This document shows positions 1 through 64,000 of a DNA stretch of 64,000 nt, in pieces; the stretch's first letter is position 1; each line of letters opens with the position of its first letter. Origin of the DNA: Rhipicephalus microplus (Eukaryota; Arthropoda; Arachnida; Ixodida; Ixodidae). A program made the position numbers and the translations under genes. The notes below the pieces were generated by a model that saw nothing but the letters and a program-made list of their open reading frames with translations, did not search any database and had not been told where the DNA came from. Location of the stretch: contig NC_134710.1 of assembly GCF_043290135.1 (NCBI RefSeq), forward strand, positions 322,311,017-322,375,016. The letters are read 5' to 3'.

Positions 1-395
1 TGTTCGTGTTCGACTCCGCACTGTTTCATCTTGTTTCACCGCACAAACTCGTCTCTCATTGCGTATGATAAAAAAGTGAGGTTCTTCACCTGCTGTGTCT
101 ATGGCATTCCTTTAGGTGTTGTGTATAAATCTCAGGTACACCATGGTGGAGCAGTGGTTACAGAACTCGACTGCTGATCATAAAGTCGGGGGAGTGGGGA
201 TTCAAGCATATTTATTTAATATAAATCCTCGTATATGCATTTTTTTATGTGTGCGTATATATGTGAACTTGCGAAATTTGGTCGATCCCAAGTACAGTGA
301 GAATCCCGAATATGCGAAGCACAAATAAGGAAGGTTGAACTGTCACATTAAAATCAGCACAACGTTACGAGGGGGACGTAATTTATGCAGTTCAA
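1..395. other. Unassigned sequence before the satellite
   Basis: I see no convincing coding region, RNA gene or repeat here. Open frames are short and have ordinary intergenic composition. Confidence 0.5.
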
Positions 396-1262
396 GATTT
401 CCACGTCATAATTATCATGTTTGCGCCTGAAAGTTGTGTTCGTCGTCCACTCACGTCACGTTATACCAAATTCGGTATATCTGAATTTAGCAAAACTGCA
501 GCAAGCTCACTAAGAGCGTAGCATGTAGTCTTTTTTTACATGACACGCATCTCATGATTATCATGTTTGGACGTGTCATTTACCTTCGTCGTCTGTTCAT
601 GTCATGATACCAAATTTGGTATATATGAAGCTAGCGAAATGGCCGCGTGCCTATCATAAGCATGGCATAAAGTCACGTTCTTACTTGATGTGCATGTCTT
701 GATTATGATGTTTGCAGCAGTCACATACCTTAGTCATTCATTCACGTCACTTAATACCAAATTTGGTGTATATGTAGCCAACGAAATGACCACGAGTACA
801 CCATGAGCGTCGCGTGTAGCAATCTTCTTACATGACACGCATGCCATTGTTAACATGTTTGCACCAGTCCTATACCTCCGACACGCATGTCATTATTATC
901 ATGTTTGCACCAGTCCTATACCTCCGTCATTCATTCACGTCACGTAATACCAAATTTAGTATATATGAAGCTAGCGAAGTGACCGCGAGCGCATCATGAG
1001 CGTGGCATGTAGTCATGTTTTTAAATCACGCGCATGTCATGATTTCCACGTGAGGGCCTGCCACTTATCTTCGCCATGCAGTCATGCCATATCACACAAG
1101 TTTTTCGATATATCATGTGAACAAAACCACAGCAAGAGCAGCAAGACCAAGACGTATAAATAATGAAAATCATTACATACATCTCATGATTTTCATGTGA
1201 TGAGTACTAACTGATGCTCGTCATACAGTCATGTTATGCCATAGCAGCTTTGGTATAGATCC
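396..1262. repeat. Degenerate ~145-bp tandem satellite, about six units
   Basis: The segments 'gattatcatgtttgcacc', 'attcacgtcacgtaatacc' and 'atatgaagctagcgaaat' recur in the same order. The core TACCAAATTTGGTA (or variants) starts near 463, 608, 755 and 948, with weaker versions near 1087 and 1233. Spacing is therefore ~145-147 bp, except one 193-bp unit that contains an extra 46-bp block (834-879 repeated at 880-925). Units diverge noticeably, most strongly towards the right end, so the array is old. The core ACCAAATTTGGT is a perfect palindrome. No coding potential is visible. Confidence 0.85.
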
Positions 1263-1303
1263 CATTATCCAAACGGCCAGGAGAGCTAAAAGTTGTAGGT
1301 GGC

Positions 1304-1497
<194 letters not shown>

Positions 1498-1566
1498 CGC
1501 TCAAACTCACCGAAGATCACTAAAACTTTCTCATTTAAAAATTCCGAACCTCCACAGCCCCTCCCC

Positions 1567-1655
1567 TTGGCTATACGCCTCTGGTCACGAGGTTCAAAAC
1601 CGTGCGCGGCGGTCGCATTTGGATGGAGGCAAATACAATAGGTTCACATACTACA
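1567..1655 (+). mobile_element. Ruka-type SINE fragment (tRNA-like head)
   Basis: The segment has a B-box-like 'gaggttcaaaacc' followed by 'gcggcggtcgcatttgg' and 'atggaggcaaat'. These match in order the junction between the tRNA-like part and the body in the better copies (35.1 kb and 58.9 kb). The 3' half is missing; a long (ATT)n tract begins about 100 bp downstream. Assigned by similarity inside this window. Confidence 0.55.
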
Positions 1656-1759
1656 CGTCTACACTCGTTAAAAAGGACCACATGGCCGATATTTCTGGAT
1701 TCCTCCGCTTCAGCGTTTTTCATAATCAGTTATTGGTTTTGGGAGTCAAAACACAGGGG

Positions 1760-1859
<100 letters not shown>

Positions 1860-2089
1860 TCTCTTGTGCCTTCTTTTTTTCGTTAACGGCAATATACAAT
1901 GAGCGAAGAAGATCCACATTGTAATATGCGTTCTTTATTTCTTTCATGGTTTCTGTATTCGTAATTTTATTTCATAGCTAAGAAAACATAATTTGTCACT
2001 GATGGGTGGAAGTGAGGAGAGATGTTAGAAGGTATAGCTGGTTTGAACTAGAACGCCCGAGTCTACTTAGGTTTTGGTGTTGGACGTTG

Positions 2090-2790
2090 CGTCTTTCCTT
2101 CTCTAAGACATTATCATTCAGCATGGTGCTCCTGCTGACTTACTCACGGACCGTGGCCGCAGCTTCCTGTCTCGTGTGGTTGACGATCCACTTCCATCTT
2201 GTGCTACGCGAGACAACTTTACGACTTCTTATAATCTTCAGATTAAGGAACTTACTGAACGTCTCAACCGAGCACTGATGTAAATAATCTTCATATAGTA
2301 TACGTTTCTGACTACCGCACAATGGGCCATCGTGCTCCCGTTCGTAACCTTCACCTTCAACTCTTCGCCTGATGGTACTGCCGGCTATTCGCCATTTTAT
2401 CTTCTCGTTTACCTCTCGACACCTTTATTCCGTCTGACCCTCCACCCCTACATTATACGCTCAAGGTTCCAACTCCCGAGCTCTCATCGCACGTGCAGTA
2501 GCCCGCGCTGGGTGCTCGTTGTCCCAGACTGCACAAAAGTGGCTCTATGACAGTCGGCATAGGAATGCCAATTTTTCTTCGAGCCCGCTCGTGCTATTGT
2601 GGATCACATTTCATCGTCTTGGCTTCAGCGAAAAACTTTTATTGCGATACGTTGAGCCTTACCGTGTTCAGCCCCATGTGACATCTGTCACCTGTGAGAT
2701 TTCCCTGACTGCAAACTCATCGACTGTTACATCCAAAAACTGTCACTGTACGTATTTCTTGCCTGAAGCCCTATGGCAGTGACATACATG
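2090..2790 (+). pseudogene. Ty3/Gypsy-type integrase, decayed fragment
   Basis: Reading across several frames on the plus strand gives an integrase-like order of motifs. First is a catalytic-core stretch with HGAP…LLTDRGRSFLSRVVDD at ~2120-2180. Next is LTERLNRAL at ~2247-2275, the conserved 'TNG-ER-NR' region. Then follow LPFVTF-FNSS with TAGYSPFYLL (2333-2410) and a C-terminal GPY-like module around KWLYDSRHRN and LLRYVEPYRVQP (2527-2680). Stops and frame changes separate these blocks, so it is non-functional. RT and RNase H are absent upstream, so the copy is 5' truncated. A segment near 2810-2850 (ending in 'gggataatgtgacggg') could be the pol/3'-LTR boundary, but I see no second LTR. The family level is secure; the lineage within Gypsy is not. 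Confidence 0.8.
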
Positions 2791-2849
2791 GCATTCTAAT
2801 CATAACATGCACCGGCACGGTGCTTTGCCGAGCGGGATAATGTGACGGG

Positions 2850-3795
2850 TATAGAAATGTACCTCTTGCACGGTCGCCGAAATGAAAAAAAAAATGAATT
2901 AAGACGAAGACATTTAGAGTTATGTGCAGAGGGATCAATGATTTGAAACCACTAAAAACTTCCAAATCCTTATTGTAGTAAAAGCGTCACAGTGATAGCG
3001 AATCTGTCAAAGTTATTTCTGAGCTTATTGATGCTGCTATAGTTTACGCAGAGATAGAATGATTGCCGAAATTCTACTGTGAAGATGGGCACAAAATTTG
3101 GAAAGTGAAGAGAAAACGACCAGTCTAGAGTAGGAGAGAAAATATAAATTTCACATTTTTCGCTACTGTGGCGAACAACTTTGTCCCATGTGATCCCTAC
3201 TTTACCGTCTAATAAATGAAGCGATTAGTTTTGCACCATTCGGGAAAATATCACCAAACCCTACTTTACTATTGAGTTATGGCTGATTATACACTAGTCA
3301 TTGAATTGAACGCTTCTTTTGGGATGAAACCTTTGTGTAACTGAAAAGCATTTGAAGTGTATGACTGCTTGTTCATTATACTCAAAAAAAAAACACAAGA
3401 TATGAAATGGTTTCTGAACGCTTGACAGGTTATTCATAGAGCCTTAGAAACGCCTGTACTGCTTATAATTTAAACCGGGTAGCAAGTGAACGGAGCCTAG
3501 TTTCTGTATACAAGAAATCGGTTGCCACAAAACGCAGAAGACCTAAGCTGAATCTCAAAGATTGTCTCTCGAGAGCTACGGGAGGATGGAACTTATAAAC
3601 CGCAGCTCTAGCCTATAAGACGCACCCTAATTCAAGCACTTGGAAAACATAAATGCAGTGCGAGCTTCTTATTAACTTCCCATTCCACCTCGCCTCTGCT
3701 TTGCCTTTCGAGTGATTTCCCTAACCCTCGGCCAGGTGCATGTCCACGGTGCGTCTTAGCGCTTTATCTGCATCTTTTTCCTGTGTCCTTGTGTA
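2850..3795. other. Unassigned sequence, possibly a Gypsy LTR remnant at its left edge
   Basis: I recognise nothing with confidence. The first few hundred bases would be LTR if the integrase fragment upstream runs into its 3' LTR, but no matching partner is present in the window. Confidence 0.3.
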
Positions 3796-3798
3796 TGT

Positions 3799-3913
<115 letters not shown>

Positions 3914-4043
3914 TTTCATTTTTCATCAAGAGTTTCATGAAGGGCAGCTGCAGGTAAAAGCTGCTCTCCGAAAGAGGCAGCTTGACAAAACCCACAGCGA
4001 CGTTTTAGCACGACAGCAGGGGCAAACAGTCAGCGATGTGAAT

Positions 4044-4074
4044 TCAACAACAACACAACAACAACAACAACAAA

Positions 4075-4106
<32 letters not shown>

Positions 4107-4115
4107 AAATAAAAA
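4044..4115. repeat. Low-complexity (CAA)n-(AATA)n run
   Basis: CAA trinucleotides pass into AATA tetranucleotides. A further short (AAT)7 tract lies at about 4242-4262. Confidence 0.9.
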
Positions 4116-4269
4116 TATAAAAATCAAGTCCAAAGTTCAAAAAATAAAAATAGCAACCATGATAATGCAGCAACTGCAAAGAAATCTTAAAAAGTAAACA
4201 CGAGCTTATCGCGCAATTGAGTCTGTGTACAGTGTAAGAAGTAATAATAATAATAATAATAAAAATCCT

Positions 4270-5680
4270 TCATTCTGTGTAGTTGCCCATAGACCACGGT
4301 TCACCTGTATCTACTGCGAAATTTTCATGAAGGCGCAAATGTGCATATGTGATCTCTAGTGCGCCTGGTAGAAAAACTTAGGTCGAGATGAATCTAACAA
4401 TGCGTTCATCTTGGTTGGTACAACGCACACCAGAAGACGAAGAGTATGAAACAGAACAGGCCCTGACAGACACATTTCACAAGGCGTGGGAAGAACCATT
4501 TGGAAACTTTATTCAGAATATTAACCGTTACGGTTAATTCTGAAAATATCATTTCTTTTGGGACTTTTAAGGGTCGCAGTAACAGAAGCGTGTGCATAGC
4601 AGTTTGCGAATTCATTAGACAAAAGAAGGTTTGTTTGTCAGGTTTCCACCTATGAAATTCTAGTTCTTTGGTGTTCTCATTTATTTATTCATTCCAATTA
4701 ATATATCTTTACCTGTTTTCTTCGTAGGTAACCGTATGATTGTCTGAATTTATATTCCCTAGAAGACTCAATAAATATTTTTGTCAAAATTCAAAATACT
4801 CTTTTCTCCATTACGCTAACCACCGGCTTAATGGCCAATTTCTCTTAGAGCTGGTAGGCTTCAAGACCTGTAGGTTTCTTTTTTCTCGTCCTCCTCTGGT
4901 GTGCGCTGTATTAACAAAGATGAACATATACCAACACGTTAAAGCTTTTATTTCTATACAAACAATGCTTCTCGAGAAATAGGATACCATTTTTAAAGCA
5001 CCCATCAAAACTCTTGAATAATAGATTAATCGATTAAAAAACACACAGAGAGCAAATAATTGATGAAGTGCTAATTTGTTGAACAATTACCAACTGTTCG
5101 GTTGAAAATCTTAATCGACCATACCTGTTGTTGCCGCTGACGTAACAGCAGGTCCACACTTGGAATCGCAGACGGAGAATCAGGCTGTTAGTTTTCAAAA
5201 ATTTATCAGCCTATCGTAACTGCGAGCTGCATTTCGATGGTTTCAAAAGTCTATCAAGGGTGAAGGCATTGCTACCCACAGGATGTAGGGATGTGACACC
5301 TCTCAATCGCAAAAGACGTGCAGTAGTGCAGTATACGCTCGATAGTTCCTTCGACAGCGCAGTTGTGCCAATCGGCTTTGTCGTTCATTTAAATTTTATA
5401 TAGGTCTTCAACCATTTGTGTAACTATTAATCGAACGACCTTAGAGTCGCTATTGATTGCCTCAATAATCAATGGCCGGAAAAATTTCTCTAATTTATAG
5501 TGAACGAGCAGGATTAACAGGGGTTAGAGGCGCGCAATAAGCGCTTTCGCTCTTCTCTCGTCTTGACAGGCACCCTGCAGAAGCTAAGAATAAAGAAATG
5601 GTACGAAGAAATGATGTTACGTCAGCGCGTATCATGACCACGGAAGGCGATAGCTCTTTCTCGTTATTATCTCTGTGCAC
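4270..5680. other. Unassigned intergenic-like sequence
   Basis: Open frames of 60-91 codons occur on both strands, but none has recognisable motifs. No RNA gene or structured repeat is seen. Confidence 0.4.
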
Positions 5681-5814
5681 AAGTGAGGCTCACTTTGTCG
5701 GATTTGAAGTGCTGCTCCGGCATGTGGCGGCACCGTGTGGCAAGAAGGGCGTCTGATCCAAACGCCACCCTTGATTTATGTCGGCTATTCTACCCGCTCA
5801 TCGACGTCACACAG

Positions 5815-5928
5815 CCGGCCCCGGCAGCTCCGAAGCGAGTGACGACGGCCCCTGAGAAGAGGGTTAAGGAAATAAGCATTGGTGACTACTACGTCCAGAC
5901 TCAGGCGGTACAATACTACCCGGGATAA
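5815..5928 (+). CDS. Possible last coding exon of an unidentified host gene
   Basis: An open frame runs in from 5683 and ends at TAA (5926-5928). Inside it, a pyrimidine-rich stretch followed by 'gacgtcacacag' looks like a 3' splice site ending at 5814. From there 37 codons in phase 0 encode a Pro/Ala/Lys-rich start (PAPAAPKR) and a tail rich in Tyr, Gln and Val (GDYYVQTQAVQYYPG). A canonical AATAAA lies at 5938-5943, ten bases after the stop. Combined splice acceptor, in-frame stop and poly(A) signal are what a terminal exon should look like, and composition is more GC-rich than the flanks. I do not recognise the protein and see no upstream exon that I would join to it. It may be chance. Confidence 0.3.
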   Translation, partial: PAPAAPKRVTTAPEKRVKEISIGDYYVQTQAVQYYPG

Positions 5929-5937
5929 TCTCGAGCT

Positions 5938-5943
5938 AATAAA
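5938..5943 (+). promoter_or_regulatory. Candidate poly(A) signal AATAAA
   Basis: A canonical hexamer just after the stop of the possible terminal exon. A GT/T-rich stretch follows further downstream ('gtagttgttttttttc' near 6001), as expected for a cleavage region. Confidence 0.35.
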
Positions 5944-5944
5944 A

Positions 5945-8390
5945 CTGTTCTCCCTGTTGAGGCTCTTCGCTTTATTAAGGCCGAAGCTAACGCCCTTGTC
6001 GTAGTTGTTTTTTTTCTATATTTCTTTCGTTTCTCCTTCGCTCATTTCAAGTTGTGATTACGGTAGCTCTTCATGTTTTCTAATGTGGTAAAGATCCCAC
6101 GCACGGGACGCAACATTCCGCACATCTGCTGCTCTCTATTTTCGATCGAGTCACTGAAAACCGCAAGTGACGTAAACTGGGGTCGCATTGCTAAAATGTG
6201 CTTTGTTCATTAGCTTATACCAGATTATCCTTCACTACGCATACTCAGAAAAAAGATCTTATTAATGCATACGGAAACATTCATTCTGTTGTTCTAGATG
6301 CATGACTGTTCCTTCGCCGCAGTGTATAAAGGAAGCTTTCGGGGGGATCGAAAGAGGGGGGGGGGGGGTGGAGTAGAAAGGGCAAAGAGCGGTGCATGCA
6401 CGGAAGAGGGGAGCGGGGGAGTACACAGCATTTAATGTTTTGTCAGGATCCTCCAAGAGAGCTGACACTCGCCTTGCGCTGTTTGCTTTTTCAGCTGTTT
6501 CTTTCACCACCAGACTTCCTGCGTGCTTCCGCTATGGGATGAGGGTTGCCCTGGTTTCGCCTTTTCTGTGCGTCGTACATTTTGTTTCAGTAATGCACTC
6601 GGTCGACGAGCTTGAAGCAGTGCACTCGTTCCAAAATCGCGCATGCGTGGCAGCTGGGCTTCTTGAAAGGCTTTAGTTGGAATATCCAAACCCACTAGCG
6701 CGTGACGGTGATACATCCAATGGAACGACACCGAGAGCTGGTCAGGCTGCGGAACCGTGAATAGTCTTTCTTCCGTGGTCTTATTCTCTGAAAAATAAAG
6801 TGGAAGTGAGCTCAAGGCTCTTGGAAGACGTAGAAACGAAGCTTTCAGCAACGTATTGCGTCAGGGTGATCTGTTATTGGTACGTCAAACATTTTGCTGG
6901 TGTTCCTTTTCGTGCACTAAACATTCAAGTGAGACTGCTTGTATTATACTCAAGATGTTGAGCGAATTTCATCGCGTAGCTATGGTGGGTATTTGAACAG
7001 TGCAAGAAAGCACCAAAAAATATACACAGATGCGAAGCGCTTGCTCGATCGTCAGTCTGTAACCAAAACATAAGAGGAATGCGATTAGTATAATTGTCTT
7101 TCCGTACGTGTAATGGAAGGCGTATTCGGATTCATTAGTAAACACTGCTTATATTTAACTTCCAAAATTTCATTTAGGACCATACATATGTAGTGCTCTG
7201 GTTAAAGGCTGCGCCTAGATGCAACGGCCAGATCAGGTGCCTATACATCGTGACACGCCAACGATGCTTGGTGATTTCAGGTAGAACTCATAGCGCAGAC
7301 AGGCTAAATACCATGCACGACTTATGTCAGACTTAAGAGGGGCGTCTACATTAAGGGCTTCTATACGCAGGTTTCAGTGTGGCACATACATTCACTCCGG
7401 TGCATGTACAAGATTTTGGAACGTAAATAAAGTAGCGTAGACATACGAGCAGGGGTGTAGTAAATAGAAAATATTCTGACAAAAGCAGTAAATATTATGT
7501 AAGTCAACCAGCGCTGCTTACAAAGCCAGTGTCTACAAAATTAGACGCTGAAGGGGTGGATTTAACGTTAGTCTCGATCATATCAGATCAACGTAGCGTA
7601 ACAAGGAAAACAGAGAGAATACTGCTCGCTTAGCCTAACTTATTTAATAAAATTAATAAGCCCGCACTCTAATTTAATTCACCCGCTACAACTCTCTATA
7701 TGAGCTGATATGGCGAATAAGCCTGTGTTTGGTTGCAAATACTTTGCAAATTATCCTATGAACGACAAAATAATTGTACTGAGGCTATAGGTCGGCTAAA
7801 AAATTGTCTATGTGCTTCAATGACGTTTTGCTTAGATAAACAGTACTATAAGCGTGAAAAGACAAGAGACTTTCTAGTTGACATTCACTACGATGGTCAT
7901 TTTGCTGTGAATTTCGATAATTAAAGAACTAAGAACATTAGAGCTGGTGTTACTCAAGGTAGTGGGGTCACAATCACACGTAGGTAATCTTTGCTTACAG
8001 TTGCCTATTTTCTGTGCGATTGTTATTTAGTAAAACGCCGATTTCATTTCGGTAAAAGCCAAATAACGGGTTTAATACGTAATTGATGCTTTTGCAAGAG
8101 TGTCAACATGGTTAACAAACAGTTCGGTGAAAATAATTACTGTAGAAGTTCTTTTCAAAACTTCACGGCAATTACCGAGGTGCATTATATAAGATGTGTT
8201 TATCAGATAGAAACTAAATTCACAGCGCGTTGCCGTAGTTTTAAAACTGCATGCTCGCGAGACCACTTTTCTGAGGTAGCTCGCGTGCTCTGAGAACAGC
8301 TGACCACCTGCTGGCGCGGTAAGGCTGATTGCCCTAATATTATTGATTAGTAATTAAAATATAATTGATCCTCAGCAGCCGTTTAAGAGG
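5945..8390. other. Unassigned sequence with a short poly-G tract
   Basis: A G-run lies at ~6357-6368 within purine-rich DNA. Open frames (up to 115 codons, minus strand, 6504-6851) have no recognisable domains and no supporting splice or start context. Confidence 0.4.
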
Positions 8391-8391
8391 A

Positions 8392-8957
8392 GTGTGGCAG
8401 AACACTTTTGCTCTTGCGCCACGACAATCGGGACGGAGTTTCAAACTTCGTTATCTTATACGTCGTTGACGATAAGGCTCTAGAATTTGGGACTTGGTTT
8501 TCTATGTTAATTTTTTTACCATTACACGTACACACCTCATTTTTGTACCCACGCTTGCATCCTCCCCTAAGTAATACCCTCTTTGAGCCCTTAGGGTATT
8601 CGTATAAATAATTAAAATAAATGAATAAATAAACAGTTAAAAAACACTAAAAACGCGGTGAGCTCAGCTGAGAAACTATTAAGCATTCTAAATGATTGTA
8701 AGTTTAGATATGAAGTTCTTTACACGAGCGCCACGTTTTGAGAAGGCTGCTCAATGATCAATACATGTTAGTTAAAATAGATAATAATATATTGCAACGA
8801 AGATGCGCGAGCGTACGGTACGTGGAGTAAGAAGAGTAGGGGAGCGGCGCTTGGACTGTGTGGTTGGGTGAACCGAACTAGGCCTGTCTCAGAAGTACGC
8901 TGCTGTTTCTCAACGCCATTTAACCTGATGTGTAAATAAACACATTCACTCGTAACA
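8392..8957 (+). repeat. Probable Gypsy-type 5' LTR
   Basis: The segment begins TGTGGCAGAACAC and ends TCACTCGTAACA, giving the usual TG…CA ends. It lies immediately upstream of a leader ('tggtggaaggtgccgggta') and a gag-like reading frame. An AATAAA-type motif ('gtgtaaataaacac') lies about 25 bp before the proposed 3' end, as in many LTRs. No second LTR copy exists in the window, so the boundaries are inferred from these ends and from the position of gag. Confidence 0.45.
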
Positions 8958-9530
8958 CTGCCGTTTGGTGGAAGGTGCCGGGTACATCAGCATCGACGAC
9001 CCCGCTCTACCAATTTTGCGACAAAGCAGACACTTAGCAGGCTTTCCACTGCAGCTACCAGACGTGGAGGACACACGAGCAGGCCATAACAACCTCGCCG
9101 CTGATGAGCAACACGCCCACCCGCCAGGACAAGCTGGCTGTGGCACGCCGGAACGTCAACCAAGGACCTTCTTGGGGTAGCCGAATGACGATGTTAATGA
9201 TTTGCTCAAGCACTACCAAAGAGTGACTCGCAGCAACCGCTGGAGCACTACTAAGCAGCTCGAGGACGTGGTGTTTTTTTCTAGTTGGCAACGCGTCTCT
9301 TTGGTTCGACAACCACGAGATTGCATCGACCACATGAGACATTTTTGTGAACAAGCTGAAGAGGTGTTTTGATGACTCGACTGCTAAGGTCAAACAGGCG
9401 TAGCAAACGCTATCACGCAGAGCTCAGTTACCTGGCGAAACATGCACCACCTACATCGCGGATGTTTTGAAGCTTTGCGGAATTGTGAGTGCGACCATAT
9501 CTGATGAATAGAGGCAGGATTTTGAGGCAC
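8958..9530 (+). pseudogene. Ty3/Gypsy leader and 5' part of gag, decayed
   Basis: After a short leader, translation across frames on the plus strand gives a gag-like segment: DVNDLLKHYQRVTRSNRW (from ~9190), then TTKQLEDVVFF and a tail with RDCIDHMRHFCEQAEEVF up to ~9370. A further match lies at ~9435-9500 (YIADVLKLCGIVSATISDE). This is the usual order in arthropod Gypsy gag: a tryptophan-containing helix, a 'KL-NV-FFL' motif, then a helix ending in 'F'. In-frame stops and frameshifts show it is dead. Similarity stops near 9530, at the point in gag where the 12.68-kb fragment begins. It may be the same copy split by later DNA, or a different copy. Confidence 0.65.
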
Positions 9531-9544
9531 GAAAAGTGTGTTGT

Positions 9545-10625
9545 AGGCGCCAAAAACAGGCAGGTAAAACGCTGTTTTAGGCTTTCAAAATTATAAATAT
9601 AGGCATAATAAATTTCTACAAAAATTGAAATAATCAAAACCAACGACGTCGGTGACTTGTACCTACGCCAAGGAGTAAAAAAAATGATACTGTTTAAGAT
9701 AGCAGAAAGGTATCAACGATTGAACATAGGCATGCATTTCCTGCGTGATTCGCAGTGTGTGGTCTTTTGTTTTATTGTCTAGCATTGTTCGTCAAGTGTC
9801 CATCATTGAATTGACACTTTCCTGGGTCTATTTTGTTGCGTTGTGGTGAGAAAGGGCAGCTCAGGAGCAAATAACCAGGCCACTGTTACTCCAGAAAAGA
9901 GGGATACTAGGTCTAATCGCATATAACTAATTTCTCCCCTATCGGCGAACACCTTAGAGGACTCCTCACTAGGTTTGGGCATTTCGAGCTGCCAAGCGTA
10001 ATGGTGCACTGGGCACTCCGTATTATTCCTGTTAATTATTGCAAAATTACATGACGCGGAAAAACGCTTAATTTCTAAAAATGCCATTTGCCCTTCTCGC
10101 GCGAATGTGCTACAAGATCTAGGGAGTGACGTACAGCAAGGAATGGTCCTGTTTTTGCGTCGCTCCTTTACGTGGGCATTGTGAGCCTGACGTCGCATAC
10201 CATAAGCTCTTCATCAGATCGTCGTTAAAAGCTAGCTATATGTAGAAAAACAGACAAAAAATGTCCCACTTCGTGATTATATCTTGCATTTTAAACGGTA
10301 CCTCATTAGGAGCATTCCACGTGACGTTACTCTACTTGGCATGTATATTTGTGTAATCTGTTTTGTAGCATGAATGAGGAGTACTTTGGTTTGGGCTAGC
10401 TGCTTCATATAATTTCGAAAGGGAAGCGCAAAGACAAAGAAAAAAAAGACAGCGCTCTTTGTCTCTATGTCTTTCTTTTCCCTGTGTCTTTGCATTGCCC
10501 TTTGAAAATCAGTATAATAAATGAAAGCTGAAAAAATTGTATAAAACGCAAACGTAATCTCGGCTTGTTATTATTTTTATTTTTGTTTTGAATAGCCTCG
10601 AGGTTCTATTCAATAATCGGGCCTC
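9545..10625. other. Unassigned sequence between the two Gypsy pieces
   Basis: It includes a 131-codon open frame on the minus strand (9803-10198) without recognisable motifs. The region could be mobile-element sequence of a type I do not recognise. Confidence 0.35.
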
Positions 10626-10629
10626 GTTT

Positions 10630-10862
10630 CGCATCCGCTTCGTTGGACCAGTCGTGCTATACGGTTGTCCGCTGCTGACCCTAATGCCGCGCGTTCGATG
10701 TGGCCTTGCGGTCACATATAAATTGAGGCGAAAAAGTAGATGCCTGTGTACTGCGTGATGTGAGTGCACGTTGAAGAACACCAGACGATCAAAATTTGCG
10801 GACACCTTCACCACGGCTTCCCTCATATCCATATCGTGTTTTTTTACGTAAATCCACACATA
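10630..10862 (+). mobile_element. Ruka-type SINE, decayed, near full length
   Basis: The order of blocks matches the 35.1-kb copy. There is a tRNA-like head with 'gtccgctgctgaccct' and a B-box-like 'gcgcgttcgatgtggcc'. The body follows with 'gagtgcacgttgaagaacacc', 'gatcaaaatttgcggaca', 'cacggcttccctcatatcc' and 'gtgtttttttacgtaaatcc'. Many substitutions show it is old. The head carries the variant 'gtactgcgtgatgtgagtgcacg' instead of the 'gctcagatttgggtgcacg' seen at 35.2 kb, so two subfamilies are present. A (TAC)n array abuts the 3' end. Confidence 0.8.
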
Positions 10863-10931
10863 CTACTACTACTACTACTACTACTACTACAACTACTATT
10901 ACTACTACTACTATTACTACTACTACTACTA

Positions 10932-11000
<69 letters not shown>
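10861..11000. repeat. Microsatellite (TAC)n, interrupted, ~46 copies
   Basis: A 140-bp run of TAC with a few interruptions (CAAC, ATTA, a one-base slip near 10931). It starts exactly where the SINE 3' end stops, so the repeat may have grown from the SINE tail. Poly-Ser, Thr, Val and Leu frames are artefacts. Confidence 0.97.
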
Positions 11001-11004
11001 CCCA

Positions 11005-12510
11005 TCTCGCTTGCGTTTGTCTTCTCGTCGTTCCTGACTCGCGCCTTCGCCAGCCCTGACAACGCTTAGCTTGTGTTTGGTGCGTTGTGTCTGAGCGCAG
11101 TTTCAGCAGAGTGGCGTGCACGGTGTATCGCGGTCACAATACATGATCCTTGCCAGCCTCTCCTAAAGTACACGCACTGACTGACCTATCCCACAGAAAC
11201 GGGTAATACACAACAGAAAACGCTGAAACGACACAACATCGATGGCGTACGAGCACAAATAGGCTGGGGCACGTCATGCACGCGTGACCTTGCTTACGCA
11301 TGTTGTTCTTGGTGCGTGTGCGTCATGTGATTCTCCAGTCCTGATACCGAAGAGAACAGGGAAGGACTCAGGCTCGCAATGGCTACACGGGACGAGAGGA
11401 AAGGGATTCAAGCTTGCTTCTTTGCATCATGCTTTGGTGGCTCGTAGTGAACCAATTTGAAAAATCACCGTGGTAGAACGCTTTTCATTAGGCACGCGAA
11501 CATTTATAGTGTCTGACTACAACTTATTAGTCACTTATAAAGGACGCTTCAGAAGTAAATTAAAAACAAAACAAAAGCCACGTGCACATCAAACTTTTTA
11601 CCCGAAGGCGCTGCAGCAGATGGGTTACAATGTCAAAGAAAACACGCCTTCATTGGCACAATACACTTTGTTCTTCTTATAAGCCATTTCGTTGTGTCTT
11701 GAAACTACCAAAAACTAATTAATAGAAATATCATATCTGATACGACATTCTAAAATCTTAATTATCATTGTGCCAAGAGGACTGTTTAGGTAAATTTATT
11801 TTTGGATGCATGTTTTATACTATGAAATGCTTGACATAGGAGCTTTAACCACAGTTTAATTCGACGCGATGATGGGAATTCCCATCCTAGTTCATTTTTC
11901 ATATTGTTACAGTTATCAATTTTGAGTGATGGCTTAGGACGAACCTTGAAGTCCTGTTCTGCGTAATATTTTATCTTTGTCACCTAAAGTCATTTGATAA
12001 GGGATCTCATACAGAACAAGTGTATTCAAGCATACAGAGAATGTATGTTAAGTACACCGTTCATTGTAAACATGCTGGAGCCTCTCTCTTGCTTTGCTGT
12101 ATAAAGTACACTAATTTGGCGACCTTCGTCATCACTGAATCAACAAGAGCATTCCATGATTAGCCCTTGATGGTTTTTCATTCGTTCTCCAGCTACCCGC
12201 GGCTGCCCAGAAAAACCTGATCTCCCTTTCCCACCGCAACACCAGGTTTTCAGGGTGGTCCTTCAGTTTTTTCAGGGCACTAGACAGCTGTATGTAAAGG
12301 TGGTCGCCGCGTCCTCGGCCATAGACGTCTCTTTCATTTTCTTACCCCATCTTTCATTCTCCCTCCTCCTACTCCCGCAGACGCTGAGACGTGCTTCCAC
12401 TTAAAGCTGCAGAAATAGCGTCTTTTTCACTCATTATGCTCTTCCTCGAATCACTCTCAGCTCGTCAGCTTTGTCTTTGTTGAACCTTATAGCTCATATA
12501 TGGGCTCGTT
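11005..12510. other. Unassigned sequence
   Basis: No recognisable coding motif. Between ~12195 and 12265 'aaaaacctg' and 'caggttttc' form a small inverted pair; I attach no function to it. Confidence 0.4.
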
Positions 12511-12595
12511 TGGAAAATAGGTATTCATAGGCACTTATTGGCATTTAGGCACGAACACCCAAAATAGGCATTTATAGGTTCTAATAGAAACACCA
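12510..12595. repeat. Clustered TAGGCA/TATAGG motif
   Basis: The motifs 'aaaataggtattcataggc', 'ggcatttaggc', 'aaaataggcatttatagg' recur several times in ~75 bp. Such clusters are often subterminal repeats of DNA transposons, but no partner end is visible. It stops about 80 bp before the gag fragment. Confidence 0.4.
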
Positions 12596-12675
12596 TAAAA
12601 GCCCTTCTTACCCTCTAATTCATGCTCATATATCTTAATGGCACGATAGAAACGCAGGGAACAAAATAGGAATTC

Positions 12676-14590
12676 GCCTATAATATGGTCTCTACTGATG
12701 AAGATAAGGCAGTTGATCTCCTCAAGGGAATCGCGGAATACGTGTACAATATTGTTATCACTAAGGAAGACATACGCACACCTTCCGACCTAAGGAAACA
12801 CTGCCGAGCGTTTGAAGCGCTAAAGAGGAGGAGAATTCTACCGATATTTGGACGTCTTGACAATGTGCCCACGATTGCAAGTGTCAACCTTCCATCGCAG
12901 GACGACATATCTTCGATTATAAGACGAGTGGTTAAAGAAGAACTTACTCAACAGCAAGCTGTGGACGTCGCTGGTGTCTGCCATCAGTGTGCATTCGACC
13001 ATGGCCCCCATGCATGAACCACCGGTACATCGGATGCGTCAGAGCTGCATTGAGCCTCACCCGAATTACACCGATCGGTTCGAATGAAGGAGTGAACGTC
13101 CACTCGAAAACTAGAAACGCAGGCAAGCTGCATCACGGCCATTCACTCTTCAGCCGCCATCTCCCGGCTTTTATGAACCAACGAGATCTACCTCACCGGG
13201 CATGACTAGACGCGACAGCCGTACTTGCTACAACTGCAGCCTTCCTAAACACATCGCTAGGTACTGCTATACCGTCACTAGCAGCGAGAGCCATGGTTCA
13301 ACGTGTACACGCCCTATATATGTGCTTGCTGGCGAGTCTCGACCGTTTCAGAGCTCTTTCCAACGGCAACACGCAGCACGTGCAGACTTGCTTTGCTCCG
13401 ACCACAGCGTTAACCCACCACTCCCCCGCCAACAGCAATCCCCGCCCCCGCGTCGCCGCTCGGGGACGCCACCACCACTGGAAAACTAGCTGGTGTGACC
13501 GATGGGGTGAGGCTTCAAAATTATCTTTGGCAAGACCCCCTTGTGTATTAATAGTTGAGAACAAAGTGAGCGTTTTTGTAGAGAATGTGAGTACTGTTGC
13601 CTTAGTTGATACCGGGGCTGCGGTTTATATAATGAGCATGTCTTTGAGAAATCGCCTTAGGACGAAAGTAAAGTTTTCTTGGAATCGAAGTGCTACGTTC
13701 CACGGCGTAGGGGGAGAAATATTAAGCTCGGTTGGTGGTTGTCCTGTTTTACTTTTTGTAAAAAATGAAACGTTTAGAGCTAATGTAGTGGTGCTTGCAC
13801 GTTTGACCCCCTACGTCATTCTGGGTATGGATTTCTCGCGTTAATGTGGTGCCACTCTAGATTGTGGTAGTGATGGGATTTGTTTTCGTACCGTGTTACC
13901 CTTCTAATTGAAGGAAAACACCATTGAGGACAGCTCGGACGTGTTTTTCGTGTTTCAAGACGTCTGTTTGGCCCCGCATACCACAATGTTTGTGCGCGTA
14001 AATTCTTCACGTTCTTGTGCTGGTTCTTGCTACGGTTTAGCCAAGCCGAACTTTCGTAACGCACTTTAGGAAAACGTGATTGTGCCTCGATGCCTCGTGC
14101 TTGCCGTCGACGGTTGTGCCGATTTTTGGACTGTGAACGTTTCCGCGCAGCCCATAAATCTGCCTGCAGGATTTCAATTGGCAAGCTTTCAAGAGCGAAC
14201 TACTCTTACCATACGGTCTCTTGAACTGTCGGCGGCCGTAAAGAAACCCCACGCCACTCGTACCCCGACTATTCTGCCAGCATCGGCCGTATGATCAACA
14301 AGTCGCTTCCTTCCATTTAACAGTCTCTGCTGCAGGAGGTGCTCGCAGGCTACGCCTCAGTCTTTGACTTTGCCCAAGACGAGACGTCTACCGTTACGCC
14401 ACTGTCTTCATGTACGTAACATTGCATCTATAAAGACCACGCACCACCATTACGTCTGAAGCCCTATCGCGTATCGCCTTCCGAAAGGAAAGTCATCACT
14501 GAGTAAGTTGAAGACATGCTAAGGAAGGGTGTCATACAAGAATCGTGTAGTCCGTGGGCAGCTCCTGTCATTCTAGTCAAGAATATAACT
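12676..14590 (+). pseudogene. Ty3/Gypsy fragment: 3' gag, zinc knuckle, protease, start of RT
   Basis: Order of blocks on the plus strand: 3' gag (12685-13014, with DLRKHCRAFEALKRRRI and IRRVVKEEL). Then a CCHC zinc knuckle C-X2-C-X4-H-X4-C (13226-13267, CYNCSLPKHIARYC) that would bind retroelement RNA. Then a retropepsin-like protease in the 183-codon frame ending at 13844, with the active-site motif ALVDTGA (DTG at 13608-13616) and the C-terminal VILGMDFSR. Then a protease-RT linker in the 14076-14294 frame. Last is the RT N-terminus (14329-14588, with KPYRVSPSERKVI and VEDMLRKGVIQES…SPWAAPVILVKN). Sequence stops matching just before the RT catalytic region, so the YxDD motif, RNase H and integrase are missing. 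Stops and frame changes between blocks show it is inactive. Confidence 0.9.
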
Positions 14591-14739
14591 TGTTTTGTTA
14601 ACAAATTGTGATATCACAAGCTTTTAAACGTATACAACATTTAAATGTTTTGTTTAAAATGGAGTATTTGGAGTAAAGTTTTAAAATGGCGAACTAGCTT
14701 TACAAAATTACGGTTGTGCCAAGACTGAAAAAACAGCGG

Positions 14740-15325
14740 AGCTAGCGGGCTTACTTTGTTTCCCTTTATTTTCCCCTTATATTCCTCATTTCTTTCTTTT
14801 CTTTGTGTTTTTTCCTCTATTAAATTATTTGTCTGTTCATTTTTTGTTTTGTTCGTTCTCACTCTCTTTTTTTTATATCTTTCTATAACTAATTTCCGAT
14901 TTTTATTCCTTTAACTTTTTCTTTCTCTCTGTTTTTCGATTCCTCTTTTTTTGTCTATATCTTTCTGTCGCTCTTTCTTATATTCTCTCTTTTTCTGTCT
15001 TTCTGTTTTGTTTAGTTCCTTTTTGTCTATGTCTGTTCCTTTTTATGCTAGCCTTTTCTCTCTCACCTCCTTCATACACTCCTCAATCACCCTTCTCAGT
15101 CCAACACTATTGTACAGCGTTCAATACTCTACTGCACCACAATATATTGTGCTATACTTTGAAAGATGTGTTTGCTCTGCTAGCGTGCTAAAATAGCCGA
15201 GCGGTTACGATGCCTGCCTTGTTTCCGCGGTTGGGCAAGTTCTAATCCCTCCACATGTGATTTTTTTTCGACGGAATTTTTCTTTTTCCCCTTCTGTTTA
15301 TCTGTCTTTCTTTTTCTCACTTATT
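14740..15325 (+). mobile_element. Pyrimidine-rich retroposon with tRNA-like 3' module
   Basis: A ~350-bp C/T-rich 5' region is followed by 'gtgctatactttgaaag…gctctgctagcgtgc', then a tRNA-like block (15192-15265). That block has an A-box-like 'agccgagcggttacgatg' and a B-box-like 'ggcaagttctaatccc', then a T/C-rich tail. The minus strand of 62.22-62.67 kb has the same order: T/C-rich leader, 'tgctatactatgca', 'ctctgctatcgtg', tRNA-like block, T-rich tail. This indicates a dispersed family. The tRNA-like part resembles class II (Ser/Leu) tRNAs with a long variable arm. Not an intact tRNA: the acceptor stem does not pair convincingly. Confidence 0.5.
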
Positions 15326-15329
15326 CATT

Positions 15330-18300
15330 TACTGCATACCTCGCCAGACATCTGGGTGCTTCGGGTGAGCGCGCGCCCGGCGTACATATTCGGGGAGTAA
15401 ATGAAGAAGAGGACAAAAAGAGTATCCACTGGAATGGTTATGACGTTGCGCGCAGGGAAGAGGCATTTCATGTAGATGATAGTTTACGCTAACGCGTAAT
15501 AATATAACTAAAAAGTACAACAGGTCCGCTGTAAGGGCCTACGTGAGTATCTGCAGTTTGCTTCGAGTTAAGATACGTGCCGCGTGCCATCACGTAATTT
15601 ACCTATTTGGGAAAACCACAAAAAAATATTTGCATCAGTGAGCATGGTCATCAGAGTAAGAAGGAGGGGGATGAGACAGATAGGGTGAAAAAAGATTACG
15701 CCATCTTCCGCTAAAGGGAACCATGCGTTGATGCGATGTGGCAGGCGCTAACCATTACCCTGGCGATGGCGTTGACGCTGGGGCTCATCACGGTGTTACG
15801 AAGGATAGAAGCATAGGAAGACACGAAGCGCGCAGTGATGGACCGCTCTTCCTACTAAAACATGCTAGTCGCTGCTAATGGACTATGAGACACAGATGAG
15901 TCCGATTGGACATAGAGACCCGCAGTTCGCTTTTAGTTAACGCGCACGCTGCGAATTTGTTTTGTTCAACAACGCGTAGGAGATATCTCCCACCGGCGCT
16001 ACCTTGGAGGTCAAGATCCAGTGCCTTTATATAAGAGGTGGCTGTGTTCAGTGGGCACAGTTTCCTCAATCAAGAAACTTGCTAGCAGACGACGTCGGCG
16101 TTGCGAAGTGAAAGAGGGCGGAGTGTAGAAGATTGCGGGGAGGGGCGCTCATGCGCAGTAAAGGTGGTCACGCCGCACACCAGATTGAGCTTGACCTTAA
16201 GATACTTCACATATAAAAAGAGAAACGACAGCCACACGCGTGTCCGATTTGCTTTCTTGCACTGGGAAAGGTATGTAAGGGGTCAAAAAGACGTGGAGGT
16301 GACCGTAACCCTGAATTCATGGTGGTGGTACCAGCACTGTCTCGTCGGCGTTCGGTGTATATTTCTGAATTGGATCAATTTTGTAATTCGCGCACTGCTA
16401 AAAATGCTGTGAGAGACTACGTAGAGGGAATCACGTGGGTGGGATCTGCTCAGCCACATTCGCGGCTGCACAAAAAAAAAGGTGTTTGCTGCTCTTCATT
16501 GAACTCTTCAAAGTATTTTTACACGATTATCGAAACAGTTTATGGGCCCTCAATTTCGGTAAACTTATGCACCAATATTGTATGTGTTCAATGCAGCTCT
16601 TTCCTTCAACCAGAACTAGAAACATGGCACCCGTTTTATTTTTAGAAAATATTTTTTAATCTTTCGAAAACCGGAAGTAAATTCTTGGTTGCAAATGCTT
16701 GGAAAAGAAACTAGCATGCCACTCATTGCTAGAGCCCCTAAAGAGATTGCGTAGAAGTGAGAGAAATACCCTTATTGCACCCAAACTTAGAATAGCACAC
16801 TTTCTCTGCAGGTGGTCCCAGCTCAGCACGTGGTTTGTGACCATGTACCTTGATGACGCAGAAGGCAATGGTGGGGTTGTTGTGCACAAGGGAATTGGTG
16901 CCTTTAAATACTATTATTCATGACGTAGGAGCTGTGGTCACTGTGGTTGCGACGTCGTTCTGCTATCGAAGTTACGGATCATTTAGGCGATGTTTTCTAC
17001 CAAATTCTCGATCAGGCACACGTCTGCTATTATAGCATCAATGTGGTATGCTTCAGACTGCTCATCCAATTGTAAAAAACAAGTTCTGCATATAATAAAA
17101 TGCTGGGCAGCTGCAGTACAGGTTGTTCTGGCCTTTGAAATAAATGCACAGGCCCCACTGCTCCATGAGTCAGTGTGAAAAGCAAAACTCTGTAGTAGTG
17201 ATAGACCATTGTTTGACGAATGGCACATATAGTGCGACGCCTAAGGACCGTTCATTGCATTGACAGAAAGTTGAATGTCGTTGGTTGATGTGGGATTGCT
17301 AAAGAGACCCAGCTACCACTACGCCCCACGTTAAAAGAGTGAAGTAAATGGATAGACACCTATATAAGGTAAATGCAGTGCCAGGAAAATCCCTGTGTTT
17401 GTGTAGAAATGCTGCTGCACTCATTTTCCCCACACTGCAGTGAACCTTTTATTGGTCCTTGTGCCTTGGAAATGCGTACTTTGCAGGAGTGACTGTTGGT
17501 TGCTGCATAGTATCGCTTCTTCTTCATTTTTTTTCTTGATGGGTTGGAGGGTACTAGATGGTCATGCTGGGTTTTACACACAAGATCATAAAGGGAGCTG
17601 CAGAGGTAGTCGAAAGCAGACCATCTACTTTCCCATCGCGACACCTTGCAACAGGCGTTGTGTTGTTGCATTTCGTTTTTTACATAGCAAAGCATGCGCT
17701 GTTAAGCGTTGCATAGCAGCCGCGCAGTCAACGCGCAAAGGTTAATCCTAAATTTCATGTATGCAGGCATAGTTGTGATAAAACACCAATAATTAGGCTG
17801 TCACTTCATTTTCTTGTATCTTGTGGATCTAGTTTCTGTGCGTCCGATTTTACCATGATCACGCGGCAATACGAGATACAAGATTTAGGTATACAAGCCG
17901 CGCACGCGTTGTCTGTATCTCTGTGTTTACTACTCCGGTGTCAGCACATTTTAATAAAAAAACGCAACAAGTATTGTGCCTGTTTTTTAATATACTCCGG
18001 CGTTTCCTGTGCTCTGGAAAAAATCATCTACCACAATTCAAACATTTTCCTGCCCAACGCTTCGCTACCTTGTCAGTGGTTCGTTTATATACAGCCAATC
18101 GTTAGGCCTACTACATTTGTCACTCCTGTACATTGTGTCTTGCGAATAATTTTTCAAGTTTGTTAGTACAAATGTTGTTTAACTGGGCCCCGTTGAAATA
18201 TATCTTAATTAACTTTTATGTCTTATTATTTAGGCGAAGTCATCATTGCACTACACTGCGCTGATCGCTCATGTAACATTTCGGTATTTTTCTGTGGTGC

Positions 18301-20550
18301 GAGAAAGCGGAATGCATTAGCGCTGAAAATTCTTCATGCGTTTGTGGTGTATTGGTCAGCGTGCCCGGTTTCTGCACTCGAAGGCGTGGTTTCAGTGGTT
18401 CAATTTCCCGGTCATGTACTTTCATCTAACATTTTGGTGGTATTCCTTCTGAGCTGCTCACGTGGCCATTTTAGGGCGTCATATTCATGATGGAAATGGC
18501 GTGCGTTCATTCTTTGTAGACGCTGGCACCGCATTTTCGACATGCTAAAAATAGCCAAACACTATTAGCCCTCTGCTCGGCAATACCATCATATAGTAGG
18601 AAACATGTGGAAGTTAATGACTGGTTTCATATTTAAACACTAAAGGGTGATCTCGGAGGTCACATACCGTGTCAAGCAGGTAACGCGGACACTTCCATGA
18701 AACGCTACCATAAGCACATAAGTACTACATGAGTAGGCCTAAATGAGAGGTAATGGCCTGATACGGTCGAAGAAAAGAAAGGCTCATAGCTAAGAAGCTT
18801 TGCTCTGTTCCTCTTAGGCGGCTCATCTCTCTTTGCTATCTCCCTCTTTGCAGATTGTCTTTTCTATGAAGTTGGAAAAAAGAAAAAAAGCACTCTTTCT
18901 TTGCACAATAACTCAGTTTACGCATGATGGATTCGAAAGCGTCTTGCGACAGAAGATTTGGGAGGTAGCACAGTAGAACAGTAAACTCAATTTTCTTTAG
19001 TCTGTAAGGGGGTTTAGTGCCCTTTGACATTCAGCATACTGGTATTGATCTAAGAAAAACAAATCATCTGATGACATGTATGATGTAGTCATTGATTCAA
19101 AGAGCAGAAGTTGTGATATGTATAACACAAATCTTGATATTTCTCGAAGGTGTGTCAGGTACGTCGTAACGCCCAATTTAACCGCGCCTGCCTCCTTCCT
19201 GCGGAACCTTTCATCCCTAGATCTTACGTTTTTCTTTCCTTGCTGGCACCGGCTCACGTCTTGGGTTCTCCTTAACTAAGCTTGTCCACCTACTTCAAGT
19301 TGTTCGAGAATCCTTTGTTCTCTGCGACACCATGGCAGCTGCGAGGGTCGCGAGCCAGTAGTTGTCAGGGTTAGAGTGAAATAAGCTGCTCTCGGGGCTT
19401 TGAATGGGAGACACATGCTCCCCCTTCCTTCGCCTCTTGTGCTCCTCGAGGCTCTTAGCTCACGTGAAACGCCGCAGACCTAGGCTTCTCCGCAAAGCTC
19501 TCCTTGGCAGTCTCCTTCGGCATGCCAGTCGCTCGCTATCGATCAGTCAGCATTCCACGCGCGCCGTGGCTTTGACGCATCGCTATCTCCTCCTGTAGAG
19601 GATCTTCCCTCTCAGCATACTGAGAGTATCGGTGAAGACTTGAGGAACGTCTTTCGCTGTGCCACTGCAAAGCGTCGACCCCACCTGGGCAGGCCAGTGG
19701 CTTTGATCACAGTTCCTGGCAGGTTGTACATAAGTCATTTTCTTGTTCCCTCCTCTCTTGCGTAAGTGAAAAGTAGAGGAGTGTTTCAAACAAAAGACGC
19801 CATCAGACTGTCCTTGCCTTCAATATGTGAAAGTCATCTTGCAACGGATGACGTTAACCGAAAAACAGAAAAACTATGAGTAGCGTCCAACTATATAGAC
19901 GTTCTTTTATGCATCCTGTTTCTTATTAAGTTAATATTAATTTGTATATTTCTCTTCTTCCGCCTTCCGTGAGGGCATGACATTCTCAGTCGATGGTCTT
20001 TCTTTATGCTATTCTTGGCACGACAAGTAAAACCATTTATCATTGTCGTCGATAACAAAAGTGGCGCCTTTACCGGGAGAATCTCCTTAGTGAAAGTATG
20101 TCTATGTACACTAATTTTACTTTGACATATAAGTGGGAACATACTTTTTTTTGTGTGTGTTGTAGCCCGTTGCGCCAGAAAGTGCCCGGTGTCGACGCTT
20201 TTTAGTGTTATCAATAGTTATATAATTTAGAACACGTACCAGTCGAGTGTTGAGTCATGCTAGCGCATAGATATCTCAGTTAGGCTTAAGTAGATACACA
20301 ATTTCAATAATATCCAATCCTGCCCGCATGACAACACAAAATAGCTTTCATGTATACGTAGGGCCATGTTCGATGAACACCTCACGACTTTTCATTTACG
20401 CTGCCGATTTATTTCACATATACCAATCGTCCAAAGCTATAGCTTTATGGCTTTCTTGAAATGAAGCAATGAGAGGTACGTGAAGACTACACTTCCATGT
20501 AAGATATGTATTCAGGGGGACAAAAAGTGAGACGTTGATTTTTCTTCTGA
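15330..20550. other. Unassigned sequence, 5.2 kb
   Basis: Many 60-111 codon open frames on both strands, none with motifs I recognise. Local AATAAA hexamers and T-rich runs occur but are not linked to a coding frame. It may hold long introns or unrecognised old repeats. Confidence 0.35.
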
Positions 20551-20552
20551 CT

Positions 20553-20664
20553 CGATTGATTGGTATGTGGGGCTTAACGTCCCAAAACCACCCGATGATT
20601 ATGAGAGACACCCTAGTAGAGGGCTCTCGAAATTTTGACCACCTGGGGTTCTTTAATACACTTC
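20553..20664 (-). mobile_element. Ruka-type SINE, 3' half
   Basis: On the minus strand, 'gttctttaat…ccaggtggtc', 'gagccctctac', 'gtctctcataatcat' and 'ttttgggacgttaagcccc' match the 3' half of the family. The end 'caatcaatcgag' gives the usual ATCAATCA tail. 5' truncated. Confidence 0.9.
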
Positions 20665-20669
20665 TGACT

Positions 20670-21365
20670 CAAGAGGGCATTTTCGTATTGAAAAGTTGGA
20701 GGCCATCACGTCTCTATTTCAGTTCCGCTGGGAAGAATTACTCTAACACGTCCCTGCTCCAGAATATCACACTGCAAAGTTTAAGTGCAGTGCGGATTAT
20801 CAAGCATGCACTCCGGTGAGGCCTGGTGCAAAGCTTCTTCCTGGTTTGCTGCTGCGTCTGGGTTCAGCATTTATTCTGACAATGGGTTTAGGCAACGGGC
20901 CAAGATCAAAACCGTTCATCATTTGCGGCCAGCCTGCAATAACAGCAAATTACTGCTCATCACGTTAGGGAAGAACATTGCACCGATCATCTCTGCCATC
21001 CATGCGTATTCGTACGAACTGCAATTACAATTTGCTGTGAGATATGGTGAAGCACAGATGCGCTAGATTAATTCTTCCAAGTTTAACTGCGAGGAAATGG
21101 GGCGACTTCCAACCTTCCAACACAAAGATGCTTTCTTATTGAAGTCGATAAAGAGCTAATTGCTCGCTCCGTATTAACTATAGATGGCTAACAATGACAA
21201 TTAGGAAATCGCTTTGTCTTCTACTGTATGCATAATTTATGTGTAAAGGTGATCTTGACGTATCCCTCTGTGCTGAATATTAAAAAGCCGGTAAAGCCAA
21301 ATTTCGATCCCTGGTTTAAATAGTACGCATCAAAATTTGGAATGTTAAATGGGCCCCTAAACCAC
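20670..21365. other. Unassigned sequence
   Basis: No supported feature. Short open frames only. Confidence 0.4.
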
Positions 21366-21370
21366 ACAGA

Positions 21371-22240
21371 GTTCAAAGGCGTGGCAGTGGTTTCTTTCTT
21401 GCCTTCACTACTCTTACTACAAGCGCTATTCGTCTCCTCTACACTTATTTCTTCGGAAAAGATGAAGAATGTCAGAACTAAGCGTCGAGCGTATCCGGCT
21501 TTCGTGCTTTTCAACTACACGCTACTAGCTCCCTTTGCGCAGTTTCAAACGCAGAAAACGAAGCGATATCAGTTTATTGCGCGTGACAGTCATGTGAGAC
21601 AAGGCAGAACGAACATGCGACTGCATGGCAAAGCAGGGTAGGAGACAATTCACAGCAGGCATCCATGGGATGTCGACCAATAGAAAACTTGTTTCATCCT
21701 GACGTCACGTGAACAAAACTTCTGACGTCACGAATTGTGCTCAAAGACTGTAAACACCAGGTGAGAATAACGCGCTCCTTCTTAATTTCAGAGGCTGTTT
21801 ATCAACCCGCGTTCAAAGACGAGGGAGTGGCTTCCACCTCGCTTTCGCTACCCTTCGCGCAGGCGATGTATCCTCCTCGCCACTTATTTTTTATGAGCCC
21901 ATAAACAGTGTCGGCACTAAGCGCTAGAGCCTATTGGGATTTCGCGCAGCTCAGCTACACGCCTTTATTGCCATTTGCACAGTCGTGAACACTCAAAATG
22001 AAATCAAGTTCATTTATCGCGCATGATAGTCATGCGAGGCAAAAGAAGAACGAATGGGTGGCTGCATGGCAAAGCAGCCCATGAGACTAATCACATCTGA
22101 CATTTCACGTATTTGCACCAATTTAGAGCATGTACGCTATACACTTCCGGATATCACTCTTCTGCGTCACGAAGCGCGCAAGAAAGACGAGAATAATAAT
22201 GCAATCGTTTTCTTTTTTGTATTTTGAGAGGCTGGTGAGG
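21371..22240. repeat. Imperfect direct repeat, two ~440-bp units plus start of a third
   Basis: Unit 1 starts at ~21371 (gttcaaaggcgtggcagtgg) and unit 2 at ~21811 (gttcaaagacgagggagtgg), an offset of 440 bp. Shared blocks appear in the same order: 'ctccct/cttta…ccntttgcgcag', 'tttattgcgcgtgacagtca' against 'tttatcgcgcatgatagtca', and 'actgcatggcaaagcag' against 'gctgcatggcaaagcag'. Text before unit 2 ('cttaatttcagaggctg', ~21781) recurs in altered form at ~22215 ('gtattttgagaggctgg'), hinting at a third unit start. The inter-unit part carries two TGACGTCACG-type motifs (21698-21735), a CRE-like palindrome. Old, diverged duplication; no coding assignment. Confidence 0.7.
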
Positions 22241-22375
22241 GGATGTTTACGTTTGAGAAAATCTACACGAAACCTCGTTCATAGAGATAAATTTTAATTG
22301 GGCCAAAGCGCAGATGCGTACATCTGTTAGATGTCCATCCCGACTTGTAGGTCTAGCCTAAGAGTCATAGATAAG

Positions 22376-22661
22376 CAAATGCACTCATGAGTTGACTCAC
22401 CAGACTCACTCAGGCACGGATCGAACCACTATAGTCTGTGTATCAGTTGGTTCGAGTAAGTAATATTTAGGTCAATTTGAGTCCATGGGAGTCTGGTTGA
22501 GAAAAATTTAAGTGAGTCTGTGTCCGAGTGATTTCAGTTGACGAAAATATTGAATAGTCGAAGGCTGAGTGATTCCCAAGGGCAAAATATATTTCTCGAG
22601 TGAGTCTGAGTGAGCTCCACAAGTTTGAGTGAGTTTGAGTGAGCTCACCCCCCCCCCCCCC
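22376..22661. repeat. Degenerate GAGTGAGTCTGAGTGAG repeat ending in poly-C
   Basis: GAGTGAG, GAGTCTG, GAGTTTG and their complements recur from ~22390. The clearest block is 22598-22646. It runs into a 15-base C tract (22647-22661). No reading frame is supported. Confidence 0.75.
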
Positions 22662-22664
22662 GTG

Positions 22665-25000
22665 ACAATAGTACAGCATACTCTAAAAAAGTGTCAAGAG
22701 ACATAAACAACGAAAAAAAGCCAGGGCACAGCACATCGGTGCCCAGTAATGAAACCTAATGAGGGGCTAGTTGGTTGTTAGACATGTCAGCCAATCAGCA
22801 GAGTGAAGACGTTACTATTCTGTTGCTACATGGAATGTTTCGCCTTAAAAGCAAGTTCGGACAGAACACGAGGGCTGCTTGTGAAATCGTTAGAAAGAAA
22901 GTGATTACTGAGGTCATTGGTGTGTTCTCCATCGCACAGAAATTAATTTCGTAGCTGACAGGAGATGCTCAAAGAGACAGACCCACGTGTACCCTAAAGA
23001 CCTGTTAGGCCAGTTCTCTTTTCACCAGCACGGAAAGGCTACCTTTTTTTTGTTACCCCAGATTTTGCGTGAATACAATGGTGACCATTTATGTCCTGTT
23101 ATTTCAGTGCGGGCAATGCCGAGGACAATCAACCCGATGAGGTCCAGGACTCAGTCACGCTGCCCTGGTCTTCTCGTTATGCCCAGTGGCAATAATGAAT
23201 AGTGGGCACGCGCGCCTTTCGGCGGAGCAGTGTAGCGGCGATGAAGTAGTGGCCACACGACCGAGACACTTAATGAAAGCCAGATGAGCGCCGCGCCTGC
23301 TGTCTAAAGGACCAGACAAAGACACAAAGTGGACGAGACGTGTGACTCTTTTACTCTAGATTGGATGTGTCCCAATGAAAACAAGCGCTTGACAGTGTGA
23401 CTGGCAGAAGTGCTAACGCGAACAAAGATATAGTACTGGTGAGAGGAGGCGAGGCGGAAAAAGCCATCAATGAGTGGAAGGAAGCGTAATATAAGGGCAA
23501 AATGGTTGTGGCCAGGACCCAGTGATGAAAGGGGGACATGACCCTGAAGAGGTAAGTGGTGCCTCTGGGCCAATAGACTGAGCGATTCCGAAAGGTCTTG
23601 TGTCAATAAAGGGCAGCGACGTCGTCGAGAAGGCATTTACGATAGGCAGAGCTCGCGTAGCTTTGCACCCGTGCCAAATATGGATGATGAAGATCTCACA
23701 AAATCGCGTCTGGAGCAGGCCTTTCGAGGTGGACAGTTTCTCGCCACTGTTGAACCGAAAAAGGCAGTGACAGCGCCTTCGCAAAGGTACAGCGGCATCG
23801 AGGGGACGCAAGGAACGCGTCTTGGTCACAGAATTGAGCAAACACCGATGTGCTCACAACAGATGCTCCAGGATGAAATGGAGAGAAAAGACGCGACAGC
23901 AGCAGTCGAAATGCCAATCGTTTCGTGGGCTCGGGTTTCTGGTGATGAAATTTCTTGCCTGAAAGAAGCTGGGTGACAAACGCATTCGGGACAATTTTTT
24001 TTCAGAGGGCCGAAGGGCATTCCGCTTATTTGGCTCAGGAGGAAAGCGACATTCATTTCGGATCAACAGCTGTGTCTCGCAAGCTCCGCGCTCTATGTGG
24101 TAACCTTTACCCTCCCCCCCTCTTACTTTCTTCCTCTCTAAAGGCTCGCTCATCCACGTCCTCCATACAGCCTGTGCCCCAAGGGCATGACGCGTCAACA
24201 GCAATGGAACGTTGGGGGCGTACAGGTCGTTACGTCTTTTCGAAGTTCCACTTTTGAGATAGACAAGGCACTTTGCGAAGCGGATACGACAGTACACGGA
24301 GATGCTGAAAAAATTATATGCGCGCCGCAGCGCCGAGATGCCTCGCATGATGGCTTCGCGATGGCTAAATACTTAGGTTACACCAATTATATGGGCCCGA
24401 GGGCTCGAAAATATACCTTCAAATAGCGTTATATTGGCTGCTACTGCCCTGCTCTATGGTCGCAATGTAGAAATAATTGACAAAAAGCAAGAAACGAACT
24501 GATGCTAGAAAACATAACAAAAACACAAGACCAGGACAGACAACCATGAAGTTGTAGAAAACGGGGATAACATGGTATTTAGACGTGTAGTATATAGTGC
24601 TGAACCCCGAGCGCAGTGCAAGAGTACTTTTGGTGAGAGAACTCTGGGACTATACTCTGCGCGATAATGTTCTGCTTCGCAAGTACCCGAAAGATGGCCC
24701 TGGTCCCCCCCCCCTTTTTTTGGTGTAGTAAAGCCCCATGACGTAGGAAAGTAGCGGTGCTCATTTATCGTCGCCACAACACCTTCGCCGCGCCGCCAAC
24801 CTCCTACCTTATCACCCCCTCTTTCGCGGTGCCGCTCTGTGCATGTTGCTTGGTTGATATGGTGAGATAACGCAGTTTTCTCACATTTGGAAACCATCAC
24901 CTACGTGCCGATTGTACTTTGCGAAATTTGCCAGCAACTGGCCATGGTCGTCAGTCCACCGAGCCATCTATCGGCATGCCGCAAACGAGAAAATAATCAG
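22665..25000. other. Unassigned sequence up to the palindrome
   Basis: It holds overlapping open frames of 101 codons (+, 23671-23976) and 164 codons (-, 23854-24348), with no recognisable domain or conserved splice context. A run of C followed by T lies at ~24706-24721. I do not call a gene. Confidence 0.35.
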
Positions 25001-27258
25001 GGCCCGGATTCACAAAACTGACTTACGAAAACATTTTTACGCAAGAGAAATTTTGTTGCGTAAGTCGATTCACGAAACGAAAAAACGTCGTAAGTGGCCA
25101 TAGTTGCACATCGGCCACTGCAAATAAAGCGCGCTGTGACTGCCCGGGAACATGTCAGCGATGGTGATGCAGTTGCTATATTTGCTTACGTCACTGAAAA
25201 GTGCTCGTAAGTGGATTCACGAAGCGAAATTGTGCGTAAAAACAGCATGGCTGAGAGAAAATCCCAAGAGTGGTCCGGACCACTCTTAGGAACAATGTGG
25301 CTACTTAGAACCTGCTGCCGCAGCGGTATACTTTGATGCCCTGGCTGGTTTTGAGTTAATTCACGCCCGTTAAGGGCTGCCTGATGACTGCTGGTGCGTT
25401 TTTATTTCTTTCGGCGCTTCGAGCTTCGCGTGTTGTTTCTCTTGTACGCAGTGGATGGTGTTGACAACCACCACCGTCCAATAAGTTCGAAGTCGCAGTA
25501 ATTGAAGAATTCTATTTGGCGTCAATGGCATAAAACTACGCATGTAAAGATTTGTGGTTGGATGAAAACCAATCTGATACGTGAATGGTCGCTGCATTCG
25601 AACGCGACATGGCATAGGATCAACCTTATTTGTTACGTTGTTGTGTTGCGCCCCATCTCATCCAATGAAAAGTGCGACTCGAGATCCTTGCCTCATTGGT
25701 GGAAATTACCACCAAAGAGGTTAATGGGAGCACATTCTTTGCACGCTATTCGAAATAAAAATGAGAGGAAGTTTTCAGTGAGTGGTTCATAAAGTTTGTG
25801 CTCTAGTGTACTTTCATTGGCTCTAACTGTCCAATGGTTGCGATCTCTGAAATACAGCTGTCGATACACTTTGGGACGATCTGGAACAAAGCGTACTTTG
25901 TAAACCAAAGCCTATTAGGGGTGCGCGTGATTACGCATGGAACTACAAACAAATCATGCATCTTCACCCTCACTGTTCAGACACCGATATGGACCATGAT
26001 AATATGGCAAGCAATCGGAATAAAATGGCCCTAGTAACTTTGTATGACACCGAAAATATGCAAACCCTCACGATTCTGGAGCAAACCTTCGCTGAATTCA
26101 TCCCTGCGTCAATTACCAGCCATTTAACTTGGCGCACGAACATCATTCAAAGGTAGAGCGAGCCACTGACATGTATTTTGTGCGACGCAGCGGCCACTTA
26201 ACCTGAGAATAATAGCGTTGCGAAGGCGAATCCCCTGTCGCATGCTCTGATCGAAGCAGACGACAAACGCGAGCAGACGACGGCTTGGCCGACAGGCACA
26301 GCTTGTGATTGGTTGTGAAGCAATACCCTCTACATCAGCTCACTCCGTGACGATGCCAAAACACTTCTTTCATCTGGCACGCCTGTCCTGTTCGTCATAT
26401 CACCCCCCCTCGCACATAAGAGAAATTTTTTTCACGCCGTGAAAATAGTGCAAGTACTTTCTAAGAGCTCTCTTACGTGTGGTGCAGTTGTCGAAAACAA
26501 CATGGCGTCGTAAACAGCATATCGGTCGGTGCGACTTTCAGCAAATGCTTCTCGCACGAGTTACTTCAGCGTTTGACCGGATGTGTTGCGATTACAGCAG
26601 CTCTTTCAGTGCGTGTGAGCAGTGCGGAAAGCTGTGGCAGTGCAATGGTGTACGGTGAAGCGCAGCGAAGCCTGTGCGTCGGTGTGGTTATCAAGCGGGG
26701 ATCGGCGTCGATGAATCGACGGCAACTAGCACTCGAGAAGCCTGCAATGTGTGTTTGTGTGCCGGTAACAGTGCGTTCGCTTGACTTTCCAGTCTCTCAG
26801 TTGGGTGCTGTGCGACATTTCGGATTGACAGCGTTTTGACACGTTACTTGAGTGACCCCAAGTACGTACGGAAACGTATGAACTACGCGCTCGGTTCTTG
26901 CTTCGCCACTAGTTAGCCCGTACGCTTCTATTTACTTGAGAGCAATGTACTGTTCGGGAGTGAAACGATGTTCGTTGTGAACAGTGGTGCTGTGTTGACG
27001 TTCCAAGACTTGCGAACAAGCTGTGCTCGTGTCACCGAAAATTGAAAGACAGCGTTGATAACTGTTTTGCCCGGCGAAGTTGTGGTGGGGCAGCTTGGCG
27101 CTTTTGTTTATTAAGTCGTCACTTCTCCTTTTTGTGATAACCATAGTCCTAGCGCTGTGATGTGATCAACCAAAACTGCGAGATGCTACATTCTGTTGCG
27201 GATCGTGATACTTTGGAAGCGCGCCTAGACTGTTCTTCGGTAACAACTTGAGAGTTCT

Positions 27259-29812
27259 ATGTGGCAGCGAGAGCCCGTGAACGTCAAGCTTGCCTTCGGC
27301 CCCCAGAAAAAGCAAAGATTTCACCGGTGCCTTGCTTTGGATGAAGTTGTGGGCCAATATCGCCTAACTACAGGTTTCCGAGTTCGTCTGGCCATCGTTT
27401 TTCACGGCACTAGAGCCTTGACAACAGCCGGTCATGGCCAGTTCTTACACTTTATCAATGGACGTGCACGCCTGGCGAGCCCTTCATTGCTGTCATTGGC
27501 AGCTCCAATCTGCAGATGCCCTTTGCCTGTTGGCCGTACTTGGTTCCTCATGACACCGACGGCTACTAAATGCTGCCATCGGTGAGTTCACCTTGCAGAA
27601 CTAAATTTCAACAGTACTATAATTCACGCAGTTCTATAACGTGTGCAAGCTTTTAAGCCCATCAGATGTAATGTTTCTCTATGGTAAGTTGAAGCATGAA
27701 AAATATACTACTACTGTTATATACATACATATATTATGGAGCAAATACATAAAAAAATTTTGTGATTTGATACAAGTGAGCTCTTGTGTGATTATGAGGT
27801 TGGGCCTGTCGATTGACCACGTTTGATAGTTGGAAAGTTATTGTGAATTTATTTTTCAGAAGCCAGGTTGCACTTAAAAAATTTATGTTATTTTGGAAAA
27901 TTAGTTCTATAGACGATTACCACTGTGCTAGTACTATACTTCAGTAGGACATATATATTGCGGTACGTAAATTTTACATGAGGCTTCAGTTTATTTCAAA
28001 GTGATTATAGCAGATTGTGGTCACATTAACGAAGTGATAGCTTCCTCAAATAAGTATTAGAAGTGAGTGCTTTAATGATTGTTTTTAAATATCTCGTTTT
28101 TGGTTCTTCACAGATCGCAGAGATTGGTTTGTTAAGGTCCTGTGATTCATCGGTTGAACATTCTGGCACATCAATCCTCATCATTACTTGGAGCACCTGT
28201 ACAAAAATAGGAAGGACGCGTTCTCCCTAACTATGCAAGCCTATGTCACTGCTGGAACTGTTATCATTCAGCGGATGGGGCGTGGAAGCATGCATGGCAG
28301 CCTCATCTGGAAGGACTGCGATCTGCTTGGGAGCTTCGAGCGCACAAAACTGCCTAACGGCTGGCTGTAAGGTTAGTTTTTCTTTAATACATACGATTAC
28401 GTGAACACCACTTACTGTGCACAATTTGAAAACCCAAGCATGGTTGCTTTCAGTGGATACCTGTAATATTCTTACACATAATTCTTATTCAACATTTATA
28501 GAACTAAATTGCAAGATAATTGAGAATGTTGAAAGCTGAAAGCCTGCAGCTTATGAATGAAACTCCAATAATCTGAGGCTCAAAAGCTTGTGCTTTGAAA
28601 CGAGCACAAATACTTTGATTCCTTATTGAGCTCTCGAGCTTGTGACTCCCTCTGTGGATCAAGTGCTCTGGAAGGAAATAGCAAGTGGGTGAAAATTGCC
28701 TGGCTGTTCACAACTTGTAAGGAGAAAGACCTATTGAAGAAGCTTCAGATGACATAGGGCCAGTAACTGCATCTTTTACCTAATGTAGCTTTTTCTCTCT
28801 CAGTGCTGTTGCTTATGTTTCAGCCGAACATGTTCACCACGATTGCATAGTGATATATATTTTTCTACAAATTGTACCTGACATAAGTATGCATTGTTGA
28901 TCTCTAAAGGTGACGTTCAGTGTGTTTCAAAGCCATGGCTTCTCATTTCTCTGTCTGTGGCTAGCCTATTTCAGCAGCAGAGCGATGCAGCTAGCACACA
29001 TGCAATCCAAGTCATGGAGCGCTCCTTTGGTGTTCTGTGCAGGACGCAGCATATCCATCCGGCAAGACACTGGTATCAACAATAATGGTGAGTGTTGGTG
29101 GCACCTGTAGGAGCCCGTTGTGTTTGTTGCGTATGATTATTTCCCCTGATGAAGTGCATTTTTGAAAGGTTTTCTTCATTTAGAATAATAGATGTCCGCA
29201 ACAAGCACACTCATAATCCACAAGTTCTTTGTGTCTTCTAGACTGCCCATTTGCTCCTATACGCAGTACGGTGAGCTGGCTATGTCAGACAGCCTTAATG
29301 TTAGGAACATTGGCTGTTGCGTTGTAATGCAGTCTAACTTGTATTTCTTAGTGAACTTATTTGTGGTCTGCTTCTCGCACCTAGTGTAAAGTCAAAATAG
29401 AAGAAAATTTATTGGCTTTTTATGTCTGGCAGAAGTTTCATGCCTTCATCTATAACATTGTAGTTTTGCTCTTGTATCATATTAAATATATTTTCAGTCT
29501 TCACTGTTTGTGTGTGTGTGTGTGTGTGTGTTGAGGCTTGTCATTGGCTTCTGAAAATACAATATCTGTAAATATGAGCACATAATTGACAACTATACAC
29601 TCTTGCATGTAGCATGGTTGTAACAATGATCTGTATTTTTTTAAGTTCCAGCAGTAACAAGGGGTTTGGTGCTCCACGGTCATGTACAGTGTATCAAGAA
29701 CAGAGCACAGAAGACCAACAAGTCTAAAGGGACTGCCAGTGACTGTTCTCCTGCTCAAAGTTTACAACAGCAGAAAGAGCACATTGTGATGTCAGGAGCA
29801 GCTGCTGCTTAA
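27259..29812 (+). pseudogene. PIF/Harbinger-type transposase remains, left arm
   Basis: Four exon-like blocks with plausible splice sites. Block 1 (27259-27581, donor CG/GTGAGT) has DEVVGQYRLTTGFRVRL, similar to the N-terminal region of Harbinger transposases. Block 2 (28114-28371, after 'ttcttcacag', donor AAG/GTTAGT) has EHLYKNRKDAFSLTMQAY, GSMHGSL and LPNGWL, matching the family's 'NRKG-HSLN-Q…GS-HDS…GWLLGDSGY'. Block 3 (28910-29087, after 'ctctaaag', donor ATG/GTGAGT) has GDVQCVSKPWLL and VMERSFGVL, the last including the catalytic Glu. Block 4 (29652-29812, after 'agttccag') is an open C-terminal stretch ending at TAA. Defects: stops at 28143-28145 (shared with the right arm), 28155-28157 and 28368-28370 (both absent from the right arm), plus a frame change near the end of block 3. 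The first two catalytic Asp positions read Gly. A DDE transposase would cut and paste DNA in the nucleus; this copy cannot. Confidence 0.8.
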
Positions 29813-32800
29813 CTTCTTAGCAGTGCATTATTCAGCAGTTCATTTGCTTGCATTCAAAATTATTTAAATTTTGCATGGAAGATACCAACTATGACACTAA
29901 TTTAAAGGCTGCTGTAGTATTAGTGGGTAAATATTTTTGAGCTGAAGTTTTTAACATGTGTGTTAAGTGCCTGTGCGCCTCTACATTTACATTCCAGAAA
30001 TCACAGCATCCATGGTCGCCAATGGTAACTGTGTCTGCATTCTTTGTAGTACAAGAAGTAAAGCCATGGATGCAGTAATCATGTACTTAGTCGATGTAAT
30101 CCTTCAGTGTACACTCATTTGTATAGCACCAATGATGCCATGAGTGTATAAGCTCTGGGAAGTGAATCTGTGTGGATTATTTTATTTGGAAGGAAGTAGA
30201 TTATCACTACTCCTAGTATATCTTAACAGAAGATTTTAGTGCTTGGGTATTATCCCACTGCCTGTCCGTCCTTCAACAGTCTACTTATCTACTGTGTAAG
30301 TTTAACATTTTTAAATGTATACTTTGCTCGGATAGGTTTGTTCGTAATGTAATGCAAGTGACTTATCATCTATGCAGCTCTACTCAGACTAGAAATAAAA
30401 GTACTTATTTTTATATGTAGCTATACCATGCATTCACTTGTGTTTTTCTAGGTGCCTGTACAATTGTTTAGCCCTACAAAAGTGCTGGTATACTCTAATA
30501 TTGAATCTGGCATCTTAAAATATTTTGTTAGTGGAAGTAAGAATGTGTTTACAATCAATATTACTATCCTCAGATGAACTGTGAAAACTCTGTGGAAATT
30601 TATTTACATTTTTTGAACTTTGTGAAGGCAAATGTTGTTATGTTCTTTTATTGTGGTCCCTTTTTCATGCAAATGACACATAATTACTTTGCAGTGGCAT
30701 AGTATTAGTTGTTATTTTACACATATGTGCTGAGCAACATCGCAGTTGAGGCCAGCAGCAAGACATACATGCAGTGCACTGGAGCATCACCTCACATAGC
30801 GTACAGTCTTTGCCCACCAGTAAACTCAATATTTTTCAAGCAGACTAATAGACAGCTGTATGGGAACTGTGTTGATGTGCAAACTTTGAAGTCTTCTTGA
30901 GGAGTGTTTTTCATCATTTTTGTCCAAGTGAAGTAGCTACCCAAGGCCACAACTGGTGGGAATGTGGTAGTTTCCTCTCTCCAAAAGCACTCTTACCAGC
31001 TGCCTCAATGTTAGCATGGGGTGAATTCACGAACTGGAAAAATAATTGGTCTTTGTTTACTTGGTTGAAATAGTCACTTCCACCATTGAGCCACCACGAC
31101 GCGCCAGAATAGAAACTTTTAGCTAAATAAAGTTGATTCAACTTTTGAGAAGTGTTTTGGGGAAACGAAATAGCACTTATAGCTGTCATTATAAACACTG
31201 TTTGCACCAAGGAGCTTAGTAGCTTATAATTGTATTATTCATGTTTTGTCTAGAATTTACTCGTGCTGTGCCAACTTTCAGCCCAAGTGTCCTAACATGC
31301 TTTGTTAGTGGGTTGTGAATGAGCCAAGCTATGTAAATAAACAGAGTGATATTGCAGACATGTACAAAATATTGATGCACAGCCCTTTTCTTTAGCATGA
31401 CATTGTCAAGGGCTTTATTCTTGTGTTTTTTATAAAAACTGCTTGTCACTGGGCAGCAGCAGAAAACTATGCATCAAGCTTTTGCGAGATAATTCGAGAA
31501 ACACCGTGTTCAGACATAACAGTGCCGGTGGATATCTGTCGTAAGTTACTTTCTGTAGCATATTCAAAATGAGTGTATTAGAATTGTTGTTTTATAGCCA
31601 TTCATTTTAATATTTACACCTGAGTGTATGTATGTATGTATGGGTGTACATATGTATATGTGTGTGTGCGTATATGTATGTATGTATGTATGTATTTATG
31701 TCTGTATGTATGTATGTATGTATCTTTTAAATGAGAATCCGTTTATCATTGGTGAGTAAGTTTGGTAATGATATGGCTGAATTTGTTTCTAGTTATTTCT
31801 CTTTTGAGCCATTATACATTTCAATTTGTTTTGTGCTGCATAAAAATAAATGTAACCTTACAAAGAATATGTGTGTTCGAAGAAGTTTCATTTACCAACC
31901 TACAGTCATGGGCAAGAAATTGGGTAAAATGGAACGAAACTGCGAAGATTAGTTTCGAGCATAGCTACTCTACATGGCATATCTCGTACACATTGCGTTG
32001 GTTGAATATGTCGATTTCAACCTTTCAATTTTAATCAGAATAAGCAAGCTATCACCCGTGGTTGTATATGTGTGTGATATTTATGCATACTGTGATACCG
32101 GTTCGCAATTACAATTAAGGTCACAAACCTAGTCAAGCTGAATACACGATTTTTGTCCATGCACCTTTCATCTGCACTGGAACTGTTGTTAATAAAAAAT
32201 AAACTTCAGTTTAGAAATTTATTCTAATAGCCAAAAGCAGAGTATCTCTTTATCACACAAATCAAATTGCCATTGTTCTGTTCCACTCTGGACAATATGG
32301 GACCCTCTCAGCAGAACTCGATTAACTGCTATAGTTCATTTTAACCATTGACAGCGACATTACACTGAAGCGTGCAGCATGACAAATAGCGGGAGAGAAA
32401 ACACAAACTAATCACTCTGTTTGCATCAGCTCTAACTGTCCGTGCTCTTTGGTCTTGCTGCATGTCATGCTGCCCACCAAATTAGCACGAAAGCGTGCCC
32501 TACAAAGGCAGTCAACTTGGTTGCAAGCAGTTAGCTCACTGCATGTGTAGATTTTCTTCAAAACACCGTGAAGACTGATTGCTGGTCGAATATCTAAACA
32601 CGTGAAAAGTAATATTCCAGGTATGATATTGGTATTTCAGCACTGGACACTTTTGCGATAAGAGAGGATGGAGGAGGAAATTATCAACCCTGAATTGTTT
32701 AATTTTTGAAGGAGCACAATACAGCGCTTTTGGGTCAAAATGGGAGTACAAGAAGCAAGTGCGAAAGCCTACTTCTCAAAAAATTAGTACCCGCCACCAC

Positions 32801-32837
32801 GCATAATGTCAGGCCGGGCAACCTCTTGAAAAAAAAA

Positions 32838-32918
32838 AAGTGCTCAGTGATTCTGCGAATCGAACCAAGTACCTCCTAGATTGTAGTTGAGCGCTGTAAC
32901 CTCTCGTCCACTGCAGCA
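32838..32918 (-). mobile_element. tRNA-like SINE head, left arm
   Basis: On the minus strand it has an A-box-like 'gacgagaggttacagcgc', a long variable-arm region and a B-box-like 'ggttcgattcg', followed by a T-rich tail containing 'cactttttttt'. It resembles the 15.19-kb and 62.34-kb tRNA-like blocks. The same block sits at the mirror position in the right arm, so it was inserted before the arms separated. Confidence 0.55.
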
Positions 32919-34529
32919 TTGCTTGTGTTCGCCTTATTGCTGATATATCGTCATTCCTTCGAATGAAGCCAAATGCAAAAACGTCCCGTGAAACTTTGTC
33001 AAAAATAGAAAAAATAGTTAGAATGCGTTTTCCCAAGGTTACTAGAAGATAGAAACCGCCACGTGTGATTGTATAACCGTGCGCTATTTATTCTTGTACA
33101 TTACTGTCATGACGTTGGGATAGCCGGCTCCAACGTACGCTACCTTCTCATAGTTTTCCGAATATAGATAAGAAAATAAAAATATATATCGGCCTGTGAC
33201 AACGCTAATCAACTATTATGAGTTCACTGTCACTAGTGTCACTTTCACTAGATCAATGCTCAGTTTGCTTTCATTATCGTTATTTAGGAAAGTTTTGGCT
33301 CATTAACTCAACTCTCTTAATTAGCATTGATTCTCACACCTAAGGACAGTCACACTTCATCTCGCTTTCTGAGTGGCTGTCACTCTCATATAACGCGTAC
33401 TCCACTTTTTTATGCTCTCCGAGCATCTGACCCTGTTTTGCGGAGACTTTCCCTGACGTCTGCTGGGCCAGAAAATTGTCTTTATTATCTATCAATTTCA
33501 AGCTTTCGCGAAGCCGAAACGAGAGTCTCTCTCTCTTTTCATCCTTTTCGTACGTGTGATAACGTCTCTCGACCTCAAGACTCGTATACACGTCCCTTGC
33601 TTTGCGCACTCAAACAACGCTGGGCGAAATATTTGCACCGTGTTTTGTGAAAAGCATTAGCACTGAGACACCTCCCGACGAGTCTCCCTCATTTTACGTA
33701 GACATATACCTAAGCGTAAGCGTATGCACGTTCTCGCATTCCGGCTTTATAAAAATGCTGCGGTGCATGGAACCAGCGAAATTGCGCTCACAATTTCATT
33801 TGATTACTGCTGTTATCTATTTCCGCACAATTCGTCGGCAGGCACCAAAGTCGCTCATGTGTCTTGTAATAAGAATATTGTAACAAAGGCTACCTTTAAC
33901 TATAGGTACAAAACACCCTTACGTTCACCACTATACCGTGCTAGATTGCACCGAATTAGTTAAGTAGCAGCGTAGCTTCAATGAAATGTAAGGTAACTGG
34001 TCGCTTTAAGTAGGGGAAGACATTCGAGGCACATTTTCAAACATTACATGCATCCATTTATGTGTGGTTTCATTTATGTGGTACACCTGGAGTGTTGTTT
34101 ACTTGTCTTTGGCGAGATAGTGCATGGATTGCTCGATGACTTAAGGCCATCGAGCAATGTCGTTTTTAGCTACAGTCGTTGATGAAAGGTGAGTGCTTGG
34201 CTTTGCACAGCCCGCCAAAACGCCTATTACAGCGTACGCGGCATCCCGTAAGCGCTGTAGCAGACGCTCGCGGAACTGAAACTTAGATGCAGGAAATCAT
34301 TGGCTGTCATCGTATACTCTCGATGCTAGACGCTTTGCGTGCTACCTTGATATTATCGGCACACACTTCTTTCTTTCCTTGTCGTTTCATCAGCTATCAT
34401 GTGTCCTCCTTGCCCTCTTAAGTGCCGAATAAGTTAAATTCATACCCGCGCTATAGTAATCCCTCCAGATAAGAGAGCTTTTGGCTAAGAAAATGCGTAG
34501 CCAAAGAGAAAGCTTTGTGAATTCGGCCC

Positions 34530-34532
34530 CTG
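34530..34532. other. Palindrome centre: CTG spacer
   Basis: The two inner termini face each other across three bases: GAATTCGGCCC-CTG-GGGCCGAATTC. The spacer is the CWG-type triplet seen as CAG at both outer flanks. The junction itself is nearly perfectly self-complementary. Confidence 0.8.
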
Positions 34533-34554
34533 GGGCCGAATTCACAAAGCTTTC

Positions 34555-34579
34555 ACATTATTCACATTACAAAGCTTTC
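34555..34579. repeat. 25-bp right-arm-specific duplication at the palindrome tip
   Basis: The right arm reads 'ttcacaaagctttc' at 34541-34554 and then a second, altered version ending 'aaagctttc' at 34579 before continuing 'tctttggctac'. The left arm has only one. The extra copy lies 22 bp from the centre. Confidence 0.85.
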
Positions 34580-35140
34580 TCTTTGGCTACGCATTTTCTT
34601 AGCCAAAAGCTCTCTTATCTGGAGGGATTACTATAGCGCGGGTATGAATTTAACTTATTCGGCACTTAAGAGGGCAAGGAGGACACATGATAGCTGATGA
34701 AACGACAAGGAAAGAAAGAAGTGTGTGCCGATAATATCAAGGTAGCACGCAAAGCGTCTAGCATCGAGAGTATATGATGATAGCCAATGATTTGCTGCAC
34801 CTAAGTTTCAGTTCCCCGAGCGTCTGCTACAGCGCTTACGGGATGCCGCGTACGTTGTAAGAGGCGTTTTGGCGGGCTGTGCAAAGCCAAGCACTCGCCT
34901 TTCATCAACGACTGTAGCTAAAAACGAAATTCCTCGATGGCCTTAAGTCATCGAGCAATCCATGCACTATCTTGCCAAGTACAAGTAAACAACACTCCAG
35001 GTGCCCCACATAAATGAAACCACACATAAATCGATGCATGCAATGTAAGAAAATGTGCCTCGAATGTCTTCCCCTGTTTAATGCGACCAGTTACCTTACA
35101 TTTCATTGAAGCTTCGCCGCTACTTAACTAATTCGGTGCA

Positions 35141-35377
35141 GCCCCGCCGCGGTGGTCTAGTGGCTAAGGCACTCGGCTGCTGACCCGCAGGGCGCGGGTT
35201 CGAATCCCGGCTGCGGCGGCTGCATTTCCAATGGAGGCGGAAATGTTGTAGGCCCGTGTGCTCAGATTTGGGTGCACGTTAAAGAACCCCAGGTGGTCTA
35301 AATTTCCGGAGCCCTCCACTACGGCGTCTCTCATAATCATATAGTGGTTTTGGGACGTTAAACCCCACATATCAATC
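35141..35377 (+). mobile_element. Complete Ruka-type tRNA-derived SINE
   Basis: A 237-bp element. The head has an RNA polymerase III A box (tggtctagtggctaaggc, 35153-35170) and B box (gggttcgaatccc, ~35197-35209). The body matches the other copies in this window, and the 3' end reads 'gggacgttaaaccccacat' then ATCAATC. It is flanked by 15-bp direct repeats AACTAATTCGGTGCA at 35126-35140 and 35378-35392. The mirror site in the left arm (~33944-33960) carries a single uninterrupted copy, so the insertion followed formation of the palindrome. This is the best-preserved SINE in the window. It lacks coding capacity and would depend on a LINE for movement. Confidence 0.96.
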
Positions 35378-36428
35378 AACTAATTCGGTGCAATCTAGCA
35401 CGGTATAGTGGTGAACGTAAGGGTGTTTTGTACCTATAGTCAAAGGTAGCCTTTGTTACAATATTCTTATTACAAGACACATGAGCAACTTTGGTTCCTG
35501 CAGACGAATTGTGCGGAAATAGATAACAGCAGTAATCAAATGAAATTGTGAGCGCAATTTTGTTGGTTCCATGCACCGCAGCATTTTTATAAAGCCGGAA
35601 TGCGAGAACGTGCATACGCTTACGCTTAGGTATATGTCCACGTAAAATGAGGGAGACTCGTCGGGAGGTGTCTCAGTGCTAATGCTTTTCACAAAACACG
35701 GTGCAAATATTTCGTCCAGCGTTGTTTGAGTGCGCAAACAAAGCAAGGGACGTGTATACGAGTCTTGAGGTCGAGAGACGTTATCACACGTGCGAAAAGG
35801 ATGAAAAGAGAGAGAGAGAGGCTCTCGTTTCGGCTTCGCGAAAGCTTGAAATTGATAGATAATAAAGACAATTTTCTGGCCCAGCAGACGTCAGGGAAAG
35901 TCTCCGCAAAGCAGCGTCAGATGCTCGGAGAGCATAAAAAAGTGGAGTACACGTTATATGGGAGTGACAGCCACTCAGAAAGCGAGATGAAGTGTGACTG
36001 TCCTTAGATGTGAGAATCAATGCTGATTAGGAGAGCTGAGTTAATCCAAAACTTTCTTAAATAACGATAATGGAAGCAAACTGAGCGTTCATCTAGTGAA
36101 AGTGACACTAGTGACAGTGAACTCATAATAGTTGATTAGCGTTGTCACAGGCCGATATATATTTTTATTTTCTTATTTATATCTGGCAAACTATGAGAAG
36201 GTAGCCTACGTTAGAGCCGGCTATCCCAAAGTCATGACAGTAATGTGCAAGGTAAATAGCGCACCGTTACACAGTCACACGTGATGGTTTCTATCTTCTA
36301 GTAACCTTGGGCAAACGCATTCTAACTATTTTTTCTATTTTTGACAAAGTTTCACCGGACGTTTTTGCATTTGGCTTCATTCGAAGGAATGACGATATAT
36401 CAGCAATAGGGCGAATGCAAGAACTGCT

Positions 36429-36512
36429 GCAGTGGACGAGCGGTTACAGCGCTCAACTGCAATCTAGGAGGTACTTGGTTCGATTCGCAGAATCATTGAG
36501 CACTTTTTTTTT
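36429..36512 (+). mobile_element. tRNA-like SINE head, right arm
   Basis: Mirror copy of 32838-32918. A-box-like 'gtggacgagcggttacagc', B-box-like 'ggttcgattcg' (36478-36488), then a T-rich tail. Slightly closer to a tRNA than the left-arm copy. Confidence 0.6.
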
Positions 36513-37612
36513 TCCAAGAGATTGCCCGGCCTGACATTATGCGTGGTGGCGGGTACTAATTTTTTGAGAAGTAGGCTTTCGCACTTGCTTCTTTCACTCC
36601 CCTTTTGACCCAAAAGCGCTGTACTGTGCTCCTTAAAAAATTAAACAATTCAGGGTTCATAATTTTCTCCTCCATCCTCTCTTATCGCAAAAGTGTCCAG
36701 TGCTGAAATACCAATTTCATACCAGTTTTCACGTGTTTGGATATTCGGCCAGCAATCAGTCTTCACGGTGTTTTGAAGAAAATCTACACATGCAGTGAGC
36801 TAACTGCTTGCAGCCAAGTTGACTGCCTTTGTAGGGACACGCTTTCGTGCTAATTTGGTGGGCATCATCACATGCAGCAAGACCAAAGAGCACGGACAGT
36901 TAGAGCTGACGCAAACGGAGCGATTAGTTTGTGTCTTCTCTCCCGCTATTTGTCATGCTGCACGCTTCAGTGTAATGTCGCTGTCAATGGTTAAAATGAA
37001 CTATAGCAGTTAATCGAGTTCTGCTGAGAGGGTCCCCTATTGTCCAGAATAGAACAGAACAATGGCAATTTGATTTGTGTGATAAAGAGATACCCTGCTT
37101 TTGGTTACTAGAATAAATTTCTAAACTGAAGTTTATTTTTTATTAACAACAGTTCCAGTGCAGATGAAAGATGCATGGACAAAATTCGTGTATTCAGCTT
37201 GACTAGGTTTGTGACCTTAATTGTAATTGCGAACCAGTATCACAGTATGCATAAATATCCCACACATATACAACCACGGGTGATAGCTTGCTTATTCTGA
37301 TTAAAATTGAAAGGTTGAAATCAACATATTCAACCAACGCAATGTGTACGAGATATGCCATGTAGAGTAGCTATGCTCTAAACTGATCTTCGCAGGTTCG
37401 TTCCATTTTACCCAATTTCTTGCCCATGACTGTAGGTTGGTAAATGAAACAACTTCTTCGAACACACATATTCTGTGTAAGGTTACATTGATTTTTATGC
37501 AGTACAAAACAAATTGAAATGTATAATGGCTCAAAAGAAAAATAACTAGAAACAAATTCAGCCAAATCATTACCAAACTTACTCACCAATAATAAACGGA
37601 TTCTCATTTAAA

Positions 37613-37679
37613 ATATACATACATACATACATACATGCATGCATGCATACATACATACATACATACATACATACATACA

Positions 37680-37711
<32 letters not shown>

Positions 37712-37752
37712 CGCACACACACATAGGCATATGTACACCCATACATACATAC
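37613..37752. repeat. Microsatellite (ATAC)n, right arm
   Basis: ACAT/ATAC tetranucleotides with a few ATGC variants and a CA-rich interruption. The left-arm partner is (GTAT)n at 31625-31723, with a different length and interruption pattern. Confidence 0.95.
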
Positions 37753-39560
37753 ACTCAGGTGTAAATATTGAAATGAATGGCTATAAAACAATTCTAATAC
37801 ACTCATTTTGAATATACTACAGAAAGTAACTTACGAGAGAAACCCACCGGCACTTTTATGTCTGAACACGGTGTTTCTCGAACCATCTCGCAAAAGCTTG
37901 ATGCATCGTTTTCCGCTGCTGCCCAGTGACAAGCAGTTTTTATAAAAAACACAAGAATAAAGCCCTTAACAATGTCATGCTAAAGAAAAGGGCTGTACAT
38001 CAATATTTTGTAGATGTCTGCAATATCACTCTGTTTATTCACATAGCTTGGCTCATTCACAACCGACTAACAAAGCATGTTAGGACACTTGGGCTGAAAG
38101 TTGGCACAGCGCGAGTAAATTCTAGACAATACATGAATAATACAAATTATAAGCTACTAAGCTCCTTGGTGCGAACAGTGTTTATATTGACAGCTATAGG
38201 TGCCATTTCGTTTCCCCAAAACACTTCTCAAAAGTAGAATCAACTTTATTCAGCTAAAAGTTTCTATTCTGGCGCGTCGTGGTGGCTCAACGGTGGAAGT
38301 GACTCTTTCGGCCAAGAAAACAAAGACAAATTATTTTTCCAGTTCGTGAATTCACCCCATGCTAACATTGAGGCAGCTGGTAGGAGTGCTTTTGGAGAAA
38401 GGAAACCACCACATTCCCACCAGTTGTGGCCTTGAGTAGCTACTTCACTTGGACAAAAATGATGAAAAACACACCTCAAGAAGACTTCAAAGTTTGCACA
38501 TCAACACAGTTCCCATACAGCTGTCTATTAGTCTGCTTGAAAAATATTGAGTTTACTGGTGGGCAAAGAGTGTACACTATGTGAAGTGATGCTCCAGTGC
38601 AATGCATGTATGTCTTGCTGCTGGCCTCAACTGCGATGTTGCTCAGCACATATGTGTAAAATAACAACTAATACTATGCCACTGCAAAGTAATTATGTGT
38701 CATTTGCATGAAACAGGGACCACAATAAAAGAACATAACATTTGCCTTCACAAATTTCAAAAAATATAAATAAATTTTCACGGAGTTTTCACAGTTCATC
38801 TAAGGATAGTAATATTGGTTGTAAACACATTCTTACTTCCACTAACAAACTATTTTAAGATGCCAAATTCAATACTAGAGTATACCAGCACTTTTGTAGG
38901 GCTAAACAATTGTACAGGCACCTAGAAAAACACAAGTGAACGCATGCTATAGCTACATAAAAAAATAAATACTTGTATTTCTAGTCTGAGTAGAGCTGCA
39001 TAGATGATAAGTCACTTGCTATACATTATGAACAAACCTATCCGAGCAAAGTATACATTTAAAAAGTTACACTTACACAGTACATAAGTAGACTTTTGAA
39101 AGACGGACAGGCAGTGGGATAATACCCAAGCACTAAAATCTACTGTTAAGATATACTAGGAGTAGTGATGATCCTCTTCCTTCTAAATAAAATAATCCAC
39201 ATATATTCACTTCCCAGAGCTTATACACTCATGGCATCATTGGTGCTATACAAATGAGTGTACACTGAAGGATTACATTGACTAAATACATGATTACTGC
39301 ATCCATGGCTTTACTTCTTGTACTACAAAGAATGCAAACACAGTTACCATTGGCGACCATAGATGCTGTGATTTCTGGCATGTAAATGTAAAGGCACGCA
39401 GGCACTTAACACACATGTTAAAAACTTCAGCTCGAAAATATTCGCCCACTAACACTACAGCGGCCTTTAAATTAGTGTCATAGTTTGGTATCTTCCATGC
39501 AAAATTTAAATAATTTCGAATGCAAGCAAATGAACTGCTGAATAATGTACTGCTAAGAAG

Positions 39561-42109
39561 TTAAGCAGCAGCTGCTCCTGACATCACAATGTGCTCTTTC
39601 TGCTGTTGTAAACTTTGAGCAGGAGAACAGTCACTGGCAGTCCCTTTATACTTGTTGGTCTTCTGTGCTCTGTTCTTGATACACTGTACATGACCGTGGA
39701 GCACCGAACCCCTTGTTACTGCTGGAACTTAGAAAAATACAGATCATTGTTACAACCATGCTACATGCAAGAGTGTATAGTTGTCAATTATGTGCTCATA
39801 TTTACAGATATTGTATTTTCAGAAGCCAATGACAAGCCTCAACAAACACACACACAAACAGTGAAGACTGAAAATATATTTAATATGATACAAGAGCAAA
39901 ACTATAATGTTATAGATGAAGGCATGAAACTTCTGACAGGCATAAAAAGCCAATAGAGTTTCTTCTATTTCGACTTTACACTAGGTGCGAGAAGTAGACG
40001 ACAAATAAGTTCACTAAGAAACACAAGTTAGACTGCATTACAACAGAACTGCCAATGTTCATAACTTTAAGGCTGTCTAACATAGCCAGCTGACCATACC
40101 GCATATAGGAGCAAATGGGCAGTCTAGAAGACACAAAGAACTTGTGGATTATGAGTGTGCTTGTTGCTGACATCTATTATTCTAAATGAAGAAAACCTTT
40201 CTAAAATGCACTTCATCAGGGGAAATAATCATACGCAACAAACACAACGGGCTCCTACAGGTGCCATCAACACTCACCATTATTGTTGATACCAGTGTCT
40301 TGCCGGATGGATATGCTGCGTCCTGCACAGAACACCAAAGGAGCGCTCCATGACTTGGATTGCATGTGTGCTAGCTGCATCGCTCTGCTGCTGAAATAGG
40401 CTAGCCACAGACAGAGAAACGAGAAGCCATGGCTTTGAAACACACTGAACGTCACCTTTAGAGATCAACAATGCATACTTAAATCAGGTAAAATTTGTAG
40501 AAAAATATATATCACTATGCAATCGTGGTGAACATGTTCGGCTGAAACACAAGCAACAGCACTGAGAGAGAAAAAGCTACATTAGGTAAAATATGCAGTT
40601 ACTGGCCCTATGTCATCTGAGGCTTCTTCAATAGGTCTTTGTCCTTGCAAGTTCTGAAAAGCCAGGCAATTTTCACCCACTTGCTATTTCCTTCCAGAGC
40701 ACTTGATCCACAGAAGGAGTCACAAGCTCGAGAGCTCAATAAGGAATCAAAGTATTTGTGCTCGTTTCAAAGCACAAGCTTTTGAGTCTCAGATTATTGG
40801 AGTTTCATTCATAAGCTGCCGGCATTCAGCTTTCAACATTCTCAATTATCTTGCAATTTAGTTCTATAAATGTTGAATAAGAATTATGTGTAAGAATATT
40901 ACAGGTATCCACTGAAAGCAACTATGCTTGGGTTTTTAATTTGTGCACAGTAAGTGGTGTTCACGTAATCGTATGTATTAAAGAAAAACTAACCTTGCAG
41001 CCAGCTGTTAGGCAGTTTTGTGCCCTCGAAGCTCCCAAGCAGATCGCATTCCTTCCAGGTGAGGCTGCCATGCATGCTTCCACGCCACATCCGCTGAATG
41101 ATAACAGTCCGAGCAGTGACACAGGCTTGCACAGTTAGGAAGAACGTGTCGTTCCTATTTTTGTACAGGTGCTCCAAGTAATGATGAGGATTGATGTGCC
41201 AGAATGTGCAACCGATGCATCACAGGACCGTAACAAACCAATCTCTGCGATCTGTGAAGAACCAAAAACGAGATATATAAAAACAATCATTAAAAGCACT
41301 CACTTGTAATACTTATTTGAGGAAGCTATCACTTCGTTTAAGTGACCGAAATCTGCTATAATCACTTTGAAATAAACTGAAGCCTCATGTAAAATTTACG
41401 TACCGCAATATATATGTCCTACTAAAGTATAGTACTACCACAGTGGTAATCGTCTATAAAACTAATTTTCCAAAATAACATAAATTTTTTAAGTGCAACC
41501 TAGCTCCTGAAAAATAAATTCACATTACCTTTCCAACTATCAAACGTGGTCAATCGACAGGCCCAACTTCATAATGAAACAAGAGCTCACTTGTATCAAA
41601 TCACAAAAAACTTTTTATGTATTTGCTCTATAATATATGTATGTATATAACAGTAGTAGTAAATTTTTCATGCTTCAATTTACCATAGAAAAACATTACA
41701 TGTGATGGGCTGAAAAACTTGTACACGTTATAGAACTGCGTGAATTATAGTACCGGTGAAATTTAGTTCTGCAAGGTGAACTCACCGATGGCAGCATTTG
41801 GTAGCCGTCGGTGTCATGAGGAACCAAGTACGGCCAACAGGCAAAGGGCATCTGCAGACTTGAAGCTGCCAATGACAGCAATGAAGGGCTGGCCAGGCGT
41901 GCACGTCCATTGATAAAGTGTAAGAACTGGCTATGACCGGCTGTTGTCAAGGCTCTAGTGCCATGCAAAACGATGGCCAGACGAACTCGGAAACCTGTAG
42001 TTAGGCGATATTGGCCCACAACTTCATCCAAAGCAAGGCACCGGTGAAATCTTTGCTTTTTCTGGGGGCCGGAGGGAAGCTTGACGTTAACGGGCTCTCG
42101 CTGCCACAT
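39561..42109 (-). pseudogene. PIF/Harbinger-type transposase remains, right arm
   Basis: Mirror copy of the left-arm gene. Blocks on the minus strand are 41786-42109, 40994-41251 (258 bp, as in the left arm), 40278-40455 (178 bp, as in the left arm) and 39561-39721. Block 2 keeps a CIGCTFWHI motif where active Harbinger transposases have I-D-C-T-H. It also keeps CAA before the splice donor, where the left arm has TAA. It shares with the left arm the stop just before CIGC and the Gly in GSMHGSL, where active members have Asp. Block 3 retains SKPWLL and VMERSFGVL. Inactive. Its decay is independent of the left arm since their separation. Confidence 0.8.
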
Positions 42110-44333
42110 AGAACTCTCAAGTTGTTACCGAAGAACAGTCTAGGCGCGCTTCCAAAGTAACACGATCCAGAACAGGATGTAGCGTCTCGCAGTTTTGGTT
42201 GATCACATCACAGCGCTAGGACTATGGTTATCACAAAAAGGAGAAGTGACGACTTAACAAAGAAAAGCACCAAGCTGCCCCACCACAACTTCGCAGGGCA
42301 AAACAGTTATCAACGCTGTCTTTCAATTTTCGGTCACACGAGCACAGCTTGGTCACAAGTCTTGGAACGTCAACACAACACCACTGTTCACAACGAACAT
42401 CGTTTCACTCCCGAACAGTACATTGCTCTCAAGTAAATAGAAGCGTACGGGCTTACTATTGGCGAAGCAAGAACCGAGCGCGTAGTTCATACGTTTCCGT
42501 ACGTACTTGGGGTCACTCAAGTAACGTGTCAAAACGCTGTCAATCCGGAATGTCGCACAGCACCCAACTGAGAGACTGGAAAGTCAAGCGAACGAACTGT
42601 TACCGGCACACAAACACACATTGTAGGCTTCTCGAGTGCTAGTTGCCGTCGATACATCGACGCCGATCCTCGCTTGATAACCCCACCGACGCGCAGGCTT
42701 CGCTGCGCTTCACCATACACCATTGCACTGCCACAGCTTTCCGCACTGCTTACATGCACCGAAAGAGCTGCTGTAATCACAACACATCCGGTCAAACGCT
42801 GAAGTAACTCGTGCGAGAAGCGTTTGCTGAAAGTCGCACCGACCGATATGCTGTTTACGACGCCATGTTGTTTTCGACAACTGCGCAGCACATAAGAAAG
42901 CTCTTAGAAAGTACTTGCACTATTTTGACGGCGTGAAAAAAATTTCTCTTATGTGCGAGGGGGGTATATGACGAACAGGACAGGCGTGCCAGATGAAAGA
43001 AGTGTTTTGGCAACGTCACGGAGTGAGCTGATGTAGAGGGTATTGCTTCACAACCAATCACAAGCTGTGCCTGTCGGCCAAGCCGTCGTCTGCTCGCGTT
43101 TGTCGTCTGCTTCGATCAGAGCATGTGACAGGGGACTCGCCTTCGCAACGCTATTATTCTCAGGTCAAGTGGTCGCTGCGTCGCACAAAATACATGTCAG
43201 TGGCTCACTCTACCTTTGAATGATGTTCGTGCGCCAAGTTAAATGACTGGTAATTGACGCAGGGATGAATTCAGCCAATGTTTGCTCCAGAATCGTGAGG
43301 GTTTGCATATTTACGGTGTTATACAAAGTTACTAGGGTCATTTCATTCCGATTGCTTGCCATATTATCACGGTCCATATCGGTGTCTGAACAGTGAAGGT
43401 GAAGATGCATGATTTCTTTGTAGTTCCATGCGTAATCACGCGCACCCCTAATACGCTTGGGTTTACAAAGTACGCTTTGTTCCAGATCGTCCCAAAGTGT
43501 ATCGACAGCTGTATTTCAGAGATCGCAACCATTGGAGAGTTAGAGCCAATGAAAGTACACTAGAGCACAAACTTTATGAACCACTCACTGAAAACTTCCT
43601 CTGATTTTATTTTCCAATAGCGTGCAAAGAATGTGGTCCCATTAACCTCTTTGGTGGTAATTTCCACCAATGAGGCAAGGATATCGAGTCGCACTTTCAA
43701 TTGGGTGAGATGGGGCGCAACACAACAACATAACAAATAAGGTTGATCCTATGCCATGCCGCGTTCGAATGCACCGACCATTCACGTATCACATTGGTTT
43801 TCAGCTAACCACAAATCTTTACATGCGTAGTTTTATGCTATTGACGCCCAATAGAATTCTTCAATTACTGCGACTTCGAACTTATTGGACGATGGTGGTT
43901 GTCAACACCATCCACTGCGTACAAGGGAAACAGCACGCGAAGCTCAAAGCGCCGAAAGAAATAAAAACGCACCAGCAGTCATCAGCCAGCCCTTAATGGG
44001 CGTGAATTAACTCAAAACCAGCCAGGGTACCAATATACACCGCCGCGGCAGCAGGTTCTAGCCATATTGTTTCTCTCAGCCATGCTGATTTTACGCACAA
44101 TTTCGTTTCGTGAATCCACTTACGAGCACTTTTCGGTGACGTAAGCAAATATAGCAACTGCATCACCATCGCTGACATGTTCCCGGGCAGTCACAGCGCA
44201 CTTTATTTGCAGCGGCCGATGTGACAACCATGGTTTCTTACGACGTTTTTTCGTTTCGTGAATCGACTTACGCAACAAAATTTCTCTTGCGCAAAAATGT
44301 TTTCGTAAGTGAGTTTTGTGAATCCGGCCCCAG

Positions 44334-46890
44334 TACTCCCCGCCAAGCGCTCGCTCGGCGGCGTCCGATCACCTAAGTATTGTTGCACCGTGCCCCCGAG
44401 ACACCGGTGACGTGCCATCACAATGGTGCAAAGTAATCAGATGAGCTTTTTTGGTTTGTGCATAAAATAGGAATGGTAACAAAAATATCGTAAAAGTTAA
44501 GATAGTGTATTGTTTGACAAATAGTGATTGGCATATGCTTGCACTACTCCAGACCCTCCATTGACTACATTATGTACAGCGGTTCCATGGAAATGGGCAC
44601 CTGAAAGTTAAAACATCCGTCCATCTACCCCACATGAACGCTTTAATGTCAGCGCTCATTGCAGACTTCTGCAAACGGGAAAGTGTTTCTGCACGCAATA
44701 ACTACTTACGCTATCTTTGCACCTTTTGTCCATATGAAGACCTAAGCAAGAAAACAAACCAAAGCCACGCACGCAGAAGTCTATACACCTCCGGCTAAAT
44801 ATTCACATCCTGTTTACTTGCGCCAGTGCAGTCAATACAGGTCAAAGATTTTTAAAGGTTGTCGACGTTGTTGGACGAAGAAGGGCTTCAAGTTTTCTAC
44901 AAAATGAACATTACGTTCCAGCTCTTGCTAATACTGCTGGACATTAAACGTACTGCATAGTGAAGGAGGCGAGCGTGTTATAAAGATGTGAAGAAATGGA
45001 TTCAGAGACGGGGAAGCGCGATGCCATATTAAGTTGACAATACACGCCACAACCGGATCAAACCAACAAATACGCATTATGTGCCAGCATACTATACCTT
45101 CACTGTACTGTGTTGGCTGACGATATTTCCAGTCTCGTGAGCGCAAGATTCATTTAACCAATAAGCAGCAGAAAAGTTCCTTTCCACTGCAACCATTACC
45201 TTACCGACCTAGCAAGTTTACTGTTCTTTACCGCTGTACATGCACGGTGCATGCCTTTTCCTAGGTACACCACTGTGTTTCGTTTTCATGCGCTACTCTG
45301 CCAAACTTCGTTCACAGACGGGTTAGAAAGAGTGTTTTGCACTTAGTTACGTCGCAATAACACATGCAAAATTAATCATTAACGCTGCAAATACCTGGCA
45401 TCCATATATTCATGGAAAACACATATTCTTACGTCCCCGCAAGTTCTCCAGATTGCTCGGCAAACATCGTCGTAGCTGTGTGGAAACTCCAAACATAGCG
45501 TTTGTCGTTCTATTAGGACTTACTAAGTCCTTGCGCCAGTGCGTGGAATTGCTGCGTTGGCTGACTGCGCAACCTAGACGCTGCCCCATGCAACACTGCC
45601 CAGCATAGCTTTCTTGGTGGTCGGCCACTTGTCCCTCTGGTTCACCGACTAAAATGCGCATAAAAAAAGCACGCGTAAGCGTTTGCGCTGCTGACTCAAC
45701 TGAGCTACCACAGCAATGCTCGAATGAATAATTAGGCGACGTATTTTCACTGGCCAACCTGTTCAATTTAACTAAGCAAAGTACTGTACTATATTCTGTC
45801 TTCCTCAGGACGTTCTCCTCCAGTGCTTTTAGATTCGTTGCTGCGCTGCTTGCTGAGAAATCATTAGTCCTCAGCAATGAATTTTCCCTAGATCAGCCAA
45901 ACTAAGTAACTATAGATGATTTTGTAATGAGTTCATGGGTGCAAACTGATTCATCAGTTATTGGGCCTTTTTTTCGGAACTGTTTGCGACTGCCTTTGAC
46001 AGCGTGCCATTGTGTTCTTGGAGCATGAGCTCAGAAAAGTCTTTGCATCGTCACCTGTATACACTTTCATTTTCTCTTTCTTGTGTTCGTATTGCAGGGT
46101 AGCAACCAGAACGGTCGTCTGAAGAATGCATTTACCTTCCTCTACCTTTGGTCTCGTTGTACCACTCATGGGCAAACCTTACGATGTAGTAATGTGCACC
46201 TAGCACCAATGTTTTATATTTTATATATTTGAGTCTGAGGAGAAGGAGGAACAACGTTATCAACGTTATTGTCAATCGTAAAAACTACGAAGAACAGGTT
46301 GACTCTACTGTATTTGGTTTCAAGGTCACAAGCGTTGTACCCAAGAAAACTTCCGGTCACCTCATTTATCAGCTTCTAACGTCAAAACTGAAAGCACGTT
46401 TTCAAGTTCCTTTAAATCATAAGCAATGTATCTCTTTAGTTTTTTTTCAGATAAAAGGAACGCGCGTAAAGTTCAAGGAAATCTCTAAGAAATTTTATTT
46501 TACTCAAAAAATATTGATTTGAATATATTTTGCCGAATAGGGGAAAGACAGTGTAGAAAATCAGCGGGTTGTTTTCTAAAGCTCTTCTCGCCCACCAATC
46601 CTGTTTTGACACATCAGTGGACCAAACCGAATGTCATTAAGGGGCTGTGTTTTTAAACAGTGAAAGGGTCTATAAGTGATAACCAGGAGCATTTGGGCTG
46701 TGTCGGCATCATCCACTTGCCGAACAGCTTGAACTTAATCATATGGATTGTAGCCGAGTAGCGCGATCTCCAACGGCCCTCTGCCTTCGTATATCATGTT
46801 ATATGAGGTTATGAAAGACGTAGCCCGGGTTATGTGATAATGTAACACCTTTTCTGAGCAAATTTATAGTTATCCGTGTATAAATATAAA
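44334..46890. other. Unassigned sequence, with one weak tRNA-like motif
   Basis: A 155-codon open frame on the minus strand (45410-45877) has no recognisable domain. Within it, the minus strand at ~45680-45715 reads 'gtggtagctcagttgagt', an A-box-like motif, but no B box follows at the right distance. A basic 97-codon frame at 46229-46522 (+) is also unrecognised. Confidence 0.35.
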
Positions 46891-46895
46891 TCACA

Positions 46896-46965
46896 AGTTT
46901 GCAATCTACGACCCGCGGGGCGGCATAGTGCGGCCCCCGGCACTAGTCACCTCTTATCCGAGGGC
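46896..46965. mobile_element. Possible hAT-type terminal fragment
   Basis: A short GC-rich patch in AT-rich DNA. Read on the minus strand it contains 'gccgcactatgccgcc', 'ccgcgggtcgtagattgc', which resembles termini of hAT-family DNA transposons ('…GCGGCCCGCGGG…GATTGC'). No partner end or 8-bp duplication found. Confidence 0.25.
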
Positions 46966-47264
46966 CAACATTGCAGTGTTGACCTCAATGGGGTTTTTAC
47001 TTGTAGGGAGGTACCGTAAACGCCACTTACTAACATAGCTACAGACCTATAGTATAATGCTAAACCTGAAAAATAAGCGTTGTGAATAAAACGCTCAATG
47101 AAGAAAAAAGTGTAAGGGCAAACTAGAGTGAAATAACAATTGCTTTCTTTAGCGCTTCGTGTTAGCATTTGTCCAAGGTCCTGGAATCTTTTGTACAGAA
47201 AACGGTTAAGTATATGAACTCAACATATCTGAGCGACCGCATGTCGACTGCATGTGCCCTCTAA

Positions 47265-47525
47265 AGTGTGCTCATGATTCTGCATATCTCTCTTTCCTTT
47301 CTTTTCAGTCTCTTTTTTTTTCAGTTCTTTATCCCTTCCTCCAGTGCAGAGTGGTAAACCGGACAGACGTCTGGTTAACCTCCCTGATTTTTATTGCATC
47401 TTTCTCGCACCTTTCTCTTTTGTTGGGTAGCATATCCACTCTTTCTGGACTGGTTAACACCCCTGCCTTTCCTTTCCTTCGTTTTTCTTCTTTCCTTCCT
47501 CCATCTCGCTTTAGCACTTCCTACT
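47265..47525 (+). mobile_element. Pyrimidine-rich LINE 3'-UTR-like fragment
   Basis: C/T-rich sequence encloses 'gcagagtggtaaaccggac' and 'gtctggttaacctccctg', then more C/T-rich sequence. I associate this pattern (…ACCGGA-C…GTCTGGTTAACCTCCCTG…CTTTCC) with 3' tails of tick Jockey-like LINEs, from memory. The open frames over it reflect the pyrimidine bias. Confidence 0.4.
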
Positions 47526-47529
47526 TTAA

Positions 47530-50500
47530 CACTAATGTGGCTATTGAAAACACCATTAAGCAGTCACTAGCTTCACGAATATATGCAATAAGTTTTATCG
47601 TAATCGAAGAACCTATGGAAGCTAATCATTCAGTTCTCTATGCTACATAGATATTCCAGATGTTCTTGTGCTGGTGTCTTCGTATTTAACCTGTCCCGAA
47701 ACTTCTTCGCTTCTTTCTTTCAGCTTATGTGGTGCACGAGCCCGGGATCACTCTAATTGTGCTTGAGCGAGTTGGGGCCAGAAGCGTAAATATATACACA
47801 TAATTAAAATTTACAGTATGTGTAATGTTGTGTCATGAACTTTGAAAAAAAAAACGTTGAGGTGGCTCTAAAAGAAAAATTCCCTTCAATTTTGTGATTG
47901 CATTGTCGTAGGGAAATATCCTGAACGTTCACATATTTTTTAATATATAAGGTATCTTTTGTCGTCATATTTTTTAACAGTTGCTGTGCATAACATTACA
48001 TATGCATCACTAGTTTAAGCATCGAGTCGACCTTGCCGACCCGTCAGTTGAAAATGTCCTTACAAGAGAGAGAGAGAAATAAACGTTTATTTAAAAACAG
48101 TGTTCTGAGCAAGGCCCACCGTAATTGTTTTATTTTATTTTGCCAACCTTTTCGGTTACAACATCATCGAATCATTCGGACCCAGAATTTGGTGACTCAC
48201 CTTGTATTGAGGCCGATACTGAGAATTTTATGTTACCCTTATTCTCGGCATTGTCTTTCCTCTTTAACTCGTCGCATGCGTATCCGTCACTGGCGACGGT
48301 TGAACTGCGTTAAGACTTCACAAACATGCACGCGATTTTCAAGTGACAGCGATGGGCGACAGCGACAAACTTGCTCTGTTGAGACGGCTGCAACCACATA
48401 TTGGCGACAAAGTGTCACAGTTTTTGGATTGAAAACTATCGCGTGCATACCCATAAATTGCAAACGAAACTTTAAAAAAGTTGGTCGATGACAACATGCC
48501 CAATGTATTACTGCCTTGTGTGGCAAGAGGTTACCACGAAATTTTTCACTACCTTCTTTTTTTTCGCAATCTATAGTTTAACAGTGACAGGGTGCACAAC
48601 AGCGTACACTACGACTGCTACGACGCACTTCGCTTGACGCTTTAAGATTGTGGCAAACGACCATAATTGTCCTAAGTTGCCACCGCAACATCAAAACAAA
48701 CCTTGCGATACCAAGGTTCGCGGCAAAATACAAATGCTCTCTCGCTCTGCGCGTGAGATGCAAATGTGAAAGAGGTGGTCCATGCCTTGCATTCCTTGAA
48801 CTACACGCTGATAACAGCATCAAGAGCAAATCGCTACCGAAGTGAGAATCAGATGTGCAGATATGTTGCCGGAAGCCGTCATGCTGTCTTCCGGGCGACA
48901 AGCAATTTTTCCTAGTTTTATATCTTTCTATAAACGCGTGACGCGACAAGCCACGGCTACAAACATGACTCCGCGACAGCAAATCCTGCCGCTCGTCGCT
49001 GTCGCCAGAAAACCACGTGCATGCGACTGGGCTAATACCCTATTCGTGGTGTTCTAGCGCATCTACCATGGCCCCCGCAATCAACTCCGGCAGCACGCCA
49101 CCAGGCAGCTGATATGAAGAGGGTAATGGAGTGTCTGAGATCTACTTTGCATGGTTCCGCAGTAACAGTGGCCGTTCTTATTTTATTCCCTTGTGCGCCT
49201 AGAACGTGCAAACGCCAAGATTTATCCCGGGAAACAAAAGGTATTCGAAAACGATCGCCGATAAGCCTCAACAAAGGCAATGTGGTTGTGCCTTTATTGG
49301 TTATGTTCTTGCCACATATGCGTGGATCTTGGCATTATTCGGATAAAGCTATTCCTACGATAACTGCATATACTTGTAAGCTGAAGCGCCTCCGCTAGGC
49401 TGTTGCCTTAGGTATCTTACATGACACCGCAGATTCACAATTCGCCAATCGCTACATCTGCAACACAAAGTGCAGCTAGGGTGATTCATGGTGTTCGAGA
49501 ATATAAACCTCGGCGTAAGCTTTGTCGCCCAGCTCAAGTAAGTCCGGATCACATTGTAACTCACGTAGGTGAAGCTCGCTATCCAACAGAAAGTCAGTAA
49601 CGTAAACTGGGCATATCCAATTATATTAGTCACATGTGCTACGTATAACAGAACAGTGCCACGCAGTATGAAAGTAGGAAGCGGAAAATTTGTTTGGGTG
49701 AGCCGTTGCAATTTATCGCTATTCGCATCTTGGTCTTGTACACTTGAAGCAAGAGAGCTTCAATTGGTCGGAACTTCACCAGTGCAATACGTTTGTTAAT
49801 AATCGTAAAGCTCGTTTTAGGGTCTCTTTCATGGTCTACTGCTTGCTTCAATGAAGGGTATTTTTGTTCCATTCGAGAGAAAAACACGAACTGGAGAGGC
49901 GCCATATTTACAGCCTCCATAGAACATCGAGTGCATTCAAAAGTGAGAAATCGTACTCGCTTTTTTTATTTCCTTGAATCTGGCAAGTGCGTATATGGGT
50001 GCTGTATATGGTATCACAAAGAAAAAGGCCTTGAAAAGACCTCCACAATGTAATATATTAGGGGGGGGGGGTGGCGTTGTTCGTAACATATAATACCTCT
50101 TCAACGAAAAATGTCAATCAACGCTCGATTGACTCCGTTGGCCCCATTGGCTCGGCGTAAAAAATTACATGAACGTCGCTGTTTCCATCAAACTGCTAAA
50201 AAAACAAAACAAGAGTGATTCTTTGTGGGGGATCACAACAATCGGATGCATTCTCGCATGAACAGGAACTGTACAGCAATGGGCCAAGATTCAGTACGAA
50301 TAGATCATGCTGGTGATTGTAAGGCACATTTAACCCAATATGCACTCGTATACAATGATCGTCCTCTAGTGCTCCCGTGAAGTTCTTTGGGGCACTTACG
50401 TTAAAAATGAGAAGAGAGAACAAATGGGGAGTGCTGAATAGCGCATTTTTAATGGGGCTACCCGGGTACACAATGTGGAAGTATTTTCTTGGAGCTAAAA

Positions 50501-53500
50501 GTGAAGTAAACACGCCCTGTCTTGAAAAATGTCTTACGCCAAAGAGCTGGCATTAAATGGCTGGGTGTTTTATTAAGGCGACGAAAGAATAAGGGTGCCT
50601 GCGCCCAGCACCACTTTTTCGAGGTTCCCTTACTGAACTCGAATGAAGTTAATCGTCTGAGTGCATTCGTGAAAATGACTCTAACCGAGGCCAAGAAGGG
50701 CACGGACGCAGAAAACAAAGGGCAAGTTGATACGATGGTCTATTGCTATTAAGAAGATTTTTCATGGCTCTTTGTGCTGATTGCAGTGCTATCGTCACTT
50801 GAACCATTCTGCCCACTTTTCTTTGCTGATTCGCCACTGTTCTGAGCTATCGATTTATGAATTGCGATTTATGTTCAACCTCCGCAGTGCTTAGCTAAAG
50901 TGCGGAAATGATACCACTGCAAATTATACAGTAATGTAGCAAATTTATATGTGAAAAATCACTTGGTATTAACAGTTCACTTGTGAGAGCGAAATAGAGG
51001 GGGTAAAGTTTGTTTGACATGCAGGCAACGCTTCTGTTCCCTTTTATTTGTGCGAAGAACTTTGAGACTGCAGTGAGCGACATGTCAGTGAGGAAATGTG
51101 GAGCAGTTTTTCTCCTACAAGGTGGTAGTGCTTAGAATTGATATATCGGACCGAAAGCTTTACAATACTCCATGTCTCAGAAGGTCATTCATTGCGTCGA
51201 AATGATCCTCAACAGCCTTAGTGCAACGCAGGGCGCGTCTGGTCAGCCTTGGCAAGCGAATAGCCGCGTGGCTCAAGACGCGAGCCAGAGAAATACAACG
51301 CCTGCTGCTGCTGTTTTTTCATGCCCGCGTTTCTCTCATTTCAAGACACGCCACGTGATCCGCTGCTGAGAGGCGTCACACGAAGCTGCGCTTGCTTGGA
51401 GCTACGCTGCTGCAGTATACGTGTCTACGGGAAGCTTTGACCTGTTTAATGGCAGCTTTGCTGGCCCTTGTCCACTCGATTTTCCCATGAATAGTGCGTT
51501 GCCTAGGATCCATACGCAAGTGGCCGGCTGAATTCGATCATTCAGTAGATACAGCTACACGGCAGGCTACAAAACTTCATGCAATTGCAATATTGCCTGC
51601 TGAAACGCCATTGCAAAAGAAGGCCAGAATTGCAAGTTATAAATACGGAGAAGATTATTAGCGTGGAAGCGTGCCAAGATCGAAGCTACTTCAGCCACAG
51701 GCTGTATTCACAGTGATTGCTAAACCAAGCCTAACATAATAATACTCATTACCACACAGCCGATTTTTCTGCAATACTGCAGTCAGCGTTTACTGATTAC
51801 GCTCTGATAGACGAGAGCGTGCAGTCAATATGTTTTCATATCATACTTCTTGATATGTATATGTTCTTTCTGTTTTTTTACATTTCTTCATATTTTTTTA
51901 CTTAGGGATAATCAAAGAATGGTTGTCACTAGGATATTTTCTAGCGTGAGAAAAAAATATTAGCAGGTGTCACATGTGTACGCTCTAAGGAATTTTCATA
52001 AACGCAAAGTAGTGGGATTGCGGTAGAGATTCTTCATATAACTACATTCAATTAAGGGTACATGGTAAGCTGTAGAAATCGTGCCATGCGGTAGTCATAC
52101 GGGATGTGTGTGCCTACAGCCTTCGCATTAGACGTGCTCTTAGCGTCATTGGCCACATGATTACGAGTAATGCCGGCTAACACTAACTTGACTCAGTTTT
52201 ATGCAAATACTTGAATACGCCAAGAAGGAGATGGGAATCAGCTGCCGCTGCAACTCAATTGCTCTTGCACTCCACGCGTAATAAGAGGTCGTAATAACAG
52301 GGCTCTCATAGGTGACAAGTAGTCATTTCGTTCAGTCATCATAGCCCAATTTCTGCACTTGAATAGAAAAATATGCGTAACTTCCTGCCTGCTCTCTTTG
52401 GCTTGCATCATGATGTCTTGTAGGAGGGTACGCAGTGTCCTGAGCACATGCAGTTAAAAGAGGAAAAGTTGGTTTGTTGTGCCCCTTTGTCCATATTTTT
52501 CGAAAAGCCAAGCACGATGGCATCGTTGCAAGATGCCCTCAATGTCTTGCTTTGGTCAGGTCATTTTCTGATCGCACAAACTGTAAAACTCACAAATGCA
52601 CCTCCTGTTTTCGAATGACGGATTCTGTACGAATCGCTTTGGTGGCATTTGCGGCAGTGGTATTGGCCACGCGTAAGTCTCGCCGACCATTCATGCCAGG
52701 CCTGATTGTTCTAACTTGTTTTCATCTGAATGCTTCAGCTTACTGTTGTGTTCTTCCCAGTGTTTCTGTTATTCACTTTTTACACAGAAAAGGGGCATTA
52801 GGTTTCCTGTTGACACCTGTGCGTAAACAACTATTTGGCCGTACAAGTGAATAATCATTAGCTGAATCATCGCTGTGACACAAATATTATTTTCCACATC
52901 CGCCTTCATCGTAATGTTCCGTAGTTTTATTTGCCGGTAAATATTTTATATCCCAGCTCTCTTAAGATATACATAGACAAGTTGCATGAGAGATAAAGGC
53001 ATTCTTGAGATGACCATCAAGGTTTAATTATTCTTCCTTCGCTCAATTGTCTAAAAATGATTTGACTGGATTTAACAACACTTCTTAGTTGCACTCTTCC
53101 GTGAAATTCACTTGGTAGACGTTTTTGATTCTAAAGTGCCATTTTGTCGCAAATTATATACTTGTAGTATCACAACCTTTGCAAAAACTGCGTTGCCAAG
53201 CATAGTACATTTGCCAGTTTTTTTGCCAGGTTTAGAACGCCGCGTCATGAAATATGCTCCATTTGTTAGAGCATATAGAAGGTGACAAACTTTAAACTTT
53301 TTTTTTTCGTTTGCAAGCAGATTTGAACGAGCACTCGTCCTCTGTGCGTTTCTTTCTTGTGCCATTTGTGCTTGAGCAAGGCGCTTCAAGTTTCGATCTG
53401 CTTGCTGTTCTTAGCGTTACATTCTAATATATTACTATCGCATTCATTTATTTGTCCTTGTGGTGTAACTCTGCCTTTTTTGCTGTTAAGCCCTAATTAT

Positions 53501-55400
53501 TGAGGTATTTGAAATCGTTACACAATCAAGCTTAATAAAAAATTTTGTCCGTCTAACGACTAGATATGCTTAGCTTCTGTTAATTAAACGTGTGCGATGT
53601 ATTTGATACTGGCTGGTAATAATAATAGTTTTAACGATCACATTATTCATGAACAACAAATCTCAAGAGAGGCAGTGAGCACTGCCGAAGGGAGCTTATA
53701 GTGATTGCATAGCGGAGCATGACACACTGCGATGCTGTTTGTGATGATCACAGTGTAAGGAACAGTGTAACTTAATAGGCATAATTTCTTAATTTCGCAT
53801 GAAAAATGAAATTTTGTCGTTAGCTTCGCCTTTCTGTTTTAAAACGTTGACTGATGAGGTTGGGGACGCTAAGTGATTGTAAGACATCAATTCTTGGCTT
53901 ACTTTTGAAGCCCACAAAAAATACTAAAAAATATCTAAAAAATTGGGAGGGTGTGAAGGGATAGGGCCAGTGGAATGAGGCGCGTGTGTGCAGTTGCGTA
54001 ACGGAATCGCAATACTTTGATAATAGCATTTTCGTCCAGCCGAAAGGAAGAGCTCGTGTGGGTATATATCTGAAGCAAAGCGCGTTGTGCTATACACTAT
54101 AACCGCCTGCAAGTCAGCCAAAGGAGACCCGCTAACTGCGGTTGTTTTCAACAGTATGCGGGGAGAGTCGGGTCGTTCGGAATCGTTTTCGCTGAGCCTT
54201 CATTTAGACTACGGCAGTGTGAGAGTATCTTAACGAATGATCTAGGCAGAGGTCAGCGAGAGGAACATTAATTTTTCGCCCAACTCCACGCTGCCGAGAC
54301 AGCCGGCGTACGATACGTAGCGCAGAATGGTACGAATTAGGATGATTAAAGCGCAGTTTGCAGCATACGCGCTGGCCTCCGTGCTTCGTATCCGTTATCT
54401 GCTGGCAAGGCAATTGCGCCACCACGCAGAGTATAAATACCGCAGCTTTCATAATCTGTCGTCCCACGGTGCTGAAATGTCATCATAGACCTTGGTTTCT
54501 CTCTCTCTTCAAAAGAAGAAAACAAGAAAAGGAACATGGAGAAAGAGACATCACTACAACAGCGCTCATATGTGTATTTAAGTCATTTGCGCAACGTGAA
54601 ACGTTAAGCCACCTAATTAGATTAATATGTCAGCTTGTGAGCCGCAAGAATAATTTTGTCATCACTTTCCAGAATTTTTCGTGATGAAAATTATTCGCCT
54701 GAATGCTTCGTAGTTCATAAACGATTTCGCAGTTTGAATTTTCTGGTGTCACTTGATTCAGCATCTTCACACTGCCTGTGACTTTCGCGCTAAGCTATGT
54801 CGTTACTACGGGGCATGAAAGTCGTTTTCTGCTGTGCACTAGTCTTTCTGCAGTGACTAATGTGCATGGGTGTACCGTAAGGCTATCTGGCGTCATCTGA
54901 TAGGATAGCCGAATCTTTGCGCTGGTGTTTTTCGCAAGAAAGAAGAAAAAAATAATGATGTCTACAGGAGCCACGCAACTTCTTGCTCCTTGTAGCGCAT
55001 TTCCCGTAATTTATTATGTGCGACCGAAGAAATGGACCATGTTGGTGAACTTCAAGGCAGCCCTTATTTAGTTTTTTTTGCCTTATAGACTCCTGACTCA
55101 CTCAGCAACTAGGTTTAGTAATAAGGAAGTTGCTTAATGAGCTCGTCTAACAAGCAAGCGGAACCACGTTTCAGTAGCTGCCACTTCTCTGCCATAATGG
55201 ACAATGAACATGACGGCGTTCAGCTGCTAGATCTGAACACGCAAGTGGCGTACGAAACTCCGACTCGTTTTCAGAAACAGATGATGCAAGAGTGAGAATT
55301 CGAAAGTTCATAAATGAAGCCTTAGAACCTTTTTGAAACATTCCAAGCTTGCAGTCCACACCCCTGTATCAAGCAGACCTGTATCTCTTTCTCTAACGCC
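47530..55400. other. Unassigned sequence, 7.9 kb
   Basis: The longest gene-free stretch. Open frames reach 126-152 codons (52474-52854 +, 48033-48491 +, 48578-48982 -), but none shows a recognisable domain, start context or exon pattern. There is a poly-G run at 50060-50070. No tRNA, rRNA or repeat array was recognised. Confidence 0.35.
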
Positions 55401-55403
55401 CTC

Positions 55404-55740
55404 CCCTCTGCAGATTTGCACTCTCTCGACTCGGGGCTCGGACAACGCCACAAGACTTTGCTGTCTTAGTCGCTTTCGCAAAATCTTTTGCCTTTCGAAT
55501 TGGTATAGATGACAGTTTTGCTTGCAATTTGTGCGGCAGCAAGAAATCATCCAACACGTTTTCTGCCGCTGTTCTCGCTATTGAGTGCGCCCAGGTTGTC
55601 GCTAGCGGCCGCGTTGGCGTGCCTTGATGACACGAGCCTGTCCGAGTAGACAAGTTCGAAAATCCCGACCTAAACTGTCATTGCAATGGAAGTTCATCAA
55701 GGCTTTATTAAAATTTAAGCGAGGCAGGGATCGGTTTTAT
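55404..55740 (+). pseudogene. Jockey/R1-type LINE, ORF2 C-terminal end, frameshifted
   Basis: One frame reads KSFAFRIGIDDSFACNLCGS (55480-55539). The next frame then continues EIIQHVFCRCSRY (~55545-55583) and LSLQWKFIKALLKF (~55676-55720). Together these give the C-X2-C…H-X4-C cluster and the following basic/hydrophobic helix typical of the C-terminus of Jockey, R1 and related LINE reverse-transcriptase proteins. A frame change at about 55540 and several stops show it is dead. C/T-rich sequence follows (55800-55945), as at 47.3 kb, and would be the 3' UTR. Everything upstream in the element is missing, which is usual for 5'-truncated LINE copies. Confidence 0.7.
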
Positions 55741-55744
55741 AGAC

Positions 55745-57485
55745 TATAAATATAAAATTCTGATAATGTAATTTGTTTATTTCTTGTCATTATTTTGCAA
55801 GCCCTCCTTCTCTCTCTTCCGTTATTTTCATTTCCTTTCTCTGTATTTTTTTCCTAATATAGCGTAAAAAATAGGAGTTTTAAATTTCGGTCACTTTCTC
55901 TGCTCCTCCCTCGATGTCTTCTCCCTCATCCTATCAACACTATCGACACAGTTTCTCATGGTAGTACGTAGTGAGATCATTAAAATGAGAATTATGTCGC
56001 AACTTGAGAGCACTGGCGATAAATTTCCGATAAGCAACGCGCCATAATCCTTGTTATTAAGGTCCGCCTAAAGTCCCACGTTTACATAGTATCAATTTAG
56101 GAAGCCACTTGTTCAGCGGACCGAAGTCGAATACGACTGCCATCAGCACGCCTTCGCAACTACTTATATAGCTGTATACACGCATAGTACGTACAGCGCC
56201 TCACGCAAACTCTACAGCTTGTGAAAACTGCGTGGTCTCCCCGTTTTCCGCAGACGTGAGTAATGTGAACTGGAAAGGATGACTGAACGCCGCCGTATTG
56301 CACTAAGCCAATTTCTAAATCGACTCGCGTTCCACTCGAAAGCACTCGGGATTAAACACGTGCCAAAGCGCATGGTGAGCCCGACGACGAAAGAGTTGTG
56401 GCCGCTGGTATACCGCCTTTATCTGCCTCGCCTGGTGTTTTCAGGGGCCGATGTTTCATTGTAGCAGCCCGCTTTCTTTCGAACGCCAACAATCTCGCCT
56501 AATAGCACTGTGCGCTGCGCGCGCTTTGTGCGGGAAGGCAGAATCTTCGGCGGTGTCCGCCGGAGATTCAACGGCTTTGTGTCGTGAGCTTAATGCATCG
56601 TTAAGTATTCGCGATGCTTTACCGCAAATTTAAGGAGAAAAATGTTTTGTTTTAATTTGAGATTTTATTTACTTTTTAATATGTCACAACGCACGTGAAC
56701 TACAAAAATAGTATATCAAGAAAAGTTTGGGTCTTTACGTCTCACGAACACAAACGAAGCCAGAAGCAGGCCAGAAACACGAAGATTAGACAAATGTGTG
56801 TACTACCCATCACTCCCATGCTCACTGAAGAGCCGTACGTTGCTGCTCCCGTAGACACTAGCGCCAAAGTTCCCTCTAGTGTATATTAAGAACGTCTATA
56901 TTTTTATCCGTCCGTTTGACGATTGTCTGCCCTCGGTCGGGATGACTCAGCGTTGAATCTATCAACATTGGTCGGATTGGCGTGGCTAGGAAGCAGGCTG
57001 TAGGCTTGTTTTAGTTTTGCGGCAATGACCAAATAAATTTTGTGTGACAGTGGAAGAGCGAGTGGTTTTGGTGCTTTTGGAGGTCGATTGGTGGTTTTCT
57101 TTGACAGCACTTGGCCTGCATGACCAGATAAACGCGCTGCATAAGCATATATAGGAGTCGAGAGTATGCACGAGAGATCTTCGAGCGTAGCTCCGGCTGT
57201 GTGCATTCGACGTCTCTGCTGCTGCGCCGGATGAAACTATAATCACGTGACTATTCGGTCCGCGGAGCAGCGGGATTTAACTCTCGAGTGTGAATCTAGC
57301 TTTAACCACCTGGTGGTCCTTATCTAAGCACAAGTGTGTTTTTACATTTCTCCCTAATGCAAATACGTCCCTCGTTGTAGGGGATGAACAGAACACATGA
57401 TTTTTGTATGATTTTACAGACTCACAAGTTAAATTTCAGCGACGCAGTTAGAATCAAATCGCTCGCGATGCAGGCGTTCTCCTCG
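55745..57485. other. LINE tail, then unassigned GC-richer sequence
   Basis: 55800-55945 is pyrimidine-rich and probably belongs to the LINE 3' UTR. The interval 56160-57300 is richer in CpG than its surroundings but has no supported gene. Confidence 0.35.
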
Positions 57486-57487
57486 TT

Positions 57488-58523
57488 AAAGGGGCTCTGC
57501 AAAATCTTTCCAAGTAGCCAATAAATAAACTCACTGAAGGAGTTTATTGCCTCAGAAACCGACCAAAGCAAAAATTTTTAAAATCCGCCCAGTACGAGCG
57601 GACTTTCAGATTTGTCGCACGCTGAAATGCTCTATTTTTTCTCTCGTCTCGACAAAAACGCTGGAAACTAAACAGAGAGGAATGTTGGAGCTTAAGCCCG
57701 GCCCGGGCCCACTGGCTGCATCGAAGGCCCTCCCGAGCCGGACGCTATAGGACTGCGAGCCCAACTGGTCCGGCCCGACGTACAAAAATAAAAGCCCTGG
57801 CCTGACCTGGTCTGGTGGTTAGGGCCTTACATTATGAGGGTTTGCTGCAGAGGCAAGATGTTTTCCAATAAAATGGTATTTTATTGAACATGGCAAACTG
57901 AAACATAAGCAAATGACACAGGACAGTCACTATATGCAACGATTACAACTTGTCCTGTGAAAATAAGTTGTCAAATTGTTCGGGCTTAGAGCAGTATAAC
58001 GGCGCTCGTGTGTCTCATATCCCGCCCAACTGAAGGTCCGTTCACTGTTCACACTAGTAGCCGAAATTGCTAATATATGTTTCGGATGCATAGCAAGCTT
58101 AGAATATTCAGGCCGTTTGTTTTTTATAGAAGGTTGGTAGGCGAGGTGTAGGCGACTGTATTATCCCGTGTATAAATAATCCAAAGCTCATCTTGTGTGA
58201 CTAAAAGAAAGGACAACCGTGAAAGAGGGCCGTCGCGGAGAAGGTGCCACATGGTGAAAAAAAGTTACGGCCCAACGTATATGTTTCGAGCTTGAGTAGG
58301 GCTTTGCATCTGTCACGGCCGACCCAACAAAAAAATTTATGGAGCCCGAGCCTGGCCCGGGCCGGGACCGAGAGGAGAAGAAGTCGGCGCACGCGAACCC
58401 GGCCTCCGGGCCGAACGGGGCTCGGGCTTTCGGGCTACCCGAAACCCATGCAGACCTCTACCTTCAACTACAGCAATCATCAGTGTTTTGACCATGCTCA
58501 GAAAGTGTTGCAGGGCCCCTTTC
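57488..58523. mobile_element. Possible MITE or DNA transposon enclosing hAT-like GC-rich sequence
   Basis: Left end AAAGGGGCTCTGCAAAATCT (57488-57507) and, read from the other strand, right end AAAGGGGCCCTGCAACACTT (58523 inward) form imperfect ~30-bp terminal inverted repeats 1.04 kb apart. Inside, 57692-57840 and 58340-58462 are rich in CCCGGCCCGGGCC-like strings. The latter ends with 'ctacccgaaacccatgcag', 'acctctacc', which on the minus strand resembles a hAT-type end (AGAGGTCTGCATGGG). A hAT element may therefore be nested inside the first one, or the GC-rich strings may be subterminal repeats. No transposase is present. Target duplications are not clear. Confidence 0.45.
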
Positions 58524-58529
58524 AGTAGC

Positions 58530-58864
58530 GTCGGAGCGCTTCCCCACGACACATGTATAGGGCAGCTCAACCGAGCCAAGCTTTGTTTACCTCCCTTCTT
58601 TTCTACTTCATTTTTCTGTATCTCTATAATAGTGCTCTTAGGGCTGCTTTTTGTGGTGTAGCAGTGCTTTCGCTGCCTTCCTGCATCTTCGTTATTGCTT
58701 TCACGGGGTACATTTATTTACAGGCGCGTAGCTGGCGGTTACGTTGACCACATGGTCGCTAACAGTAAAACTAGTTGACATTTCTCCGCTTCAAAGACAA
58801 ATAAGGTGGAGAACTAAAAAAAAGTAAAGCCCGTGAACTTGGGTAATTGTCTGCTGTAGTGATG
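58530..58864. other. Unassigned sequence
   Basis: No supported feature between the possible MITE and the next SINE. Confidence 0.4.
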
Positions 58865-58869
58865 TATCG

Positions 58870-59072
58870 GACATAGTGCTCAGCTGCTGACCTCAAGTTC
58901 GCGGGATTCAATCTTGGCCATGGCGGCTGCATTTCGGTAGAGGCGACATGCTGGATGCCCGTGTTCCGGAGCACATTAAAGAACACCATATGACCTAAAT
59001 TTCTGGAGCACGTTCCTACGGTGTCTCTCATATTCATATTGCCGTTTTGGGACGTAAAATCTCCACGAAAAT
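58870..59072 (+). mobile_element. Ruka-type SINE, diverged
   Basis: Shows 'cagctgctgacctcaagttc', B-box-like 'gggattcaatctt', 'gcggctgcatttcggtagag', 'cacattaaagaacacc', 'gtgtctctcatattcat' and 'ttttgggacgtaaaatc', in family order. The A-box end is degraded. Confidence 0.88.
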
Positions 59073-59429
59073 TATGTGTATAAATCTAATATATTCTTAA
59101 AATACGGTTCTTTTTCATAGTCATCGACGATAACTTGACTGTTTCATATGCTACGATCTGACTATACTTACCATTTTGAAATACCTCTGGTAGGTCTCTC
59201 CTTAGGCATGCGTAATGCTTTATAGATTTAAAATGGATCATTTATATTAAATTACGAACGGCTTTGTGATGACTATGATCACTGTGAAAGACGGAGAAGA
59301 CGTTATAGCTCACGTTTAGTAAGACCTATTAGCTCACACTCAATAATTTTCGGTAGTATTCTTAAAGTTCACGCCATTCTCGAATTTCGCCTGTGTAACT
59401 CACGACGTTCTCTTCATTCTTAGAAAAGT

Positions 59430-59530
59430 TAGTGAACCCCAGGTGGTCACAATCACCGGAGCCCTCCACTACGGCATCCCTCATAATCATATGGTGGTTT
59501 TGGGACGGTAAACCCCAAATATTAATCAAG
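59430..59530 (+). mobile_element. Ruka-type SINE, 3' half
   Basis: Begins 'gtgaaccccaggtggtcac', then 'gagccctccactacggcat', 'ttttgggacggtaaacccc' and the tail ATTAATCAA. 5' truncated, otherwise close to the 35.1-kb copy. Confidence 0.93.
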
Positions 59531-59534
59531 TAGT

Positions 59535-62215
59535 TATTCATTCTTGAAAAGTTTATCTTCACAGTTTCAAAATTTTAGGTACAACTCAGTGTTCTGAAGT
59601 CTTTATAGCTTCGATGCGATATTACGATTCCGACAATAGGTGTGATGGCTTTCCGCGCTTTCAAGCTTGCTCATTTATACTCAGTATGCCACAGTTCTAT
59701 GTTAACTTTTGATAATTGAACCCTGGGGATTCGGATAAAAGTTGTTCGGAAATATTCTATAGACACATCAAGTCATAAAAAATGGTGTATTTTGCAGACA
59801 ATACTAAGTTAAACACCAGTAAAAAGTGATGATGACATTAAAGAGAACACCAGGAAAGTGCAGACACCAGAAGAAAATTTTTTTATATGAGCAAAAAAAA
59901 AAGTAAAAGAAAAGACGTGTAATACCCACTCCTTCACCGTGGGGTTCAGGAGAATAGGTATACTGAAACTAAATGAGCCATGATGCGTGCCACCAGAAAG
60001 AAACCCAGCGAGTCTAGAGACTCGTATGGTGCGTTTGTCGGGTGCCGTTTATGTGTGCCTTTTTTCTAGACCTGGGCTGTCATGATTACTGGACCGTGAC
60101 AAAGATGCATCGGTGAACGATGACGTGACACGCATATAGCAGCAGACGCCGAGCCGGAAGTGCGTAGGATGCTTCCCTACAAATATCTGCGCAACAACTA
60201 AAACTACCAGGGCAGCGAGCCCAGTGTGTTGTGGTATAGTGGCCACTGTTGCTTTCTTCGGTCTTGCCTCGCTTGGTCTTCTTTGGTTTTTTTTTTCTGC
60301 TTATCTCTCACGTAGTGACGTTGTATTCTTATGGGCTTGGGTGCTATGGGGATAGCATAATATCTGCTTACATGCGTTGGCACACCCTTGCTAAGACCAC
60401 AAACGTCTTTCGTGTTTGCTTCAAGAGAGTGGAATGTGGAGCCAGAAAATGCGTCTGCGTGGCATAAATTATGCAATAGGAACTCCAGTCAAGGTCATGC
60501 CTAGTTGCTCCCGTGCACGTCTGCCATGAAAATAAGAATTCTTGCTTCTTTTGTGTACTACACACTGGTATACCATATAAAGCATATAAAATATATGATA
60601 ACACAGCGCAGCGCAGCATGCACGCTATCTATGCAGCAATAGGCTGCAATCAAATACGCTGCCATGCGCAGTAGTTTTATGTCATTTATACTCATACTCA
60701 TAAACATCACCCGAGCATGCAGTGACGAATAACTACCCTATAAAAGGAATACTTTTTTTGTTGGTGCAAAATTATAGCGCGCGGCATGCTACGTTTTCGA
60801 AGGAAAATGTGCGATGGTCGGACAAGGATGCTATCTTGAATCACGTTTTTCTTTCGTGCACCCAGAATCGTAGGTGACGTGATGAAGGTTTCCCTACGGA
60901 AGAGCACGCGCAGCTTCGCCAACGAAGGAGTTATGTGTGCGCGTGGCTGCTATGACGGTTGGCCCGATAAATGGTCCGCCAGCAGCATCTCGCACCTCGA
61001 AGGTATACAATGAGTATTATGTATAAACAGACGCTAGAGTAGTCGAGATGGTTAGTGGCTTGATGGACGAGGTCTTCCTGTGCGCGTACTGTGGGACATC
61101 AAGTGTTCTCAAGTTTCGTGGACTTGTTGAAGTGAGAGAAAGCTCGAAAGTCAGTATACTCATGTCTGGATCTCTCTATCGCATTATGATCGAGTCGCAG
61201 TCACTGAGTAAGGTCTGTGCGCCTGCGTTCTGTTGATACCGCACTTCTTTATTTAATGACAGGTTGAATCTCGCCTGTGGTGTTTACAGCTGATAATAGT
61301 GTTTAGCTGCTTTCCTGCTAATGATCTTTATGTGGTGGCTTTATATAACACTGTATGCAGAGAAACGAAAAAAATTCACCTAAAATACGAATGAGTGATT
61401 TTGTTGGGTGATCAATATTTGAACTGTCAGTTTATAATTATTTTATACACGCGTCTTCCATTTAGGAGTGACAGAAAGTTTAGTTCATCGGTGTTTCTTT
61501 TTTTCCTTTTGGTGTAGTATCGAATAAAACCTACATTCTTTTTATTCAAAAATGGCCAGAAGATCTCAACGTGACCTTTCGTATTTGCACGCTTTCTACG
61601 TAGCCACCGTGTTGGTCAGTCCGAACTGCCAGGCGTTGAATAAGAAATGAGAAAAAATTCGCACAGCATGAACAGATGAGCTTTCTGCCAGGGTTCTGAG
61701 GCATATCGCTCGCACGGTTTCTTAATTATCCTGTGCGTGGTATCTGTTTTGTTTAGTAGCTAAAAGGCAGAAAGAAAGATGCTTGTGCGCAGCCAATACC
61801 AATAGAAGTTTACATGTTTCGAACTTTCATGAATCCTAATTTACCGAGCCATATTTCTGCATAACCAATGCTTTAATGAACAAATGCTGTGTTTTTACTG
61901 GTTATAGACTATTGTTTTACGGGGTTTCACTGCTAACCTATGCTGAGTGAAGACATTACGATAATGCAACTTAGTGCTGTTCACTGCTCTTATCAGCGAC
62001 TCAGAGTTCTCTGTGTGCCTACATCATTGATCTGTGCATAATTTTACAAAAACCTTAAATTTTAGGTTAAGCATAATATTTCAACAGCTCAGCTGTTTAA
62101 GCATTCTTGTGGCACTGGATTGCGCGAACAGAAATGTTCATTATAAATCGGCACATGTTCTCCTGATTCTCTTCATCATTTTCTGCTTCGCCCGCAACAC
62201 ATGCGCCCATTGGTC
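59535..62215. other. Unassigned sequence
   Basis: No recognisable gene. Open frames are at most 90 codons. AATAAA hexamers and A- or T-rich runs occur without linked coding sequence. Confidence 0.35.
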
Positions 62216-62221
62216 CTGCGT

Positions 62222-62670
62222 GTCATGCAATAATACTGATGGGCAACAGAAAAGTACAGAGAGAGAAAGCAAAAAAGAGAGGAAGAAAGAAATAGCAATA
62301 AAAAGAAAAAAGAAAGGCCTGACGAAAAAAATTTGTGCGAGGCGAGATCCAAACCCACGTGCCGGCTAACCGACGGCGAGATTTCTCAGTTGAGCGGACA
62401 CGATAGCAGAGCGTAGCATAGCCTTGCATAGTATAGCATAGCAATTAAGAGGGTAGAAAAGCGAATGAAGAATGAAGAGGAGAGGATTGAGAGGGAGGAG
62501 GAAGGAAGAAAGAGGGTAGATAGTAAAACTTTTTGGACAGAAGGAGATAAACAAAAAAAAAGAGAGACAGAAACGCTAGAACAACAGAAAGGAAGAACTA
62601 GAAAAAAGTATAGAAAGAAACATAAAAAACAAAGCACATTAAAGCCCCGCATTCTATAGTATAGCAAGAA
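62222..62670 (-). mobile_element. Pyrimidine-rich retroposon with tRNA-like module, second copy
   Basis: Read on the minus strand: T/C-rich leader (62670 to ~62450), 'ttgctatgctatactatgc', 'ctacgctctgctatcgtg', and a tRNA-like block (~62405-62340) with B-box-like 'gtgggtttggatctcgcc'. A T/C-rich tail follows ('aaatttttttcgtc' onward). Same order of parts as 14.74-15.33 kb on +. Confidence 0.5.
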
Positions 62671-62674
62671 TTAG

Positions 62675-63412
62675 CCATACAAATTACAGTGTATGCTTGG
62701 GTAAGAAAGAAAGGAGGAATGAACGCCGCCATCTCATCTGATTCCACAGTCTTCGCCATAATGTGCAACTGGCCCAATCTCTGAGATGAAGACGTTGTCC
62801 TAATAAGAAAATAACCAGTTTCACTATAAACTTCTTTCATCCTGATAGCAGCAGCGGTTCTAAATTTTCCGGGAAACGGGAACTACGTCTGATTGTACAA
62901 AAAAGTCACAGCTTTGCCGCAAAGGGCGAAGCAATGAACGCGATAGCAACAAATTGAAACATCATGCGTAGAATGGCAAGCAAATCGAAACATGTCTCGT
63001 GTTTCTCACGCACAAAGGACGCACGAAACGTTCTCACAGGTACAGATGAACGCTAATAAGCATCTCAGTTGTTACTTCGCTGTGTCTAAAAAGCGCGCCC
63101 TTTCCCACAACGGAGGCTAAGCAACGATTGCAGTGACCTTTGTGCACCCGGACACTACAAAAGAATCGTTCCGATGAAACTCAAAGGCTAGCCAAGACGT
63201 ATGATTCTCCCCACTGCAAGATAAGGGCGCGCGATCGAGCGTACACCCCGTTATTCTCTACGCGGGCCAAAGTGAGCATGAGAGATAAGAGCCGCCGCGC
63301 GCTCGCTGCGCCATCTTGCTCATAATGCTAAAAACACGATAGTTGCCGCTGAGATGCCAGCCAAAAACTGTAAGTGGTAGATATGAATACCTTGCCGTTT
63401 AAACGATGAAGG
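62675..63412. other. Unassigned sequence
   Basis: No supported feature. Short open frames only. Confidence 0.4.
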
Positions 63413-63419
63413 GGGTACC

Positions 63420-63628
<209 letters not shown>

Positions 63629-63807
63629 GTATACGCATATGGCGCATGACATGGACGCTGAAGCCGGCGGTGAAATCCAGCTGAGAGTGTCCATATAATT
63701 GCTATTAGAAAACAAAACGTCAGGCTGGTCAGGAACGCGCAGCACAGTCACTGCGCGTGCTGGAAGAGCGGCCTTTCAGGGTATTTTTAAACACTTTTTG
63801 GCAACTG

Positions 63808-64000
63808 ACTGATTGATTGATATGTGGGGTTTAACGTCTCAAAACCACCATATGATTATGAGAGACACCACGCACGCGTAGTGGAGGGCTACGGAAATTT
63901 CGGCCACCGGGGGTTCTTTAACGTGCACCCAAATCTGAGCATACGGGCCTACAACATTTCCGCCTCTATCGGAAATGCCGCCGCCGTAGCTGAGATTGGA
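63808..64000 (-). mobile_element. Ruka-type SINE, runs off the window end
   Basis: Minus-strand match to the family: 'ggaaatgttgtaggcccg', 'cagatttgggtgcacg', 'ttaaagaacccccggtgg', 'gtctctcataatcat', 'ttttgagacgttaaacccc' and tail ATCAATCAATC at 63808. The tRNA-like head lies beyond position 64000. It carries a short insertion ('cacgcacgcg' at ~63869) in the 'gccgtagtggag' region. Confidence 0.95.

Follow-up and report, generated by a model that had tools for sequence, protein, structure and literature searches.

A giant palindrome in the tick Rhipicephalus microplus: very probably two independently transposed copies of one Harbinger-kind element, head to head

A nearly spacerless inverted repeat occupies positions 25001-44330 of the 64,000-nucleotide stretch of Rhipicephalus microplus DNA analysed in this paper, which is called the window below. 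The palindrome very probably consists of two copies, transposed independently, of a high-copy DNA transposon about 9.5 kb long that appears to be non-coding and is of the Harbinger kind with a CWG target (NuwaI-like); they stand head to head with a single CWG between their inner tips. Three parts of this explanation are directly observed: the arms are bounded by terminal inverted repeats (TIRs), single copies of the same element are dispersed in the genome with 3-bp duplications, and the two arms are not sisters.

In a global alignment, the arms are 95.7% identical over 9,465 aligned bases, with 404 mismatches (242 transitions and 162 transversions), 23 indels and a K2P of 0.044. When the window was compared with itself by BLAST, inverted matches were obtained between 25306-33961 and 44060-35378 (95.0%) and between 25000-25260 and 44331-44070 (also 95.0%), together with a self-inverse centre at 33947-35140. 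The length and identity of the arms exceed chance, and the hairpin fold of the central 201 bases is better than that of 200 out of 200 shuffled sequences (z -21.6). The original prediction had described near-complete reverse-complement arms that meet at a 3-bp centre and had placed the outer ends at 25001 and 44330. Both statements are correct, and the centre, as seen in the sequence and the alignment, is a CTG at 34530-34532 (forward strand) that is shared between the two inner tips. The prediction also gave the divergence as 3-4%; the divergence itself is real, with a measured value of 4.3%. At 34555-34579, the symmetry near the centre is disrupted by 25 bp that were either inserted into the right copy or deleted from the left, with borders that depend on the alignment. 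The raised divergence at the centre in the first alignments was an alignment artefact, and the global alignment has 24 mismatches in the 600 bases there and 380 in the 8,865 bases elsewhere. Near its outer end, the left copy also carries a 32-bp stretch (25259-25290) with the perfect 20-bp palindrome AGAGTGGTCCGGACCACTCT, which is missing from the right copy.

Each arm is a complete terminal-inverted-repeat element, with the left copy at 25001-34529 on the forward strand and the right copy in the opposite direction at 34533-44330 on the reverse strand. This follows from two findings. Within each arm, one end repeats the other in inverted orientation, at 17 of 20 positions for the left arm and at 18 of 20 for the right, and when the whole 64-kb window is searched for the outer tip with up to 5 mismatches, the only four hits are those at the arm ends. 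Among 200,000 random segments of the length of the left arm, 6 reached 17 of 20 and none scored higher; random draws of the left arm itself should account for about four such hits. The TIRs are about 19-20 bp long in both arms. Tip matching places the outer tip of the left copy at 25000-25019 (forward strand), including the last base of the CWG flank, and its inner tip at 34511-34530 (reverse strand). The inner tip of the right copy lies at 34532-34551 (forward strand) and its outer tip at 44312-44331 (reverse strand). Tips begin with GGGCCG or GGCCCG, a strict GGG start being true for a part of them only. The order of the trinucleotides on the forward strand is CAG at the outer left (24998-25000), in a register taken from 14 exact 3-bp duplications at single copies, CTG at the centre, and CAG at the outer right (44331-44333), placed by sequence and alignment. 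The left flank of the left copy reads AAAATAAT. Near the outer end of this copy, two subterminal repeats CGTAAGTSGATTCACGAA are found on the forward strand at 25059-25076 and 25206-25223 (25059-25223 overall), and they are possible transposase-binding repeats.

A SINE insert of 252 bp lies in the right arm, accompanied by a perfect duplication of 15 bp (TGCACCGAATTAGTT); at the corresponding place, the left arm has the empty site. According to Rfam and the alignment, the insertion together with one of the two copies of the target duplication lies at 35141-35392 on the reverse strand of the right copy only, and a tRNA-like stretch was recognised inside it by Rfam at 35146-35218. A tRNA-like tick SINE, Ruka, is described in PMC3160391. 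The arm-specific SINE that had been predicted is therefore real. Because the arms diverge by 4.3%, carry this SINE with its target duplication on the right side only, and end exactly at the tips, a fold-back sequencing error is unlikely, as had also been argued. Several other repeats are present in the window. SINE-like dispersed stretches at 20547-20656, 59428-59529 and 63805-63997 are 82-89% identical to the right-arm SINE in the BLAST self-comparison, and perfect long microsatellites, (ATT)n, (ATA)n and (AT)n, lie at 1760-1857, 3800-3912 and 63529-63627. A 212-aa open frame outside the palindrome, at 13206-13841 on the forward strand, encodes a retroviral-type aspartyl protease (Asp_protease_2, 25.2 bits against a cut-off of 24.3) and is probably a retrotransposon remnant; a protein search with this frame retained 0 of 1,403 candidates at E 0.001. 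Searches of viral contigs with the SINE core and the outer tip, and of prokaryote genomes with the outer tip, gave no exact match.

The distribution of the element was examined in the window's own 3.26-Gb assembly, where the window is located on contig C11. The tip pattern GGSCCGRATTCACAAARCT has 1,031 exact matches in this assembly, compared with 0 for the reversed control. Among the first 100 of these tips, all on contig C1, 70 form 35 convergent pairs less than 25 kb apart, and 26 of the pairs are 9-11 kb long. The outer 261 bp gave 1,000 first-look candidates, of which 40 were scored at 98-100%, and an 801-bp piece of the arm interior gave 971, of which 40 were scored at 97-100%, the window being included in both cases. 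From the 971 interior candidates (40 scored) and the 1,031 exact tips, we infer that copies of the arm number in the hundreds. No title found by full-text searches of one open library names this element or the junction, and the transposon family may be undescribed within that library.

Twenty other genomic places were fetched, with both ends of the element recognised in 15 and no inner end in 5. Exact 3-bp target duplications flank 14 of the 15 two-ended copies, the exception being CTG/CAA. Two of these 14, L010 on C146 and L026 on C22, appear to represent the same insertion, with about 200 bp of matching flank on each side, which suggests an uncollapsed haplotype or a segmental duplication in the assembly. 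This pair was treated as one site, leaving 13 independent sites, of which 11 are CWG, one is ATG and one is CTA. The left flanks are A-rich and the right flanks T-rich, and the real target is longer than CWG. Assemblies of the same species with only one arm at this place had been put forward as part of a refuting test of the palindrome, and this test is partly answered by the single arms with target duplications of their own that exist elsewhere in the same genome.

The relationship between the arms was analysed with two trees. The first tree was built on the initial 5.15 kb, taken from the two arms and from 19 of the 20 fetched copies; L016 was omitted as part of it is internally duplicated. 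The second was based on the inner 1.5 kb, with 15 complete copies and the addition of three sides of two other junctions. The left arm belongs to a young group, with 98.7% identity to L012 over 5.15 kb and an end branch of 0.0064. The right arm is placed on a long branch (0.026 for the 5.15 kb, with a second value of 0.024), and its nearest copy, L011, is 96% identical. In the 5.15-kb tree, the distance of 4.1% between left and right is larger than 194 of the 210 pairwise distances, and when the 20 rows are ranked by closeness to the right arm, which is distant from all of them, the left arm comes 6th. Forcing the two arms into one clade lowered the log-likelihood by 156 (AU p 0.0001, 5.15 kb), and the same clade was rejected on the inner 1.5 kb (AU p 0.0002). 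The copies in the trees were chosen by similarity to the outer end of the left copy, so that too few relatives of the right arm may have been included. This bias does not rescue the clade, because the left arm has many relatives nearer than the right arm. Two database peptides from further copies, P0001 (source lgn) and P0002 (UniRef, Rhipicephalus microplus), pointed the same way, towards separate arms: of 200 codons, 7 agreed with the right arm, 5 with the left arm and 4 with neither, with 2 gapped codons and 2 P0002 residues at a frame change left uncounted. The two arms are distinct copies from a high-copy family that is dispersed in the genome, the left one young and the right one older. 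The single old palindrome of the original prediction is accordingly not supported, and since the arms are not sisters, their divergence does not date the palindrome.

These trees also bear on the possibility that both arms were made by one event in situ, through the copying of a hairpin-ended element or through an inverted duplication, and have diverged by 4.3% since then. The near-complete arms and the tiny spacer would agree with such an origin. The arms of a single foldback element or of a chromosomal inverted duplication should be each other's closest relatives, but both AU tests gave the opposite result, and the left arm is 98.7% identical over 5.15 kb to a copy elsewhere. An origin in situ is therefore refuted under the models used and is regarded as extremely improbable. 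The spacing of the mismatches was considered in addition. Their clustering, which was reached by 13 of 5,000 shuffles and by 1 of 3,000 at non-CpG sites, came largely from one microsatellite, and arm-to-arm gene conversion was rejected as its cause. Without the microsatellite, the clustering was reached by 138 of 3,000 shuffles (349 of 3,000 at non-CpG sites); the residue over all sites is a weak signal, and divergence that is only marginally clustered is what a single event in situ would also leave.

Junctions of the same form were sought elsewhere in the assembly with a pattern of any two tips separated by one W, with at most 3 mismatches, a setting at which more decayed junctions are missed. 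Seven genomic places matched, and none in the control. Two of them are exact inner-to-inner junctions, namely the window and C6:125864305. The original prediction that such structures are rare as mobile elements thus applies to the exact inner-to-inner junction and fails for the arm, given its inferred hundreds of copies. L035 is a direct-order junction in which an outer end meets an inner end, both of this family, and L034 links an outer end to a divergent relative of the inner one. In L031, L032 and L033, relatives of the outer end with 85-86% identity are joined to a partner that has a similar tip but otherwise shows no match to the arm. These three alike junctions lie within 1.6 Mb on one contig (C6:36.6-38.1 Mb), and perhaps represent a composite that has spread or was locally duplicated.

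The second palindrome spans C6:125854739-125878695, with some 4.7 kb of additional DNA in the right arm, as judged from the coordinates. It was read for about 1.5 kb on each side of the centre and in three 1.2-kb pieces, two of them at the outer ends. On the inner 1.5 kb, its arms are likewise rejected as sisters (AU p 0.0008), which is a further point against an origin in situ. As these arms are not sisters and differ by 4.9-5.5% from those of the window, the composite is not seen moving as a unit. Its trinucleotides are CTG-CAG-CAG (C6:125854736-125878698), compared with CAG-CTG-CAG in the window. Neither head-to-head pair has the same central base in all of its CWG flanks, while the duplications match in all but one of the 15 single two-ended copies. 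The second palindrome is also relevant to a possible assembly error, in which two repeat copies or two haplotypes would have been misjoined at the hairpin. High-copy repeats invite misassembly, and the insertion found on two contigs (L010/L026) indicates that some haplotypic or segmental duplication exists. However, the join in the window is tip-exact with one CWG, its arms are set apart by 4.3% divergence and by the SINE with its target duplication, and the second junction of the same form is present on C6 with other arms. An error of this type is considered very unlikely.

Under the explanation by two transposition events, both copies would have been moved in trans by a Harbinger-type transposase. 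The older right copy would have arrived first, at a CWG site (CAG), and the younger left copy would then have entered the CWG duplication at the inner tip of the right copy, in the opposite direction. Insertion into a duplication should leave three equal trinucleotides, and their absence from both palindromes counts against this course of events. The CTG in the window may have arisen if the arms recombined or a hairpin between them was resolved, flipping the single central base, and in the second palindrome a point mutation or another joining route would be needed for the mismatch between the trinucleotides. By a crude estimate, if all CWG sites were equal and had the density found in the window, about 0.003-0.009 chance insertions at the family's own duplications would be expected, compared with two head-to-head junctions and one direct junction observed within the same family. 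Since the real target is longer than CWG, this estimate overstates the excess of junctions; a longer target narrows the gap between expectation and observation and may not close it.

That tip-to-tip junctions seem commoner than this simple chance estimate would suit a different route, in which two independent copies were joined by an abnormal transposase reaction or by end joining, such as hybrid-end transposition or the loss of DNA between inverted neighbours. With such joining, the outer CWG flanks need not agree, as is the case in the second palindrome (CTG on the left and CAG on the right). The outer flanks of the palindrome in the window do agree (CAG/CAG), however, its odd centre is equally unpredicted by this route, and no trace of lost DNA was found on reading its junction, so we hold abnormal joining to be unlikely. 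It is also conceivable, though doubtful, that head-to-head junctions, instead of being random insertions, result when the transposase preferentially acts on CWG overhangs at its own ends and joins unrelated copies into giant near-spacerless palindromes with a free central base; these may then flip or break at the centre. In the favoured explanation of two separate insertions, the palindrome has no visible function of its own and arises incidentally, because the duplications that the transposon makes can themselves serve as its targets.

With regard to coding content, the search of six frames of both arms against Pfam, with stops read as X, revealed no domain over the cut-off. The lowest E-values, 0.032 and 0.026, were those of BRCA2_TR2 at corresponding places of the arms, and remained below the family cut-off. 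No frame longer than 150 aa occurs in either arm or in 16 of the 20 fetched places; such frames were found only in L013, L019, L020 and L021, which are four of the five places without a recognised inner tip. A 124-aa stop-to-stop frame near base 1,466 is among the four longest frames in 13 of 22 rows (the arms and 20 copies). Near-identical sequence would give the same recurrence, and the substitutions between the arms number 6, 5 and 7 by codon position. For 11 frames shared between the arms, the substitutions at the three codon positions are 41, 27 and 48; in neither set, both of them small, can a clear third-position excess be seen. Because neither arm has a Pfam domain over the cut-off, the element is taken to be non-autonomous, and at most a non-autonomous derivative of the NuwaI kind. 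Elsewhere, the genome is rich in transposases of the Harbinger type: PF13359 gave 2,553 candidates in the assembly, and all 150 that were scored are over the cut-off, many of them without stops. In the control, 1 of 14 genomes matched, a Bacteroides. In a thin sample of 100 of the 1,031 tips, all on C1, and 20 scored PF13359 hits on C1, no tip and hit were within 10 kb of each other.

One of the closest known systems is the NuwaI group, reported in animals within the PHIS superfamily, which comprises PIF/Harbinger, ISL2EU, Spy and their kin (PMC4482050). According to that paper, NuwaI elements have 3-bp CWG target duplications and TIRs of 12-61 bp that usually start with GGG; the autonomous candidates have a mean length of about 4.5 kb, and most of them code for a DDE transposase together with a Myb/SANT protein. 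The tick element shares the 3-bp CWG duplications (11 of 13 independent sites, 14 of 15 copies exact) and a TIR length within this range, and a part of its tips starts with GGG. In contrast to NuwaI, it is about 9.5 kb long and has no recognised transposase or Myb/SANT coding sequence, and the sections of the paper that were consulted name no arachnid among the NuwaI hosts. The zebrafish Harbinger3_DR is described as integrating at the palindromic AAACACCWGGTCTTT (PMC3016246), and the tick element, with CWG at 11 of 13 sites between A-rich left and T-rich right flanks, resembles it in its target.

Long inverted repeats of mobile origin are also known from foldback-type transposons such as Galileo. 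Their repeats lie within one element, whereas each tick arm is a whole element with TIRs of about 20 bp. Teratorn of fish likewise has long inverted repeats with transposon tips at the outer and inner borders, but it is 41-182 kb in size (PMC6431247), with a unique region between the repeats and with its own transposase and herpesvirus genes. In the tick palindrome, the repeats abut and coding sequence is not recognised. The clustered MITEs of pineapple (PMC8449440) are similar in that independent insertions of the same family adjoin each other, with a preferred target beside earlier copies. They differ in being small and linked by (TA)n, while the tick pair consists of two 9.5-kb elements that share one trinucleotide.

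The palindrome is a natural by-product of transposition and not a new kind of chromosomal structure. What looked like an exceptional palindrome can now be tested as an instance of self-targeting by a transposon. Two such junctions in one genome constitute natural long sites capable of forming hairpins, and the age of the younger arm can set a bound on when each arose. Beyond the palindrome, the tick genome harbours a transposon that appears to be non-coding, probably in hundreds of copies; at about 9.5 kb, it is large beside the average of about 4.5 kb for the autonomous NuwaI candidates (PMC4482050).
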